DNA of 64,000 bases from Nitrosococcus wardiae (GTDB taxonomy: Bacteria > Pseudomonadota > Gammaproteobacteria > Nitrosococcales > Nitrosococcaceae). A program made the position numbers and the translations under genes. A model generated the notes under the pieces. The model did no database searches. It was given only the letters and a program-made list of their open reading frames with translations, and was not told where the DNA came from. The DNA lies in the NCBI RefSeq assembly GCF_004421105.1, contig NZ_CP038033.1, positions 763,659-827,658 of the forward strand, given 5' to 3'. Shown here piece by piece: positions 1 to 64,000 of the stretch; position 1 is the stretch's first letter; each line of letters opens with the position of its first letter.

Positions 1-1067
1 ATACTCTCTGCAAGCAGCATGAGGGGTGGAACAGTCGTTTCATAAGCTTGGCGTAAAATACCCAAATCCAGCACACCCTCAATGTCACTAATCCTAAGAT
101 CCGAGATATATCCTTCCGCGAAAGCAGTCCAACTTCGCTTGGTCAGCAGAACATGCGTAGTGACTAATCCTTGGTGTTGGATATGGATCAATCGATCCAG
201 ATACTCATCAGAGGGGATGCGATCACCTTTTGTCGAGTTCACTTCTGGAGTAACCGGCACCAAGTTCCAGAGTTGATTGTGGGCTACAAAGGACCACGGT
301 AAAAAATGGTCTAGAGCAAAACCCCGAGAATTAAGAGGCTTGTCAGTGTAGATACAATTCAAATGCTTTGTTTCTATCACAACCCGCCAGAACTCTCTTT
401 GTTTTCGCATATCCTGCCGCGCCGGAGGTGGTGATAGCTTGCTGGATATGGCTGGTACGTTTGGATTACGTCGCTGAAGATAGCAAAGCCACTCCCAATG
501 CATCCAGCCCTGGATGACGCCAATGTTTGTCTTCAAGTAAGCCAACCAATCAGGATGAAATTCTATTGTCTCCTCATCACGAAAACGATACAGCGGCCGG
601 ATTTCATCAAAATATTCTTCCGCAAGCTGTTCTATCAAGGCATTCTTTTTCGTATCTGAAACCCCCTTCAACTCCCTCTCAAAGAAAGGGGCAAGCAATC
701 GGTAAGGTACATAGCGCAAAAGCATCCAATCAGAACCGGCGGGATTTTCCTCGCTGATGCGAGTTCGCAACTGTTCCGCGTTCTTACCCTCTTCTCTAGG
801 GATGCGGAGTGCATCAAGAAAGCAAGAAATACGATCCTGAGAGCCGAACGAGAGCCTGAAGAAGGCGTGTGGATACCATGCGATGCGGAGCATTTCCACT
901 CCAACTTCATTGAGCTGAATAGATGCCCTTTCGAAATTGGAAGCAATGAGAGAATGAATAGCGCCTTGGAAGAATAGGAACTTGTATGAATTGGTCGCAT
1001 CCCTGAACAGCCTACATAATGCTGAAATATCGAGATCACGTTCCGATGGTAGTAGGTGGGCACTCAT
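1..1067 (-). CDS. HNH endonuclease domain protein (partial, runs off left edge)
   Basis: The reading frame is open from the ATG at 1067 to the window edge, giving 355 codons with no stop. Residues 252-280 hold an HNH nuclease signature: ALDHFLPW with D253-H254, then LWNLVPV with N268, then N277 and K280. The first 220 residues are mainly helical and I do not recognise a family in them. The start codon overlaps the stop of the upstream HIT gene as ATGA (1064-1067), so the two are almost certainly translated together. HNH domains of this kind cut DNA in restriction and other defence systems and in mobile elements. The role here is inferred from context and the C-terminus is not visible. Confidence 0.8.
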   Translation of the reverse strand, partial: MSAHLLPSERDLDISALCRLFRDATNSYKFLFFQGAIHSLIASNFERASIQLNEVGVEMLRIAWYPHAFFRLSFGSQDRISCFLDALRIPREEGKNAEQLRTRISEENPAGSDWMLLRYVPYRLLAPFFERELKGVSDTKKNALIEQLAEEYFDEIRPLYRFRDEETIEFHPDWLAYLKTNIGVIQGWMHWEWLCYLQRRNPNVPAISSKLSPPPARQDMRKQREFWRVVIETKHLNCIYTDKPLNSRGFALDHFLPWSFVAHNQLWNLVPVTPEVNSTKGDRIPSDEYLDRLIHIQHQGLVTTHVLLTKRSWTAFAEGYISDLRISDIEGVLDLGILRQAYETTVPPLMLLAES

Positions 1068-1465
1068 TTCGACCAATAATCTGCTTTACCGGGAAAGATC
1101 CAACGGACCCCCCCTCGTGGATCTTTCTGGTCACCCTTATAGCGGGGAATCAGGTGCATGTGCAGATGTAGCACAGTCTGCCCCGCTGCTGCTCCATCAT
1201 TGATGCCAAGGTTGTAACCATCTGGGGCTAATTCAGTATCGAGCTTTATCTTAGCAAGCTGTAACGCCCGTTGCATATCGGCCCATTCTGACTCTGAGAG
1301 TTCAGCCAGATAAGATAGATGACGACGCGGAATAATCAGGGTATGGCCTGGTGAAACCGGATAGAGATCCCGGATGACAAGCACGTGCGTGATCTCATGG
1401 ACGATACGGATCGCCGGCAAGCTACAGAATGGACAACCTGTCTCTATTCCTTTTATTTCCACCAA
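1064..1465 (-). CDS. HIT family (histidine triad) nucleotide-binding protein
   Basis: A 133-residue histidine-triad protein. The catalytic H-x-H-x-H is H100-L-H102-M-H104 in HLHMHLIPRYKGD, followed by a conserved PRGGVRWIFP tail. A CPFC pair lies at residues 11-14. Family members hydrolyse or transfer nucleotidyl groups, for example on dinucleoside polyphosphates or AMP conjugates. The start is TTG at 1465 or GTG at 1462; neither has a strong ribosome binding site, so the first residues are uncertain. It is the first gene of a leftward operon and overlaps the HNH nuclease gene by 4 bp, which suggests a function with that nuclease rather than plain housekeeping. Confidence 0.88.
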   Translation of the reverse strand: MVEIKGIETGCPFCSLPAIRIVHEITHVLVIRDLYPVSPGHTLIIPRRHLSYLAELSESEWADMQRALQLAKIKLDTELAPDGYNLGINDGAAAGQTVLHLHMHLIPRYKGDQKDPRGGVRWIFPGKADYWSK

Positions 1466-2013
1466 AGTCTACTTTAATCCAGCCATTTCTGAAAATTTCT
1501 TCAGAGTAGACATGAATTTTTTCATACTTATTTAAGAAGTCGATAAATTTTTTAAATTGTATTTATCCGATGGCCCTAATATCAATCGAGATCCAGTCTA
1601 TTTCTTACTATCCGCAGCTTTCGGAAATTCATAACTTATTTTAAGAGTCGGTGACGATATCTAGAATTAATTTGTATCTAAAAGTATTATTACGTACATA
1701 ATTTGCGACTCTTTAGTGACTAATCCACTAGGCAACCCCTCTAAGAGAGCTGCATACCCCCGCTGTTATTTTTTTAAGAAATTACCCAATCAATCTCATT
1801 GCAGTGGACTTACCTGATGCATGAACACATAGATATCAATATGCCTCCAAAAGCATACACACCTGTAAAAGACCCAAAACAAGACCTTATTTTTTGCAAG
1901 AGCCGTCGCTCATTGCCCGTAAAGTAGTCTGCAGGTGGCGAAACAACCTACCAAGTATACTAGGAATAAGATTTTATCCAGACAATAGGCAAAAAGGTTG
2001 ACCGTCACTGGCT
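1466..2013. other. AT-rich intergenic DNA upstream of the HIT-HNH pair
   Basis: No gene could be supported here. The stretch is visibly AT-rich compared with the rest of the window. A short inverted repeat, GTCTACT at 1467-1473 and AGTAGAC at 1505-1511, sits directly upstream of the HIT start and could be an operator or leader hairpin. Confidence 0.4.
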
Positions 2014-2265
2014 ATGGGCAAGCGGGAGCGCAGGTTAATCAACGAAGAGAAACTGATTGAGTGCTGGATCACCATCTACCCGGAATTGCTATGGCCCAAG
2101 CTGGTGTTGGGGCGTTACTTTACTGGACAAATTGATCCAGGGTTAACGCATGAAATTGGTTTGGAGATGACTTTAACCCAACCTTCTATTCCATTGTGCT
2201 CTCAGCCCCGGTCTCCTATGGCAAGTTATCGAAGCTTATGCCTGATACCAATTTGCAGTTTATAA
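2014..2265 (+). pseudogene. fragment resembling an AbiEi-type antitoxin
   Basis: The first ~45 residues contain KLIECWITIYPELLWPKLVL followed by GRYF. This resembles the conserved W-x4-YP-x4-RPKLLLGRY core of type IV AbiEi-family antitoxins, as I remember that family. The rest of the 83-residue frame shows no family features, and there is no partner nuclease gene nearby. It is best read as a broken piece of an antitoxin gene. The identification rests on one motif only. Confidence 0.3.
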
Positions 2266-2396
2266 GGTAGAATAAAAAAGCCAAGGGTGTTTGCGTACAG
2301 GCTTTCCTTATATGAAAACTACTTCTTGTAATGCAAATTGGTATGAATGCTCGTTACAAGGAAATAAATAGGGGGGGACTATTTTTTTGCAAAGAT

Positions 2397-3503
2397 CTAA
2401 CCTTTACTGAGGTATGTCCCCATTTCATTGGGAGGACGATATTGTGGATCCTCCAGCTGTTTATCATGGAAGGACCCATCGGTCCATTCATTCCCAAACT
2501 TGAGCTGCCCTAGGGGACGATAAAACCGCGTGCGCCGGCGGGGAAAAAATCGATAGATTCCCAGCAAGAACTGGCGATAGGAATCGGTAATCGGCGAGAG
2601 GATGGCTGTAGCAGGTGGCGACGGCAGGCTCTTAAAGGCAAGCCCTGCCTCTTGCGCTTTTTGCATTATCCAGGCCGAGCTAATCTCAGCGAGGGGCTGA
2701 TTTGTATAACCGCCGCCGACATCCGAATGCGCCCCAGGGAACCATCGCTGCTCCATCTTCTGGCGAGGCTCCGCTTCGGGTGTCCAGAGCGTTGGTTCGT
2801 AATCCAGTCGGTGCTCGTCAACCGCCACCGCGTGGTACGCATGGGAAACGACTCTACTCAGTTTTGTATCGTGGAATGAATATCGCTCGTTATTGAAATT
2901 GGCCACGAGCTGCATCGAGATCAGCGGAATACCGAGCCTTCCGACCGTATCCCAAACTCCAAGAAAGATGGTCGGCTTCTCCCAAGTGCCCGGCCGTGAG
3001 TTCTTCTCACGAAAGGAGATCGCTGCCGGCGAATCCGGTGAGGGATCACGTGCTCGGTAGATCTCATAGGCTTGCTGGACCAGATCGTGTTTAATCAGTT
3101 GATCCAACTCCCTTTCGATTTGTTCCGGTGTTTTTCCCTGAATATTCAGCGTGGGCAGAATTCCTTTTTTAAGTAGTCCGCATTTTCGTATCAGGCCGGC
3201 AAGACTCCGCGCCGTATATGCGCCGCGACTGAATCCAAAAAGGAAAATGCGATCCCCCTCCTCATAGGTCGAGGTCAAGTAGGCATACCCTTGCTGGATA
3301 TTCCTGCTAAGACCAAAACCAAAGGCACCCCTAATTCGCTCATATCTGTCGGCCCCTACCCCCACATCGTACCATTTTTGCTGAATCGTACCGCCGGGCG
3401 TTTGTTCCGAAATGGACTGATAAAGTTGAAATACATTGGTGCCATTCCCCTTCTCAGCAGAATTCCATGTGCCATCAAAGCAAATAACGAGATGCTTAGA
3501 CAT
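2397..3503 (-). CDS. DUF2235 domain alpha/beta hydrolase
   Basis: A 368-residue protein with the DUF2235 hallmarks: CFDGTWN at residues 8-14, the nucleophile elbow GFSRGAYTAR with Ser92, and an AHSDVGGGY block in the second half carrying the acidic and histidine positions. The family is a serine hydrolase fold that includes Tle1-type phospholipase effectors of type VI secretion and stand-alone cytosolic enzymes. No signal peptide, VgrG, PAAR or immunity gene is seen, so an effector role is not supported. It appears to be a single-gene transcription unit and the substrate is unknown. Confidence 0.85.
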   Translation of the reverse strand: MSKHLVICFDGTWNSAEKGNGTNVFQLYQSISEQTPGGTIQQKWYDVGVGADRYERIRGAFGFGLSRNIQQGYAYLTSTYEEGDRIFLFGFSRGAYTARSLAGLIRKCGLLKKGILPTLNIQGKTPEQIERELDQLIKHDLVQQAYEIYRARDPSPDSPAAISFREKNSRPGTWEKPTIFLGVWDTVGRLGIPLISMQLVANFNNERYSFHDTKLSRVVSHAYHAVAVDEHRLDYEPTLWTPEAEPRQKMEQRWFPGAHSDVGGGYTNQPLAEISSAWIMQKAQEAGLAFKSLPSPPATAILSPITDSYRQFLLGIYRFFPRRRTRFYRPLGQLKFGNEWTDGSFHDKQLEDPQYRPPNEMGTYLSKG

Positions 3504-3897
3504 GGTAGGGTCTCCTGTTCTTCTTTTTTAATTTGCCCAGCCTGGAATCGATTCCAACGGTCATGGGCGTGGAACGCTGAGTGTAACCTATAGCATTTCC
3601 CGTTTAAATGAAGTCTAAGGAGCTTGGGGTCAGCGTGATAAGAGAGGCTGTCAATCCATCCCTGGAAGCTCGACGTCGGCTTGCCACGCCAGGCTTTCCT
3701 GCCTGGCGAGCAAGTCAGTCCAGCCCGCCCCTTCCTGGGACGGGCGCTCACTGGGCTAAGTGAATCCACTGGACCCACGCTCCCGGCTCACCCTTGCCGC
3801 TAACGGTCTAGTCTCACCGGCCCCATGGCCAACTGAGTTCTATCTAAATGGATATTCTTATCCAGTCCGCGGCTTTCGTTCAGAATTCCCAGTAATT
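3504..3897. other. Intergenic DNA with two GC-rich hairpins
   Basis: No coding sequence is supported. Two adjacent stem-loops stand out: a perfect 8-bp stem CGCCAGGC/GCCTGGCG at 3687-3708 with a 6-nt loop, and an interrupted GCCCG-CCC/GGG-CGGGC stem at 3723-3745. Neither is followed by a T-tract, so they look more like REP-type elements than terminators. Confidence 0.45.
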
Positions 3898-4323
3898 TCA
3901 AGGTGCAGGATCGAGACCTCCCATACGGCAAACTTCCCGCCATTCATCTTCGGTGACGGGCTGCACGGAAAGCCGCACGGAGGTGACGAGGGCCATCTTG
4001 GCAAGCTTTGGATTGGCCTTGATCTCCCTCAAGGAGACCGGCTTTGGCATATCATACAGCGCCCGGACATCCACACATTCCCAGCGGGGGTCCTCGGTGG
4101 TTGAATCCGGATGGGCCGGCTTGCAGACCTCAATAATGCCCACCACCTCTAGTCCCTTGTTAGAATGGTAGAAGAAGCCTTTGTCACTAAGCTTCATGGC
4201 GCGCATGTTGTTGCGGGCTTGGTAATTGCGCACGCCATCCCATTCCTCTCCGGCGGCACCCTTTTTCTTCTGATCCTCCCAGGACCATTTGGAGGGCTCG
4301 GATTTAAACAGCCAGTAGGACAC
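3898..4323 (-). CDS. EVE domain-containing protein
   Basis: A 141-residue single-domain protein that starts MSYWLFKSEPSKWSWED and contains WDGVRNYQARNNMR and FFYHSN, which are typical of the EVE/PUA-like fold (thymocyte nuclear protein 1 group). EVE domains are thought to recognise modified bases in nucleic acids. Length and start match the family. Stand-alone copies are common in proteobacterial genomes and their target is not established, so no specific role is given. Confidence 0.9.
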   Translation of the reverse strand: MSYWLFKSEPSKWSWEDQKKKGAAGEEWDGVRNYQARNNMRAMKLSDKGFFYHSNKGLEVVGIIEVCKPAHPDSTTEDPRWECVDVRALYDMPKPVSLREIKANPKLAKMALVTSVRLSVQPVTEDEWREVCRMGGLDPAP

Positions 4324-4429
4324 AGGACTTTCTTCGGGCTTTAAGTTCAGGGACGGATTTGGAGCAGCAAACTCAGCCTACTAACCTACTATCGTATTTA
4401 TATTCATTTAGTGCTAGCCTGATTTTTTT

Positions 4430-4564
4430 ACCACCAAGACACAAAGGTGGGGGAATCTCAGTCAGTTTGGAGAAATTGATGGATTGGCTCATTGCTAACG
4501 GAGCAAATTATTTCAAGCTATTTAACTGTTTGATTTATTTGTGATCTTAGTGCCTTTGTGGTGA
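4430..4564. repeat. Imperfect inverted repeat of the CACAAAGG type
   Basis: ACCACCAAGACACAAAGGTG at 4430-4449 is mirrored by CTTAGTGCCTTTGTGGTGA at 4546-4564, about 95 bp apart. Sequences of this kind (accacnaagacacaaagg and its complement) are widespread intergenic repeats in proteobacteria. The DNA between them has no gene. The stretch 4324-4654 as a whole is otherwise empty. Confidence 0.5.
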
Positions 4565-4654
4565 TCTCATGAATTATCCAGGCTCGGGCTAAACGCTAGG
4601 GCGCTCTCGAAATACTGGACTGGAAATATAGATAAAAGGCAAGGATTTATAGCT

Positions 4655-4731
4655 TGGTCGGGGTGAGAGGATTTGAACCTCCGGCCCCTGCCTCCCGAAG
4701 ACAGTGCTCTACCAAGCTGAGCTACACCCCG
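4655..4731 (-). tRNA. tRNA-Pro (CGG)
   Basis: The minus strand folds as a full cloverleaf. The acceptor stem is CGGGGTG paired with CACCCCG, the D-arm is GCTCAGCTTGGTAGAGC, the anticodon arm is CTGTC-TTCGGGA-GGCAG with anticodon CGG, and the T-arm contains GGTTCAAATCC. The CCA tail is encoded (TGG at 4655-4657 on the plus strand). It lies 5 bp downstream of ispB on the same strand. Confidence 0.96.
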
Positions 4732-4736
4732 ATGTA

Positions 4737-5705
4737 TCAGTAGGTCCGATAGACCGCAAACTTCGCTAAATTCAATAAGGCCTCTTGATAGGGCGAAGCG
4801 GGAATTTTTTTAATTGCTTGTATCGCCTTTTCAGCCTCGCGGCGAGCCGCTTCCGCAGTGTACGCGATAGCGCCGCTCGATTCAATGGCCTCGATCACTT
4901 CAGCTAAGTTATCACGGCCCCCGCCCTCAATTGCATTGCGGATAACCTTAGCGTGGGAGGGAATACCGTTGCGCATAGCATAGATAAGCGGCAGCGTCGG
5001 CTTGCCTTCGGCCAAATCATCGCCAATATTCTTGCCTAAATCGTCACTGGAAGCACTATAATCCAGCACATCATCGGTGAGCTGAAAAGCCGTTCCCAAA
5101 TGCATACCATAGACGGCCATTGCTTCTTCCTCAGCGGCTGGCCGGCAGGACAAAACCGCCCCGAGTTGGGTAGCCGCCTCAAACAACTTGGCGGTCTTGC
5201 TGCGGATAACATCCAAATACCGCTCTTCGGTGGTCTCCGGGTCATGACAGTTGAGGAGCTGCATCACCTCACCTTCAGCGATGGTATTAGTGGTTCGGGC
5301 GAGAATCTCCATGACCCGCATGCTATTGACATCCACCATCATCTCGAAGGCGCGGGAGTAGAGGAAATCGCCTACCAGTACGCTCGCTTCACTACCCCAG
5401 ATGCTATTGGCTGTTTTTTGCCCCCGCCGCAACTCCGAAGAATCCACCACATCGTCATGGAGCAAAGTCGCCGTGTGAATGAACTCAATAATGGTAGCGA
5501 TATCAATATGGCATGAGCCTTGATAATCAAAGGCGCGGGCACTCAATAGGACCACCACCGGGCGCAAACGCTTGCCGCCGCTGTTGATAATATAATGTCC
5601 TAGCTGATTGATGAGCACCACATCAGAATGCAGCCGTTTCTGGATCAAGGCATTAACGGCCTGCATATCATCAGCAATTAGATCGTAGGTGGACTGTATA
5701 TCCAA
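4737..5705 (-). CDS. ispB: Octaprenyl diphosphate synthase
   Basis: A 322-residue trans-polyprenyl diphosphate synthase. The first aspartate-rich motif is LLHDDVVD (D84, D85, D88) followed by the substrate-binding SSELRRGQ, and the second is LTDDVLDYS around residue 210. It condenses isopentenyl diphosphate onto farnesyl diphosphate to make the ubiquinone side chain. It sits divergently from rplU-rpmA-obgE, the usual gammaproteobacterial arrangement, which supports ispB over other prenyl synthases. Length is normal for the family. Confidence 0.95.
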   Translation of the reverse strand: MDIQSTYDLIADDMQAVNALIQKRLHSDVVLINQLGHYIINSGGKRLRPVVVLLSARAFDYQGSCHIDIATIIEFIHTATLLHDDVVDSSELRRGQKTANSIWGSEASVLVGDFLYSRAFEMMVDVNSMRVMEILARTTNTIAEGEVMQLLNCHDPETTEERYLDVIRSKTAKLFEAATQLGAVLSCRPAAEEEAMAVYGMHLGTAFQLTDDVLDYSASSDDLGKNIGDDLAEGKPTLPLIYAMRNGIPSHAKVIRNAIEGGGRDNLAEVIEAIESSGAIAYTAEAARREAEKAIQAIKKIPASPYQEALLNLAKFAVYRTY

Positions 5706-5792
5706 GGGTATCTCAAAATTAAATAGGGCAAAACTTGCGCATGCTAGAAAGCGCCGCGTTCGGTGTCAAGTGACAATATCCTGACTATGCTT

Positions 5793-5864
5793 AATGCTTA
5801 AGCATTTTAGGCTGGCATATATTACACTATTTCCCTTGACCACTTGAATGAGTAATTTTAAAAT
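5793..5864 (+). promoter_or_regulatory. Putative rplU promoter and adjacent palindrome
   Basis: TTGACC at 5836-5841 and TAAAAT at 5859-5864 are separated by 17 bp, a good sigma-70 promoter pointing at rplU about 105 bp downstream. Just upstream is a perfect 14-bp palindrome, AATGCTTAAGCATT (5793-5806), lying between this promoter and ispB, which could be an operator for either side. Confidence 0.5.
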
Positions 5865-5969
5865 TGGGCGCTTAAATTATCGAACCATGCACTTAGCATG
5901 AAAGTGCTGAACTTTTACTCCCTTTCTTTCCACCGAGTGGGATAACCCAATTTTCAGGAAAGCACCATA

Positions 5970-6284
5970 ATGTACGCAGTCATTAAAACTGGCGGAAAGC
6001 AATACCGTGTCCAAGAAGGAGACACCCTCCGGGTGGAAAAAATCGACGCCGATGAAGGCGCCAATATTACACTCGATCAGGTGCTCCTGGTAGCTGATGG
6101 CGATAATATTCAGATCGGCACCCCCTATATTGAGGGTGGGAAGGTGAGTGCTACCGTCAAAAACCAAGGTCGCGGTGAAAAAATCAAGATCATTAAGCTC
6201 CGTCGCCGCAAACATCACCGTAAACAGATGGGACATCGTCAGTACTTTACGGAGTTGCAAATTGATAACATCTCTGCAGGTTGA
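5970..6284 (+). CDS. rplU: 50S ribosomal protein L21
   Basis: A 104-residue protein starting [14 protein letters not shown], the L21 signature, with the basic [19 protein letters not shown] segment that contacts 23S rRNA. It is the first gene of the rplU-rpmA unit, 19 bp before rpmA. Length and start match L21 proteins. Confidence 0.98.
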
Positions 6285-6303
6285 GGCGAGGTAAGGATAA
6301 GAT

Positions 6304-6561
6304 ATGGCACACAAAAAAGCAGGCGGCAGTTCCAGAAACGGTCGCGATTCCGAATCTAAACGTCTTGGAGTCAAACGATATGGCGGCCAACAGGTATTGG
6401 CCGGAAACATCCTGGTTCGGCAGCGGGGCACTCGCTTCCTAGCAGGAGTTAACGTAGGGACTGGCCGTGATCATACCTTGTTCGCCAAAGCGACAGGCAA
6501 AGTCCAATTCGCTAAAAGAGGTCCGAATAATCGCACCTACGTGGACATTATCGCAGAATAA
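6304..6561 (+). CDS. rpmA: 50S ribosomal protein L27
   Basis: An 85-residue protein starting [20 protein letters not shown], which is the flexible N-terminus of L27 that reaches the peptidyl transferase centre. No N-terminal cleavage extension of the Firmicute type is present. It follows rplU closely and is followed by a strong terminator at 6613-6634. Confidence 0.98.
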
Positions 6562-6607
6562 AAGCTATGCCCACGGTGATGGGCAACATCTCCCATGCAT
6601 GCTATGA

Positions 6608-7696
<1,089 letters not shown>

Positions 7697-7713
7697 GAAT
7701 ACCGAGCCAGACC

Positions 7714-8841
7714 ATGAGCGACCATCGTAACCGTTTGATAGCTGCCCGCTGCTGGGTAGTTAAGGTGGGCAGCGCTTTACTCACCGCCAATGGCCGCGGT
7801 CTAGATAGCGAGTGTATTCGAGCGCTGGCCAACCACATTGCCAACCTCCGCAATCAGGGATATGCGGTGGTACTGGTCTCCTCAGGTTCGGTGGCCGCTG
7901 GCATGCAGCGGCTTGGTTGGCAACGGCGCCCCCGGGCCTTATATGAGCTACAAGCCGCCGCTGCAGTGGGCCAAATGGGGCTTATTCAAGCCTACGAGAG
8001 CCAATTTCAGCATCATGGCCAGCACACCGCACAAGTATTACTGACCCATGAGGATTTAGCTGACCGTAGCCGTTATCTTAATGCTCGCAGCACCTTGCGC
8101 ACCCTTTTACAACTGGGCGTTGTGCCCATTGTCAACGAAAACGATACTGTCGCTACAGAAGAAATCCGCTTCGGAGATAACGATACCTTATCGGCCCTGG
8201 TGGCTAACTTGGTAGAAGCGGAACTTTTGGTGATTCTCACGGATCAACCAGGTCTATTCGATGCCGACCCTCGGCACTACCCCAATGCTCGACTCATCCC
8301 CGAGGCAGCGGCTAATAACGCCGAACTCGATACTATGGCCAGCCCTGGAACGGGCGCCTTGGGACGCGGCGGCATGATTACCAAAGTTAGAGCAGCAAGG
8401 CGGGCTGCGCGCTCTGGCGCTATCACTATTATCGCCTCTGGTCAGGAACCCAACATCCTCCAACGGCTCGCCGCAGGGGAGGCCATTGGTACCCTGCTAT
8501 GGCCTGATACGGAGCCCCTTGCCGCCCGCAAGCAGTGGTTAGCGGGACAATTGCAAACTAAGGGGCGCTTGTGGCTGGATGCCGGTGCAGCCAAAGTGGT
8601 CCGCGAGGCGGGACGGAGTTTACTCCCAGTGGGGGTTATCGCTTGCGAAGGTCACTTTGCCCGTGGCGAGGTGGTCAGTTGCTTGGACCCGGAGGCCCGC
8701 GAAGTAGCCCGCGGCCTAGTGAATTACAATGCCGAGGAAACACGACGCATCCTCGGCCATGCCAGCAATCAGATTGAACAAATATTGGGTTATGTGGACG
8801 AAGAAGAACTCATTCACAGGGATAATCTAGTGCTACTCTAA
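7714..8841 (+). CDS. proB: Glutamate 5-kinase
   Basis: A 375-residue protein that catalyses the first step of proline synthesis, phosphorylating glutamate. The amino acid kinase domain covers about residues 1-260 ([41 protein letters not shown]). A C-terminal PUA domain follows ([20 protein letters not shown]). It sits directly after obgE on the same strand, a common gammaproteobacterial arrangement. The full length with PUA matches E. coli-type ProB. Confidence 0.97.
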
Positions 8842-8926
8842 GGCTATTTAAGCCTCTATCTCGAAGGAGTGCACCCCCCCCAGCGAGAGTGGGAAACGTA
8901 GCTTTGCTGCGAGCGTGAGAGCCGCA

Positions 8927-9079
8927 TTACTTGCCTTTCGCCATGGATTCGCGTTTCACCGCCTCCCAGAGAAGAGTCTCTGCCAAATTGGAGAGGGGTC
9001 GATTCTGTTTCTTTGCCATCTTTACTAACTTGGCTCTTAACTCTGGGTCTATACGGATATTCAGGGTTTCCTTTGCCAT
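8927..9079 (-). CDS. Small ribbon-helix-helix DNA-binding protein
   Basis: A 50-residue protein, MAKETLNIRIDPELRAKLVK followed by a helix with NRPLSNLAETLLWEAV. The beta-strand (TLNIRIDPEL) and two helices are a textbook ribbon-helix-helix/CopG fold. It lies divergently from a decayed tnpB, with only about 40 bp between. A perfect TATAAT on the minus strand (9114-9119) gives it a plausible promoter inside that gap. It could be the transposase repressor of the element or an orphan antitoxin. Confidence 0.75.
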   Translation of the reverse strand: MAKETLNIRIDPELRAKLVKMAKKQNRPLSNLAETLLWEAVKRESMAKGK

Positions 9080-9095
9080 TGTTGGCTCGTATTCA

Positions 9096-9125
9096 TTGTG
9101 TTACTATGTGTCTATTATAACACAA
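9096..9125. promoter_or_regulatory. Inverted repeat, possible operator between RHH gene and tnpB
   Basis: TTGTGTTA (9096-9103) and TAACACAA (9118-9125) form a perfect 8-bp inverted repeat. It covers the minus-strand -10 box TATAAT at 9114-9119 and abuts the beginning of tnpB. A dimeric ribbon-helix-helix repressor bound here would control both directions. Confidence 0.4.
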
Positions 9126-9473
9126 TGGGCCTACAAGTTCAGGTTTTACCCCACATCCACACAAAAGCGGCAATTGGCCATTGAATTTGGCCATGCGCGT
9201 TTTGTGTGGAATTGAGCATTGGAAATCCGAATTAAGCCGTATAAAGAAAATGGCGAGTCTCTGAACAATAGGAGACTTAAGGATGTGGTGATTACCTCTA
9301 GCGGCTATAAGTCAGGCGCTCCCAAATACACTTACCGCGATAAAGCTTTCCACGATAGGGGTATTAACGCGGCCAAAAATGTTTTGAGGTCGGGTACGGC
9401 GGGGAACGCCGGAACCGATAAAGCGCGTGGAGCGGTAGAGACCCCAAGGGCCGTGGTCCTAGCTACCACCTGA
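9119..9473 (+). pseudogene. tnpB: Decayed IS200/IS605-family tnpB
   Basis: The N-terminus reads WAYKFRFYPTSTQKRQLAIE then FGHARFVWN, clearly TnpB, but the expected Trp codon after VWN is TGA. The frame then continues ALEIRIKPYKENGESLNNRR and jumps straight to the C-terminal HDRGINAAKNVLR block, so about 250 central residues with the RuvC core are deleted. No good start codon remains. The product would be inactive. The element lies between proB and rpsT and its right end comes within about 20 bp of the rpsT stop codon. Confidence 0.8.
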
Positions 9474-9500
9474 GGACTGCTAAGAAACGCGAATTTCCCA

Positions 9501-9538
9501 GACTAGCCAGGTGAGGAGGGACCAAACCGAAGCTAGTC
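9501..9538. repeat. Subterminal hairpin at the tnpB element right end
   Basis: GACTAGC at 9501-9507 pairs with GCTAGTC at 9532-9538. IS200/IS605 elements end in subterminal hairpins recognised by TnpA, so this probably marks the right end of the remnant. The surrounding DNA (9474-9550) is non-coding. Confidence 0.4.
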
Positions 9539-9555
9539 ATGGCGAAACTCCAAAA

Positions 9556-9819
9556 TCAAGACATCGAGCGGATTCTGGCGCTCAACCGGCTCTTATGCCG
9601 AGCGGCTTTGTTAGGATGAATCAGCCCCTTGCGCGCCAAGCGATCGAGCACCGGAATAGCTACCCCATAAGCCACAGTCGCCTGCTCCTTATCACCCGAG
9701 GCGATGGCTTTTATGACTTTCTTCATATAAGTCCGCATCATAGAACGCTGGCTTGCATTATGGAGCCGGCGTTTTTCCGCCTGACGGGCACGCTTACGGG
9801 CTTGTAACGAATTGGCCAA
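9556..9819 (-). CDS. rpsT: 30S ribosomal protein S20
   Basis: An 87-residue basic protein starting [20 protein letters not shown], with [17 protein letters not shown] at the C-terminus, typical of S20. It binds 16S rRNA in early 30S assembly. It is divergent from murJ, as in many gammaproteobacteria. The last residues RSMS differ slightly from the common RIRAL ending, next to the tnpB remnant. Confidence 0.97.
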
Positions 9820-9956
9820 AATTTCACCTCCGAAGGTTTAATATTAAAAAATTAAAAACAAATAATGATGCCAATTTCCATGGCAGTTGTAAACGCCCCT
9901 AGGTAAAATGGCGCACTTTTCCTAAAAAAAAACGAGCGATTTCCTGGTCTATTATT

Positions 9957-11492
9957 ATGAGTGCCCGCTTACTTAAATCGACCGCTGTCGTCGGCAGCGC
10001 TACCCTCCTCTCAAGAATTCTAGGCTTCATCCGCGATGTGGTGATCGCTCAGGCTTTTGGCGCTGGACTGGCAGCGGATGCTTTTTTTGTGGCCTTTAAA
10101 ATTCCTAATTTCCTGCGGCGCTTATTCGCAGAAGGAGCTTTCTCCCAAGCCTTTGTGCCAGTACTTTCAGCCTCTCAGGTGCGTGGCAATCTCGGCGAAG
10201 TCCAGCAACTCGTCAACCGAGTCGCAGGAACTTTGGGATTGGTCCTGCTGGTGGTGACCCTCATTGGGGTGATAGGCGCCCCCCTATTAGTGATGATATT
10301 TGCCCCTGGCTTTATAGAAGAGCAAAGCAAATATGAACTCACCGTCAGCTTATTACGAATTACTTTTCCCTATTTATTGTTTATTTCCCTGACGGCTCTC
10401 GCTGCTGGTATTCTCAACACCTATAAGCGCTTTGGGGTACCCGCTATTACGCCTATCTTTCTTAATTTGGCTCTTATCGCCGCCACCCTATGGCTTGCTC
10501 CCCAGTTGGAAATCCCGGTCACTGCCCTAGCCTGGGGAGTGTTTTTCGCAGGCCTAGCGCAGCTATTATTTCAGCTTCCATTTCTCGCCCACCTGAACCT
10601 GTTGCCAAGACCTCGCCCTCGCTGGAAAGATCCCGGGGTACAGCAAATCTTTAAACTTATGCTGCCAGCCATTGTGGGCAGCTCAGTTGCCCAAATTAAC
10701 CTTCTTATCGATACCCTTCTTGCCTCATTTTTGGTCACTGGCAGCGTCTCTTGGCTCTATTATTCGGATCGGTTGGTGGAGTTTCCTCTAGGGGTTTTCG
10801 GAATCGCCCTGGCCACAGTCATCCTTCCCAGCCTTTCAGAAAAGCACGCCCAGGCATCAAGTGAGTCCTTTTCCCGCACCCTTGATTGGGCCCTACGCTG
10901 GGTCTTTCTTATCGGCGCGCCAGCGGCCGTAGGACTTGTCCTACTTGCCGGCCCCATTCTCACCACCCTCTTTCAATATGGCGAATTCAGCAACCATGAT
11001 GTGGCCATGGCCTCCCGTAGTCTCATCGCCTATAGCTTTGGTCTACTCCCTTTTATCCTGATTAAAGTCCTAGCGCCTGGATTTTATGCCCGGCAAGACA
11101 CTCGAACACCCGTGCGCATCGCCATTATTGCCATGTTTGCTAATATGGTATTAAACGCAATGCTCATCTTTCCCCTCGCCCACGCGGGTCTTGCCCTCGC
11201 CACTTCCCTTTCCGCCTGGCTCAATGCAATCTTGCTATTTTTTACCCTAAAGCGGCAAGGGATCTACCGGCCCCAACCCGGGTGGCTGTGGCTCAGTTTG
11301 CGTATCCTTATTGCTACTGAGCTCATGGCGATCAGCATACTTTGGCTAATGCCGCCGCTAGTAAGCTGGCTAAATTGGGAGGTAATGACTCGCATCGCTG
11401 AAATCACATTGCTGATTGGCGCCGCGGTGATCATTTACTTTGGCACCCTACTCATCATCGGTATTCGCCCACGCATGCTAGCGCTCACCTAA
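9957..11492 (+). CDS. murJ: Lipid II flippase MurJ (MviN)
   Basis: A 511-residue polytopic membrane protein with about 14 hydrophobic segments. It starts with SARLLKSTAVVGSATLLSRI and contains GFIRDVVIAQAFGAG and the PNFLRRLFAEGAFSQAFVPV block that define MurJ. It flips lipid II across the inner membrane for peptidoglycan synthesis. It lies next to rpsT as expected; ribF, often its neighbour, is absent here. Length is normal. Confidence 0.96.
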   Translation: MSARLLKSTAVVGSATLLSRILGFIRDVVIAQAFGAGLAADAFFVAFKIPNFLRRLFAEGAFSQAFVPVLSASQVRGNLGEVQQLVNRVAGTLGLVLLVVTLIGVIGAPLLVMIFAPGFIEEQSKYELTVSLLRITFPYLLFISLTALAAGILNTYKRFGVPAITPIFLNLALIAATLWLAPQLEIPVTALAWGVFFAGLAQLLFQLPFLAHLNLLPRPRPRWKDPGVQQIFKLMLPAIVGSSVAQINLLIDTLLASFLVTGSVSWLYYSDRLVEFPLGVFGIALATVILPSLSEKHAQASSESFSRTLDWALRWVFLIGAPAAVGLVLLAGPILTTLFQYGEFSNHDVAMASRSLIAYSFGLLPFILIKVLAPGFYARQDTRTPVRIAIIAMFANMVLNAMLIFPLAHAGLALATSLSAWLNAILLFFTLKRQGIYRPQPGWLWLSLRILIATELMAISILWLMPPLVSWLNWEVMTRIAEITLLIGAAVIIYFGTLLIIGIRPRMLALT

Positions 11493-11503
11493 GAAAAGAA
11501 AAT

Positions 11504-11538
11504 AGGCGTGACACTATAAGTTCAAAGGTATCACGCCT
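11504..11538. terminator. Stem-loop between murJ and cyoE
   Basis: A perfect 8-bp stem, AGGCGTGA at 11504-11511 and TCACGCCT at 11531-11538, lies between the convergent murJ and cyoE genes. There is no T-tract, so it may act as a bidirectional transcript-end structure. Confidence 0.45.
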
Positions 11539-11644
11539 GTGGGATGAGTCTTATCACTGTAGCTGTTATTTATAAAACCTGCACCTGGATAAGAGAAGAC
11601 TATCTTCTGTGTTAACAAACCGTTCTAGTTATCCAGCGCTAACG

Positions 11645-12544
11645 TTATAAAAATTTTGGCAGGTAATGATCTACTAATAAAAATGCAAATAACGCTGCCA
11701 GATAAAATATAGAATAGCCAAAGGTCTTCATTGCTAGTTCATTACTGGTATGGCGATAAAGCGCAAGCGCAAGATACAGGAAGCGCCCCCCCAGCACTAC
11801 GGCACCGACCAGATAAACTAATCCACTCATTTGGCTGACAAAAGGCAGCAGACTGACCGCAAATAATAAAAAGGTATAAAGGACGACCTGCTGCTTGGTG
11901 AAATCAATACCATGGGTAACCGGTAACATGGGAAAATTAGCACGGCTATATTCTTCCCGGCGCGCTAAAGCCAAAGCCCAGAAATGAGGCGGTGTCCACA
12001 CGAAGATAATCAAGAATAGGAGAAAGGCGTGCACATGCAACTCCCCCGTGACAGCAGTCCAACCTAGCACCGGCGGCATTGCCCCTGCCGCCCCTCCCAA
12101 TACAATATTCTGCGGAGTGGCACGCTTGAGAAAAGCTGTATAAATAATTCCATAGCCAAACATGGAAGCCAAAGTTAGCCAGGCCGTCAAAGGATTAACC
12201 AGAAAATACAAGATCGCCATTGACAGCAGGCCCAACATAATCGCAAAGGCCAGAGCCTGCTCCCGGTCAATCTTGCCGCTAGGCAAGGGACGGCCTTGCG
12301 TTCTGGCCATTAAGGCATCGGCTTTTTCATCAATCAAGTGGTTAATCGCCGCGGCAGAAGCCGCCCCTAAACCAATTCCAAGACTGCCTAGCAAAAATAC
12401 CTGCCATGGCGCCAGTTCTGGAACAGACAAAAACATACCGACAATAGCGGTAAAAACAATAAGGGAAACAATACGGGGCTTGCATAATACGAGATATTCC
12501 CGCCAGTTGGTTAAAGCCCCACGAATTAAGGTAATCGTTGTCAT
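11645..12544 (-). CDS. cyoE: Protoheme IX farnesyltransferase
   Basis: A 299-residue membrane prenyltransferase of the UbiA fold. It has the aspartate-rich motif INHLIDEKADALMARTQGRP and a second YSRANFPMLPVTHG block. It converts heme B to heme O, the step before CtaA makes heme A. The start overlaps the ctaA stop as ATGA, so the pair is translationally coupled. It is the last gene of the leftward oxidase-assembly operon. Confidence 0.95.
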   Translation of the reverse strand: MTTITLIRGALTNWREYLVLCKPRIVSLIVFTAIVGMFLSVPELAPWQVFLLGSLGIGLGAASAAAINHLIDEKADALMARTQGRPLPSGKIDREQALAFAIMLGLLSMAILYFLVNPLTAWLTLASMFGYGIIYTAFLKRATPQNIVLGGAAGAMPPVLGWTAVTGELHVHAFLLFLIIFVWTPPHFWALALARREEYSRANFPMLPVTHGIDFTKQQVVLYTFLLFAVSLLPFVSQMSGLVYLVGAVVLGGRFLYLALALYRHTSNELAMKTFGYSIFYLAALFAFLLVDHYLPKFL

Positions 12545-13569
12545 AGTCTTGTAGCTCCTCGCAATTGGTACCCTGTGGGATGGAGCAGGTGATTTAAAGT
12601 AACGATGGCAAGCAACAATAATGCAGCCACAGCGTTATGGGCTACCGCCAGCGCTAAAGGTATTCCGCCCATGGCAGTGGCAATTCCTAACGCCACCTGG
12701 ATAAGGAGCAACGCCACGACGATCCACCCAACACCGCGCAATACTGGAGTACCTCGGCCTAATCCCGCCCGTAACCCGATAGCACCCACCACGACCAAAA
12801 CTATCATGGCACCAATTCGATGAACCACATGGATTGCCGTTGCTGCCTCAGGCGCTAGCCGTCCACCTTCGTAATTTTCTCCTAGCGGCTGCCAAAATGT
12901 GAAAGCCTCGCGGAAATGCATATTCGGCCACCATTGTCCCTGGCAAGTGGGAAAATCCGGGCAAAAGAAACCCGCATAGTTGGTGCTGGTCCAGCCTCCT
13001 AGGATGATCTGGAATACTAGGAGAAACAATCCTATTAGGGACCACGTTTTGAAAGCCGGCGAGTACCAGATCCGCTGCATAGGATAGTGGGCTTGCCGCT
13101 GTCGTAGTGCCAGCCACCAAACCAAGGATAACACTGCCAGCCCCCCTAGGAGGTGTAGTGTTACAATGGCTGGTTGCACTAGGAGGGTAACGGTCCACAT
13201 TCCCAATGCAGCTTGAAATCCTACTAATCCCACTAAAAAAATAGGCAAAGCAACTCTCTGCCTGGGATCAGAACGATTGCGCCAAGCAGCGATGGCAAGC
13301 CCTAAGATTAAAAAGCCTAATATACCTGCGAGATAGCGGTGGATCATCTCCTTCCAAGCTTTATCCGTCTCCACCGGACGATCAGGGTAAAGAAGATTGG
13401 CCTGGTCAACTTGCTGCTCGGTAGTCGGTGCTAGCAACTGCTCATAGCAACCTGGCCAATCCGGGCAACTGAGTCCAGCATCAGAAAGGCGCACATAGGC
13501 TCCAAATACCACAACCACCAATGCTAATAAACTGGCCGTCAAAGCAAAGGCGTGAAACCGGTGACTCAT
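12541..13569 (-). CDS. ctaA: Heme A synthase (COX15/CtaA)
   Basis: A 342-residue protein with eight predicted membrane segments. Motifs include GAYVRLSDAGLSCPDWPGCY in the first loop, IHRYLAG with a heme-ligand histidine, and NYAGFFCPDFPTCQGQ in the second half. It oxidises heme O to heme A for aa3-type oxidases. It is coupled to cyoE by a 4-bp overlap and lies 9 bp after the Sco-like gene. Confidence 0.95.
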   Translation of the reverse strand: MSHRFHAFALTASLLALVVVVFGAYVRLSDAGLSCPDWPGCYEQLLAPTTEQQVDQANLLYPDRPVETDKAWKEMIHRYLAGILGFLILGLAIAAWRNRSDPRQRVALPIFLVGLVGFQAALGMWTVTLLVQPAIVTLHLLGGLAVLSLVWWLALRQRQAHYPMQRIWYSPAFKTWSLIGLFLLVFQIILGGWTSTNYAGFFCPDFPTCQGQWWPNMHFREAFTFWQPLGENYEGGRLAPEAATAIHVVHRIGAMIVLVVVGAIGLRAGLGRGTPVLRGVGWIVVALLLIQVALGIATAMGGIPLALAVAHNAVAALLLLAIVTLNHLLHPTGYQLRGATRL

Positions 13570-13578
13570 ATTTATCTA

Positions 13579-14205
13579 TTACCCTATTTGAGAAACAAAT
13601 AACAAGCGTTTAAGGTCCTTAAGAATATGCTCAGGAGCTTCTTCAGGCGGGTAAGTAATCACAATATTACCAATAGGGTCGACGATATACACACGTTGCG
13701 CTGCTAACGGGTCAGGGACCTTTGGCAGCACGAACTGGTCTATAAACCCTTTCTTTTTTTCTCCTTCGGATGCTATGAGAAGATCAGGGTGTTGTTCTTC
13801 AAGCCAATCTGATTCACTAAGAGAGCCCACATCATTGACAACCCACAAACGTTGGACACGCTGCATCTCCTTACCCACAGCTAAGCGTATCTGGCGTGTC
13901 TCATAAAGATTTTCTTGACAAATGTCATCACACGCTGCGGGCCCAAAAACAACCAGAGTCCACTTCCCCTTAAGTTCAGAAAGGGTAAAATCCTTTCCTT
14001 CCAGGGTCTTGAGGGTGGTCTCCTCTAGGGGCCTTGCAGGCCTGATAAGCTCACCGTAATTGCGGGTTGCAAACTCCCCTTCTTGCTCTAATGCTTTCAA
14101 AAACCACCAGGCCGCTATCACGGGGAGTGCACATATGGCAAAAATAGCAAAACTCACCCAACCCGGTCGTCCCCGTTTCGTCTTCGATTTTCCGTTATCC
14201 ACCAC
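13579..14205 (-). CDS. Sco-like thioredoxin-fold protein, copper histidine missing
   Basis: A 208-residue protein with one N-terminal membrane anchor (about residues 17-36) and a thioredoxin-like domain. It has the Sco-type CxxxC motif as C92-DDI-C96. In Sco proteins the third copper ligand is a histidine in a VDH motif; here the matching stretch reads YIVDPIGN with Pro177. The domain may act as a thiol reductase in CuA assembly rather than carry copper. It lies between surf1 and ctaA in the same operon, which supports a role in oxidase assembly. Confidence 0.8.
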   Translation of the reverse strand: MVDNGKSKTKRGRPGWVSFAIFAICALPVIAAWWFLKALEQEGEFATRNYGELIRPARPLEETTLKTLEGKDFTLSELKGKWTLVVFGPAACDDICQENLYETRQIRLAVGKEMQRVQRLWVVNDVGSLSESDWLEEQHPDLLIASEGEKKKGFIDQFVLPKVPDPLAAQRVYIVDPIGNIVITYPPEEAPEHILKDLKRLLFVSQIG

Positions 14206-14219
14206 CTACTCTTACCCTT

Positions 14220-14993
14220 TTAACTTCTGTTGCGTTGCTCGCTGCCATCAAAACTGCGCCGATATAAAACAACGAATACGACCACTGCGACTAATGCCAT
14301 AGCAAACCATTGAACCGCATAAGCAATATGTTGCTGCACACTCGTGGGAAGCCCGGGCCACTGGCGCACAAAACCATAAGGCTCATCAGGAGCCAATTGG
14401 AGAACCAAGGGCTGCAAAGAATAGCCTAGGTTAGGCTGCAGTTGCTCTGTGTTGACATATTGAACTCGTTTTGGCCAGCCTGTTGTTTCCCGAGTTCCCT
14501 CATCCCCTAAAAAAAAAGGTGCTTGGGGGGGGCGCCGTAAAGTACCATGTACTGTCACCTGTGAATGGGGGATATCTACCTGGGGAAGTTGTTGTCGGTC
14601 TAAGCCCATGGGAACCCAACCTAAATTAACAAGTATTGCACTTCCACTTGCGCTAGTTAACCGTAACGGCACTAGCACGTGATAACCCGCCTGGCTCTCC
14701 TGGATTTGGTTATCCAAAAACACAATATGCGCGCTATCAAATCGACCCTGAGCGATACCCTGGCGATACTCACTATCCGGCAATGATAACCTATCCCGCC
14801 CCACCCAAAGAGGTTCGCTAGCGCTACGTTCTCTAAGGGCAACTTCAATTGCACGCTTCTCATCAGCCCGCTGCAATTGCCAAATGCCTAATGAGGCCAG
14901 GATGGCGGTGACGAGCAGAGAAACCATTATGAAACGTATTTTGGAGCAGGGCTTTTTGCCCTTTAATGGAGATGGCACGCTTGGGTTGTTCAA
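14220..14993 (-). CDS. SURF1 family cytochrome oxidase assembly protein
   Basis: A 257-residue protein with two membrane segments, near residues 19-40 and 226-246, flanking a periplasmic domain. Hallmarks are LGIWQLQRADEKR, NLGWVPMG and the C-terminal HIAYAVQWFAMAL. SURF1 helps deliver heme A to subunit I. It starts the surf1-Sco-like-ctaA-cyoE run; the stop is 14 bp before the Sco-like gene. Confidence 0.93.
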   Translation of the reverse strand: MNNPSVPSPLKGKKPCSKIRFIMVSLLVTAILASLGIWQLQRADEKRAIEVALRERSASEPLWVGRDRLSLPDSEYRQGIAQGRFDSAHIVFLDNQIQESQAGYHVLVPLRLTSASGSAILVNLGWVPMGLDRQQLPQVDIPHSQVTVHGTLRRPPQAPFFLGDEGTRETTGWPKRVQYVNTEQLQPNLGYSLQPLVLQLAPDEPYGFVRQWPGLPTSVQQHIAYAVQWFAMALVAVVVFVVLYRRSFDGSEQRNRS

Positions 14994-15184
14994 TTAATGA
15001 AGGTTAAACTATGGTTAATATTACAATGCGGTTACATGAAATTTTCTGAGAGAGGGGTAATTGGCGAACCGATATTTATTTCTCGAACAAGGGTTACACC
15101 TTCGCCCTGAGGGCAGAGTCGCAACTTTTACGCTGTAATAACCCAACTCCACAGTTTCTGACCTTAAGCTAAACGGAGCACTTC

Positions 15185-15433
15185 ATGATTTTTAAATTAC
15201 TCGTTATCGCTCTTTTAATTTCAATTCTTTACGCCCTAGGGAGCGCACTCTTTGCCCTCATACGAAGTGGCGGTAGCTCGGATGACCGAATGGTCAAAGC
15301 CTTGACTTTTCGTATTGCCCTCTCTTTAGGATTATTTATCCTGCTTATGCTTGGCTATGCTACCGGGCTTATCACCCCCAATACCATAGTTCCTGCCGAG
15401 AAAATGGAAGAAATTCAATCTAGCCAACAATGA
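15185..15433 (+). CDS. DUF2909 twin transmembrane protein
   Basis: An 82-residue protein with two hydrophobic helices (about residues 4-26 and 45-65) separated by a polar loop SGGSSDDRMVKALTFRIALS, matching DUF2909. Family members accompany cytochrome oxidase clusters. Here the gene is inverted, facing ctaE and divergent from surf1. Function is unknown; a small oxidase-associated subunit or assembly factor is likely. Confidence 0.85.
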   Translation: MIFKLLVIALLISILYALGSALFALIRSGGSSDDRMVKALTFRIALSLGLFILLMLGYATGLITPNTIVPAEKMEEIQSSQQ

Positions 15434-15451
15434 ATGCAGGCATTGCTGCCG

Positions 15452-15488
15452 CTTATTACCTAGCTAGGTTTCCTAGCTAGGTAATAAG
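15452..15488. terminator. 17-bp perfect hairpin between DUF2909 gene and ctaE
   Basis: The arms 15452-15468 and 15472-15488 are perfectly complementary over 17 bp with a 3-nt loop; the core is CCTAGCTAGG. It lies between two convergent genes and can end transcripts from both sides, although no long T-tract follows on either strand. Confidence 0.65.
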
Positions 15489-15530
15489 GACAAAACAGGA
15501 ACTCATTGCACCGCTGACAAGCAGCAACCG

Positions 15531-16397
15531 CTACAGCCAATAAACAAACACAAATAGGCCTAGCCACACCACGTCAACAAAGTGCCAATACCAAGCAACC
15601 GCCTCAAAGGCAAAATGCCGCTTGGGGGTAAAATGACCAGCCATGCTGCGAATTAAAACCACAAGCAGCATAATGGAACCCACAGTGACATGGAATCCAT
15701 GAAAGCCAGTCAACATATAAAATAACGAACCATAAATTCCAGACCCTAAAGTCAGATTCAGTTCGCTCATGGCATGGCTATATTCCCAGGCCTGTAATCC
15801 AATAAAAGTCCAACCCAGAGCAACCGTAAGAAATAATCCAATAATTAGCTTCTGCCGATTATCCTGCTTCAGACCCCAATGAGCCCAGGTCACGGTAACA
15901 CCACTAGTTAGAAGAATCAGCGTGTTAAGGGCTGGCACTCCCCAGGCCCCCATGGACTGGAATTCTCCGCCGATACTTTGTGGTCCATTGCTGGGCCATG
16001 CCTCGGTGAAATCCGGCCATAGCCAAGTATGGGCAGCTCCTTTCGCCCCCTCCCCCAAAAGCCACGGCAATGAATAATCACGTGCGTACCAAAGCGCCCC
16101 AAAGAACGCTGCAAAAAAGAAGACTTCTGAGACGATAAACCAGATCATGCCCCAACGAAAGGAGCGATCAACTTGATCGTTATAAAGACCCGCTTCGCTT
16201 TCGCGGATAACGGTTCCAAACCAACCAAACATCATGAACAGCACAATCCCTATGCCGGTAAACATGATATATTTGCCTATTTCCACTCCATTGAGAAAAG
16301 CGGCCAAACCAGCGACTCCAGTAAAGAGCCCAATAGAGCCAATAATTGGCCAATAACTAGGTTGGGGCTGGTAATATTCCCCATGCGCATGGGCCAT
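15531..16397 (-). CDS. ctaE: Cytochrome c oxidase subunit III
   Basis: A 288-residue protein with seven membrane segments. It begins MAHAHGEYYQPQPSYWPI and contains RWGMIWFIVSEVFFFAAFFG and a terminal HFVDVVWLGLFVFVYWL, all characteristic of subunit III. It is a core structural subunit of the aa3-type oxidase in the inner membrane. It follows ctaG on the same strand. Confidence 0.97.
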   Translation of the reverse strand: MAHAHGEYYQPQPSYWPIIGSIGLFTGVAGLAAFLNGVEIGKYIMFTGIGIVLFMMFGWFGTVIRESEAGLYNDQVDRSFRWGMIWFIVSEVFFFAAFFGALWYARDYSLPWLLGEGAKGAAHTWLWPDFTEAWPSNGPQSIGGEFQSMGAWGVPALNTLILLTSGVTVTWAHWGLKQDNRQKLIIGLFLTVALGWTFIGLQAWEYSHAMSELNLTLGSGIYGSLFYMLTGFHGFHVTVGSIMLLVVLIRSMAGHFTPKRHFAFEAVAWYWHFVDVVWLGLFVFVYWL

Positions 16398-16479
16398 AGT
16401 AAGATATCCTCCCGCGTTATTTTAATCGTAATAATGACCGTTATCTTTGCTTACTCAAAATGGGCACCAACCAACCCCG

Positions 16480-17034
16480 CTACCCAGCCGGTGTTGGTTG
16501 CGCTTGAGCGCTAGCACCCACATCAAAAAATGTATATGACAAAGTCACTACGGAGTAATCGTCGGGTATCTTAGGATCGATAAAAAAGACCACCGGCATC
16601 TCCTTTTTCTCACCTGCTTGAAGAACTTGCTCGTTAAAGCAGAAGCACTCGGTCTTATGTAAATGCTTGGCTGCCAGCCCTGGGCTTACACTAGGGATTG
16701 CTTGACCTGTTACAGAGCGATCAGCCAAATTACTAGCATAGTAGTTCACCTTTGTGACTTCACCAGGATGAATGCGAATCTTGCTCACTTCCGGTTTAAT
16801 CTCCCAGGAAAGCTGGCTGTTTACATTCGCTAGCAATTCAACGGTGATCGTCCGGCTAGTATCTACCGTATCAGCTTTAGCTGCTGACACCGCCACGTTC
16901 TCTGGCTTACCGTTTAGACCAGTAATATCACAGAACACATTGTAGAGCGGTATCATGGCATAACCGAAGCCGAACATGGCCACCACCACGAGGGTTAGTT
17001 TCAGCACTAACCTGCGCTTATTGGCTTCTCTCAT
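16480..17034 (-). CDS. ctaG: Cytochrome c oxidase assembly protein CtaG/Cox11
   Basis: I place the start at the ATG at 17034, giving MREANKRRLVLKL and a 184-residue protein. A longer frame to 17109 exists but overlaps the small upstream gene. There is one N-terminal membrane anchor, then a periplasmic domain with the copper-binding ECFCFNEQ and the LYNVFCDITGLNGK motif of Cox11. It inserts copper into the CuB site of subunit I. It begins 8 bp after the stop of the 42-aa peptide gene, so translation is probably coupled. Confidence 0.94.
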   Translation of the reverse strand: MREANKRRLVLKLTLVVVAMFGFGYAMIPLYNVFCDITGLNGKPENVAVSAAKADTVDTSRTITVELLANVNSQLSWEIKPEVSKIRIHPGEVTKVNYYASNLADRSVTGQAIPSVSPGLAAKHLHKTECFCFNEQVLQAGEKKEMPVVFFIDPKIPDDYSVVTLSYTFFDVGASAQAQPTPAG

Positions 17035-17042
17035 AACCGTGC

Positions 17043-17171
17043 TTACCTTGTCGCAGTTAGGTAGATAAATAAGAAATAAATGGCCAATACAATCCCAAAA
17101 AGGATCCATGCCGTACGCCGGGCTTTCGCCCGGCGCCGACTCGGAGACTTAGACCCAAGTCTGTCAGTCAT
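17043..17171 (-). CDS. 42-aa single-pass membrane peptide, oxidase-associated
   Basis: A short gene starting at the ATG at 17171, MTDRLGSKSPSRRRAKARRT then AWILFGIVLAIYFLFIYL and a terminal TATR. It has a very basic N-terminus followed by one membrane helix, the layout of the small peptides found between ctaD and ctaG in many proteobacteria. It fills the ctaD-ctaG gap exactly, its stop is 8 bp from the ctaG start, and AAGG in its last codons can serve ctaG as a ribosome binding site. Function is not known. Confidence 0.75.
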   Translation of the reverse strand: MTDRLGSKSPSRRRAKARRTAWILFGIVLAIYFLFIYLTATR

Positions 17172-17207
17172 AATTTACATCAAATCCTAAAATAACCCGC
17201 CCACTAA

Positions 17208-18797
17208 TCAATAGGGCCTTGAACTCACCTGGGGCGGAGTTGTAAAACTATGATAGGGCGGTGGCGAACTGAGGGTCCACTCAAGGCCCTTTGCTCCTTC
17301 CCAGACTTGATCGCTCACTTTTACCCCGACCCCTCCGCGAATAGTCTTCACAATCACATACACGAAGAGCAGCTGGGAGATACCAAAGATAAAAGCACCC
17401 ACAGTGGAAACGGTATTAAACTCAATAAATTGCAAGGCATAATCCGGGATCCGTCGAGGCATCCCCGCCAGGCCAAGGAATGCTTGAGGAAGGAAAATGA
17501 TGTTCATGGAAATCACGGACAGCCAGAAATGCCATTTTGCCAAGACCTCATCATACATATTACCCGTCCACTTGGGTATCCAATAAAAAACAGCGCCAAA
17601 GGTACCAAACACTGTCACTGGCAACACCACATAGTGGAAGTGAGAAACGATGAAATAAGTATCATGATACTGGAAATCCACTGGGGCCACGCCCATCATC
17701 AAACCAGTCAAACCACCAATGGTGAATAATGCGATGAAAGCTTGGGCCCACAACATGGGTACCTCAAAGGTCATGGAGCCACGCCACATGGTGGTAAGCC
17801 AGTTAAAGATTTTAACGCCAGTGGGAACAGAAATCAGGATGGTAGCGTACATGAAATACAGCTCTCCCGAAACCGGCATTCCCACGGTAAACATGTGATG
17901 TGCCCACACGATGAAAGAAAGAAAGGCAATCGACGCCATGGCATAAACCATGGAGCTATAGCCAAATAGGGGCTTACGAGAAAAGGTTGGAATAATCTCC
18001 GAAATTACCCCAAAAATGGGCAACACGAGAACATAAACCTCGGGATGACCAAAGAACCAGAAAATATGCTGGAACATCACCGGATCACCACCACCTGCCG
18101 CATTAAAGAAGCTGGTGCCAAAATGGCGATCGGTTAGAACCATGGTTACAGCACCCGCAAGTACGGGAACTACGGCAATCAGCAAGAAGGAAGTGATTAA
18201 CCATCCCCAGACAAACATCGGCATTCTCATCAGCGTCATGCCCGGTGCCCGCATATTCAGGATAGTGGCAATAATATTGATTGAAGCTAATATGGAGGAA
18301 ATACCCAGCAAGTGGACAGAAAAGATGGTCATATCAATGCCCGCACCCCCCTGAGCGAACAAGGGCGGGTACATAGTCCATCCTCCTGCAGGGCCACCAC
18401 CTGGCATCAACATGCTACCCAGGAGTAAGGCCCCGGCAAAAGGCAGAAGCCAGAAACTCCAATTGTTCATCCGCGGCAGGGCCATATCGGGTGCGCCGAT
18501 CATGAGCGGTATTTGCCAGTTAGCCAAACCCGCTAAAGCTGGCATAAGGGCACCAAAGATCATCACCAGCCCGTGTAATGTAACTAATTCATTAAATTTT
18601 TGGGGATCTACAATTTGCATTCCCGGGGAGAAGAGTTCAGCCCGGAATATCAGCGCCATTGCGCCACCAACGAAGAACATGATAAGGCTGAACCATAGAT
18701 ACAGCGTTCCAATGTCCTTATGATTAGTGGTGAATAGCCAGCGCGCAATCCCTGTTGGATGATGCGCGTGGTCATCATGTGCTACTGCTGTGCTCAT
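17208..18797 (-). CDS. ctaD: Cytochrome c oxidase subunit I
   Basis: A 529-residue, 12-helix heme-copper oxidase catalytic subunit. It has WFFGHPEVYVLVLPIFG with the CuB histidine and cross-linked tyrosine, WAHHMFTVGM with the CuB histidine pair, and HDTYFIVSHFHYVV with the heme a and a3 ligands. The tyrosine placement (EVY) marks an A-type, aa3 enzyme. It is preceded by ctaC and followed by the 42-aa peptide gene. Confidence 0.98.
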   Translation of the reverse strand: MSTAVAHDDHAHHPTGIARWLFTTNHKDIGTLYLWFSLIMFFVGGAMALIFRAELFSPGMQIVDPQKFNELVTLHGLVMIFGALMPALAGLANWQIPLMIGAPDMALPRMNNWSFWLLPFAGALLLGSMLMPGGGPAGGWTMYPPLFAQGGAGIDMTIFSVHLLGISSILASINIIATILNMRAPGMTLMRMPMFVWGWLITSFLLIAVVPVLAGAVTMVLTDRHFGTSFFNAAGGGDPVMFQHIFWFFGHPEVYVLVLPIFGVISEIIPTFSRKPLFGYSSMVYAMASIAFLSFIVWAHHMFTVGMPVSGELYFMYATILISVPTGVKIFNWLTTMWRGSMTFEVPMLWAQAFIALFTIGGLTGLMMGVAPVDFQYHDTYFIVSHFHYVVLPVTVFGTFGAVFYWIPKWTGNMYDEVLAKWHFWLSVISMNIIFLPQAFLGLAGMPRRIPDYALQFIEFNTVSTVGAFIFGISQLLFVYVIVKTIRGGVGVKVSDQVWEGAKGLEWTLSSPPPYHSFTTPPQVSSRPY

Positions 18798-18959
18798 GCC
18801 ATTTCTCCTACAAAATTAATCCTCATCATGAAAAATACCTTACCAAGGTTATTCCCTATGCTTGCCTTCCTGTTTTTCTCGCCTGCTTGAACCCATGACA
18901 GCCGAGAAAAGTCCAGGAACCTAAGTACGATATCCTTCGGCTAGAATTAGAGCGCTTCT

Positions 18960-19793
18960 TTAACTTGAACTCTCAGTTGAATCACCATTGGTGTCATTAG
19001 GCTGGGCAGCTTTTTGCGAAGATACCCATTTATCAAACTCTTCCTGAGTTTTCGCTTCTACGACAATAGGCATATACCCATGCCCGCGGCCACAAAGTTC
19101 CGTACATTGGCCCCGATAAGTCCCTGGCTCTTCAATGACTGCCCAGGCCTCATTAATAAAACCTGGTACCGCATCTTGCTTGAAACCAAGCGCCGGCACC
19201 CACCAGGCATGGATAACATCATCGGCGGTAATGACAAAACGGACCTTTTTATTGATTGGAAGCACCAGTGGATTGTCCACCTCAAGCAGATAATTTTCAC
19301 CCTTAGGTGATTTGTTTGCTATCTGATCAAAAGGTGTGGACAAATTGCTCATAAAGCCAAATCCATGGTCCACATAGTCATAACGCCAGCGCCACTGGTA
19401 ACCCGTAACTTTAATGGTGAGTTCCGAGTCAGAAGCATCATACAAGCGGATCATGGCAGAGGTTGCCGGCACCGCAATGGATAGTAAGATTACAAACGGA
19501 ATAACCGTCCATACGATTTCAAGGGTAGTATTTTCATGGAACTGACTCGCTACCACGCCCTTGGACTTACGGTGATGGTAAATACTCCACGCCATGACAC
19601 CGTAAACTAAAAGACCGATACCGACGCAAACCCAAAAAATCAGCATATGGAGGCCGTATATCTCTTTTGAGGAAGGAGTAATTCCTTCAGTCAAATTCAC
19701 GGCCAATTCGGCATTAGCATTTCCACCTATCAGGAACAGGCCTATGGCTCCCGCAATAACCGTGAACAAGCTTCTTTTATCAGACACGCCCAT
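18960..19793 (-). CDS. ctaC: Cytochrome c oxidase subunit II
   Basis: A 277-residue protein with a signal peptide (GNANA at about 24-28), two membrane segments (about 45-70 and 95-115) and a periplasmic cupredoxin domain. The CuA ligands are visible: H195, C230, C234, H238 and M241 in QCTELCGRGHGYM. The aromatic electron-entry patch is GYQWRWRYDY. No fused cytochrome c domain is present, so an external cytochrome c is needed. It is the first gene of the leftward oxidase operon. Confidence 0.97.
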   Translation of the reverse strand: MGVSDKRSLFTVIAGAIGLFLIGGNANAELAVNLTEGITPSSKEIYGLHMLIFWVCVGIGLLVYGVMAWSIYHHRKSKGVVASQFHENTTLEIVWTVIPFVILLSIAVPATSAMIRLYDASDSELTIKVTGYQWRWRYDYVDHGFGFMSNLSTPFDQIANKSPKGENYLLEVDNPLVLPINKKVRFVITADDVIHAWWVPALGFKQDAVPGFINEAWAVIEEPGTYRGQCTELCGRGHGYMPIVVEAKTQEEFDKWVSSQKAAQPNDTNGDSTESSS

Positions 19794-20545
19794 TCATCTC
19801 CCCTTCAACTGTCAATTAATGTGATGGTTCTCGTAGTGTTTCAAACAATTTTGATTGCATCCTTGAATACATGACCAGCCTTTTGCTTTGTGCGCAAGGT
19901 CTGCACCTAGCCAATCGCTGGTTTAAACAAGGTACAAAAAACAAACAATGTAATTGGTAAACCATTATTTGGTTAGTAGCTAACTCGCCCGCAAGCGTCT
20001 GCACCTTTGAAACTGAATACTCATTGCCCTTCACAATGATTTAGGTCCAAATGAAATGCAGTCTCTGTCTTTGACCAAAATTAAGGACGTCCGGGTAGTG
20101 TAGTGTGGAGCCACCGAAAAATTTGCTAACACCTTTGGCACCATGCATCCTCTTCGCGCAATGTCACTTTTACTGACCCAGTCCAAGATAATTCGGAGGA
20201 CTGGTGTAGTAGTATAAGCATTCACCAATAACCTCGAGTTTGCCGGTAACGACAGACACCACGAAGCCCATGGGGTGTGCTCAATGAGCAGGAGCTAATC
20301 GGCGGTATCCTAGGCTTCCATCCATTGCTCAAGTCTAAACCGCTAAGCTGCTGGAGGGATTGGTACCACAGCGCCTTACGATTTTGGCTCCGACTTCCCG
20401 CTGCCAGTTCTGGTTCCATTTTAAGGTTGGGTCTTGCGAAGCTCATAGATCCTATGGGCGATCCAAACGGTGGTACCAAACCTATATATACCATACATGT
20501 TTTATAGATGCCAATATTTATATACTCATAATGAAAATGAAACCA
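19794..20545. other. 750-bp gap upstream of ctaC, no gene recognised
   Basis: Small open frames on both strands around 20222-20507 overlap each other and show no family features. The stretch 20270-20500 is more GC-rich than its flanks and has a pair of TGGTACCA words (about 20361 and 20471), which hints at a degraded insertion. The promoter of the ctaC operon should lie in the right-hand part next to 19793. Confidence 0.35.
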
Positions 20546-21022
20546 CTATGAGTTACAAATCTTCCGTAACTCCTTCGCCAAGTAGAGTCGTTCTTCCTCA
20601 GTGAGGAAAATCCCGATCTCCACCTCATGCCCATGTGAACCTATCATGAGATGACTCATGTACCAGGCATGGGGCGCGGCCTCAATCCGGACACGCACCC
20701 AGTGGCGGTGAAATCTCCATGTTTTACCATTAGCTTTACGACCGCGGAATACCTCAACTCCGTTCTGGTCGATGGTGATCACTTCGCAGCGCTGAGCACG
20801 GCGAGCACAAATATAAAACGCAGATCCCAGAACGACTAACTCCAATCCCGCAAAAGGGAAAATTAGCCATAATCCCAAAAGGCTAAATGCTCCTGAAATG
20901 ATCCCCAGAACTCCTGCCACAGCATAAAAAACCAGCTTCATTTTTTGCCAACTCAGGGAACTGTTAGGCTGAAGGATAAATTGAAGCGTATTTTTATGGG
21001 GCTCGATCCGCTTGGAAATCAC
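20546..21022 (-). CDS. DUF2244 domain membrane protein
   Basis: A 158-residue protein with two adjacent hydrophobic segments (about residues 28-50 and 54-73), then a cytosolic domain with GVEVFRGRKANGKTWRFHRHWVRV-type sequence and a final EIGIFLTEEERLYLAKELR block, matching DUF2244. Members are often near cytochrome oxidase genes, as here. Function is unknown. Confidence 0.85.
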   Translation of the reverse strand: MISKRIEPHKNTLQFILQPNSSLSWQKMKLVFYAVAGVLGIISGAFSLLGLWLIFPFAGLELVVLGSAFYICARRAQRCEVITIDQNGVEVFRGRKANGKTWRFHRHWVRVRIEAAPHAWYMSHLMIGSHGHEVEIGIFLTEEERLYLAKELRKICNS

Positions 21023-21216
21023 ATTACACCCTGGGCCCGCGTAAGCCCTGCGGAATTGTACGTGTTAAGACGATTCAGATCAAAATTTTGAGCTAAGGAC
21101 TACAGGCAAGAATATCCTTCCTTAACCAAATTGTACCTCAAAGAAAGAAGGACTGTGGGCAGGGCAGCTGTCTTGGAAGGAGGCTAACCCTACCCCCTCA
21201 GACCTATGGGTATCCC

Positions 21217-21555
21217 TTATTTCAGATTCCAGCGCAGACTAAGACCCTTCTGGCTCGAATAATAGGCAGCCAAATCTTCTTTATCCTGCTCGGATAGCGG
21301 AGCTGCCATTTGCTGCATCATCGGATTCTTCCGCTCTCCATTCTGATAGGCAGTCAAGGCATGCACCAGATAATCAGGATACTGCCCAGCTAGTTTAGGA
21401 AATTGTGGCGCGGGGCTATTTCCATCCGGCCCATGACAAGCCGCGCAAGCCTGAGATTTTTGTTTTCCTGCCTCTGGATCGCCGGCCGCTAAAAGAGAAC
21501 CAGACATTAGCACCGCAAGCACCGAAACAAATAAGAGTAACCACCGTCTCAGCAT
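21217..21555 (-). CDS. Small periplasmic cytochrome c (class I, c4/c553-like)
   Basis: A 112-residue secreted monoheme cytochrome. A signal peptide ends near LLAAG (about 21-25), the heme motif is C37-AAC-H41 followed by GPDGNSPAPQFPKLAGQYPD, and the likely axial methionine is in NPMMQQMA. It resembles one half of a c4 diheme cytochrome. It probably donates electrons to the aa3 oxidase encoded upstream. A second related gene lies 57 bp before it on the same strand. Confidence 0.93.
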   Translation of the reverse strand: MLRRWLLLFVSVLAVLMSGSLLAAGDPEAGKQKSQACAACHGPDGNSPAPQFPKLAGQYPDYLVHALTAYQNGERKNPMMQQMAAPLSEQDKEDLAAYYSSQKGLSLRWNLK

Positions 21556-21611
21556 CGAAAATTCTCCTTAATCATACTATTCTTGCTTTAACTGTTAGAT
21601 TTGCTATTTTC

Positions 21612-21932
21612 TTATTGACCGGAAAGGAAAGCGGCGATGTCAAGCATATCCTGCTCAGTCAAACTAGCGGCCGAACCCTGCATTGGCGGATGGTTCCGAT
21701 CGCCAGATTTATAGGCTTTAAGCGCAGCAACGAGATACTCTGCATGCTGTCCCCCCAATTTTGGCACTCGGTAGGAGGGATAAGCATTGCGGTAGTTAGG
21801 AATACCGTGGCAGCCTGCGCAAAGTTCTGATTTTTGGCGACCTGCCTCAGGATCACCCGCAGCCTGAACAGTTAAACTGCCCAGTAACGCTACACCGGCG
21901 CTCAAGAGAATAAAAAGGTTTTTCTTACCCAT
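21612..21932 (-). CDS. Small periplasmic cytochrome c (class I)
   Basis: A 106-residue secreted monoheme cytochrome with signal peptide (SLTVQAAG) and heme motif C38-AGC-H42. It has VPKLGGQHAEYLVAALKAY and HPPMQGSAA, with the likely axial methionine. It is similar to the next gene downstream, so the pair looks like a tandem duplication or a split c4 diheme cytochrome. Confidence 0.93.
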   Translation of the reverse strand: MGKKNLFILLSAGVALLGSLTVQAAGDPEAGRQKSELCAGCHGIPNYRNAYPSYRVPKLGGQHAEYLVAALKAYKSGDRNHPPMQGSAASLTEQDMLDIAAFLSGQ

Positions 21933-22227
21933 ATTAATTACTCCCCTTTAGTGGATAATTCATCTAAGCCTTTGATTTTAAAATTAATGTCAGTGCCTTT
22001 ATCTCCGTACTCAGCAGATCTCTTTGCAGAGGGGCGCTTAAGCATGGATGGATATTAACAACCACAAATTTCTTCAGTAACCTATATTTTATATATCTCT
22101 TAACAGTCGCAGCGCAATAGGCCGCTTGACCTCGATGGGTTTTTCTTCTTGGTGCCGGGCTGGATAGCACGGTATATTATTGGGGTGCAACCATACACGT
22201 AACCCGATTAACAGGCAACGATTTATA

Positions 22228-22440
22228 ATGCAAGGCAAAGATACTCACCCAAGCTTAGTGCAAGTATTTAAAAGCGTTTTTTCCGCAATGATAGGAGTAC
22301 AGAGCCGCCGTAATCATGAGCGCGATTTCAATCATGGTCGGCCAACACCCTTTATTTTTGCTGGTATTATCGCGGTTACTCTCTTTGTCTTAACTTTAGT
22401 GGGGGTAGTGCAATTAATTCTGCATTTAACCGGCAATTAA
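22228..22440 (+). CDS. DUF2970 single-pass membrane protein
   Basis: I take the ATG at 22228 (MQGKDTHPSLVQVFKSVFSA), giving 70 residues; an upstream in-frame start at 22180 has no family support. The GVQSRRNHERDFNHGRP motif followed by one C-terminal membrane helix (about 46-67) matches DUF2970. These proteins are often near oxidase genes and have no assigned function. The region 21933-22227 upstream is non-coding. Confidence 0.8.
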   Translation: MQGKDTHPSLVQVFKSVFSAMIGVQSRRNHERDFNHGRPTPFIFAGIIAVTLFVLTLVGVVQLILHLTGN

Positions 22441-22602
22441 TACACCTAGTTAAGACAAAAATTACAGCAAACTAACCTAATTGACAGCAGAGATAGCTAC
22501 GATCAAGTGCTTGTAGATCAGGCAGTGACGAGCGAATTCAGGTAATATTCGCCTTTCTCGAGAAAGCACAACGCTCTTGCAAGCCTTGTATCGGAGAAAA
22601 CC

Positions 22603-23196
22603 ATGTCGAGCCATACAGCGACCGTCTACCGTGAGACGTTAGAAACCCGCGTCGAAGTTGCCCTCAACTTGGCCGGAGAAGGACATTTTACCGCCGAAAC
22701 AGGAGTGCCTTTTCTTGAGCACATGATGGACCAAGTGGCTCGACATGGATTATTCGATCTTACGGTAAAAGCCTCTGGCGATTTGCACATCGATGCTCAC
22801 CACACCGTGGAAGATATTGGCATTACCCTGGGACAGGCTTTGAAACAAGCGCTTGGCGATAAAACAGGAATTCAGCGCTATGGTCATGCCTATGTGCCCT
22901 TGGATGAGGCTCTTTCTAGGGTGGTGCTAGATCTTTCCGGGAGGCCGAGTTTACACTACCGAGTGAATTACCCGCGGGCCCGTATTGGTAATTTCGATGT
23001 GGATCTTTTCCAGGAGTTTTTTCAAGGACTCGTCAATCACGCTGCGATGACCTTGCATATTGATAACCTGCAAGGGCGAAATGCCCATCATATTGCTGAA
23101 ACCATATTCAAAGCTTTTGGTCGCGCCCTGCGGGTTGCCGTAGAACAAGACTCACGCCGGAAAGGACAACTCGCCTCCACCAAAGGGGCATTATAG
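22603..23196 (+). CDS. hisB: Imidazoleglycerol-phosphate dehydratase
   Basis: A 197-residue monofunctional enzyme with the two metal-binding motifs HHTVEDIG and [17 protein letters not shown], and an N-terminal [16 protein letters not shown]. It catalyses step 6 of histidine synthesis. There is no N-terminal histidinol-phosphatase domain, unlike E. coli HisB. It heads the hisB-hisH-hisA-hisF-hisI-hisE run. Confidence 0.97.
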
Positions 23197-23217
23197 TTAT
23201 AATTTAGGCTTAAACTC

Positions 23218-23847
23218 ATGTCCAGCATAGCGGTGATTGATTATGGGATGGGCAACTTGCGCTCAGTCTCTAAAGCATTAGAACAGGTTGCCGACAAGGT
23301 TCGCGTAGAAGTCACCAGTGCTCCCCAGCGGATCCGCGCAGCTGACCGGGTAGTTTTTCCCGGTGTAGGCGCTATCCGGGACTGTATGAATGAACTACGG
23401 CACCTAAATTTGGATACCATCGTCACGCAATGTGCTGCTGATCGGCCATTTCTAGGTATCTGTCTTGGCATGCAGGCCTTACTCGATCTTAGTGAGGAAA
23501 ACCAGGGAACTTCCTGCCTTGGCGTATTGCCTGGTCAAGTAAGACATTTTGATGTGGCCGAGAAACATTTAAAAGTTCCCCACATGGGATGGAATCAAGT
23601 TCATCAGACTCATACCCACCCCCTGTGGCGCGATATTCCCCAGGACTGCCGTTTCTATTTTGTCCACAGCTACTATACGGTACCGGGTGAACCATCCTTG
23701 ATCGCTGGTTGCACAGACTATTCCACTTCCTTTGCCTCGGCGCTAGCCCAAGACAATATTTTCGCAGTCCAATTTCACCCAGAAAAGAGCCAAAAATATG
23801 GACTGCAATTACTTGCCAACTTTCTGACATGGAATGGGGTAAGTTAA
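23218..23847 (+). CDS. hisH: Imidazole glycerol phosphate synthase, glutaminase subunit
   Basis: A 209-residue class I glutamine amidotransferase. It has [10 protein letters not shown], the nucleophile cysteine in FLGICLGMQ, and the catalytic His-Glu in [11 protein letters not shown]. It feeds ammonia to HisF. It sits 21 bp after hisB and 55 bp before hisA. Confidence 0.97.
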
Positions 23848-23902
23848 AACATTATCCACTGCAATTCGAGCCAAATTGCTTGCAAACCGGAAGGAAACTA
23901 CC

Positions 23903-24643
23903 ATGTTATTAATACCTGCCATTGATCTCAAGGGGGGGAAATGTGTTCGCCTGCGTCAGGGGCGCATGGAAGACGATACGGTATTCTCTGATGATCCAGT
24001 AGCTATGGCCCTACATTGGGCCGAAGCTGGTGCAGAGCGACTTCACTTAGTTGACCTAGACGGGGCATTTGCAGGGCAGCCCGTCAATGCCGATATTATT
24101 TATAACATTGCCCAAGCCCTACCTGATATGGATATTCAGGTAGGGGGGGGAATTCGTGACGGGGATACCATCCAGACCTATTTAGATGCGGGAGTTCGTT
24201 ATGTCATCATTGGCACTAAGGCCATCAACACTCCCCATTTTGTCGCCGATGCCTGCTTAGAATTTCCTGGCCACGTCATCCTGGGCCTTGATGCGCGAGA
24301 AGGTAAAATTGCAATTAACGGCTGGTCTAAACTTTCCCGTCATAATGTGGTCGATATTGCTCAGCATTTTGAAAAGGACGGGGTTGAAGCCATCATTTAT
24401 ACTGATATTCAGCGTGACGGCATGATGAAGGGAGTCAATATCGAGGCGACTAGCGAACTGGCCGAAGCGGTTAATATTCCTGTCATTGCCTCAGGTGGGG
24501 TCTCTTCATTGGCAGATATAGAGGCTTTATGCCGGCATGAGCAAGAGGGCATTGCGGGCGCTATCATCGGCCGGGCCCTCTACGAGGGCCAAATCAAATT
24601 TACTGAAGCCTTAGCTTTGGTAAAGCGTTTATTCTCAGAATGA
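23903..24643 (+). CDS. hisA: Phosphoribosylformimino-5-aminoimidazole carboxamide ribotide isomerase
   Basis: The ATG at 23903 ([17 protein letters not shown]) is chosen because AAGGA lies 7 bp upstream and the start matches HisA; 246 residues. It is a TIM barrel with catalytic Asp in PAIDLKGG and in [13 protein letters not shown], and phosphate-binding GGGIR and ASGGVSS loops. It performs the Amadori isomerisation of histidine synthesis. Confidence 0.97.
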
Positions 24644-24652
24644 GCAGAGCGA

Positions 24653-25426
24653 ATGGGCTTAGCCAAACGCATCATTCCTTGTCTTGACGTGGATAATGGC
24701 CGGGTGGTGAAAGGGGTCCGCTTTGTCGATATTCGCGATGCGGGTGACCCGGTAGAAATTGCCCACCGCTATGAGGAGCAGGGCGCGGATGAAATTACCT
24801 TTCTGGATATTACCGCCAGCAGCGATAATCGGAACACGATGGTGCACGTCGTTGAGGCAATTGCCGCTCAGGTATTCATTCCCCTGACCGTGGGGGGGGG
24901 CATCCGGAACCTTGAAGATATCCGGCGCATGTTAATCGCCGGTGCCGATAAAGTGGGCATTAATACTGCTGCGGTACAACGCCCTGAGTTTGTTCGCGAA
25001 GCGGCTGAACGCTTTGGCTCTCAGTGTATTGTGGTTGCCATGGATGCTAAGCAGGTTTCCCGCACTGATGAGCCGCCACGGTGGGAAGTCTTTACCCATG
25101 GTGGCCGCAACGAAACCGGGCTCGACGCCGTAGCCTGGGCTCGTCGGATGGTGGAACTTGGCGCCGGAGAAATCTTGCTGACCAGCATGGACCGGGACGG
25201 AACTCGAGAAGGCTTTGACCTCTTGCTTACTCGCACCATTAGCGAGGCCGTTCCAGTACCCGTGATTGCCTCTGGTGGGGTAGGGACCCTCGATCATCTA
25301 GCTGCAGGGATATTGGAAGGAAAAGCGGACGCAGTACTGGCTGCTAGCATCTTCCACTTCGGTGAGCATACCATAGAGGAAGCCAAACGGCATTTATTGG
25401 CCCACGGCATTGAGGTGAGGCTGTAA
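24653..25426 (+). CDS. hisF: Imidazole glycerol phosphate synthase, cyclase subunit
   Basis: A 257-residue TIM barrel starting [20 protein letters not shown], with catalytic Asp in CLDVD and in [14 protein letters not shown], and phosphate loops VGGGIR and ASGGVGT. It forms IGP and AICAR using ammonia from HisH. It starts 9 bp after hisA and ends 2 bp before hisI. Confidence 0.98.
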
Positions 25427-25428
25427 CA

Positions 25429-25821
25429 ATGTCCGCCTGGTTAGAAGAAGTTGCTTGGAACGAAGAAGGATTAGTTCCCGCAATAGCCCAGGAAGTTCAT
25501 ACGGGCCAAGTGCTTATGCTTGCTTGGATGAATCGAGAAGCCCTGGAAACGACTCTACAATCTGGCCATGCAGTTTATTGGTCTCGATCCAGGCAGCGTT
25601 TGTGGCATAAGGGCGAGCAATCGGGCCATGAACAAGTTGTGAAAGCCATTCACCTTGACTGTGACCACGACGCAGTGCTTTTATTAGTTGAACAAAAGGG
25701 CGATATTGCTTGCCATACCGGCCGTCACCGTTGCTTTTTCAAGCGTCTGGAGAAGGGCAACTGGACCAGCGTTGAACCCGTATTGAAACATCCTAACAGC
25801 ATCTACGGGAAATCCGGATGA
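25429..25821 (+). CDS. hisI: Phosphoribosyl-AMP cyclohydrolase
   Basis: A 130-residue monofunctional HisI with [15 protein letters not shown], the [15 protein letters not shown] motif, and the zinc-binding DCDHDAVLL and [10 protein letters not shown] cysteines and histidines. It is separate from HisE, whose start overlaps its stop as ATGA. Confidence 0.97.
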
Positions 25822-26150
25822 ATGATATCTTTGAACGCCTCGCTACAGTATTCGAGGAGCGCAAAAATGCAGACCCGGAACACTCTTACGTGGCTAATCT
25901 TTATCAAGCAGGACAAGACAAAATCCTAAAGAAGCTAGGGGAAGAGGCGATAGAAACAATCCTCGCTGCTAAAAGCAAGCAACAGGATGCGATTATCCAT
26001 GAAACTGCTGATTTATGGTTCCATAGCTTAGTGATGCTAGCCGACTGTGGGCTTCGACCCGAACAGGTACTTAAGGAACTAGACCGGCGTTTTGGTTTAT
26101 CCGGGTTAGAAGAGAAAGCTAATCGGAGTAAGGACAATGACGATGGATAA
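25818..26150 (+). CDS. hisE: Phosphoribosyl-ATP pyrophosphatase
   Basis: A 110-residue all-helical MazG-like enzyme with [14 protein letters not shown] and [19 protein letters not shown], carrying the acidic metal-binding residues. It performs step 2 of histidine synthesis. It overlaps hisI by 4 bp and the HinT-like gene by 14 bp. Confidence 0.96.
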
Positions 26151-26484
26151 TACAGATTGCATCTTTTGTAAAATTGTGGACGGTAAAATTCCAGCTACGC
26201 GAGTTTATGAAGACGACCAAGTGATTGCTTTTAAAGATATTCGCCCCAAAGCGGAGGTGCATCTGCTCCTGGTACCTCGTACTCATATCCCCAGCTTAAA
26301 TGAACTAGAAGTCAAACATGAAGGGCTGATTAGTCATATGCTACTGCTACTGCCCCACCTAGCCCATCGCCAGGGCCTCCCGACAGGTTTTCGGACTATA
26401 ATTAATACGGGGCCGGGAGGTGGCCAGGAAGTGGATCATCTTCATATCCATCTATTAGGTGGTAACCGACTGCCAGGTTTCTAG
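26137..26484 (+). CDS. HinT-like histidine triad protein
   Basis: A 115-residue HIT protein of the HINT branch: [19 protein letters not shown] at the N-terminus, then [20 protein letters not shown] with the triad [13 protein letters not shown] proteins hydrolyse nucleoside phosphoramidates. The ATG at 26137 or 26143 could start it; both lie inside hisE. Placement between hisE and tatA is common in beta- and gammaproteobacteria. Confidence 0.94.
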
Positions 26485-26565
26485 TTAGCGCCTAGAGGTT
26501 AATCAACTCTCGCCAAGCTATATCGAATAGATAACCCCTAATATTTAAGGACGCGGAATAAAATT

Positions 26566-26841
26566 ATGGGAGCAAGTGGAATTAGTATTTGGCAGCTTCT
26601 TATTATATTAGCGATTATATTGCTGCTATTTGGTACCAAAAAGTTACGCTCCATCGGCACTGATCTGGGCAGCGCGGTAAAGGGTTTTCGTAATTCTTTG
26701 CGCGATGAAGAATCTCCTGACACCGAAGAGGTTCAAACTATAGAGGATAAACAAGGACAAGCCAAGAAAACGGAAGATTTTTCTCAGAAAATTCAGCGTG
26801 ATGCTGACTTCAAAGCAAAGCCCGATAACGACCTCAAGTAA
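26566..26841 (+). CDS. tatA: Sec-independent protein translocase TatA
   Basis: A 91-residue protein with an N-terminal membrane helix ([17 protein letters not shown]), the [20 protein letters not shown] amphipathic helix, and a charged tail. TatA forms the translocation pore for folded proteins. It begins the tatABC operon directly after the his genes. Confidence 0.96.
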
Positions 26842-26862
26842 TTTTTTATACTCCTAAACCCC

Positions 26863-27174
26863 GTGTTTGACATTGGCTTCTGGGAAATCCTAGTAATTCT
26901 GGTGATACTACTGGTCGTAGTGGGTCCAGAGCGGTTGCCCACTGTTGCTCGTACTACGGCACTATGGATACGGAAAGGACGCCGCTTCGTCTCCCAAATC
27001 AAGCAAGAAGTGGAAGAAGAGTTAAGGGCCGAAGAATTTCGCCAATCGCTTAAAGAAAAGAGCGATTTTCTCGATCTGAAAAAAACTATGGGCGAAGCCC
27101 CTCCTCGAAAACCGAGTCCGCCCGTGGACCAGGACAAACACTCCTCCCCCAAGGCGTCCAATGACGACGCCTGA
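26863..27174 (+). CDS. tatB: Sec-independent protein translocase TatB
   Basis: A 103-residue protein that starts with GTG at 26863: (V/M)FDIGFWEILVILVILLVVV, then GPERLPTVARTTALWIRKGR. The Glu in the membrane-helix start and the GPERLP hinge identify TatB. It recognises twin-arginine signal peptides with TatC. It overlaps tatC by 14 bp. Confidence 0.95.
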   Translation: MFDIGFWEILVILVILLVVVGPERLPTVARTTALWIRKGRRFVSQIKQEVEEELRAEEFRQSLKEKSDFLDLKKTMGEAPPRKPSPPVDQDKHSSPKASNDDA

Positions 27175-27913
27175 ATCTTCCGGCAACGAAGAACAACCCC
27201 TAGTCTCGCACTTGCTCGAGCTGCGGAATCGTTTACTTCGCGGTATTGCCGCCGTATTGGTCCTTGCTGTCGTGCTCATGCCCTTTGCCAATGACCTCTA
27301 CCGTTTACTGGCGCGCCCTCTCATGGCTCATTTACCCGAGACCAATTCAATGATTGCTACTGAGGTAGCAGCGCCTTTCCTCACCCCTTTTAAACTGACC
27401 TTAGTGACAGCGATTATGCTCTCTGTCCCTATGCTTTTATACCAAATCTGGGCTTTTGTTGCCCCCGGCCTCTACAAAAATGAGCGCCGGATTATTTTAC
27501 CCCTATTAGCCTCTAGTACTGTCCTGTTTTTCCTAGGAGTCGCTTTTGCTTACTTTGTGGCTTTCCCTTTAATGTTTGGCTTTTTCACTCAGGCAGCACC
27601 TGAAGATATTGCTGTCATGACTGACATCAGCAAATATTTAGATTTTGTGCTAACAATGTTTTTTGCTTTTGGGATTGCCTTTGAAGTGCCTGTAGCCACT
27701 GTATTACTGGTATGGACCGGGGTTACCGATGTGGAACGCCTCCGGGAAAAGCGCCCTTATATCATTGTTGCGGCCTTCGTTTTAGGTATGCTACTGACGC
27801 CCCCCGATATCATCTCACAAACCTTGCTAGCCCTCCCCATGTGGCTTTTATTCGAAGCAGGATTGTGGTTCTCTCGGCTGTTCCTGCCAAAAAATTCTGT
27901 AGAGGAAAGCTAA
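27161..27913 (+). CDS. tatC: Sec-independent protein translocase TatC
   Basis: A 250-residue, six-helix membrane protein with VSHLLELRNRLLRGI at the N-terminus, FVAPGLYKNERR in the first periplasmic region, and the conserved FGIAFEVPV and TPPD motifs. It is the signal-peptide receptor of the Tat system. Its last codon overlaps the convergent pentapeptide gene by 4 bp. Confidence 0.97.
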   Translation: MTTPESSGNEEQPLVSHLLELRNRLLRGIAAVLVLAVVLMPFANDLYRLLARPLMAHLPETNSMIATEVAAPFLTPFKLTLVTAIMLSVPMLLYQIWAFVAPGLYKNERRIILPLLASSTVLFFLGVAFAYFVAFPLMFGFFTQAAPEDIAVMTDISKYLDFVLTMFFAFGIAFEVPVATVLLVWTGVTDVERLREKRPYIIVAAFVLGMLLTPPDIISQTLLALPMWLLFEAGLWFSRLFLPKNSVEES

Positions 27914-28257
27914 TCCGTCTTTAAATAACGCATCCGAGTTCCATACAGCAAGGATAAACTTATCTCTTCAGGTTTCAACTCCGAAGGAAAATAAACCCCT
28001 GCAATATGAGCACCATGTATACTCACTCCTTCAAGCCGACTCCTAGAAAAATCAATACCTCTTAGGTCCGCTTGGCGGAAATAACCACCACTGAAATCTA
28101 GGCCATCCGCCACCAATCCGCGCAGATCTACTCTGCGGAAATCGCAATAGGTAAGATCACAAGTTTCCCCACTTGCCACCCGGCGGTTGAACTCCTCAAT
28201 CTCACCATTTCTAAGTAATAAATATAAGGGATCAGACTTAATTTGGGGCTCAGTCAT
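27910..28257 (-). CDS. Pentapeptide-repeat protein
   Basis: A 115-residue protein with a short pentapeptide run in the middle (CDLTYCDFRRVDLRGLVADG, then LDFSGGYFRQADLRGIDFSR), in which every fifth residue is Leu or Phe. The ends are not repetitive. Such a right-handed beta-helix is too short to mimic DNA like Qnr proteins. Function is unknown. It is convergent with tatC. Confidence 0.8.
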   Translation of the reverse strand: MTEPQIKSDPLYLLLRNGEIEEFNRRVASGETCDLTYCDFRRVDLRGLVADGLDFSGGYFRQADLRGIDFSRSRLEGVSIHGAHIAGVYFPSELKPEEISLSLLYGTRMRYLKTD

Positions 28258-28439
28258 TGTTTAATCTCCAGCATTTATTAGTGAGCAAGGTCATCGACTT
28301 CAAGCAGAAATTCATCTACCTAATCGCGGCTGACGTTTACCGAATGCCTAAGCCAGGTTATGCTTAAAAGATAACATAAAACATTCAATAGCTTGCCTCG
28401 CTAATGAAAAGAGGCAAGTCTTAACTTAGGAGCCCAAAA

Positions 28440-28652
28440 ATGTATCTAAAACATAAGCCTTCTTCTGACTTAGTAGAAATTCTTGATATCAAGGAATTAG
28501 TGGATCCGTGTAGGGAAAACATTACCGGCCGTTTTCATGTGGGGGAAGAAATGCAAGAGCCCGCCTCTTTCCAGAAGGCAAATCTTATCTTTCCCTCGGG
28601 AGAAGCACTTCCCCAATGCTGGATTGACCCAGACTATAAACAAAAAGTGTAA
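28440..28652 (+). CDS. Conserved small acetyltransferase-annotated protein
   Basis: A 70-residue protein with VEILDIKELVDPCRENITGR, FHVGEEMQEPASFQKANLIF and PSGEALPQCWIDPDY. This sequence type recurs as a short stand-alone protein in proteobacteria and is sometimes labelled acetyltransferase, but 70 residues cannot hold a GNAT fold. It probably does not act alone. A purine-rich AGGAG at 28426 precedes the ATG. Confidence 0.6.
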   Translation: MYLKHKPSSDLVEILDIKELVDPCRENITGRFHVGEEMQEPASFQKANLIFPSGEALPQCWIDPDYKQKV

Positions 28653-28744
28653 TGCTGTAGCCAACTTAACAAATTGGACGGAATTTTCTATCCATAGCAA
28701 AATTAACATCTCCCCCTACCTAAAATTGGGGGATTCCCAAGACA

Positions 28745-29044
28745 CTTAGGGGTGGCATTTAGCTTCCCCTAAGCTGCTTCGGTGAGTTCCTGCTGCTAGC
28801 AACACATGACCTCACTACTACGGCTTCCCAGACTAAGCGGGCATCTCTAACTCTAACCCCATAATCCGCCAAGGGCTATGGGGTAAAACGCTGTGGTTGT
28901 CTTCTTACCTCGCCGATAGCTGTGGCGGTACACCTATCGAGATTATCCAACTAGCAGCAGAAGCACCGCTGCCCTTCCTCGCCCTCACGGGTAAAGCTGA
29001 CCGCATATTAGGGTCAAAAAGGTGTATTTTGCGTAACTTTATTT
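28745..29044 (+). pseudogene. tnpA: Remnant of an IS200/IS605 tnpA transposase
   Basis: In the frame from about 28850, NPIIRQGLWGKTLWLSSYLA then DSCGGTPIEIIQ matches the C-terminal part of Y1 transposases (usually GLWG..LWS.SYF..SCGG.PIEII). Upstream the frame hits stops and downstream it loses similarity, so only about 35 codons survive. A hairpin CTTAGGGG/CCCCTAAG (28745-28773) just upstream resembles a subterminal structure of such elements. The stop of the residual frame is near 29044. Confidence 0.45.
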
Positions 29045-29107
29045 AGATATTAAAGAAACTAAATATGCCAACCGAAGGTCTAACTTCAGGTATAAAACTT
29101 TCAATAA

Positions 29108-29314
29108 TCAGGCGCTCATAACGGTAAAAAAACCAGTGGTATTCCTTTAGTTCTCTTTTTTCTTTTTAGTTTTTTCTTATATTTATATATTTTTAATTAT
29201 TGTTGATTGCCACTGGTGCCTGTCATCATACCCCTTGATATGCGACGATGCAGGCCTAGAAAGCTCCAAAGCTATGAATGCGGCTTTCTAATATAGAATG
29301 TTATGAGCGCCTGA
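29108..29314. mobile_element. MITE-like element with nested inverted repeats
   Basis: A perfect 15-bp terminal inverted repeat, TCAGGCGCTCATAAC at 29108-29122 and GTTATGAGCGCCTGA at 29300-29314, encloses 177 bp. Inside is a second pair, ACCAGTGG (29132-29139) and CCACTGGT (29210-29217), flanking a very AT-rich core. There is no coding capacity. The structure fits a non-autonomous transposable element. Confidence 0.6.
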
Positions 29315-29488
29315 GCCTACTAGTAAGCATTCGTTTGCCGCTTCTGTCAACCCATTCATATAAAAATTATTTTTGATCTAGGTTATTAAATAGTTTTTTT
29401 CTAAGGATTTGGGCAAGATCGACCCAAAGTTATTTAGGTATTGCAATTCTTAAGGGAAGCAAACTGAATTAACTCTTTTTCAACCTGT

Positions 29489-29797
29489 TTGCGCTCCCAA
29501 GGCCTCAACCACAAACAACTGGTAGGGCCTATCTTAGGAATACCCGATCTCGAAGCCAAGCTACGCCTTTCCAAGGACTTGCGCCAAAATGGTTTTCAAG
29601 GCATGCTGGCAGCGATGAATTTTTATCCGGAAGAAGACGCCAAAATTTACGAAAATGGGGTTAATTTGATCTTCCACCCTTTCAATGAAGCCGGCGAACG
29701 CCTGGCTGAACGGGCCTTGGCGGAGACGGGATCTATTACCCTGAAGTCGCCCATCTTGAACCCTGTGGGAAAAACTCCCATTAGGCCTCCCTCCTAG
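29489..29797 (+). pseudogene. 3' fragment of a Kef-type cation/proton antiporter (RCK part)
   Basis: The frame contains ILGIPDLEAKLRLSKDLRQN, GFQGMLAAMNFYPEEDAKIY and GVNLIFHPFNEAGERLAERA. This is the end of the nucleotide-binding RCK domain that closes CPA2 antiporters (typically a new-state IPD.....L...LR..GF.G...A.A..PEEA). The membrane domain and the first half of the RCK are missing, and the upstream sequence is mobile-element debris. It is a truncated gene. An intact CPA2 antiporter with a different RCK lies 1.9 kb downstream. Confidence 0.65.
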
Positions 29798-29866
29798 GAG
29801 AAAGGGGATGTTGGCTCCATCTAAAGTCAACCTTAAGTTTTTAGAAAATTAAATTAGTAAAAAGTT

Positions 29867-31273
29867 ATGAAACTGTTTCGAACCAAACCTATCGAAACGG
29901 ACCTTGCCAAAGATACCGGCCTCAAAAAAGTACTGAGTGCATTTGATTTGGTCTTGCTTGGCATGGGTGCGATTATCGGCGCGGGTATTTTCGTACTGAC
30001 AGGTATCGCTGCAGCCAATCACGCAGGGCCCGCAGTCGTGCTGTCCTTCGTGGTAGCCGGAATGGCAGTAACTTTCGCCGCCTTATCTTATGCAGAGCTT
30101 GCCGCTTCCATCGGCGGTGCTGGCAGTGCCTACGGATATGGCTACGCAGGCCTGGGGGAATTCATTGCCTGGGTCATTGGCTGGATGCTAATCCTGGAAT
30201 ATTCTGTTGCCATTTCGGCCGTATCGGCCGGCTGGGCAGGTTATGTGGACAACGTGCTAGCGGCGATGGAGATCCACCTTCCCGAGATACTCACCAAAAC
30301 ACCTTCCCAGGGTGGCTGGGTCAACCTGCCGGCAATGCTCATTATCCTTGCTCTAGGTACCCTCCTAGCAACCGGCGCCAAGGTCAGTGCCCAATTCAAC
30401 GCTATTATGGTCTTCGTGAAGGTGGCCACCATATTGTTATTTATCGGGGTTGCCTTCTTCCATGTGGATATCAACCACTGGACTCCGTTCATGCCCTTTG
30501 GCTGGGAAGGGGTCATGACAGGCGCAGCCAGCATTTTTTTTGCCTATATCGGTTTTGATGCGGTGTCCACAGCAGCCGAAGAAACCCGAAATCCGCAAAA
30601 AGACCTCCCTATCGGCATTCTCGGCTCCCTTGCCATCTGCACCCTGCTTTATATGCTGGTTGCCGCACTGCTGACAGGTATTGTCCCCTATCCCTCCCTG
30701 GACGTCCCTTCACCCGTCTCCGATGCTCTGCTCCAGGTAGGCGAAAAATGGGCCTCTGGCATGATCGCCATTGGTGCCATTGCCGGCCTCACCACCGTCA
30801 TGTTGGTGCTCTATTTCGGTCTGACCCGGATTCTCTTTGCTATCTCGAGGGACGGCCTGCTACCTCCCTTTTTCTCCTATATCAACGAGAAGACCGGTAG
30901 CCCAGTGCGAGTGATCCTATTGGCTGGAGTGGCAATGGCAACCATTGCAGGCTTAGCGCCCCTCAATGATATTGTTGAGCTTACCAATATCGGCACACTG
31001 GGTGCCTTTGTCGTGGTTTGCGCTGGCGTCACCGTGTTGCGCTATACTAAACCCGATTTACATCGACCATTCCGAACCCCTTTTAGCCCCTTCGTCCCGG
31101 TGCTGGGCATTGCCTTCTGCGTATACTTGATGACCAACTTGGGCGCGGAGACCTGGACCCGATTCTCGCTCTGGCTAACCGCAGGGCTAATCATTTATTT
31201 CACTTATTCCTACCGCCATAGCAAACTCGCTGCCCCGGAGAAAAGCGAGCCCGCCCATGCCCCACTTGAATAA
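29867..31273 (+). CDS. APC family amino acid permease
   Basis: A 468-residue protein with 12 predicted membrane helices. It starts KLFRTKPIETDLAKDTGLKK and has GMGAIIGAGIFVLTG in helix 1 and FFAYIGFDAVSTAAEETRNP in helix 6, which is typical of the cationic amino acid transporter (YfnA/CAT) branch of the APC superfamily. The substrate cannot be told from sequence alone. It appears to be a single-gene unit. Confidence 0.93.
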   Translation: MKLFRTKPIETDLAKDTGLKKVLSAFDLVLLGMGAIIGAGIFVLTGIAAANHAGPAVVLSFVVAGMAVTFAALSYAELAASIGGAGSAYGYGYAGLGEFIAWVIGWMLILEYSVAISAVSAGWAGYVDNVLAAMEIHLPEILTKTPSQGGWVNLPAMLIILALGTLLATGAKVSAQFNAIMVFVKVATILLFIGVAFFHVDINHWTPFMPFGWEGVMTGAASIFFAYIGFDAVSTAAEETRNPQKDLPIGILGSLAICTLLYMLVAALLTGIVPYPSLDVPSPVSDALLQVGEKWASGMIAIGAIAGLTTVMLVLYFGLTRILFAISRDGLLPPFFSYINEKTGSPVRVILLAGVAMATIAGLAPLNDIVELTNIGTLGAFVVVCAGVTVLRYTKPDLHRPFRTPFSPFVPVLGIAFCVYLMTNLGAETWTRFSLWLTAGLIIYFTYSYRHSKLAAPEKSEPAHAPLE

Positions 31274-31422
31274 GAATTTTGTCTTCATTACCCATACCAG
31301 AATTTGACCTTTTTAGTCTCTTAAACACTGTTTGCAACCCGATGGGATTGGGGAGGCATGACCTAAGCGTCTTGGGTTGAATTTAAACGGGAATGGCTAA
31401 GTGGCTCAGTGAAAGTTTTGAA

Positions 31423-31613
31423 GTATTTCTGGAGCGAGCCGGTGGCGTGGAGCCAGGGGACAGGGAAGTCCCCACACCGCTTCGCCGGGAGCGAATCGGG
31501 ACATCCGCAGGAGGCCCCTCAGGGCGCGCATCAAACCTTTTTTCAAGGAAGAAAAACGGGTTTGCGGAACACCACCAGCTCGCTCCTAAAACACCTCATA
31601 TTTTATTCATAGG
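31423..31613. repeat. Dispersed repeat copy 1, inside an imperfect inverted-repeat element
   Basis: 31536-31613 matches 45188-45265 in the same orientation, 74 of 78 bases by direct comparison. In this copy the complement of 31570-31594 is also similar to 31423-31447 (GTATTTCTGGAGCGAGCCGG), so the repeat is one arm of a roughly 190-bp inverted-repeat structure. The centre holds a GGGGAC/GTCCCC hairpin. No gene is supported in 31274-31707. Confidence 0.65.
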
Positions 31614-31707
31614 GACACTTATATCAGCAGCCCCTGCACCTCAGACGAAATAAAACACTGATAATTCCGCCGTACTCCCACCCTTGGAAATTAGGAGAAA
31701 AAAGCCG

Positions 31708-33405
31708 GTGCCCCATAGCGTTCCCTTGATTACGACCCTCGCTGTAGCGCTTGGTCTCGCTCTCGCACTGGGTTTTCTCACTGAACGAATCAAACTGCCA
31801 GCATTGGTAGGATATCTATTGGCCGGCATTCTCATCGGCCCTTTTACTCCTGGTTTTGTAGCTAATGTGGAAATCGCGGCGCAATTGGCTGAGATTGGCG
31901 TGATGTTGCTGATGTTCGGCGTAGGACTGCACTTGTCTTTGGAGGAACTGTTAGCAGTTCGCAAGATTGCCCTGCCTGGAGCCATATTACAGATGGCTGT
32001 GGCCACTGGGCTGGGCATGGGCGTAGCGACCGCATGGGGATGGGAGCTGGGAGGGGCTGTGGTTTTCGGCTTGGCATTATCGGTAGCAAGTACTGTGGTC
32101 CTGTTGAAGGCGCTTGAGACCCATGGTGTTTTGGAATCCGTCAATGGGCGAATCACTGTCGGCTGGCTGGTGGTGGAGGATATTGCCATGGTGCTCGTGC
32201 TAGTCCTTCTTCCGCCACTAGCAGGATGGCTTGGAGGGAATACACCCTATGCTGGAGACACGGGACTATGGTGGACACTGGTGGTCACTCTAGGGAAGGT
32301 AACAGCATTCGTTGCGCTGATGCTCATCGTGGGACGCCGCTTTTTCCCTTGGCTTTTGTGGCAAATAGCAGATACAGGCTCGCGCGAGCTCTTCACCCTA
32401 TGCGTGGTGGCAGCAGCCGTGAGTATCGCTTACGGGGCTACGGCCCTATTTGGGGTATCCTTTGCCCTAGGTGCGTTTTTCGCCGGCATGGTGTTGAGAG
32501 AATCTGAGCTCAGCCATCGGGCTGCTGCCGAATCTCTACCGCTGCGGGATGCCTTTGCCGTGCTGTTCTTTGTCTCGGTAGGCATGCTTTTCAACCCGGC
32601 TGTTCTTATGGAACAACCACTGCAAGTACTTGCCGTCGTGATCATCATTATTGTGGGAAAATCACTGGCGGCGGCAGCCCTAGTTCTCACCTTCCGTTAC
32701 CCTTTGAATACCGCACTCACCGTCTCGGCTAGTCTTGCTCAAATCGGTGAATTTTCTTTCATTTTAGCTGGGTTTGGCGTAAGTTTGGGGCTGCTCTCCG
32801 TTGAAGCTCAAAGCTTAATTTTGGCCGGTGCCTTAATCTCAATTGCTCTCAACCCAATGGTATTCAAGGCGATTGAGCCATTGCAGAGATGGATTCGATC
32901 CCGATCGGCCCTAGCCCGGATACTTGAGCGGCCCGATGATCCCTTAGCCGAACTCCCCCTGTCGACCGAGCAGAAGTATCTCTCCAAGCAGGTGGTCTTG
33001 GTGGGTTATGGTCGAGTAGGTCGACGGATTGGGGATATGCTAACTAAAAAAGGGATCCCCTATGTAGTTGCAGAACAGAACCGTGAGCTAGTCGAGGCAT
33101 TACGGGAACAGGGGTTACCCGCCGTTTCGGGAGACGCCTCGGATCCAGCCGTACTCATTCAAGCCCATATTGCACGAGCCAGGATGTTGGTGGTAGCCAC
33201 TCCTGACACTCTGAATGTACGGCAAATGATTAAGATAGCGCGTACACTCAATCCGGGTATTGAGACAGTTGTCCGCACTCATAGCGAAGAAGAAGCCAGG
33301 CTGCTAAAGCAAGAGGATGCTGGGAAAATCTTTCTTGGAGAGAATGAACTGGCCACGGGCATGGCCCGGCATGTGCTGGAGCGACTAGGAAAAGGCAAAC
33401 TTTAA
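31708..33405 (+). CDS. CPA2 family cation:proton antiporter (Kef/YbaL type)
   Basis: I choose the GTG at 31708 because AGGAG lies 10 bp upstream; a TTG at 31684 is also in frame. The membrane part (about residues 5-385) has some 12 helices, with LVGYLLAGILIGPFTPGF and MFGVGLHLSLEELL motifs. A TrkA-N/RCK domain follows with a Rossmann motif VVLVGYGRVGRRIG. It exchanges K+ or Na+ for protons, gated by NAD(H) or a similar ligand. No KefF/KefG-type partner gene is present, so YbaL-like is more likely than glutathione-gated KefB/C. Confidence 0.9.
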   Translation: MPHSVPLITTLAVALGLALALGFLTERIKLPALVGYLLAGILIGPFTPGFVANVEIAAQLAEIGVMLLMFGVGLHLSLEELLAVRKIALPGAILQMAVATGLGMGVATAWGWELGGAVVFGLALSVASTVVLLKALETHGVLESVNGRITVGWLVVEDIAMVLVLVLLPPLAGWLGGNTPYAGDTGLWWTLVVTLGKVTAFVALMLIVGRRFFPWLLWQIADTGSRELFTLCVVAAAVSIAYGATALFGVSFALGAFFAGMVLRESELSHRAAAESLPLRDAFAVLFFVSVGMLFNPAVLMEQPLQVLAVVIIIIVGKSLAAAALVLTFRYPLNTALTVSASLAQIGEFSFILAGFGVSLGLLSVEAQSLILAGALISIALNPMVFKAIEPLQRWIRSRSALARILERPDDPLAELPLSTEQKYLSKQVVLVGYGRVGRRIGDMLTKKGIPYVVAEQNRELVEALREQGLPAVSGDASDPAVLIQAHIARARMLVVATPDTLNVRQMIKIARTLNPGIETVVRTHSEEEARLLKQEDAGKIFLGENELATGMARHVLERLGKGKL

Positions 33406-33563
33406 AAGGAATGGCGGCAACATTAGGAAAGTCAGGTGAGGGCAAATGAGGCAGGCACGATGGCCACAGATTCGGTACTGGCAGCCGAAGAGGCCGGGCT
33501 AACGATACGTTCACGATGAAAAACCCGGTATCAGGCGCCATCGCGCCGGCCGCGGCTTTTTGC

Positions 33564-33631
33564 ATAAGCCGCTAATTCTTTTTGGTGGGCCCAGTAGGAC
33601 TCGAACCTACGACCCCCGTATTATGAGTCCT
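33564..33631 (-). repeat. att site: duplicated 3' half of the CAT-anticodon tRNA
   Basis: 33583-33614 is identical to 37902-37933, the 3' part of the tRNA gene at 37902-37977, including the encoded CCA and the T-arm. The match continues with ATTATGAGTCC (anticodon region) after a diverged 5-6 bp, and outward over CATAAnCCGCTnATTCTTTT. This is the far attachment site left by integration of the island between the two copies. Only the 3' half remains, so it cannot be a working tRNA. Confidence 0.9.
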
Positions 33632-33780
33632 AAAACAAACCTTTCCACCTGTTCTCACCTTGTTTTATCCTCTTTTAATACCTTTCACTATCAGCTGCTT
33701 ATAGTTTATATTCAGCCTTACTGAGTTTTATTTAGTTTTGTATAGAGTGCTTACAGAGCACTTACAGGGTTAAAAAGGGG

Positions 33781-34515
33781 CTGAATATAAAACCCACCAA
33801 GACGGTCATTGACCGGCTACCCAAGCCAAAGAGTGGCTAGCAAGCTTTTTATTGGGACCCGGCCTTACGGATAACCCTGTCAACCGTCTATCCGAGGCGA
33901 GAACCTGGTACTGGGTAGAGCGGCGGCGCACGGTCATCAAGCCCCATGAACTTAATCCCTGGATGCAGACAGTCCAAAAGCTTGAGAACACCGCTGCCCG
34001 TGACTATTTGATGCTGGTGCTATTGACGGGGCTTAGACGTACTGAGGCCCTAGAGTTACGCTGGCAGGATGTGGACTTGAAGTGGCAGACTCTCACGGTC
34101 CACGACACCAAGAATCGCCAAGCCCATACCCTCCCCCCTCTCCGATTACCTGGCGGATATGCTCTCCAGGCGCAGGACTGAAACGATTGGCTCCTATGTG
34201 TTTGAAACCCCCAGGGGGCGTTTATCGAACCTGCGCTACGCTATCGCAGAAGTGGAAAGTAAATCGGGGGTGTCGTTTTGTATCCATGACTTAAGGCGCA
34301 CTTTCGCTACTGTGGCCGATGCCCTGGACATTCCGGGCTATGCCGTCAAGGCCCTACTGAACCACAAAAACGGCAATGACGTGACCGCCGGTTATATCGT
34401 GGTGGATGTGGAGCGGCTACGGGGACCGATGCAGAAGATCACTGACTTCATGCTGAAAGCTGGCGGCGTGCGTGAGGGAGCTAAGGTGGTGGAACTGGGG
34501 GCAGTTAGTGGCTAG
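33781..34515 (+). pseudogene. int: Broken tyrosine integrase of the island
   Basis: The N-terminus KPTKTVIDRLPKPKSG then QAFYWDPAL is interrupted by TAG. Next comes a deletion of most of the arm-binding region, then LTDNPVNRLSEARTWYWVER leading to the catalytic LLTGLRRTEALELRWQDVDL. A C6 run at 34133-34138, where five C would keep frame, shifts the frame before LSDYLADMLSRRR. The end keeps IHDLRRTFAT, LLNHKNG and the tyrosine in AGYIVVDVERLR. So the R-H-R-H-Y residues survive in pieces but the protein cannot be made. It is adjacent to the att repeat, as expected. Confidence 0.85.
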
Positions 34516-34549
34516 GCAGTTTTTTTTTATAAATACCTATAACGGGTCA

Positions 34550-34590
34550 CTGCCAAAATTGACAAAAGGGGTTTATGTCACTTTTGGCAG
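34550..34590. repeat. 15-bp inverted repeat at the integrase/antiporter junction
   Basis: CTGCCAAAATTGACA (34550-34564) and TGTCACTTTTGGCAG (34576-34590) are complementary except for one position. The right arm overlaps the last codons of the antiporter gene (VNCQK and stop). It may be a terminator-like structure or the end of an insertion that brought the antiporter gene. Confidence 0.5.
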
Positions 34591-35834
34591 TTCACCCTAT
34601 CGGCCGCCCGCTCCACCAGGAACCCCGTCGCGCCGTGGATCACCGCCGAGGCGAAGATCGTGAAAACGACGAGCGCCCAGAGCTCCTTCTCGTTGATGAA
34701 CTCAATGTGGCTCGAGGCGTAGGCCAAGTAGTAGATCGAGCCGACACCGCGCACACCGAAGAGGCCCACGAGCCAGCGCTCGCGCGACGTGAGCTCGGTA
34801 CGCGCGAGCGAGAGCCAGCCCAGCAGCGGGCGGACTACCAGGAGCAGGCCCAGGCCGATCAACGCGTGCCGCCAGTTGAGCGCGGGCCAGAGATCGGGGA
34901 GCGTGCTGCCGAGGAGGACCAGCAAGATGGCCGTCACCGCGTGCTCGATCGGCTCGCTGAACGCATGCAGGCGGCGGTGGAATTCGTGCTTCTCCTCGAC
35001 GCGCCGGCAGATGACGCCGGCGACGAACGATCCGATAAAACCATACCCCTCCGCCAGCTCGACCACGCCGTAGCAGAGCAGCACCGCGGCCAGCGCCACC
35101 ACACCCGGGCCGGTCTGGGCGAGGCCCGTCGCTCCCGGGGCGTGAAACAGGCTCTTGCCGAGGAGCCATCCGACGGCCGCTCCCATGACGACGCCTACTG
35201 CGATGCGGTAGAGCACGTCGCGAAGCAGCCAGATCGAGAGCCAGTCGCTGGGCTGCGTGCCTTCGGAGGCGAACCACAGCCCCAGATACACAAAGGGGAA
35301 CGCGAGCCCGTCGTTGAGTCCCGCCTCGGATGTGAGTGCGAAGCGGAGCGGGTGCTCGCGCCCTTCAAGCGGCGGGCCCACCTGCACATCGCCCGCGAGC
35401 ACCGGGTCAGTCGGAGCGAGCGCCGCGCCGAGGAGTACCGCGCCCGCGATCGTCATGCCCGCCAGACTCCAGCCCATCACCGCGATCACAAAGATGGTCG
35501 CGGGCAAGGCGATGGCGAGCAGGCGGATCGTCGGCCGCCAGAGTCGATAGTCGCGGACGTTATCGATCCGGAGCCCGGTGGAGAAGAGCACCACGATCAG
35601 CACGATCTCGCTCGTCACCTCCCAGAGCCGCGGCGACGCCGTTGGATCGAAGGCCGCCGGCATGCCCGGCACCACAAGGTAGGCGGCGAGCCCGAGCACC
35701 ATGAGGAGCGCAGACGACGAGGCAGCACGCAGCGATAATAGCCGTGGCAGCCAGTGCGCCAAAAAGATAGCCGCGCCCGCGGCGGCCATCAGCACGTGAT
35801 AGGGGGAGAACTCGAAGAGGGTTTTCTCTTCCAT
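34578..35834 (-). CDS. CPA1 family Na+/H+ antiporter (NhaP-like)
   Basis: The ATG at 35834 (MEEKTLFEFSPYHVLMAAAG) is preferred to longer frames up to 36011; this gives 418 residues with about 12 membrane helices. CPA1 motifs are FSTGLRIDN, ALAPTDPVLAGDVQVG and LTSEAGLNDGLAFPF with the paired acidic residues, and LFGVRGVGSIYYL near the end. The gene is markedly GC-rich compared with all its neighbours, a sign of recent transfer. It is the only intact cargo gene of the island. The last residues NCQK lie in an inverted repeat, so the natural C-terminus may be altered. Confidence 0.9.
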   Translation of the reverse strand: MEEKTLFEFSPYHVLMAAAGAAIFLAHWLPRLLSLRAASSSALLMVLGLAAYLVVPGMPAAFDPTASPRLWEVTSEIVLIVVLFSTGLRIDNVRDYRLWRPTIRLLAIALPATIFVIAVMGWSLAGMTIAGAVLLGAALAPTDPVLAGDVQVGPPLEGREHPLRFALTSEAGLNDGLAFPFVYLGLWFASEGTQPSDWLSIWLLRDVLYRIAVGVVMGAAVGWLLGKSLFHAPGATGLAQTGPGVVALAAVLLCYGVVELAEGYGFIGSFVAGVICRRVEEKHEFHRRLHAFSEPIEHAVTAILLVLLGSTLPDLWPALNWRHALIGLGLLLVVRPLLGWLSLARTELTSRERWLVGLFGVRGVGSIYYLAYASSHIEFINEKELWALVVFTIFASAVIHGATGFLVERAADRVNCQK

Positions 35835-36011
35835 TATAGTGACAGCCCGATACGGTCCATGCTCCGGGCCCTGGCGAACGCCTCGCGGCCCTGCTGGATA
35901 GCGGGTTTCTTGCTTCGAGGAATTAGCAAGCTGCGTACCAGCGCGGGCGAGCCAGGCGCGCCGCAGCATGAAAAGTGCTCGCGCGCTACGCCCGGGAGAG
36001 CGAATCGGCAC

Positions 36012-36351
36012 CGTATGTCTGCGAGACTGAGGGAGCTTGGGCTCGGATTGGGCGAGATCGAGCCCAAGCCTGACCCGTCGCGAGTCTCGACCAGCGCCGA
36101 GATCGGGTCTACGCTAATGGCGCGAACCCAAAGGCCCCGTTTGGATGCCCTCGACACGAGCAGGTTCGGAGCTCGCATTATCGAAACAGACCGCGAGACA
36201 CGACCAGGAAAAGTGGGCGGCATAGTGTATAGGAAAAATAAACACCCTTTTTCATAAGAAGCGAATGTACTAAGAGATATACACATTCTTTCATAGCGAT
36301 CGGCTTGAGAGGCGAAAGCATATTGGATCCATCCACTAACTAATTAAATAA
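36012..36351. other. Island DNA without a recognised gene
   Basis: Overlapping open frames on both strands have no family features. An 11-bp perfect inverted repeat, GCTTGGGCTCG at 36035-36045 and CGAGCCCAAGC at 36059-36069, could terminate or regulate the antiporter transcript unit. GC content drops abruptly near 36220, marking the end of the GC-rich block. Confidence 0.4.
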
Positions 36352-36597
36352 TTAGCCAAATAGATGCTTTATCGTCTCATCCCTGGAAATTCTTAAATTC
36401 GTGGCAACATCAGTAATGATGGCAGATAGCGTTCCCACCCTCAATAGGCTATGGTTGGGGATAGTAATATGATGTTGTCGAGCACCTTCTCCTTCTCTGG
36501 TCAGTCGAATATGGCTATCTGTCTGCCGAGTCACTCGATAACCAACTCGATGGAGGGCTTTTACTAAGTCAGTCCCGCTAACGTCACGAGGAAGCTT
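36352..36597 (-). pseudogene. hicA: HicA-family toxin gene with lost start codon
   Basis: The frame reads KLPRDVSGTDLVKALHRVGY, RVTRQTDSHIRLTREGE, then QHHITIPNHSLLRVGTLSAI, closely resembling HicA mRNA interferases including the catalytic His in the HITIPNH region. The codon before KLPRD is GTA, and no ATG, GTG or TTG is in frame upstream before the antitoxin gene. The first start in frame is a GTG at 36534, which would drop 21 residues of the fold. The gene is therefore probably silent. It follows the hicB-like gene by direct overlap. Confidence 0.7.
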
Positions 36598-36802
36598 TAC
36601 AGCGCAATGACTTCTTCTTTGACAAAATGGAGACGAATTATTTTTGGGGCTTCGTCTTCCTCAAAATGGCAAGATACAGCCTCCCGTACTTGAGCATGCA
36701 GGCTTTCCAAATCATCGGCTTCGGTAAAATCGATTCCCCAAGCGCCCGCACTTGGTATCCACCCTCAGGGGCTTCTTCCACAATAAAAATAATTTCGTTC
36801 AT
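36597..36802 (-). pseudogene. hicB: HicB-like antitoxin gene, frameshifted
   Basis: It starts at the ATG at 36802 with MNEIIFIVEEAPEGGYQVRA, a beta-strand pattern typical of HicB-type antitoxins. After GESI one T is missing from a T-run (about 36726-36730). Restoring it gives TEADDLESLHAQVREAVSCH, FEEDEAPKIIRLHFVKEEVIAL and a stop at 36597. As it stands, the frame ends early. The total is 206 nt, one short of 69 codons. It lies directly upstream of the HicA-like gene. Confidence 0.7.
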
Positions 36803-36850
36803 CAATTTTTCACCCGGTCACTTCAATGGAATGGGAATTAATAAGCATGA

Positions 36851-37186
36851 TTAAATCCGTCTTACCATTAATAGCCCACACCCGAACCCTTTGGCTGGAC
36901 CTATACCTTCATATAAGGTCTGTTGGAAACGCTTTGGATCGGCTACGGTTAGGACACCATTAAACTCTAGGGTGCTGAAGCGTATCGGTCGACTCTGTCG
37001 GTGTTTATGCAAGCGATATTGCCGGTAGCCATCGACGTTTACCTGGCTTTCCTGAACTACAAAACCAAGCTTTTTGGCACGGGTAGCCAACCAGTTAAAA
37101 CCTGTACTTTGTATTAGCTCGGGTAATTGCGGCCAATGTTTCTTAGGGATGCCATCCTTTTTTAACTTATCCTTAAGCATTGTCAA
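36851..37186 (-). pseudogene. cas6e: C-terminal half of type I-E Cas6e (CasE/Cse3)
   Basis: The 111-residue frame holds PKKHWPQLPELIQSTGFNWL, DGYRQYRLHKHRQSRPIRFS, and the C-terminal signature LEFNGVLTVADPKRFQQTLY followed by EGIGPAKGFGCGLLMV. The glycine-rich GIGPAK..GCGLL loop is diagnostic of Cas6e, the crRNA-processing ribonuclease. The N-terminal RAMP half, about 90-100 residues, is absent and replaced by insertion-sequence DNA at 37187. No other cas gene or CRISPR repeat is present in the window. Confidence 0.8.
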
Positions 37187-37229
37187 GAAATAACTTGAGC
37201 AAATTCAAGTTACTTTTATAACCACCCTT

Positions 37230-37529
37230 ATGGCAAAAGTGGAGACTGTTCTCCAAATCCGTACCAAATACGAGTCTCTCGCTCCGCTCTTGGACGAGAG
37301 GAGCAAAAGGTGCTGGGTGGCGACTGAAGCGAGCATGATGGGCTAGGCTGGGATCTTTGCCGTGGCGCAAGCCACCGGTTTGTCTCGCAACACCCAAGCA
37401 GGAGATACACTCATATATAAGAGTTTCACTCACACCGCCTGGCCACGAGGCGGAAGTTTCGTGGTGAATTCCAGCGTCCATACCCTAGCCTGGCTCTCCC
37501 CCGGGCTATTTTTTGCCTTATGCGCTTAA
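37230..37529 (+). pseudogene. ISAzo13-like transposase N-terminal fragment
   Basis: From the ATG at 37230 the frame reads MAKVETVLQIRTKYESLAPL, LDERSKRCWVATEASMMG, stop, then AGIFAVAQATGLSRNT. This is the N-terminus of ISAzo13-family transposases, whose normal text is LDER.RR.WAATEA..LG-GGI..VA.ATG.SR.TI. A TGG or GGG codon has become TAG and the rest of the gene is missing; the remaining frame to 37529 is not recognised. Upstream, TAACTTGA/TCAAGTTA (37191-37212) forms a small palindrome near the cas6e breakpoint. Confidence 0.65.
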
Positions 37530-37531
37530 AA

Positions 37532-37547
37532 TGTGATCCATATCACA
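37532..37547 (+). promoter_or_regulatory. CRP-type binding site
   Basis: TGTGATCCATATCACA is a perfect match to the CRP consensus TGTGA-N6-TCACA. Its centre (37539.5) is about 61 bp before the predicted start of the small RNA at 37600, the class I activator position. Confidence 0.6.
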
Positions 37548-37563
37548 CTTTGGGCAAGTGAAT

Positions 37564-37591
37564 TTGCACATGTCCAAGCAAAAACTATTTT
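37564..37591 (+). promoter_or_regulatory. Putative sigma-70 promoter of the small RNA
   Basis: TTGCAC at 37564-37569 and TATTTT at 37586-37591 are separated by 16 bp. The predicted start is about 37598-37601, just at the first stem-loop of the candidate RNA. Confidence 0.45.
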
Positions 37592-37599
37592 TAATTTTA

Positions 37600-37695
37600 G
37601 GTGCGCGTTAATTCGGCTCATTAACCGCACCTTCCCTTAATACGGGCATAAGTAAGTAATGGGCACGTAGCTCCTTTGCTGTGTGCCCTTTTTTT
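37600..37695 (+). ncRNA. Candidate small RNA with two stem-loops
   Basis: The roughly 95-nt segment opens with a stem GGTGCG-c-GTTAAT paired with ATTAAC-CGCACC (37600-37631, one bulge). A single-stranded linker follows, then a terminator stem GGGCAC/GTGCCC (37661-37688) with seven T. The terminator loop contains CTCCTTT, complementary to a strong Shine-Dalgarno AAAGGAG. No protein is encoded. Promoter and CRP-type site lie upstream at the right distances. The call is inference from these elements together. Confidence 0.5.
37661..37695 (+). terminator. Rho-independent terminator
   Basis: A 6-bp stem GGGCAC/GTGCCC with a 16-nt loop is followed by TTTTTTT at 37689-37695. It ends the candidate small RNA. 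Confidence 0.8.
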
Positions 37696-37735
37696 ATAGG
37701 GTAAGTGTACTTATTGCCCTGGTGGAATGGAGTAG

Positions 37736-37855
37736 ATGGGAAAACACCCCGACAATAGAGAGATTACCCCCTGGCGGATCAGAGCGATGGCGGCTAAGCG
37801 GTTAGCCGCTGGGGTGGCTATTTTTCCTTCTGGTGCTTACTTTCTGCTTACATAA
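37736..37855 (+). CDS. Possible 39-aa basic peptide
   Basis: ATG at 37736 with GGAG 5 bp upstream (GGAGTAGATG) opens MGKHPDNREITPWRIRAMAA, KRLAAGVAIFPSGAYFLLT, stop. The layout is a basic amphipathic stretch followed by a short hydrophobic one. It matches no family I know and may be chance; the ribosome binding site is the only support. Confidence 0.2.
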   Translation: MGKHPDNREITPWRIRAMAAKRLAAGVAIFPSGAYFLLT

Positions 37856-37893
37856 ACAAAAACAGCGGCCCTGCATGGTTGCATAAACCGCTG
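37856..37893 (-). terminator. Terminator of the CAT-anticodon tRNA
   Basis: On the minus strand, CAGCGG (37893-37888) pairs with CCGCTG (37868-37863) and is followed by TTTTTGTTT. It lies 9 bp beyond the tRNA 3' end. A related stem sits outside the other att copy, near 33551-33573. Confidence 0.7.
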
Positions 37894-37901
37894 ATTCTTT
37901 T

Positions 37902-37977
37902 TGGTGGGCCCAGTAGGACTCGAACCTACGACCCAGGGATTATGAGTCCCCTGCTCTACCGACTGAGCTATAGGCCC
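37902..37977 (-). tRNA. tRNA with CAT anticodon (Met elongator or Ile2)
   Basis: A full cloverleaf: acceptor GGGCCTA/TGGGCCC with one G-U pair, D-arm GCTCAGTCGGTAGAGC, anticodon loop CTCATAA, T-arm GTAGGTTCGAATCCTAC, and encoded CCA. It starts G1-C72, so it is not the initiator. The position just after rpoD is like that of E. coli ileX, so a lysidine-modified Ile2 tRNA is possible; sequence alone does not decide. It is the integration site of the island. Confidence 0.93.
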
Positions 37978-37996
37978 AATAATATCTTCTGTTAGG

Positions 37997-39805
37997 TTAC
38001 TGGCTCTCCATGTCCAAGAAGCTGCGCAACTGCTCCGAACGGGAAGGATGGCGCAATTTACGCAGGGCCTTAGCCTCAATCTGGCGGATTCGCTCCCGGG
38101 TTACATCAAACTGCTTGCCCACTTCTTCCAGAGTATGGTCGGTGTTCATATCAATCCCAAAGCGCATCCGCAGCACTTTAGCTTCGCGTGGGGTCAAACC
38201 CGCCAATATTTGTTGCGTGGTTTCCCGCAAGCCGGAGAAGATCGCTGCATCAGGCGGGGACATAACCTCAGTATCCTCGACAAAATCTCCCAAGTGGGAA
38301 TCTTCATCGTCGCCAATGGGAGTTTCCATTGAGATAGGTTCTTTAGCAATCTTCAGAACCTTCCGCACTTTATCTTTCGGCATATCCACCCGCTCAGCCA
38401 ACTCATCGGGGGTTGGCTCCCGGCCCATTTCTTGTAACATTTGGCGTGAGACGCGGTTGAGCTTATTGATAGTCTCAATCATGTGTACTGGAATCCGGAT
38501 AGTGCGGGCTTGATCAGCAATTGAGCGGGTAATTGCCTGTCTTATCCACCAAGTAGCATAAGTGGAAAACTTATAACCACGGCGATATTCAAATTTATCA
38601 ACCGCTTTCATGAGACCAATGTTGCCTTCCTGGATTAAATCCAAAAACTGGAGGCCACGGTTAGTATATTTTTTGGCGATGGAGATTACCAAGCGCAAAT
38701 TTGCCTCGACCATCTCCTTTTTCGCCCGTCGAGCCCGTGCTTCCCCAATAGACAAGGAGCGATTAGCCTCCTTAATCTCGGCAATACTCATGCCCGCTTC
38801 CCGCTCTAGGGCAACAAGCTTCTCTTGAGCTTGTCGAATCGCCTCCCCTTTTTTTCTGAGTACGGAAGAATAATGTTTTTTCGCCCGAATATGCTTTTCT
38901 ACCCAGGTCAGGTTCGTTTCCTGCCCTTGGAATGAAGATAAGAAATCCTGGCGCGGCATATGTGCTTGATTCACCGCAATTTGCATGATAGTCCGCTCAA
39001 GCGCACGAATCTTTGCCACTACTGCACGGAGGTTTTCTATCAACTGGTGAGACAAACGAGGTACGAGCTTGAATTGGAGGAAACATTCGCTCATTACCTC
39101 CGATAGCTCAGCTAGCGCTTTACTATCGTCCTTGGAAGCGGCTTCCTGGCGCAACTGGTGCAATTCACGCAGTTGGATAAACTGTTCCCGGGCCCTCTCA
39201 GGATCAGGACCGCCATCATTTTCTTCCTCTGCACTATCTTCAGCCGAGTCGGCAACAGCCTCCTCTTCCGCAATAGCTTCCTTGATATCCTCTTCCTCTG
39301 ACTCATGAAATCCGGAAATCATGTCAGCCAAGCGGGTTTCACCTGTCTCCACCCTTTCATATTGGCGCAATAATTCAGCGACACTACCAGGGAAAAGAGA
39401 AAGGGCAGTATGAACTTGACGCATTCCCTCTTCGATCCGCTTAGCAATGCGAATCTCCCCTTCTCGGGTCAAAAGCTCGACGCTGCCCATTTCCCGCATA
39501 TACATGCGGACCGGATCCGAAGTCCGGGCAAACTCTCCATCCACAGAGACCAGGGCGGCAGCGGCTTCCTCAGCGGCCTCCTCATCGGCAACAGCGGCAT
39601 CCATAATGGCTAGGGCATCTGCTTCCGCCATATCTTCATGCACGGAAATACCCATGTCATTGAACATAGTAATGATATCTTCGATCTGTTCTGGATCGAT
39701 GACATCGTCAGGCAAGTGATCATTCACTTCGCTGTAGGATAGATACCCCCGATCCTTACCCCTAGCGATCAAGAGCTTTAATTGTGACTGGCGATCTTGC
39801 TCCAT
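37997..39805 (-). CDS. rpoD: RNA polymerase sigma-70 factor
   Basis: A 602-residue primary sigma factor. Region 1.1 is at the N-terminus ([20 protein letters not shown]), region 1.2 holds [11 protein letters not shown], a long acidic non-conserved region lies at about 170-220, region 2 carries the -10 recognition and melting residues ([20 protein letters not shown]), and region 4.2 ends the protein ([20 protein letters not shown]). It directs housekeeping transcription. It is last in the rpsU-yqeY-dnaG-rpoD macromolecular synthesis cluster. Confidence 0.98.
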
Positions 39806-39925
39806 ATTCTCAACTTGCTATCAAGAGGCTCAAAAATAACTACCTGCTAAACCGAAAACCAAATCTGAAAAGTATACACTATTTTCACCTTAACTGCCTA
39901 GCCAAGCTTTACATACCAGGTAGAC

Positions 39926-41641
39926 CTACTTGGCCGCCAGCAAAGCAAGTAACTCTTGTTGCTCCGCAGCAGTCAAGGAAGGCTGATTGGAAAGCATTGT
40001 CATCCGCTGCTCCGCTGCTTGGGCCTGCAAACGCTTTAAAGCGGCTTGTAACTCCAATACCATATTCTCATCAGTCAAAAATAATTCCCAGCTAGCTAAT
40101 TGCTCCAGATATCGACCCATTTCCGAATCCCGCCAGCGTTCAAGCAAGGCTGCCGTATTTAAATGTGGACTGCTTTGCAATAATTCAATCAACTCCTGGA
40201 GTAATTTTGCCCCTGTCCCCTCTAATCCCCGCAAGGAGAAGTTCTCCTCTACCGATTGAATTAAATTAGGTCGCTGGAGCAAAATAGCCACTGCTTTTCG
40301 TGCTAGAGGCGCCATATCTCGAGCCAACCGCCGAGGGGGCACTACTGGGGAAACTTTTCCTTGACTTAAGTGACGAGTGAGAGCTGCCTGATCTACGCGG
40401 GCAACTTCCGCTAGACGAGCAAGCAACATATCCCGATAAACCCCTGACGGGATCTTAGATACAAGGGGCCGGGCTAATTCTACTAGGCGTGCCCGTCCAT
40501 CCATACTGCCAAGGTTAACCTTTTGCCGCAAACTATTTAGCAAAAAATCTGATAATGGCGTAGCCTTTTCAAGGCGGGCCTCAAAAGCAACCTGACCCTC
40601 AGCGCGCACTACGGTATCCGGATCTTCTCCTTGAGGTAAAAACAAAAACTGCACCTGCCGTCCTTGACTCAATAAGGGAAGTGTTGTTTCCAGCGCCCGC
40701 CAAGCTGCTCGGTAGCCAGCTCGATCTCCGTCAAAACAAAATACGACCACTGACGTCATCCGGAATAACTGGGTCAAATGATCCGAAGTAGTTGCCGTTC
40801 CTAAGGTCGCCACAGCATAACGAATATTATGCTCAGCCAAGGCCAAGACATCCATGTACCCCTCCACTACCAACAACCTATCACAGTGGCGGACTGATTG
40901 TCGTACTTGGTACAAGCCATAAAGCTCCCGCCCTTTATGAAATAACGGCGTTTCAGGTGAATTAAGGTATTTTGGAGATCCCTCACCCAAAAGACGACCG
41001 CCAAAGCCAACCACTCGCCCCCGATAATCATGAATGGGGAACATTATCCGATCTCGAAACCGATCGTAACAACGGCCATTCCCTTTATCGATCACTAAAC
41101 CCGCTGTCTGAAGATGGGATCTAAGCGGCAATGGCATATGGCGTAGCAATGCATCCCAACGGGAGGGGGCAAAACCCAGTCCAAACTCAGTAATAATAGA
41201 GTGGCTTAGACCCCGTTCCCGCAAATAAGCTTTGACTCGCCCCTGATGGACCCCTATTTTTAGCTGCTGCTGGTAAAACTCTGCAGTATAGGACAACACT
41301 TCATACAGGCCCTGGTGGCAACTGCGAGGGGTTGAACCGGAACCCTGGGGAATAGTCATTCCCACCCGTTGCGCTAGTTCCTCTACCACCTCAATAAAAC
41401 TAAGACGGTCAAAGGCTATTAAGAAACCGATGACCGTCCCATGGACACCACAACCAAAGCAGTGATAGAACTGTTTTTGTGGGCTAACCGTAAAGGATGG
41501 GGTCTTTTCGTTGTGAAAAGGACAACAGGCAACATATTCGCGGCCAGCCTTGCGTAAAGGAATACGGGAATCTATCAATTCCACGATATCCGTACGCGCC
41601 ACCAGCTCGTCAATGAACTCTTGCGGGATCCGCTCCCCCAT
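39926..41641 (-). CDS. dnaG: DNA primase
   Basis: A 571-residue primase. The N-terminal CHC2 zinc finger is CCPFHNEKTPSFTVSPQKQF then YHCFGCGVHG. The TOPRIM domain contains LLVVEGYMDVLAL and VVFCFDGDRAGYRA with the metal-binding acidic residues. The C-terminal DnaB-binding domain follows. It synthesises RNA primers at replication forks. Position between yqeY and rpoD is typical. Confidence 0.98.
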   Translation of the reverse strand: MGERIPQEFIDELVARTDIVELIDSRIPLRKAGREYVACCPFHNEKTPSFTVSPQKQFYHCFGCGVHGTVIGFLIAFDRLSFIEVVEELAQRVGMTIPQGSGSTPRSCHQGLYEVLSYTAEFYQQQLKIGVHQGRVKAYLRERGLSHSIITEFGLGFAPSRWDALLRHMPLPLRSHLQTAGLVIDKGNGRCYDRFRDRIMFPIHDYRGRVVGFGGRLLGEGSPKYLNSPETPLFHKGRELYGLYQVRQSVRHCDRLLVVEGYMDVLALAEHNIRYAVATLGTATTSDHLTQLFRMTSVVVFCFDGDRAGYRAAWRALETTLPLLSQGRQVQFLFLPQGEDPDTVVRAEGQVAFEARLEKATPLSDFLLNSLRQKVNLGSMDGRARLVELARPLVSKIPSGVYRDMLLARLAEVARVDQAALTRHLSQGKVSPVVPPRRLARDMAPLARKAVAILLQRPNLIQSVEENFSLRGLEGTGAKLLQELIELLQSSPHLNTAALLERWRDSEMGRYLEQLASWELFLTDENMVLELQAALKRLQAQAAEQRMTMLSNQPSLTAAEQQELLALLAAK

Positions 41642-41749
41642 ACCCCCTAGTACCTAGGCATAGAAACAGACACAAAAACATTAACAAATATAGTGCCTAT
41701 CCGGACAAAAAATAGCTGAATATTAAAAGCTTGTCGAGGGAATCCAAAG

Positions 41750-42220
41750 TCAGCTAGGCGCTGCCGTTAATCGCGACTTGACTTTAGCGCTCACCACCGC
41801 CATATCGGCGCGGCCCTGTATGCGGGGTTTCAGAATCCCCATTACCTTGCCCATATCCTTTATTGTCGCCGCCTGAGACTGCCTAATCGCCTCCTCAATG
41901 AGCTGTTCAATTTCAGCCTCGCTGAGTGGCGTTGGCATATAACTTTGAATCACCTCCAACTCAAAACGCTCTTTTTCAGCCAAATCTTCTCTTCCCGCGG
42001 CTTCGTATTGCTCCAAAGCCTCACGCCGCTGTTTCAGCATTTTCTCTAACAGTGCAATGATTTGCGTATCTTCTAAAGGCTCACGGGTGTCTACTTCAAA
42101 CTGCTTAAGGGTCGCCATTACCATCCGCAAGACTCCCAGCCGAGCTTTATCTTTAGCCCGCATAGCAGCCTTCACTTCTTCCTGTAAGCGTGTTTTCAGT
42201 GAACCCATTTCAGTCACCAT
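41750..42220 (-). CDS. yqeY: GatB/YqeY domain protein
   Basis: A 156-residue helical protein: SLKTRLQEEVKAAMRAKDKA, EKERFELEVIQSYMPTPLSE, and a C-terminal MGKVMGILKPRIQGRADM, typical of YqeY. The domain resembles the tRNA-binding tail of the GatB amidotransferase subunit, but its role alone is unclear. Starts at 42220 or at the ATG at 42208 are both possible. It sits between rpsU and dnaG. Confidence 0.93.
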   Translation of the reverse strand: MVTEMGSLKTRLQEEVKAAMRAKDKARLGVLRMVMATLKQFEVDTREPLEDTQIIALLEKMLKQRREALEQYEAAGREDLAEKERFELEVIQSYMPTPLSEAEIEQLIEEAIRQSQAATIKDMGKVMGILKPRIQGRADMAVVSAKVKSRLTAAPS

Positions 42221-42259
42221 TAAAAAATTTCAGTCAAACGGCAAGGAGGGTAAATAGAT

Positions 42260-42475
42260 TCAATAGAGGCGGGTTCGGCGTGCTCTCTCACGTGCTAACT
42301 TCTTCATGGAGCGCTTGACTGCAGCTGCGGCTTTACGCTTGCGAACAGCCGTAGGCTTTTCATAAAATTCCCGGCGTCGGACTTCCGATAAAACGCCTGC
42401 CTTTTCACAAGTCCGCTTGAAGCGACGAATAGCAACATCAAAAGGCTCGTTCTCTTTTACTCGGATGCTTGGCAT
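42260..42475 (-). CDS. rpsU: 30S ribosomal protein S21
   Basis: A 71-residue basic protein starting [20 protein letters not shown], with [20 protein letters not shown] and a C-terminal arginine-rich tail, diagnostic of S21. A GAGGAG ribosome binding site precedes the ATG. Upstream, TATACT with TTAACT 18 bp further forms a likely promoter. It is the first gene of the rpsU-yqeY-dnaG-rpoD cluster and divergent from tsaD. Confidence 0.98.
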
Positions 42476-42616
42476 AAAATCTCCTCTGTTAACTTACAAC
42501 TAGTATAGGAAAAAACTTACTCTTGAGTTAAAGTTTGCGGATTCTACGAATTACAAGCCAAAAATGCAAAAAGGATTTGCCAACAAAACTGATGCTCCCG
42601 GCCCTCTATAAAACCC

Positions 42617-43624
42617 ATGCGCATACTTGGAATTGAAACTTCCTGTGACGAAACAGGAGTTGCCATTTTTGACAGCAAGCGGGGACTGTTGGCCCATGTC
42701 CTCTACAGTCAGGCAGAACTCCATGCTGACTACGGTGGGATTGTCCCGGAATTGGCCTCCCGGGATCACATTCGCAAGTTATTACCCTTGCTTCGCAAGG
42801 TGCTAGACCAGGCAGGCCTTCACAAGCGAGATATTGACGGTGTTGCCTATACCGCAGGCCCAGGGCTAATCGGTGCCCTATTAGTAGGGGCTGCAGTGGG
42901 TCGCAGCCTGGCCTGGGCCTGGGGTAAACCGGCGCTTGCCGTCCATCATATGGAAGGGCATTTACTCTCTCCCCTGTTAGAAGCTGACCCCCCTGATTTT
43001 CCATTTTGCGCGCTCCTCGTCTCCGGAGGCCACACCATGCTGATAGCGGTAAGCCGTATTGGGGCTTACCAGGTGCTCGGCGAATCCCTTGATGATGCGG
43101 TGGGGGAAGCTTTTGACAAGACAGCAAAACTCCTTGGGCTGGGCTATCCAGGAGGACCCGCCCTGGCCAAACTTGCCGAACAGGGGAATCCGGATCGTTT
43201 TCATTTCCCACGTCCTATGCTCGACCGTCCAGGTTTAGACTTTAGCTTTAGCGGGCTAAAGACCTATGCCCTCAACACCTTGCACGAGAATGGACCTGAA
43301 GCTGGCGCCGATATTGCCCGGGCCTTTCAGGATGCCGTCGTGGAGACCCTCACCGTCAAATGCCGCCGGGCCTTGCAACAAACAGGACTCAAGCGTCTGG
43401 TCGTCGCTGGTGGGGTTAGCGCCAACCAAGCGCTCCGAGAACGGCTTAAGGTTATGGGAGCCCAGGAAAATGCCCAAATCTATTATCCACGGTTGGCTTT
43501 TTGTACCGATAACGGGGCCATGATTGCTTTCGCTGGCTGTCAACGTCTTTTAGCTGGAGAGCACGCCGGCCTTGGATTTAAGGCCCAGGCGAGATGGCCC
43601 TTGGATAGTTTGCCAGAGATTTAA
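42617..43624 (+). CDS. tsaD: tRNA N6-adenosine threonylcarbamoyltransferase
   Basis: A 335-residue protein starting [19 protein letters not shown]. The metal-binding [13 protein letters not shown] histidines and the ATP-binding [13 protein letters not shown] and [13 protein letters not shown] motifs are clear. It makes t6A37 in ANN-decoding tRNAs. Divergence from rpsU is conserved in gammaproteobacteria. The stop overlaps the convergent plsY stop by 4 bp. Confidence 0.98.
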
Positions 43625-44214
43625 CTCGATTTGTCTAAACGGCCTTCCTGGCCGCTGAGCAAACGTCGAATATTATCTTGATGACGCCAAAGCAAAAACA
43701 CCATCAGGACGGTGACTGCCACTCTAATTGCGGTCTCCGGTACTAGCCACCACGCCAAGAAAGGGGCAAGCACAGCTGCGCAAAGTGCTGAAAGAGATGA
43801 GATTCGCCAGCGCCAAAACACCAGCAGCCAGATGCTCAGCACGGCTAGGGCAAGGGGCCAAGAAAAGCCTAGCAATACCCCTAAACCGGTGGCCACTCCC
43901 TTACCCCCATGAAACCCAAAAAATAGCGGATAGAGATGACCCCAGAAGGCCGCTAATCCTACTCCAGCAATAACCCAGGCCTCGACTCCCATTCCCCCTG
44001 CTAACCACACGGGAAAAATCCCCTTGAGGGTATCCCCAAGGAGCACTACCGCTGCGAGCCGCTTACTGCCCAAGCGCAAAATATTAGTCGCACCAGGATT
44101 TCCCGATCCTTGAGCGCGGGGATCTCCTAAACCCGCCAATCGTGCCACGATAATAGCACTGGATAAGGATCCTACAACATAACCTATGAGCAGCAGAATT
44201 AAAGTAGTCAGCAT
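43621..44214 (-). CDS. plsY: Glycerol-3-phosphate acyltransferase PlsY
   Basis: The start at 44214 ([20 protein letters not shown]) fits the family better than the longer frame to 44274; 197 residues. It is a five-helix membrane protein with [16 protein letters not shown], the glycine-rich [14 protein letters not shown] and [15 protein letters not shown] motifs. It acylates glycerol-3-phosphate from acyl-phosphate. Position next to tsaD and folB matches gammaproteobacterial genomes. Confidence 0.95.
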
Positions 44215-44320
44215 GTTATGATTGGTCGTTTTCTCTATCTGAGCCTGGGCAATTTCCTGGCTAAAGATATCCATTATATTGATACTCTGTGTTACCGGCT
44301 ATACTACTTGTTGAAATGCA

Positions 44321-44692
44321 ATGGACATCGTCTATTTAAACGATTTACGTATTGATACTGTGATTGGTATTTATGATTGGGAGCGTCGAATCAAGCAGAC
44401 GATTTCCCTGGATTTAGAAATGGCCACCGATGTCGCCAAAGCCGCTGCCAGCGATAACATTGAGGACACCCTCGACTACAAAGCAGTGGCCAAACGAATG
44501 ATAGACTTCGTCGGCAATAGCGAATTTCTATTGGTGGAAACTTTGGCAGAACGTGCGGCGCAGATTATATTAAATGAATTTGGAGTTTCTTGGCTGCGCC
44601 TTAAGGTGGACAAGCAAGGCGCCGTGCGCGGTGCTCGAGGTGTAGGAGTTATTATCGAGCGCTGCCAGCCCAAGGAGCCAGCACAGCCTTAA
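44321..44692 (+). CDS. folB: Dihydroneopterin aldolase
   Basis: A 123-residue protein, MDIVYLNDLRIDTVIGIYDW with the conserved Glu/Tyr and DYKAVAKRMIDFVGNSEFLL, VETLAERAAQIIL. It makes 6-hydroxymethyl-dihydropterin in folate synthesis. It is followed 5 bp later by folK, the next enzyme of the pathway. Confidence 0.96.
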   Translation: MDIVYLNDLRIDTVIGIYDWERRIKQTISLDLEMATDVAKAAASDNIEDTLDYKAVAKRMIDFVGNSEFLLVETLAERAAQIILNEFGVSWLRLKVDKQGAVRGARGVGVIIERCQPKEPAQP

Positions 44693-44697
44693 ACATT

Positions 44698-45186
44698 ATG
44701 GCCCGTGCATATGTTAGTATAGGCAGCAACATCAACCGGGAGAACAATATCCGTGCTGGAGTCAATGCGCTCCGCCGCCGCTATGGATCGCTTATCATTT
44801 CACGGGTATTTGAAAGCGAGTCAGTAGGATTTCAAGGCGATAATTTTTACAATTCGGTAATCGGCTTTGATACCAATGAGCCACCCCAAACAATCGCCCA
44901 TGCCCTCCATGAGATTGAGCGGGCCTGCGGCCGCAAGCGTGGTGGTCCCCGCTTCGCCCCCCGAGTTCTCGATTTGGATCTCCTACTTTACAATGACTTA
45001 GTCATCAATGAGCCAGGGCTCCAAATCCCCAGGGATGATATTCTTAATTATGCTTTTGTACTCCAGCCCCTAGCAGAGATTGCGCCCCACCGGCATCACC
45101 CTGTTCTAAACAAATCTTATGCCGATCTCTGGGCTGCCGTTGATAAATCCTCAAACCATTTATGGCCAACCGACTTGAACCTATAA
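44698..45186 (+). CDS. folK: 2-amino-4-hydroxy-6-hydroxymethyldihydropteridine diphosphokinase
   Basis: A 162-residue protein with ARAYVSIGSNINRENNIRAG, FESESVGFQGDNFYNSVIGF and the signature RFAPRVLDLDLLLYND, which binds magnesium through its two Asp residues. It pyrophosphorylates the pterin made by FolB. Length is normal. Confidence 0.96.
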   Translation: MARAYVSIGSNINRENNIRAGVNALRRRYGSLIISRVFESESVGFQGDNFYNSVIGFDTNEPPQTIAHALHEIERACGRKRGGPRFAPRVLDLDLLLYNDLVINEPGLQIPRDDILNYAFVLQPLAEIAPHRHHPVLNKSYADLWAAVDKSSNHLWPTDLNL

Positions 45187-45187
45187 G

Positions 45188-45265
45188 CCTTTTTTCAAGG
45201 AGGAAAAACGGGTTTGCGGAACACCACCGGCTCGCTTCTAAAACACCTCATATTTTAGTCATAGG
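45188..45265. repeat. Dispersed 78-bp repeat, copy 2
   Basis: It matches 31536-31613 at 74 of 78 positions in the same orientation. It begins 2 bp after the folK stop and ends 18 bp before the next gene. Here only one arm of the inverted-repeat structure seen at copy 1 is present. Confidence 0.7.
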
Positions 45266-45282
45266 TACTTAACCTCCTGCCC

Positions 45283-46470
45283 ATGGTTTCCCCACATCAC
45301 CGCAGAGACTCTCTTCCTCGCCCTAATCCGGCGGCCTTAGCCCATAGCCAAAAATTGCAAAGTTTCATCCGGGAGGCTATTGAGCAAAATGGTGGTCAAA
45401 TTTCTTTTGCCCGCTTTATGGAGCTAGCGCTTTATTCACCGGGTTTAGGCTATTACATGTCAGGTCTGCACAAGTTAGGCGCTTCCGGTGATTTTACCAC
45501 TGCTCCTGAACTCTCCCCCCTCTTTGCCCGCTGTCTCTCTCGCCAATGCCAGCAAATTTTAGAGTTGCTCGGATCAGGTGACATCTTGGAATTTGGGGCG
45601 GGATCGGGCTGCATGGCCGCCGATTTGCTAGCTGAGCTGGACAACCGAGGTAACCTACCAGAACAGTATTTCATCTTGGAACTTAGCGCCGAGTTACGCC
45701 AACGGCAGCAACAGACGCTGCAACAGCAAGTTCCTCACCTCGCCTCAAAAGTAAGCTGGTTAGACCGTCTACCCGATAACATTCAGGGATTGGTGCTTGC
45801 CAACGAGGTCTGTGATGCCATGCCTGTACATTGCTTTCAGCTAGAGGATGAGCACAGTTGGGAACGCCATGTAGGCTATGAGGGAGATACCTTTGTTTGG
45901 AAAAAAGGCCCTTTCAGCCATGCTCGACTTAAAGAGCGCGCCACCGAGATACGTCTGTTGCTTAAACAGGTAAGCCACTACACGTCTGAAGTCAATTTAG
46001 CCATGGAGAGCTGGGTGGCTGAAATTGCTTACCGTTTACAACAAGGAATGCTGCTCATTATCGATTATGGCTTTCCCCGGAAAGAGTATTATCACCCGGA
46101 TCGAACAACTGGAACCCTCATGTGCCATTATCGCCATCGGGCACATCCAGACCCGCTGATCTTACCAGGATTACAAGATATTACCGCCCATGTGGATTTT
46201 ACTGCCCTCGCCGAGGCAGGCCATAACAGCGGGCTTAGGGTCGCGGGTTATTGTTCCCAAGCTGACTTCTTGCTGGCCTGCGGTTTGGATGAATTAGCGA
46301 TGGCTGAAATCGCAGCAGGAGGATACCACGCTTTGGAAACCAGCAATCAGATCAAACGCCTCACCCTTCCCAGCGAGATGGGCGAACTTTTCAAGATTCT
46401 TGCCCTGACTCGGGGGATAGACCCACCCTTACTGGGCTTTAGCTTGCGAGACCGGCGGGCTCGCCTATAG
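45283..46470 (+). CDS. SAM-dependent methyltransferase, MidA/NDUFAF7 family
   Basis: A 395-residue protein with ISFARFMELALYSPGLGYYM, GDFTTAPELSPLFARCLSRQ, and the SAM-binding ILEFGAGSGCMAADLL loop, followed by LVLANEVCDAMPV and IDYGFPRKEYYHPDRTTGTL. This is the DUF185/MidA family; the mitochondrial member methylates an arginine of complex I subunit NDUFS2. A similar protein arginine methyltransferase role is inferred. It overlaps the end of the convergent lipoprotein gene by 6 bp. Confidence 0.92.
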   Translation: MVSPHHRRDSLPRPNPAALAHSQKLQSFIREAIEQNGGQISFARFMELALYSPGLGYYMSGLHKLGASGDFTTAPELSPLFARCLSRQCQQILELLGSGDILEFGAGSGCMAADLLAELDNRGNLPEQYFILELSAELRQRQQQTLQQQVPHLASKVSWLDRLPDNIQGLVLANEVCDAMPVHCFQLEDEHSWERHVGYEGDTFVWKKGPFSHARLKERATEIRLLLKQVSHYTSEVNLAMESWVAEIAYRLQQGMLLIIDYGFPRKEYYHPDRTTGTLMCHYRHRAHPDPLILPGLQDITAHVDFTALAEAGHNSGLRVAGYCSQADFLLACGLDELAMAEIAAGGYHALETSNQIKRLTLPSEMGELFKILALTRGIDPPLLGFSLRDRRARL

Positions 46471-47427
46471 CTCGTTCAGCAGTTCCCGGCGTTTAACCTG
46501 GTACTCATCACGGCTAATGAGCCCATTATCATAGAGCTTCTTCAAGGATTGAAGACGGGCCTCAATCGTCGCATAACTCCCTCCCCGTTGGAGCTCTAGC
46601 AAGTCCTCCTTGAGCTCGAATAAGACTTCCTTGACATTGGCAAGATCTTCCTTGAGATTTTGAGTCTCCTGTTTGCTACGTGCAATATCCTCCAAAAGAG
46701 TCGGGTCAAGCTGCTCATCTGGAGTTTTTTGGCTGGTTTTGGCAACAAGGGTAGGAATATCCAGCACTAGCCAGTCTTCTCTTTCCTCGCCACTCTCTGG
46801 ATCCAAGTAAAACGCTTGGCCCTCCTCCAAAGCAATAGGATACGAAAGCTTCGTTTCGTAAAGGCGGGAACCCACCACAAAAGGATGCAAGCGCCGATCA
46901 ATCTGCGCCCCAGTCTCACGATCCTGGTCGCGGACCTCATGATGAAGCATGCCAAAAATAATATGAAGCTTATCGTCTTTAAAAAATACCCGCCCCGTAT
47001 TGGCCTTACGGACCTTGGTAAAGGTTCCCTGGTGAATGCCAATGCTTACAAAGGTAACATCTTGATCGGGCCGAGCTAAAGCCAAACCTTGGGCCAAAGC
47101 TGCACTGAGTACTTGGATTTCGCCTGGGGAGAAGACAGGATTTAATTTTTTTCTAATAAAGCGCCGCTCTGGAACAAAGAGTGATTCCAAAGCAGCACGC
47201 ATCTCTTCTGTAGTCACTGCCGCTGGATGCTGATTATTCACTACCCTATCGCTGGAGTTGAGGCGCACATATTGCTCACCTGCTTCCCAGAGAACACGAC
47301 CCCCTTCGCTGTCTTCTGCCTCCTCTTTGATTGCCGAGCCGCCACCACAAGCCACTAGGCTCAGGACAAAAATGAGAAAAAAAGGGAGCCTTAGCCACGA
47401 AGCTCGGTGGCGACTACTGCTTCTCAT
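46465..47427 (-). CDS. Lipoprotein with C-terminal SHOCT domain
   Basis: The ATG at 47427 (MRSSSRHRASWLRLPFFLIF) is chosen because the signal peptide then ends in a lipobox LSLVAC, and the gene falls after gpsA with a 16-bp gap; longer frames overlap gpsA. The 320-residue product has an unrecognised middle domain of about 200 residues, a coiled coil (about 245-290) and a C-terminal SHOCT motif LKKLYDNGLISRDEYQVKRR. SHOCT often marks oligomerising envelope proteins. Function is unknown. Confidence 0.8.
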   Translation of the reverse strand: MRSSSRHRASWLRLPFFLIFVLSLVACGGGSAIKEEAEDSEGGRVLWEAGEQYVRLNSSDRVVNNQHPAAVTTEEMRAALESLFVPERRFIRKKLNPVFSPGEIQVLSAALAQGLALARPDQDVTFVSIGIHQGTFTKVRKANTGRVFFKDDKLHIIFGMLHHEVRDQDRETGAQIDRRLHPFVVGSRLYETKLSYPIALEEGQAFYLDPESGEEREDWLVLDIPTLVAKTSQKTPDEQLDPTLLEDIARSKQETQNLKEDLANVKEVLFELKEDLLELQRGGSYATIEARLQSLKKLYDNGLISRDEYQVKRRELLNEL

Positions 47428-47443
47428 TAAGCAAACACCTCTT

Positions 47444-48484
47444 TTATACATATTCGGGTTTTTGTTCCCGGCTACAAAGGGCTTCAACCGCTTGTCGAGG
47501 TGCCCGTCCAGCGTACAATACCTGGTAAATTTGCTCTGCAATGGGCATCTCGACATTAAGCTGTTTGGCCTTTGCGACCACTACTTTGGCAGCTGCTGCC
47601 CCCTCCACGGCCTGGCCAATGAGCGCTAGAGCTTCGTCCAACCGCTTTCCTTGAGCTAAAGCCAGACCAAGGCGCCGGTTACGGGATTGGTTATCGGTGC
47701 AGGTCAATACCAAATCACCCAACCCTGATAATCCCATCAGCGTCTCTCTTTGGGCTCCATAAGCAAGGGCAAAACGCATCAGTTCTGCAAGCCCGCGGGT
47801 AATCAAGGCCGCCCGGGTATTGGCACCAAACCCCAAACCATCGCCAATCCCCGCCGCAATGGCAAGGACATTTTTTACCGCTCCTCCCAATTGTACGCCG
47901 ATGAGGTCATCGCTGGTATAAACCCGAAAAGTTTCTCCATGAAGACAGCTAGCAAGTCGGGTAGCTACCGCCGATTCGGTAGCAGCTACCGTTACTGCTG
48001 TTGGTAACCCGGCAGCGACTTCATGAGCAAAGGTAGGTCCCGACACCACAGCCATTGGCCATCCAGGACCCAAAACTTCCGCCGCGACCTCATGCAACAG
48101 TCGGCCCGTACCGGGTTCTAAACCCTTAGTTGCCCAGGATAGGGGGACACCATCGGGTAAATGCCCAGCTAAACGCTCTAATACTGACCGGAAACCATGG
48201 CTTGGAACGACCACAAGGACTTGTTCCGTCTGTGGCAATGCTGCTTCCAAATCTGCAACCGGCTCTAGAGACGGAGGGAAAGATACTTGCGGCAAGTAAT
48301 GATCATTTTGGCGGGTACGGACCATGGCCGCTACTTGAGCCGAGTCTCGCGCCCATAGCAGCGTAGGCACCCGGTTGCGAGCAAGTAAAATAGCTAAGGC
48401 GGTGCCCCAGGAACCTGCACCGACCACCAGGGTTTTTGAGCACTTGCTGTCGTTTTGAGGTAGCACTGGTAAAGAATTAACCAA
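47444..48484 (-). CDS. gpsA: Glycerol-3-phosphate dehydrogenase [NAD(P)+]
   Basis: A 346-residue enzyme with Rossmann motif VVGAGSWGTALAILLARN, SWATKGLEPGTGRLLHEVAA, VSGPTFAHEVAAGLPTAVTV and catalytic Lys in GGAVKNVLAIAAGI, plus GLSGLGDLVLTCTDNQSRNR. It makes glycerol-3-phosphate for phospholipids. It starts 4 bp after secB, in the conserved grxC-secB-gpsA order. Confidence 0.97.
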   Translation of the reverse strand: MVNSLPVLPQNDSKCSKTLVVGAGSWGTALAILLARNRVPTLLWARDSAQVAAMVRTRQNDHYLPQVSFPPSLEPVADLEAALPQTEQVLVVVPSHGFRSVLERLAGHLPDGVPLSWATKGLEPGTGRLLHEVAAEVLGPGWPMAVVSGPTFAHEVAAGLPTAVTVAATESAVATRLASCLHGETFRVYTSDDLIGVQLGGAVKNVLAIAAGIGDGLGFGANTRAALITRGLAELMRFALAYGAQRETLMGLSGLGDLVLTCTDNQSRNRRLGLALAQGKRLDEALALIGQAVEGAAAAKVVVAKAKQLNVEMPIAEQIYQVLYAGRAPRQAVEALCSREQKPEYV

Positions 48485-48488
48485 AAGG

Positions 48489-48995
48489 TCAATGCCGAAT
48501 TTCAGCCGCCTCGGCCGATTGGCGTTGTTGCTGCTGCTTTATTCGTTGGGCATAGAGTGCGTCAAAGTTGATGGGTGCCAATAGTAGCGGCGGAAAACCA
48601 CCCTTGGTCACTAGATCTGCTACTACCTCTCGAGCAAAGGGAAAGAGGATATTAGGGCAATAGCTACTTAGTAAAGGTCCCAGATTCTGATCACTATAAC
48701 CATTGAGCGTAAAAATACCTGCTTGCTGAACCTCAGCAAGAAAGGCTGTTTGATCACCGAGTTTCGCTGTCACGGTTAGCGACAATACCACCTCATATAT
48801 ATTTTCAGAGATGCGCTTATTTTCATTACTAAGCTGAAGATTAACTTCAGGCTTCCATTCTTGAGTGAAAACCTGGGGAGAATTTGGAGTTTCGAAAGAA
48901 ATATCTTTCACATAAATCTTCTGGATAACGAACTGGGCTTGTTGATTTTGTTCGTCAGTTTGTTGACTTGCGCTTTCTTCTGCCATTTGGTCCAT
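48489..48995 (-). CDS. secB: Protein-export chaperone SecB
   Basis: A 168-residue protein. The SecB core runs from [20 protein letters not shown] to [20 protein letters not shown] and [20 protein letters not shown]. An acidic N-terminal stretch and a Gln-rich C-terminal tail make it slightly longer than E. coli SecB (155). It holds preproteins unfolded for SecA. Confidence 0.97.
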
Positions 48996-49047
48996 CCTGT
49001 CAAAAGCTCATATGTTTAAAAAAAGCCCCCTCGGACCATTGCTCATC

Positions 49048-49305
49048 TCAAGCAAGGCCTAACAGCGTATTAAGTTCCCTTGCCTGTTCGAGTCGTACTA
49101 AATCATCAAAACCACCAATAGACTGATCATCGATAAATATCTGAGGCACAGTCCGGCGGCGGCTTCTAGCGATCATAATGGCACGCTGTTCAGGCTCAAG
49201 ATCAACGCGTATTTCTTTGTAATCAACCCCTTTATCATCTAATAAACGCCGAGCTCCAATACAATAAGGGCACCATGCGGTGGTATACATCACGACTTTT
49301 GGCAT
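49048..49305 (-). CDS. grxC: Glutaredoxin 3
   Basis: An 85-residue dithiol glutaredoxin with active site C12-PY-C15, the cis-proline in RRTVPQIFIDDQ and the GGFDDLVRLE motif. It reduces disulfides with glutathione. It begins 3 bp after the rhodanese gene and precedes secB by 52 bp. Confidence 0.97.
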   Translation of the reverse strand: MPKVVMYTTAWCPYCIGARRLLDDKGVDYKEIRVDLEPEQRAIMIARSRRRTVPQIFIDDQSIGGFDDLVRLEQARELNTLLGLA

Positions 49306-49308
49306 TGT

Positions 49309-50070
49309 TTAACTCCGCCTAGCTTTAGCCCTTTTGCTCCCCCTGGCCTTTTTTCCTTTGCCCCCCTTAGCCCTTTTACTGACTCTAGGCTGATTGCTCA
49401 CTTTGGTTTGGGCAGGTGTTTCAGCCTGGGCAGGTGTTTCGGCCTGGGCAGGTGTTTCGGCCTGGGCAGGTGCTTCAGCCTGGGCAGGTGTTTCGGCCTG
49501 GGCAGGTGTTTCGGCCTGGGCAGGTGCTTCAGCCTGGGCAGGTGTTTCGGCCTGGGCAGGTGCTTCGGCCTGGGCAGGTGCTTCAGCCTGGGCAGGTATT
49601 TCGGCCTGAACCTTTGCTTTGATCCTATGGGCCTTCGTATTACCACTAAATAAGGGCATGTTCGCTTCTTTCCATGTCTCGATCCCGCCCTGAAGTACAT
49701 AAATGGCCTTATGCCCTCGCTTGCTCAACTGCGTGGCAACATAGAATGCTCGCTGCCCTGTTCCCCATATCACCAAAAGGGGACGACCTTTGAATTTATC
49801 CAATCTATCTAAATGCTTAAGAAACTTAGAGAAAGGAAGGTGTAGGGAATCCAGGACATGCTCTTTATCGAATTCTTTTTCTTCCCGAATATCAATGACT
49901 TGGGCGTTTTCCTGATTGATCAAGCGCGTGGCCTCAACCGCAGACACGCTCTTAATCCCGCGTAGTCGACGCAGCACCGGATCAATAACCAAGGCAAGCA
50001 AAATAGCCACGAGCAGCAGTGACAACATCCAGTGGTTGGTGAGAAATTCAAAAAGGCGATTGGTATCCAT
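49309..50070 (-). CDS. Membrane-anchored rhodanese-like protein, no catalytic Cys, repetitive tail
   Basis: A 253-residue protein with an N-terminal membrane helix (about 15-32), a rhodanese-like domain (about 45-140, AQVIDIREEKEFDKEHVLDS) and a tail made of PAQAEA/PAQAET hexapeptides (about 155-220) followed by a very basic Lys/Arg end. The active-site loop, usually with VCxTGxRS, reads LVIWGTGQRA, so Trp102 stands where the catalytic Cys should be. It is the YibN-type gene upstream of grxC-secB-gpsA. Sulfurtransferase activity is therefore doubtful. Confidence 0.88.
   Translation of the reverse strand: MDTNRLFEFLTNHWMLSLLLVAILLALVIDPVLRRLRGIKSVSAVEATRLINQENAQVIDIREEKEFDKEHVLDSLHLPFSKFLKHLDRLDKFKGRPLLVIWGTGQRAFYVATQLSKRGHKAIYVLQGGIETWKEANMPLFSGNTKAHRIKAKVQAEIPAQAEAPAQAEAPAQAETPAQAEAPAQAETPAQAETPAQAEAPAQAETPAQAETPAQAETPAQTKVSNQPRVSKRAKGGKGKKARGSKRAKARRS
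49411..49608. repeat. 18-bp tandem repeat (VNTR), 11 units
   Basis: The plus-strand unit is GGCAGGTGTTTCGGCCTG with variants at two to three positions (GTGTTTC/GTGCTTC/GTATTTC and TCAG/TCGG). It spans exactly 198 bp. On the minus strand it encodes the PAQAEA/PAQAET tail of the rhodanese-like protein. Being a multiple of three, unit gain or loss keeps the frame open. Confidence 0.95.
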
Positions 50071-50868
50071 TTAGTTATCCTGTTTCTGTACTATCGGCTA
50101 CTCAGGTTTGGTGATCGGCAAATTCCCTAAAAAGATTTTGTAGTCGCATCGTATCAGGGTCACAGACGGTAAAAAACCTTCATTTTACTTCAATTTCGAG
50201 ATTCAAAGAGGGGGCATCGCTTTAACCTGAATGTGTTATAAAAGTTCCAAGCCCTAGTCCCGAATGGTTCCTTGAGAATTCAACATGCATCATTAACTTA
50301 ATCTTGCTTGCTACCATCTATGGTATTCTAAAGAATTAAACCCTAAGGAATTTACATTTTTTCGATTCTGGGTTCTGTGTGAATGTTATTTCTGGGCATC
50401 CTGCATTGTTTTAAAAAAACAGGAATAAAGAAACAGAAGCGCTGGCAAAAGGCTTATAACCTGTTTGAGACTTGTCGTTGGCTTCATCGAGCATACGGAC
50501 TAGACATGCTCAGCATTATTATTAATAAACAACAGGTGGGTAATACCCCCTATAATTGGGGGCTAACTCCTCACCTTGGATAAACCGAGATTCCTTTGGC
50601 AAAAAAGAGAGGGAGGTCTCCGGACCCTAAGCCAAGTATGCCCATATCCTTCAACGGCTCCAGGCCTAGTAAGTTAGCCTACCGTATCAATCTGGGACAT
50701 AAATCAATACTCTATCTCTGAGGTTTGGACAAAATCACTCATTTTTTAAAAGCGGCTTATTATACACGGATATTAGAAAACCATGTATCATCATGCCGCG
50801 CTTAAGCTAATTAAAATCTTTTGCCATCGCTAGAGCAAACTTGAGGACGTACTAAATAAACAACCGCT
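50071..50868. other. 800-bp gap between rhodanese gene and gpmI
   Basis: No gene is supported; the 66-codon frame at 50383-50583 has no family features. A short hairpin CCCCC-TATAATT-GGGGG lies near 50545-50561. Promoters for the two divergent genes should be at the ends. A stretch resembling mobile-element debris is possible but not shown. Confidence 0.35.
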
Positions 50869-52422
50869 ATGTCGATATCTCCTAGACCTTTGACCTTAGT
50901 CATCTTAGATGGATGGGGCTATAGTGAAGAGACAACTTCCAACGCTATTCAGGCTGCGCACACCCCTGTCTGGGATACCTTATGGAATCATTATCCCCAT
51001 ACAGTGATCCGAGCTTCTGGTGCCGAAGTTGGCTTACCCAACGAACAAATGGGTAACTCTGAAGTGGGCCACCTTAATTTAGGTGCGGGGCGTGTCGTAT
51101 ATCAGGAGTATACACGAGTCAATCGCGCTATCCGCACGGATTCCTTTTTTACCAATCACACGCTTACTGAGGCCGTTGATAAAGCTGTCCAATCAGATAA
51201 AGCCGTCCATATCCTCGGTTTGCTCTCTCCCAGTGGGGTCCACAGCCACGAAGAGCATATTCACGCTATGGTGGAGCTCGCCGTAAAGCGCCACTGTCAT
51301 CAAGTCTATTTGCACGCCTTTCTTGATGGTCGAGATACAGCACCCAAAAGTGCCCAGGCCTCTATTTTAGCCATGCAAGCTAAATTCACTGAGATTGGCC
51401 ATGGCCGTTTTGCCTCTCTTATTGGCCGCTACTATGGAATGGACCGTGACCATCGCTGGCCCCGTATTCAGGCCGCCTATAATCTTATTGCTGCCGGCCA
51501 GGCGGAATATGAAGCAGAAAACGCTGAACAGGCTTTAGCCATGGCCTACGAACGGGGTGAAACTGACGAGTTTGTCCAAGCTACCCGGATAGTACCTCCT
51601 GGCAAAGCACCCGTTCGAGTAGAGGATGGTGATGTGGTCATATTTATGAATTTCCGCTCCGACCGCGCACGGCAAATTACTCGCGCTTTCATCGAGCCTA
51701 ACTTCACTGGCTTTAAGCGCACTTACTGGCCAAATTTAGCCCAATTCGTCAGCCTCACGGAGTACAGTAAGGACTTTGATATTCCAGTGGCATTCCCAAG
51801 TGAAAAGCCTAAGAATACCTTGGGCCAAGTACTTGCTGAATCAGGCCTGCGCCAGTTACGGATTGCAGAAACCGAAAAATATGCCCATGTGACCTTCTTT
51901 TTTAATGGGGGAAGGGAACAGCCTTTTGAGGGGGAAGATCGAATTCTTATTCCCTCGCCTCAAGTCGCTACCTATGACCAAAAGCCCGAAATGAGCGCAG
52001 TGGAGATTACGGATAGTCTGGTAGAAGCGATTGAGAGCGGCAAATACGATGTCATTATCTGCAACTACGCCAACCCAGACATGGTCGGTCACACGGGGAA
52101 CTTCAATGCTGCAGTCAAATCAATTGAGGCCCTTGATCAATGCTTAGGGCGGGTATGGGCCGCACTCCAATCTGCCGGCGGCGAGTTAATTATTACCGCT
52201 GATCATGGCAACGCCGAAAAAATGTACGATGCCCAAAGCAACCAGCCTCACACCGCCCATACCCACAATGGGGTACCTCTTATTTTTGCGAGCAAACGAT
52301 CCGCTATTGTCAGCGCCAAGGGTAGTCTCGCAGATGTGTCTCCAACCATGCTTTACCTGATAGGTATTGAACCGCCGCCTGAGATGAGCGAACACCGCTT
52401 GATCGAGCTACGGTCAGCATGA
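50869..52422 (+). CDS. gpmI: 2,3-bisphosphoglycerate-independent phosphoglycerate mutase
   Basis: A 517-residue alkaline-phosphatase-fold enzyme. It has [20 protein letters not shown] with the first metal-binding Asp, the catalytic Ser in [30 protein letters not shown], and the metal-binding [12 protein letters not shown] and ADHGNAEKM. It interconverts 3- and 2-phosphoglycerate. Divergence from the yibN-grxC-secB cluster is as in E. coli. Confidence 0.97.
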
Positions 52423-52917
52423 GATCCTGCCATGAGCTGTGGCGTTGAACGCTCTCACCCCAACAGGCCGTTTTACTGAATGGTTACGCAATTATAGGCT
52501 ATTATTGTATAGTGGATTACGGGGATATAAATCCACCCCGATAAATTGAGAGGTTTCCACGTCAGGAGAGTTCTCTATATGAATATAGCTAGCCGTTTTT
52601 CAAGGTACTCGGGGATGGGGTCGATAGTAGAGAAGATGCTAATCCAAGGATTATAGCGGCGGATACCCGCAGATAGGAGTTTATTTTGCGCTTCGCTAGC
52701 AAGAGAAGCCGACCTTTCTCTATTATCCAGACTATGAAACCATCTTAATTTTAATGGTCAAAAGAGTAGAACAACCTACCCTCTATAGGATAGAGGCTAA
52801 ACGACCTTGCTAGATAAAATCGGGATTATCAAAGCTATAAGGCACCATAAATTTAGCATCCGAAATATATCCTCGATCTGGCTGGATTAAGCGCTTTCTC
52901 GCAGGAACGATAGATAC
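52423..52917. other. Gap between gpmI and ctpA, no gene recognised
   Basis: No supported coding sequence or RNA. In many relatives an envC-type gene lies here; no trace of its LytM domain is visible, so it has been lost or lies elsewhere. Confidence 0.35.
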
Positions 52918-54243
52918 ATGCCATTCTCAAAACGCGATTTATTGATAATGACCGTGGGTCTTATCTTAGGTGTAAGCCTGGTTTTTGGACAAATGGTCCT
53001 GGCTGAACGCTCGGAGGACGAATCGAAACCTTTACCTCTAGAAGAGTTACGGATCTTTTCAGAGGTATTTGGGCAGATTAAGCGTAGTTATGTCGAATTA
53101 GTAGATGACAAAACGCTAATTGAGGATTCTATCCGCGGGATGCTCGCTGGCCTGGATCCCCACTCTGCCTACTTAGACCCTGAATCCTTCAAGGAACTTC
53201 GCATTGGAACTTCCGGCAAATTTGGAGGGCTTGGTATCGAAGTTGGCATGGAAGATGGCTTTGTCCGTGTAGTTGCCCCTATCGATGATACTCCGGCCCA
53301 AAAAGCAGGCATCAAGGCGGGGGATCTCATCATCCGCATCGATGACACTCCGGTAAAGGGCATGAGCCTCAGCGAGGCAGTGCAGCGAATGCGCGGTAAA
53401 CCAGGTACAGATATCGTCTTGACTATCATCCGAGAGGGTGAAGAACAACCTCTAAAATTCACCATCACTCGCGCCGTTATCAAAGTTAAAAGCGTTAAAA
53501 ATAGGACTTTGGAAGAAGGTTATGGGTATATCCGTATTAGCCAGTTCCAAACCCAAACACCACCCAATGTTCAGAAAGCTATTGAAAAACTCAAAGAGGA
53601 AAATGGTGGGAAGCTTAAAGGTTTGATCCTAGACCTACGTAACAATCCAGGGGGGGTCCTTAGTGCTGCAGTAGAAGTTTCTGATGCCTTTTTAGAAAAG
53701 GGCCTTATTGTCTATACAGAAGGTAGAGATTTGGAGTCAGAACAGAGATTTCGGGCCACTTCTGGTGATATCCTGAACAATTCACCTATGGTAGTTTTGG
53801 TAAATGGAGGCTCAGCCTCCGCCTCAGAGATCGTCTCTGGAGCCCTTCAGGATCATCGTCGGGCAGTAGTAGTCGGCTCACGCACTTTTGGCAAAGGGTC
53901 GGTCCAGACTATTTTACCACTCACAGAAAACACTGCGCTGAAACTTACCACTGCCCGCTATTACACTCCCTCTGGACGCTCCATCCAAGCTGAAGGAATT
54001 GTCCCGGACATTGAACTTGAAAGCGTAAAGGTTTCAGCTTCTACTCCTTCTGATTTTAATCCAGTCAGAGAATCGGATCTTTCCCGCCACCTCAGCAATG
54101 GGAATAAAATGGAAGAAACAAAAGACAATTCACAAAAAGAAGACAATAAAAATTCCCTCGCTACGGAAGACTATCCTTTGTATGAAGCATTAAACTTACT
54201 CAAGGGACTGAGCATCCTAGCAGCAGGTCAACAATACCAATAA
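52918..54243 (+). CDS. ctpA: C-terminal processing protease (S41 family)
   Basis: A 441-residue periplasmic protease. It has a signal anchor (about 8-28), a PDZ domain (about 100-180, GLGIEVGMEDGFVRVVAPID), then the S41 catalytic domain with Ser in NGGSASASEIVSGALQDH and Lys in SRTFGKGSVQTILPL. A charged C-terminal extension follows. It trims C-termini of envelope proteins. It follows gpmI, a common gammaproteobacterial order. Confidence 0.96.
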   Translation: MPFSKRDLLIMTVGLILGVSLVFGQMVLAERSEDESKPLPLEELRIFSEVFGQIKRSYVELVDDKTLIEDSIRGMLAGLDPHSAYLDPESFKELRIGTSGKFGGLGIEVGMEDGFVRVVAPIDDTPAQKAGIKAGDLIIRIDDTPVKGMSLSEAVQRMRGKPGTDIVLTIIREGEEQPLKFTITRAVIKVKSVKNRTLEEGYGYIRISQFQTQTPPNVQKAIEKLKEENGGKLKGLILDLRNNPGGVLSAAVEVSDAFLEKGLIVYTEGRDLESEQRFRATSGDILNNSPMVVLVNGGSASASEIVSGALQDHRRAVVVGSRTFGKGSVQTILPLTENTALKLTTARYYTPSGRSIQAEGIVPDIELESVKVSASTPSDFNPVRESDLSRHLSNGNKMEETKDNSQKEDNKNSLATEDYPLYEALNLLKGLSILAAGQQYQ

Positions 54244-54352
54244 ATACCGGGAACAGAGCAAGTCCCACATCTCAGGGTAGACCCGCAGTATGGAAATCAA
54301 AGGACAAGGAAGTCCTTAAGATCTTTTTAGCGGATGAAAAAGGAGGTCGCTA

Positions 54353-54913
54353 ATGATCAAGGTTCTTATCCCCTTGGCCCAAGGTTGTGAAGAACTTGAA
54401 GCTATCACCCTCATTGACCTACTACGGCGCGCAGGAATCCAGGTCGTTACAGCGGGCCTTGATGAGCAGGTAGTGACTGCGAGCCGGGGTACCCGCTTGA
54501 TTCCTGATACTTCCCTGGATAAAGTGGCTCAACAAGCATTTGATATGGTAGTGCTACCGGGTGGCCAGCCTGGGGCTGATAACCTCAATGCCGATCCTCG
54601 CATTCACGCCCTGTTAAAGCACACCGTAGAACAGGGAAAGGTCACCGCTGCTATCTGTGCCGCCCCTACCGTACTTGCGAATGCAGGACTGCTTGATGGC
54701 AAACGGGCAACAGGTTATCCCGGCTTCCTTGACAAGCTTAATTTACCCACCACCACTTTAGAAGACCAAGCCGTCGTTGTAGATGGTCCCGTTGTCACTT
54801 CAAAAGGGCCAGGAACGGCAATGGACTTTGCTCTTACTTTGATTGAACTTCTCGTTGGTAAAGAGACTCGCGACGAAGTTGAAAAGGCCTTACAACGTCC
54901 AGTGGGAAGCTAA
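54353..54913 (+). CDS. DJ-1/PfpI family protein (YajL-like)
   Basis: A 186-residue protein with LIPLAQGCEELEAITLIDLL (conserved Glu14/Glu15) and the nucleophile C102 in TAAICAAPTVLANAG, followed by KRATGYPG. This is the DJ-1/YajL/ThiJ branch, implicated in protection from glyoxals and oxidative damage. A RBS GGAGG lies 7 bp before the ATG. It stands alone between ctpA and priA. Confidence 0.93.
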   Translation: MIKVLIPLAQGCEELEAITLIDLLRRAGIQVVTAGLDEQVVTASRGTRLIPDTSLDKVAQQAFDMVVLPGGQPGADNLNADPRIHALLKHTVEQGKVTAAICAAPTVLANAGLLDGKRATGYPGFLDKLNLPTTTLEDQAVVVDGPVVTSKGPGTAMDFALTLIELLVGKETRDEVEKALQRPVGS

Positions 54914-55008
54914 CCCGATAAAACTTATCCAGTTCTTTAGAAGATCACCCTCTACTTTCCGGTTTCCTTTAATCTCCTATCGGGCAAGCTAACGCTGCCA
55001 ATGACCTG

Positions 55009-57222
55009 ATGGCGACCCCTCCAACTATTCTGCGTCTGGCCATCCCTTCCCCCTTGCGGCGTTACTTTGATTACTTACCGCCAGCTGGAGTTCCGCGTCA
55101 ACAATTGCAACCTGGCATACGTTTACAGGTCCCTTTTGGCAGACGCACGGTGGTAGGCATCCTCACCAGCATCGGCTCCCAAAGTCCAATCACTGCCGAT
55201 AAGCTAAGGCGAGCCCAATACTGCCTCGACAAAACTCCTATTATTCCCCCCTCTTTGCTCCAACTCCTCACTTGGGCTACTGAGTATTATCATCACCCCC
55301 CCGGGGAAGTCTTTTTTAGTGCTTTACCTCAACACCTACGCCAGGGGAAACCCGCTGCCCCCCCTGTCTACCGACGGTGGTTGCTGAGCCCTAAAGGCCG
55401 CGCCGCTGAGTTAGCAACACTTAACCGAGCTCCTCGACAGCAGCAACTGGTAGAGCTACTACGCCCCCATCCAGAAGGCTTAACCTCATCCCAAATCAAG
55501 GAACAATTGGGTGCTTGCCAAAGTAGCCTTCGCAGCCTGATCGCTAAGGGCTGGGTGCATTCTCAAGAGGAATTCATCCACAGGGACAAAGAACCCTTGA
55601 AGGAGCAATTTCAACACCAGCTCAATGACGATCAGAAAACAGCCGTCACCACTATCCTCACTGCTCAACAACAATTTCAACCTTTCTTATTAGAAGGGGT
55701 AACTGGCAGTGGCAAAACAGAAGTCTACCTGCGGGTCATTGAAGAGATAATCACTCACAACCGCCAGGCCTTGGTGCTCATTCCGGAAATCGGGTTAACT
55801 CCCCAAATCGTAGAACGTTTTCGCCGCCAGCTTCAGGCTCCCATTGCAGTCTTGCATTCTGCCCTAACTGACCGGGAGCGTTTAGCCGCTTGGCTTGCCG
55901 CCTATGAGGGTAGGGCTGCCGTCGTTATTGGAACCCGCTCCGCCATATGGACTCCTCTCCAGCATCTGGGGATAGTTATTATTGATGAGGAACACGATCC
56001 TTCCTTTAAACAACAGGAAGGATTCCGCTACCATGCCCGGGATTTAGCCATCATGCGGGCCTACCAGGCTAAAATACCGGTCGTATTAGGCAGTGCGACC
56101 CCTTCCTTGGAAAGTCTTGATAATGTCAAGCGACGACGCTACAGCTTGCTACGGCTGTCACAACGGGCAGGCCCAGCGCAAACGCCAAGAATTCAATTAA
56201 TTGATGTCCGCTCCCGTTCGCTGGAGGCTGGAATCTCTCCGGCTATGCTGGCGGCGGTGAAGCATCATTTAGGGCAAGGAAATCAGGCATTACTGTTTCT
56301 TAACCGACGGGGTTTTGCGCCCACCCTAATCTGCCACGAATGCGGCTTTGTCGTGCCTTGTCGCCGCTGCGACGCTTATATGACCGTCCATCAGCGCACC
56401 GACCGACTGCTTTGCCACCACTGCGGAGCTGAATATCCTTTACCCACCGGCTGCCCGCAGTGCAGGAACCCGCTCTTACGCCCACGGGGATTAGGTACAG
56501 AACAGGTAGAAGCTGGGCTTAAAACTTTTTTTCCGGAGGTTGAGATTGCGCGTATTGATAGGGATACCACCCGCCGAGTAGGGACCTTGAATGAAATGCT
56601 GGAGGGTGTTCATAGTGGAAAATATCGCCTCCTGATTGGCACCCAGATGTTAGCAAAGGGACACCACTACCCTAATATTACGCTAGTGGGAATCCTAGAT
56701 GCTGACCAGGGTCTATTTGGCAGCGACTTTCGCGCCGGAGAGCACATGGCTCAACTCATTCTTCAAGTGATGGGACGGGCCGGCCGAGGCAATAAGCCCG
56801 GCGAAGTGTTGATCCAGACTCATCATCCGGGCCATCCTTTGCTGGCGGCGCTAGTAGACCATGGCTATCGACACGTAGCCGAGATACTTCTGGCAGAGCG
56901 CCGCCAAATCGGATTTCCTCCCCAGGGCTATCTGGCCCTGCTTCGCGCAAGAGCCGTGTCCCCTGCCGCTCCGATGATATTTCTTGAAATGGCGCGGGAC
57001 CTGGCCGCAGAGTCTAATTTCCAGGGAGTAACCCTACTTGGGCCAGTACCCGCTCCCATGGAGCGACGGGCTGGCCGCTATCGCGCCCAACTTCTACTTC
57101 AAGGAAGTTCTCGCACCCATCTGCAACGATCATTGGCTGCCTGGGTACCCAAACTAGAACATCTTAAAGCAGCCCGGAAGGTACAATGGTCCTTAGATGT
57201 GGACCCGGTCGATCTCATGTAG
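55009..57222 (+). CDS. priA: Primosomal replication protein PriA
   Basis: A 737-residue superfamily 2 helicase. It has the N-terminal 3'-DNA-binding domain, Walker A in EGVTGSGKTEVYLRV, the DEEH box in VIIDEEHDPSFKQQEGFRY, a cysteine-rich zinc insert (CHECGFVVPCRRCDAYMTVH ... CHHCGAEYPLPTGCPQCRN) and helicase motifs in QVMGRAGRG. It restarts stalled replication forks. It precedes argS as in many gammaproteobacteria. Confidence 0.98.
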   Translation: MATPPTILRLAIPSPLRRYFDYLPPAGVPRQQLQPGIRLQVPFGRRTVVGILTSIGSQSPITADKLRRAQYCLDKTPIIPPSLLQLLTWATEYYHHPPGEVFFSALPQHLRQGKPAAPPVYRRWLLSPKGRAAELATLNRAPRQQQLVELLRPHPEGLTSSQIKEQLGACQSSLRSLIAKGWVHSQEEFIHRDKEPLKEQFQHQLNDDQKTAVTTILTAQQQFQPFLLEGVTGSGKTEVYLRVIEEIITHNRQALVLIPEIGLTPQIVERFRRQLQAPIAVLHSALTDRERLAAWLAAYEGRAAVVIGTRSAIWTPLQHLGIVIIDEEHDPSFKQQEGFRYHARDLAIMRAYQAKIPVVLGSATPSLESLDNVKRRRYSLLRLSQRAGPAQTPRIQLIDVRSRSLEAGISPAMLAAVKHHLGQGNQALLFLNRRGFAPTLICHECGFVVPCRRCDAYMTVHQRTDRLLCHHCGAEYPLPTGCPQCRNPLLRPRGLGTEQVEAGLKTFFPEVEIARIDRDTTRRVGTLNEMLEGVHSGKYRLLIGTQMLAKGHHYPNITLVGILDADQGLFGSDFRAGEHMAQLILQVMGRAGRGNKPGEVLIQTHHPGHPLLAALVDHGYRHVAEILLAERRQIGFPPQGYLALLRARAVSPAAPMIFLEMARDLAAESNFQGVTLLGPVPAPMERRAGRYRAQLLLQGSSRTHLQRSLAAWVPKLEHLKAARKVQWSLDVDPVDLM

Positions 57223-57321
57223 GCCTCCACAAAAAGCAACTATATAAGCCCTTCTCGTTCGGCGGCAGCCAGGTTAGAATCTCCTGTTTTTCAAAAGACA
57301 ATCACTAAAGAAGACCCTCTC

Positions 57322-59079
57322 TTGAAAGAACAACTTCGGAAATTTATTGCTACTGCCCTTTCCTCTTTACAACAAGAAGGGGTGCTGCCCCCTTGGAAGG
57401 TTAATGAAATCCAGGTTAAGCGGACTCGGGACAAACGTCATGGGGATTTTGCCAGTAATATCACCATGGTGTTGGCCAAGGAAGCACGGCAAAAACCGCG
57501 AGATCTAGCCGAACTCATTGTGAGCCGCTTGCCGGAACACCCTTGGGTGGAAAAAGTCGAGATAGCGGGCCCAGGTTTTATCAATTTCACCCTGGCTTTC
57601 CCCGCCTTTCAGGCTGTAGTTTCTCAAGTGCTAGATCAAAGGGAAAATTTTGGCTGCAGCAATTTAGGGCAAAATAAGCCGATCCACTTAGAGTTTGTCT
57701 CTGCCAACCCTACTGGACCTCTCCATGTCGGCCATGGCCGGGGAGCGGCTTATGGCGACGCTCTCGCTCGCTTACTCACCACTGTGGGCTATAAGATTCA
57801 CCGGGAATATTATGTGAACGATGCTGGACGCCAAATGGATATTCTTGCCGCCAGCGTTTGGTTACGGTACTTAGAATTGTGTGGCGAGACTCTCCCCTTT
57901 CCTGCCAATGGCTATCGAGGGGGTTACGTTCGGGATATTGCCCAGGTTCTAAAGACTGAAGAAGGCGATATTTTCCATTGTCCTGGGCAAGAGATCACAG
58001 CCGGATTACCGCCAGATGCCCCTACGGGAGACAAGGAACAATACATTGACGCGCTTATTCAAAAAACCAAAGATCTCTTGGGAGAAAGGGGTTATCGGCA
58101 GATTTTTGATCGGGGGCTTAATTCGATTTTGGCAGACATCCGTGAGGATCTAGCTGAATTTGACGTCACCTATGACGAATGGTTTTCCGAACGCCATCTC
58201 ATGGAAACCGGTGCGGTAGAGCAGGCGGTAGAACGGCTCAAGACTTCGAGCCATCTTTACCAGAAAGAAGGCGCGTGGTGGTTTCGTTCCACTGATTTCG
58301 GCGACGAAAAAGACCGGGTCGTCATACGGGAAAATGGTCAGCCTACTTATTTTGCCTCGGACATTGCATACCACTTGAATAAGCTGGAACGGGGTTATCC
58401 TAAAATAATCGACGTCTGGGGCGCCGACCATCATGGCTACGTGCAACGGGTTAAATCATCCCTCCAGGCCCTAGGTGCTGATCCCCAGCAACTAGAGATC
58501 CGGCTGGTCCAATTTGCCATTCTTTACCGCGGCAAGGAAAAGGTACAAATGTCCACCCGCAGTGGTGAGTTCGTCACTTTGCGAGAATTGCGCCAAGAGG
58601 TGGGAAAAGATGCAGCCCGATTCTTTTATGTCATCCGTAGCGCTGAACAGCATATGGATTTTGATTTGGAACTGGCCAAGTCCCAAAGCAATGAAAATCC
58701 CGTCTATTATGTGCAGTATGCCCATGCCCGTATTTCGAGTGTTTTCCGCCAACTTGAAGAACGGGGGCTTGCCTGGAATCCAAAGCAAGGCAGGGAACAA
58801 TTACAGCAGCTTAATGAATCCCATGAGATAGCGTTACTGGACCGCCTCTCCTGTTATTCAGAGGTGGTTGAAGATGCTGCCACTCAAAGTGCACCCCACC
58901 TATTGGCCTATTACCTTATGGATTTAGCTAGAGATTTTCATACTTATTACAATGCCCATACCTTTCTTGTGGATACCCCTGAACTACGGAATGCGCGATT
59001 AACATTAATTGCAGCGACCCAGCAGGTCATAAAAAATGGTCTGACATTGCTGGGTGTCTCGGCACCGGAGGCCATGTAA
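57322..59079 (+). CDS. argS: Arginyl-tRNA synthetase
   Basis: A 585-residue class I synthetase starting with TTG at 57322 ([20 protein letters not shown]). The HIGH motif is in [19 protein letters not shown], and the degenerate KMSKS-like sequence is KVQMSTRSG. The anticodon-binding DALR domain is at the C-terminus. It is followed 4 bp later by the SPOR gene, the usual argS-ftsN-like pairing. Confidence 0.97.
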
Positions 59080-59082
59080 TCC

Positions 59083-59688
59083 ATGCCCCCTAATACACGC
59101 AGACGACGCACTTCCTCTAGTCAAACACCCCCACGCTGGCCTTGGCTTATTGCTGGATTACTAGTTGGCGCCTTGATAATGTTTTTGCCTTCCCTCCAGA
59201 ATTGGCTTCCCTGGATAAGGAAGAGTGCTGATCACACTCCTGCAATCGAAAATACTATCGAAGCCAAAAAAATCAACACAGAGCAGTCCCCACCACCCCA
59301 GTTTGAGTTTTATACTCTACTGCCCAAAATGGAGGTGGCGGTACCAGAGCCTAAACCTTTATCCCCTCAACAACAGCCAAAACCTCAACCCAAGAGACCC
59401 CCTGAACCCTCACCCACACCTAAACCATCACCTTCCAAATCGGTACCCTCGCAAGTTTATGTTCTGCAGGCAGGCTCATTCCGCAGTTATGCCCAAGCCG
59501 ACCAACGTAAGGCTGATCTGGCACTGATGGGAGTAGAGGCCACCATTCAAACTGTGACCATCGATAACAACAAGACTTGGCACCGAGTCCGCATTGGCCC
59601 TAGCACCAATCTCCCCAATCTCCAGCGGATCCGCCGGCAATTGCGCAAGAATCAAATCGAATGCCAGATGTTTAAAGTGAAGTCCTAG
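59083..59688 (+). CDS. SPOR domain protein (FtsN-like)
   Basis: A 201-residue protein with a basic N-terminus, one membrane helix (about 22-42), a proline-rich linker (about 85-120) and a C-terminal SPOR domain (VYVLQAGSFRSYAQADQRKA to NQIECQMFKV). SPOR binds denuded peptidoglycan at the septum. The order after argS and the layout match FtsN of many gammaproteobacteria, but it is short of the essential FtsN N-terminal helices, so only FtsN-like is stated. Confidence 0.88.
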   Translation: MPPNTRRRRTSSSQTPPRWPWLIAGLLVGALIMFLPSLQNWLPWIRKSADHTPAIENTIEAKKINTEQSPPPQFEFYTLLPKMEVAVPEPKPLSPQQQPKPQPKRPPEPSPTPKPSPSKSVPSQVYVLQAGSFRSYAQADQRKADLALMGVEATIQTVTIDNNKTWHRVRIGPSTNLPNLQRIRRQLRKNQIECQMFKVKS

Positions 59689-59859
59689 GGAACCGCTGAT
59701 TAATTCCTTCGTGAACCGATTTAAGTACCTACGAATAAAATATTGGTTCAAAGGCGCATAAGGCGCGGCTGCTATGGGTAAGCGGCGTAACATAGCAGCC
59801 GCGCCTGTGAGCTGTAGCTCTTCGAAGGACCAAGCGTGCGGGAATTAATCAGAGGTTCC
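59689..59859. mobile_element. MITE with 19-bp terminal inverted repeats and internal hairpin
   Basis: GGAACCGCTGATTAATTCC (59689-59707) and GGAATTAATCAGAGGTTCC (59841-59859) are inverted copies, 18 of 19 matching. Inside, AGGCGCGGCTGCTATG (59761-59776) and CATAGCAGCCGCGCCT (59791-59806) form a perfect 16-bp hairpin. There is no coding capacity in 171 bp. The TIR begins directly after the stop codon (TAG) of the SPOR gene. The remaining gap to 59923 holds only the ribosome binding site AAGGGAGG of the next gene. Confidence 0.75.
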
Positions 59860-59923
59860 TAATTTCTCTTGCTATAGGCTATGCTTATCAGCCTAGAGGA
59901 GACTGAATCCAAGGGAGGCCACT

Positions 59924-60301
59924 ATGACTGAGCAAGTGAAAGAAAAGGCTTACACCGAAGAAGAAATTGAGGAACGGCTCAAAAAAGAACTGCCCCATTG
60001 GTATTACGAAAAAGGCTGGATCCGCAGGAAATACCGAACCAACAGTTGGAAAGGAACCCTAATGGTTATCAATGCGGTGGGTCATTTAGCAGAAGCGGCT
60101 TGGCATCACCCCGATCTTACTGCCTCTTACGCTTGGGTGGAGGTTAGACTCGTCAATCACCATGCCAAAGGTGTTACCGACAAAGACTTTACCCTAGCCA
60201 AAAAAATCGAAGAGGTCATTCAATGGCAACCGGCAAAAGAGGAGGGACCTCTAGAAGGGACCCCAGATGACCCTCGTTTTAAATACATTAAATACGACTA
60301 A
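59924..60301 (+). CDS. Pterin-4a-carbinolamine dehydratase-like protein
   Basis: A 125-residue protein with TEEEIEERLKKELPHWYYEK, then AWHHPDLTASYAWVEVRLVN and HHAKGVTDKDFTLAKKIEEV. The histidine pair HHPD, Trp-Val-Glu-Val strand and KDF..A..I are the PCD/DCoH fold with its catalytic residues. Copies next to fhc genes belong to tetrahydromethanopterin-linked C1 metabolism, possibly cofactor synthesis or repair. AAGGGAGG precedes the ATG. It starts the C1 operon, 8 bp before fhcB. Confidence 0.85.
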   Translation: MTEQVKEKAYTEEEIEERLKKELPHWYYEKGWIRRKYRTNSWKGTLMVINAVGHLAEAAWHHPDLTASYAWVEVRLVNHHAKGVTDKDFTLAKKIEEVIQWQPAKEEGPLEGTPDDPRFKYIKYD

Positions 60302-60309
60302 AGAAGATC

Positions 60310-61578
60310 ATGACCCGCCAGATCCAGCCTGGAGTCTGGGATGAGGTCCCCAGCCCATTTTGCGGCATTGCTGCTGATGACCTTAAGGTGAAGGTGGAAG
60401 GCAATCGGCTCATTGTTCTAGAGAACGGCTGCCCGGTGACCCAACCCGCTTTTGAGCAGAAAATAGGCGAGAGTACCCCCCAGATTCAGGGTAAAGCAAC
60501 CCACTTAGAAGCAGCGATCGCGCGCGCTGTTGAAATTCTCAGTCAAGCGAAATTACCCCTGATATCAGGGCTTGCTACTGATGTGGAAGGAATCCGGGCC
60601 GTATTAGCTCTCGCCGATCGTTATGGGGCAGTGGTCGATCACATGGATTCCGAAGCGGCCCTGCGCAACATTTTGGCTCTTCAGGACAGCGGTTGGATAA
60701 CCACAACCCTCAGTGAAGTGAAAAATCGGGTCGATCTCTTGCTGGTAGTAGGCAGCGATATTGAAGCCCACTTTCCCCGTTTTTTCGAACGCTATATCTG
60801 GAACCCGGAAACACTCTTTAACCAAGACACTGCTCAGCGAGAAATTATTTATTTAGGCAAATCGCCCAGTGGACAGGCGGCCTACGGACCTGATGGCCGT
60901 GCCCCCCTAGTCATCCACTGTAAACAGGATGAACTTCCAGAAGTGGTGGCCGCGCTGCGGGCCCAAATAGCTGGCCATCTCCTCCAAGCCGAGGCGGTAG
61001 CAGGAATTGCCATGGAGGAATTAGCCGCTTTAGCAGATAGATTAAAGCAAGCCCAGTATGGCGTGGTGGCGTGGGCTGCAGGACAGTGGACTTTCCCTCA
61101 TGCCGAACTCACTATCCAAATGCTCTGTGAATTAATCATGGCCGTAAATAAAACGACCCGCTGCTCGGGGCTTCCTCTAGGCGGGCAGAACGGTCAGATC
61201 ACAGCTAACCAAGTCTGCACCTGGCAGACGGGTTATCCTGTACGTATCAGCTTTGCCCGAGGTTACCCTGATTATGACCCCTATCACTGCAGCTCTGAAC
61301 GTCTACTCGAATCAGGGGCGGCGGATGCCTTGGTGTGGATCTCGGCCTTCGATCAAGGCCGAACTCCCCCGGCGACTTCTATTCCCACCGTGGTATTGGG
61401 GCGAGCTGGCATGGCCTTTACCCAAGCGCCAGAAGTCTTTATCCCCATAGGCACGCCGGGGATCGACCATCCGGGGCATACCTACCGCAGCGACAATGTT
61501 GTCGCCGTACCCCTACGTCAATTGCGGCAATCAGGGCTTCCCAGCACCGCCAAGATTGTTAACGCCATGCTCCAATAA
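60310..61578 (+). CDS. fhcB: Formyltransferase/hydrolase complex subunit B (formylmethanofuran dehydrogenase B-like)
   Basis: A 422-residue protein of the FwdB/FmdB molybdopterin-oxidoreductase fold. The N-terminal SPFCGIAADDLKVKVEGNRL stretch aligns with the iron-sulfur and Mo-cofactor region of the archaeal enzyme, but only one cysteine of the usual CxxCxxxC cluster motif remains. Bacterial FhcB is known to have lost redox activity, because the Fhc complex hydrolyses formyl-methanofuran rather than reducing CO2. Downstream motifs such as GLPLGGQNGQITANQVCTWQ support the family. It is followed 43 bp later by fhcA. Confidence 0.88.
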   Translation: MTRQIQPGVWDEVPSPFCGIAADDLKVKVEGNRLIVLENGCPVTQPAFEQKIGESTPQIQGKATHLEAAIARAVEILSQAKLPLISGLATDVEGIRAVLALADRYGAVVDHMDSEAALRNILALQDSGWITTTLSEVKNRVDLLLVVGSDIEAHFPRFFERYIWNPETLFNQDTAQREIIYLGKSPSGQAAYGPDGRAPLVIHCKQDELPEVVAALRAQIAGHLLQAEAVAGIAMEELAALADRLKQAQYGVVAWAAGQWTFPHAELTIQMLCELIMAVNKTTRCSGLPLGGQNGQITANQVCTWQTGYPVRISFARGYPDYDPYHCSSERLLESGAADALVWISAFDQGRTPPATSIPTVVLGRAGMAFTQAPEVFIPIGTPGIDHPGHTYRSDNVVAVPLRQLRQSGLPSTAKIVNAMLQ

Positions 61579-61621
61579 AGTCGTTAATTTCATCGCCTGC
61601 CCGACGGGAGGAAGGCCCACC

Positions 61622-63289
61622 ATGCTCATCAAACTCACTGGCGGCACCATCTACGATCCTATGCATGGAATCAATGGCGAAGTTCGTGATATTTATGTAC
61701 GCGATGGCCGCATTGTCGACTCCCCCGGTGATCTCCCTATCGACCAGAACTATAACCTGAGCAATAAAATAGTCATGGCTGGGGCTATTGATATGCATAC
61801 CCATATTGGTGGGGGGAAAGTCAATATCGCCCGCACCCTGCTACCGGAAGACCACCGTGCTGATCCGCTAGCCCGTACTGATTTATTACGGGCTGGATGC
61901 GGACATGCCGTCCCCAGCACCTTTACTACCGGTTACCGGTATGCAGAAATGGGCTATACGGCAGCCTTCGAACCCGCAGTATTGCCTACGAATGCCCGTC
62001 AGGCCCATATGGAGATGGGGGATATTCCCATCGTGGATAAAGGCGGTTATGTCTTATTGGGCAGTGACGACTATGTGCTGCGGATGTTGGCAGCGAACAA
62101 GGACCAGAAAGCTTTTAACGACTATGTGGCCTGGACTTTGAAAGCAAGCCAATGCCTGGGGATTAAGGTGGTCAATCCCGGCGGCATCAGCGCCTTCAAA
62201 TTCAACCAACGCAAGCTAGATCTCGACGAACCAGGTCCCTACTACGGCGCCACGCCGCGCCAGGTCCTGCTTCATCTTGCCCGTGCAGTACATGAGCTAG
62301 GCGTTCCCCACCCCCTTCATGTCCATGGCTGTAATCTGGGTGTGCCGGGCAACATAGAGACCACTTTAAATACCATCCAGGGGATTGAGGGCCTTCCCAT
62401 GCATCTTACCCATGTACAATTCCATAGCTATGGAACTGAAGGTGACCGCAAGTTCTCCTCCGGGGCAGCCCAAATCGCGGAAGCAGTGAAGGAGCACGCC
62501 AATATTACTATTGACGTCGGTCAGATTCTCTTTGGACAAACTGTTACGGCTTCAGGTGACAATATGCGCCAGTATGCTGGCCACACCCATGCCCGCCCCA
62601 AGAAGTGGGTCTGCATGGATATTGAATGTGATGCAGGCTGCGGCATTGTTCCTTTTAAATACCGGGATAAGAGCTTTGTCAATGCCCTACAGTGGGCCAT
62701 TGGTCTAGAAATCTTTCTTTTAGTGGATGACCCTTGGCGGGTATTCCTCACCACCGATCATCCTAATGGCGCACCCTTTGTCACTTACCCCCATCTCATC
62801 CGATTATTGATGGACCGTAGTTTCCGTAATGACATGCTAGCCACTATCCATCCGGATGCTGCCCTAGCAAGCACTCTAGGCGCTATTGACCGAGAGTACT
62901 CCCTCTACGAAATCGCCATCATCACTCGGGCCGGAGCCGCTAAGCTACTTGGCCTTTCAGACCGGGGGCATCTGGGTGTTGGGGCGGCAGCCGATATCAC
63001 CGTCTATACGGAACATGAAGACAAAGAAAAAATGTTCTCTAAACCCGACTATGTCTTTAAGGACGGAGAACTAGTGGTTAAAAATGGAGAGATCGTCAAG
63101 GTGACCTGGGGAACCACTCACGTGGTCCGGCCAGAGTTCGATAACGGCATAGAAAAAGAGCTTGCTAGCTACTTTGATCGTTATCTTTCCATGAAGCTTA
63201 GCAATTTTAAAATAGACGATGAAGAAATTGTTCACCCTGGACGGGGCCGTATTCAGGTGCATCCCTGTCATGGGGGAGCATCCCAATGA
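61622..63289 (+). CDS. fhcA: Formyltransferase/hydrolase complex subunit A (formylmethanofuran dehydrogenase A-like)
   Basis: The ATG at 61622 (MLIKLTGGTIYDPMHGINGE) is chosen; longer frames run back into fhcB. The 555-residue amidohydrolase has the metal-binding AIDMHTHIGGGKVN, further histidines in HPLHVHGCNLGVPGNIETTL and HLTHVQFHSYG, and TTDHPNGAPF. It releases formate from formyl-methanofuran. It overlaps fhcD by ATGA (63286-63289). Confidence 0.95.
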   Translation: MLIKLTGGTIYDPMHGINGEVRDIYVRDGRIVDSPGDLPIDQNYNLSNKIVMAGAIDMHTHIGGGKVNIARTLLPEDHRADPLARTDLLRAGCGHAVPSTFTTGYRYAEMGYTAAFEPAVLPTNARQAHMEMGDIPIVDKGGYVLLGSDDYVLRMLAANKDQKAFNDYVAWTLKASQCLGIKVVNPGGISAFKFNQRKLDLDEPGPYYGATPRQVLLHLARAVHELGVPHPLHVHGCNLGVPGNIETTLNTIQGIEGLPMHLTHVQFHSYGTEGDRKFSSGAAQIAEAVKEHANITIDVGQILFGQTVTASGDNMRQYAGHTHARPKKWVCMDIECDAGCGIVPFKYRDKSFVNALQWAIGLEIFLLVDDPWRVFLTTDHPNGAPFVTYPHLIRLLMDRSFRNDMLATIHPDAALASTLGAIDREYSLYEIAIITRAGAAKLLGLSDRGHLGVGAAADITVYTEHEDKEKMFSKPDYVFKDGELVVKNGEIVKVTWGTTHVVRPEFDNGIEKELASYFDRYLSMKLSNFKIDDEEIVHPGRGRIQVHPCHGGASQ

Positions 63290-64000
63290 TCATCAACGGC
63301 GTCAAGATTGACCCCTCTTTTGCTGAAGCTTTCCCCATGAAAGCCACCCGGGTCATTATTACCGCTCAAAATCTCAAGTGGGCCCATCATTCGGCTCAAG
63401 CCATGACGGGGTTTGCGACTTCAGTAATTGCCTGCGGTTGTGAAGCAGGCATTGAGCGTGAATTAGCCCCTTCTGAAACCCCGGACGGACGACCCGGGGT
63501 TGCCGTTTTGATATTTGCTATGGGAAGCAAAGGATTGGCCAAGCAGCTTGAAACCCGGGCTGGTCAATGCGTGCTCACTTCACCCACTTCCGCTTTATTT
63601 GCCGGAATCCAGGAGGGTGAATCCCTTCCCCTGGGAAAAAATCTTCGCTTTTTTGGCGACGGCTTTCAGATATCAAAACTGATTAATGGCCGCCGCTACT
63701 GGCGGGTTCCTGTCATGGACGGCGAATTTCTCACTGAAGAAACTGTGGGCCTGATCTCTGCCATAGGAGGTGGCAACTTTCTCGTTCTTGCCCAATCCCA
63801 ACCCCAAGCTCTTGCTGCCTGCGAGGCAGCTATTGTAGCCATGGAAAAAATTCCCAATGTCATTATGCCCTTTCCCGGCGGCATAGTTCGCTCAGGCTCA
63901 AAAGTAGGTTCTAAGTACAAGGGGCTGAATGCCTCCACCAACGAAGCTTTTTGTCCTACCCTAAAAGGGCAAACCCGAACTGAGCTTTCGGCCGAAATTG
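63286..64000 (+). CDS. fhcD: Formylmethanofuran-tetrahydromethanopterin N-formyltransferase (partial)
   Basis: The frame from the ATG at 63286 is open to the window edge, 238 codons: MIINGVKIDPSFAEAFPMKA, TRVIITAQNLKWAHHSAQAM, TGFATSVIACGCEAGIERE, and later GGGNFLVLAQSQPQALAACE. These are Ftr motifs. It moves formyl groups between tetrahydromethanopterin and methanofuran. The last ~60 residues are outside the window. fhcC would be expected next. Confidence 0.95.
   Translation, partial: MIINGVKIDPSFAEAFPMKATRVIITAQNLKWAHHSAQAMTGFATSVIACGCEAGIERELAPSETPDGRPGVAVLIFAMGSKGLAKQLETRAGQCVLTSPTSALFAGIQEGESLPLGKNLRFFGDGFQISKLINGRRYWRVPVMDGEFLTEETVGLISAIGGGNFLVLAQSQPQALAACEAAIVAMEKIPNVIMPFPGGIVRSGSKVGSKYKGLNASTNEAFCPTLKGQTRTELSAEI

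Follow-up and report, generated by a model that had tools for sequence, protein, structure and literature searches.

The stretch of DNA analysed here (the window) comprises 64,000 nucleotides of the Nitrosococcus wardiae genome, and a small intergenic segment at 37532-37695 carries the parts of a putative small RNA (sRNA) gene. These parts are a CRP palindrome, a weak promoter, a 5' hairpin, a linker and a terminator, and the predicted transcript is referred to as RNA-B (Table 1). The original prediction described a single CRP-controlled RNA gene. In addition to this, it was found that RNA-B is multicopy, is part of the cargo of integrative elements and lies behind a second repeated RNA-like unit, RNA-A. 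N. wardiae is a marine ammonia-oxidising bacterium and, in agreement with this, PF02461 (ammonia monooxygenase) matches its genome at E 5e-123.

Table 1. Features of the RNA-B locus and the surrounding island, in window positions.
Feature	Position	Strand	Basis
Left attachment repeat, 3' part of tRNA-Met	33560-33630	.	66/71 bases identical to 37879-37949
Decayed tyrosine integrase, two frames	33852-34515	+	PF00589, E 2.2e-10 (first part); second part without Pfam match
Na/H-exchanger-type ORF, 477 aa	34578-36011
C-terminal Cas6e-type fragment	36851-37186	-	PF08798, E 1.8e-26
RNA-A: hairpin CCACGAGGCGGAANNNTCGTGG, terminator 37486-37508 with loop CTCTCCC; member of a dispersed family	37389-37514	+
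CRP palindrome TGTGATCCATATCACA	37532-37547	+	Sequence, genome-wide pattern counts; half-sites retained in second version (TGTGACCTATATCACA)
Weak promoter: TTTGCA (37563-37568), 17 nt, TATTTT (37586-37591)	37563-37591	+	Sequence
Predicted sRNA RNA-B, about 95 nt, start 37599-37601	37599-37695	+	Fold z -4.6, covariance model R1
5' hairpin, 12 bp	37599-37632	+	Folding; second version has same stem, loop 11 nt longer
Linker; AATACGGGCATAAGTAAGTAA at 37639-37659 is the invariant core	37633-37660	+	Folding, two-version alignment
Terminator: 11-bp stem, UCCUUU loop (37672-37677), T7	37661-37695	+	Sequence, terminator scan, folding
Third island kept between versions	37756-37807	.	Two-version alignment
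Right attachment repeat, overlaps tRNA-Met (37902-37977, -)	37879-37949	.	Repeat comparison

The CRP site is an exact TGTGA-N6-TCACA palindrome, and its centre (37539.5) lies at -59.5 to -61.5 relative to the predicted start. In class I promoters, the CRP site is ideally centred at -61.5. This bears out the proposal of a perfect palindrome about 61 bp before the start and, relative to this predicted start, the class I spacing of the parts, which is also kept in a second version of the gene. The proposed sigma-70 promoter has its hexamers at the expected place, but they are weak and of the activator type, with 4/6 consensus bases each (8/12 in total by hand count), and TTTGCA/TATTTT was not listed by the promoter scan, which needs 9/12.

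Folding of 37598-37695 yielded -36.8 kcal/mol, compared with -23.1 (sd 3.0) for shuffled sequences, none of which was as low (0/200), and the RNA of the second version folds with a z of -6.7. The 5' stem-loop, linker and strong terminator were correctly anticipated. The 11 pairs of the terminator are uninterrupted and form the longest perfect stem preceding a T run on both scanned strands of the window. Its loop had been read as CTCCTTT; this sequence is present, but only the six nucleotides UCCUUU form the unpaired loop, since the first C sits in the closing pair. These six bases have an unpaired probability of at least 0.98 in both versions. The core of the linker is A-rich and, in the window copy, mostly unpaired except for GGG, whereas the linker of the element copy is partly paired via its 4-nt insertion and is less open. 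The intergenic position, the Rho-independent terminator with a U tail and the presence of Hfq in the host are the traits of an Hfq-type sRNA, to which RNA-B is predicted to belong; in the second version, the T tail is weaker and interrupted (TTTTCC). A coding function of RNA-B was considered and rejected, since no ORF of at least 20 aa lies within the predicted transcript. A 35-aa frame overlaps the 5' part but starts ahead of the predicted transcript, within the CRP site; a 34-aa frame on the opposite strand also overlaps this part, and an ORF at 37683-37805 begins inside the terminator.

The palindrome is the only match to the CRP pattern with zero or one mismatch in the window. When one mismatch is allowed, this single match compares with 1.2 expected, and one or more matches turn up in 70 of 100 shuffles, which is chance level; the rarity of the site is therefore based on the exact match and not on the one-mismatch count. 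Seven exact palindromes (14 rows when strands are listed separately) are present in the N. wardiae genome, of which four belong to copies of the RNA-B gene, and the reversed-pattern control returned none. For the five other genomes of the family, exact sites and control matches numbered 2/1, 2/2, 1/0, 2/2 and 4/0, the control equalling the observed count (2 and 2) in two of the five. Besides the RNA-B copies, 14 exact palindromes occur in the six family genomes, and at the 13 loci inspected, a terminator-like hairpin within 280 nt was seen once, inside a 370-aa ORF.

The original prediction presupposed a CRP gene in the organism, and such a gene was identified. Five cNMP-binding stretches are present in the N. 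wardiae genome, two of which share one 408-aa frame. A protein of 226 aa is a CRP equivalog (NCBIfam NF008732, 332.5 bits, cut-off 266) with the recognition helix GCSREMAGR. A second frame of 216 aa reaches 140 bits, below the NF008732 cut-off of 266, and matches CRP structures at 1.4e-31, ranked after cGMP-kinase chains with several cNMP domains. The genome also encodes one class III cyclase domain protein and one Hfq. The site, a cognate CRP and a cAMP source, which together characterize a class I CRP promoter, are all present at the sequence level, with binding and cAMP production being predicted.

The window copy of RNA-B is located between 71-bp repeats consisting of the 3' part of tRNA-Met and its flank. 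A direct repeat of a tRNA 3' part together with a tyrosine integrase identifies the region as a tRNA-site integrative element, and the 4.4-kb island (33560-37949) is regarded as a remnant because the integrase is split. Between the repeats, a HicA-like fragment was found just below the Pfam cut-off, and the ORF of 602 aa beside the island is read as rpoD. The second version of RNA-B, which is about 82% identical, sits in three tandem copies of an integrative element of about 18 kb, which brings N. wardiae to two sequence versions and four copies. The three gene copies lie near 3.99 Mb, 4.01 Mb and 3.7 kb, within a tandem repeat that runs across the contig ends. Each repeat unit encodes a tyrosine integrase, a Prim-Pol/DUF3987 primase, a D12 DNA methylase and an IrrE-like peptidase, and the array is interpreted as a tandemly repeated integrative element. 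The array (3989992-4022640 and 1-20000 at least) comprises three or more copies, which could be a real amplification or an assembly effect. The two elements share a layout: the integrase lies at one end and faces into the element, and the RNA lies close to the opposite end and faces out of it. The integrases differ, with the window pieces being 32% identical to that of the 18-kb element over 44 aa and, for the second part, 45% over 40 aa. RNA-B appears to be carried as cargo by two different mobile elements, in each case close to the attachment end.

Homology between the window and the 18-kb element extends over about 37389-37813, and an alignment of the two versions, anchored by the conserved core, was used to count substitutions per segment. 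The CRP site differs at 2/16 positions, none in the half-sites, and 37548-37598 at 5/51 with 0 indels; no indel occurs from the CRP site through the end of the left hairpin arm. Within the RNA, substitutions amount to 1/26 in the hairpin arms, 3/8 in the hairpin loop (with an adjoining 11-nt insertion), 2/27 in the linker (plus a 4-nt insertion), 1/12 in 37660-37671 (at 37660, just outside the terminator stem), 0/6 in the terminator loop, 1/11 in the right terminator arm and 3/10 in the T tail. The downstream flank has 25/64. Pooled stems, linker and terminator loop carry 5/82 substitutions versus the 25/64 of the flank (Fisher p about 1e-6), and the linker core (0/21) and the loop together are invariant (0/27). 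Covariation of the stems had been put forward as a check and is weak: in the two sequences, the 26 modelled pairs hold 0 compensatory changes, and the three pairs that vary do so one-sidedly with pairing kept (C-G to U-G twice, G-U to G-C once). The shuffle control for covariation is uninformative with only two sequences. Based on the segment counts and the pair changes, purifying selection on the RNA-B module is well supported, and the sequences are only consistent with selection that is specific to structure.

A third island that was kept between the versions has 7/43 substitutions at 37765-37807, versus 25/64 before and 12/23 after it. Located between RNA-B and the attachment site, it contains a GGCTAA/TTAGCC hairpin. 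A frame in this island (TPWR..AM.AK.LA) is open in both versions. A coding reading was rejected with moderate confidence, since the start codon is not kept, substitutions do not fall mostly on third codon positions and there is no Pfam match; in the Pfam and Rfam tests made, the island was identified neither as coding nor as a known RNA.

Searches for relatives of RNA-B were made with blastn, covariance models and sequence patterns. Among 39 genomes, blastn matches to the gene were confined to its own genome (three further places), apart from one 22-nt match to the CRP region in a relative. Covariance model R1 detected the four copies in the own genome, including both versions from which it was built. 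Its search of 62 other order genomes brought up no convincing homologue, and two weak matches (E 0.065 and 0.068), at loci without an exact CRP palindrome, were judged to be chance. For the class, 369 genomes were sampled evenly from a larger set and searched under stricter filtering; no homologue was detected in the 368 besides N. wardiae, and the absence applies to those genomes. The plasmids and phages searched by blastn gave 0 and 0 matches to the gene, two exact patterns gave 0 and 0 in IMG/VR, and three matches in a contig pattern search (Chitinophagaceae, Prevotella and Halobacillus), with about 2 expected, were judged to be chance. Because no homologue was found outside the own genome among the genomes searched, the constraint is based on two sequences. 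At gathering thresholds, Rfam recognized only two tRNAs in the whole window. The best weak Rfam match by bits, the trpB motif (23.3 versus a cut-off of 59, E 0.86), was also judged to be chance, and the CyaR model matched neither at gathering anywhere in the window nor among the six matches up to E 10 at 37200-37900. As judged from these comparisons, RNA-B probably represents a new family within a well-known type of gene and does not amount to a novel type of system; it is homologous to no Rfam family. In the literature searched, nothing was found on a Nitrosococcus small RNA together with CRP.

The upstream unit RNA-A is another repeated unit and belongs to a dispersed family. Model R2, built for RNA-A, matches at least 10 places in the own genome (at least 8 when tandem copies are counted once) and at least one in N. 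halophilus. Among the matches listed, the other four family genomes had 0 (up to 150 candidates scored per genome), as did 368 other class genomes (up to 10 candidates scored per genome). Besides the window unit, members were observed in N. wardiae at contig positions 1013524, 1165685, 2265693, 2866160, 3230666 and 1773533, and in N. halophilus at 257280. In six sequences, 99% of the pairs in the RNA-A helices are standard, without compensatory changes, and 334 of 500 3'-letter shuffles are as good. The first hairpin is disrupted in two weaker members, and one has no terminator. The members have a strong hairpin and C-rich terminator loops, and in several of them an upstream CCGCC or similar could pair with GGCGG in the hairpin loop, so that an H-type pseudoknot is possible. 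ARAGORN found no intact tRNA genes near RNA-A in eight loci. RNA-A was also considered as a partner or sponge of RNA-B and rejected, since duplex and cofold energies are no better than those of shuffles for both versions. A 2010 survey includes, in the passages concerned, a 'Nitrosococcus-1' candidate motif from Nitrosococcus and Clostridia (PMC2864571). Elsewhere in the window, an 18/54-bp tandem repeat (49409-49608) consists of 11.1 copies of TGGGCAGGTGTTTCGGCC.

The UCCUUU loop of RNA-B resembles the anti-Shine-Dalgarno core of 16S rRNA, and the original prediction expected it to pair with the ribosome binding sites of many mRNAs. This expectation was examined in a small set of 53 predicted start regions, taken from ORFs of at least 150 aa in the window and the 18-kb element. 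AGGAG occurs upstream in 5/53 of these regions and AAAGGAG in 1/53. For the loop with its closing pair (CUCCUUUG, 8-mer), 235 of 300 mononucleotide shuffles did as well in best energy and 195 in mean energy; the loop alone is no better than shuffled 8-mers, which lowers the confidence in the anti-Shine-Dalgarno idea. When the bases at the top of the stem are included (UAGCUCCUUUGCU, 13-mer), the mean energy in the 53 regions is matched by 5/300 shuffles and the best site by 22/300, so that the 13-mer exceeds chance in the mean but not clearly in its best site. The best region for the 13-mer precedes the heme o synthase gene (11645-12544, -), where AGGAGCUA is the 8-nt complement of UAGCUCCU. 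This site is a lead only, because 22/300 shuffles reach an equal best energy and because the stem would have to open at its top for this pairing. Within the element and the rest of the window, the longest perfect complementarity to RNA-B is 12 nt.

The explanation that we prefer, and regard as somewhat probable, is that 37532-37695 is an element-borne, CRP-activated gene for a trans-acting sRNA of about 95 nt with loop-based pairing. The parts, the constraint between the versions, the element context and the host genes for CRP, cyclase and Hfq are seen in the DNA itself, and they suggest the following mechanism. cAMP-CRP bound about 60 bp upstream of the weak promoter would switch RNA-B on, and transcription would end Rho-independently after about 95 nt. 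The exposed C/U-rich terminator loop, helped by the bases at the top of the stem, would then pair in trans with purine-rich ribosome-binding sites, and the invariant A-rich linker could serve as an Hfq site or as a second contact. Such pairing would lower the translation of selected mRNAs. A CRP-controlled sRNA, as originally proposed, is also the best reading here, since the second version keeps the half-sites, the spacing, both hairpins and the loop, and since the host has CRP, cyclase and Hfq. Given the results of the pairing tests, we infer a CRP-activated sRNA with good confidence and a seed in its terminator loop with low to moderate confidence.

A CRP-driven sRNA could also act through its linker or 5' hairpin, as a protein sponge or with a seed in the linker (AAGUAAGUAA), with the terminator loop being merely structural. 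A-R-N is an Hfq motif according to parts of PMC4104026. The linker core is as invariant as the loop (0/21) and holds A-R-N-like triplets, and the loop alone had no pairing advantage in the 53 start regions. The loop is invariant and exposed as well, however, and resembles the core of the 16S 3' end; constraint does not separate the two readings. We consider action through the linker or hairpin unlikely. It is less probable still that the RNA-A/RNA-B block is a regulated end of the element that acts in cis near the attachment site, through insulating terminators, integrase binding or control of excision. Such a role would agree with the block keeping its place and direction in two elements whose integrases differ, with the two successive terminators and with the third conserved island, which lies between RNA-B and the site of attachment. 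However, an insulator needs no perfect CRP site, no kept hairpins with a variable loop and no invariant linker, RNA-A is found at dispersed places too, and neither in the element nor elsewhere in the window is there a long complement of RNA-B. An element-borne, CRP-activated sRNA that mimics the anti-Shine-Dalgarno end of 16S rRNA, through which host translation would be retuned by the cAMP state with dosage raised by tandem amplification, is a bolder idea and a rather remote one. Least probable is that the parts came together by chance or are decaying in an intergenic remnant that has lost transcription. The decay of the window island (split integrase, cas6e and weak HicA-like fragments) and the absence of the RNA-B module from the other genomes searched speak for this reading; the constraint relative to the second version, the fold z of -4.6 and the rare perfect CRP site speak against it.

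The preferred reading, an element-borne CRP-activated sRNA, can be compared with several known sRNAs. CyaR (RyeE) of enterobacteria is activated by CRP and targets Shine-Dalgarno sequences, which is like the design proposed for RNA-B. However, CyaR is highly conserved among enterobacteria and has a seed distinct from its terminator loop, which is also conserved, whereas RNA-B was found in one genome only and is element-borne. In Helicobacter pylori, RepG pairs through its C/U-rich terminator loop, and this loop suffices for repression, as described in passages of PMC8295292. Unlike in RNA-B, the target of RepG is a homopolymeric G repeat, and CRP control is unmentioned in these passages; the sequence relation of the two RNAs was compared by the Rfam scan only. 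LhrC1-5 of Listeria are multicopy and 111-114 nt long, and the terminator loop is among the sites that bind lapB mRNA, according to parts of PMC4132741. The same parts describe three redundant CU-rich motifs and control by LisRK, in contrast to the one conserved C/U-rich loop and the CRP site of RNA-B. The three-motif (UCCC/CU-rich) arrangement of LhrC is absent from RNA-B, in which only the terminator loop is both C/U-rich and identical in the two versions; TTCCCTT in the window linker is TGCTCTT in the second version. The E. coli prophage sRNAs DicF and Pas are base-pairing RNAs on mobile elements, like RNA-B as proposed (parts of PMC5069750 and PMC13192938). They are carried by prophages, and the same parts of these sources contain no design that combines CRP with a terminator loop.

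If RNA-B is transcribed, an ammonia oxidiser of the Gammaproteobacteria would possess a small RNA under CRP control, and cAMP-CRP would feed into an RNA of a mobile element in an autotroph, where the logic of carbon catabolite control is not obviously applicable. RNA-B would then also offer a compact proteobacterial test case for terminator-loop seeds.
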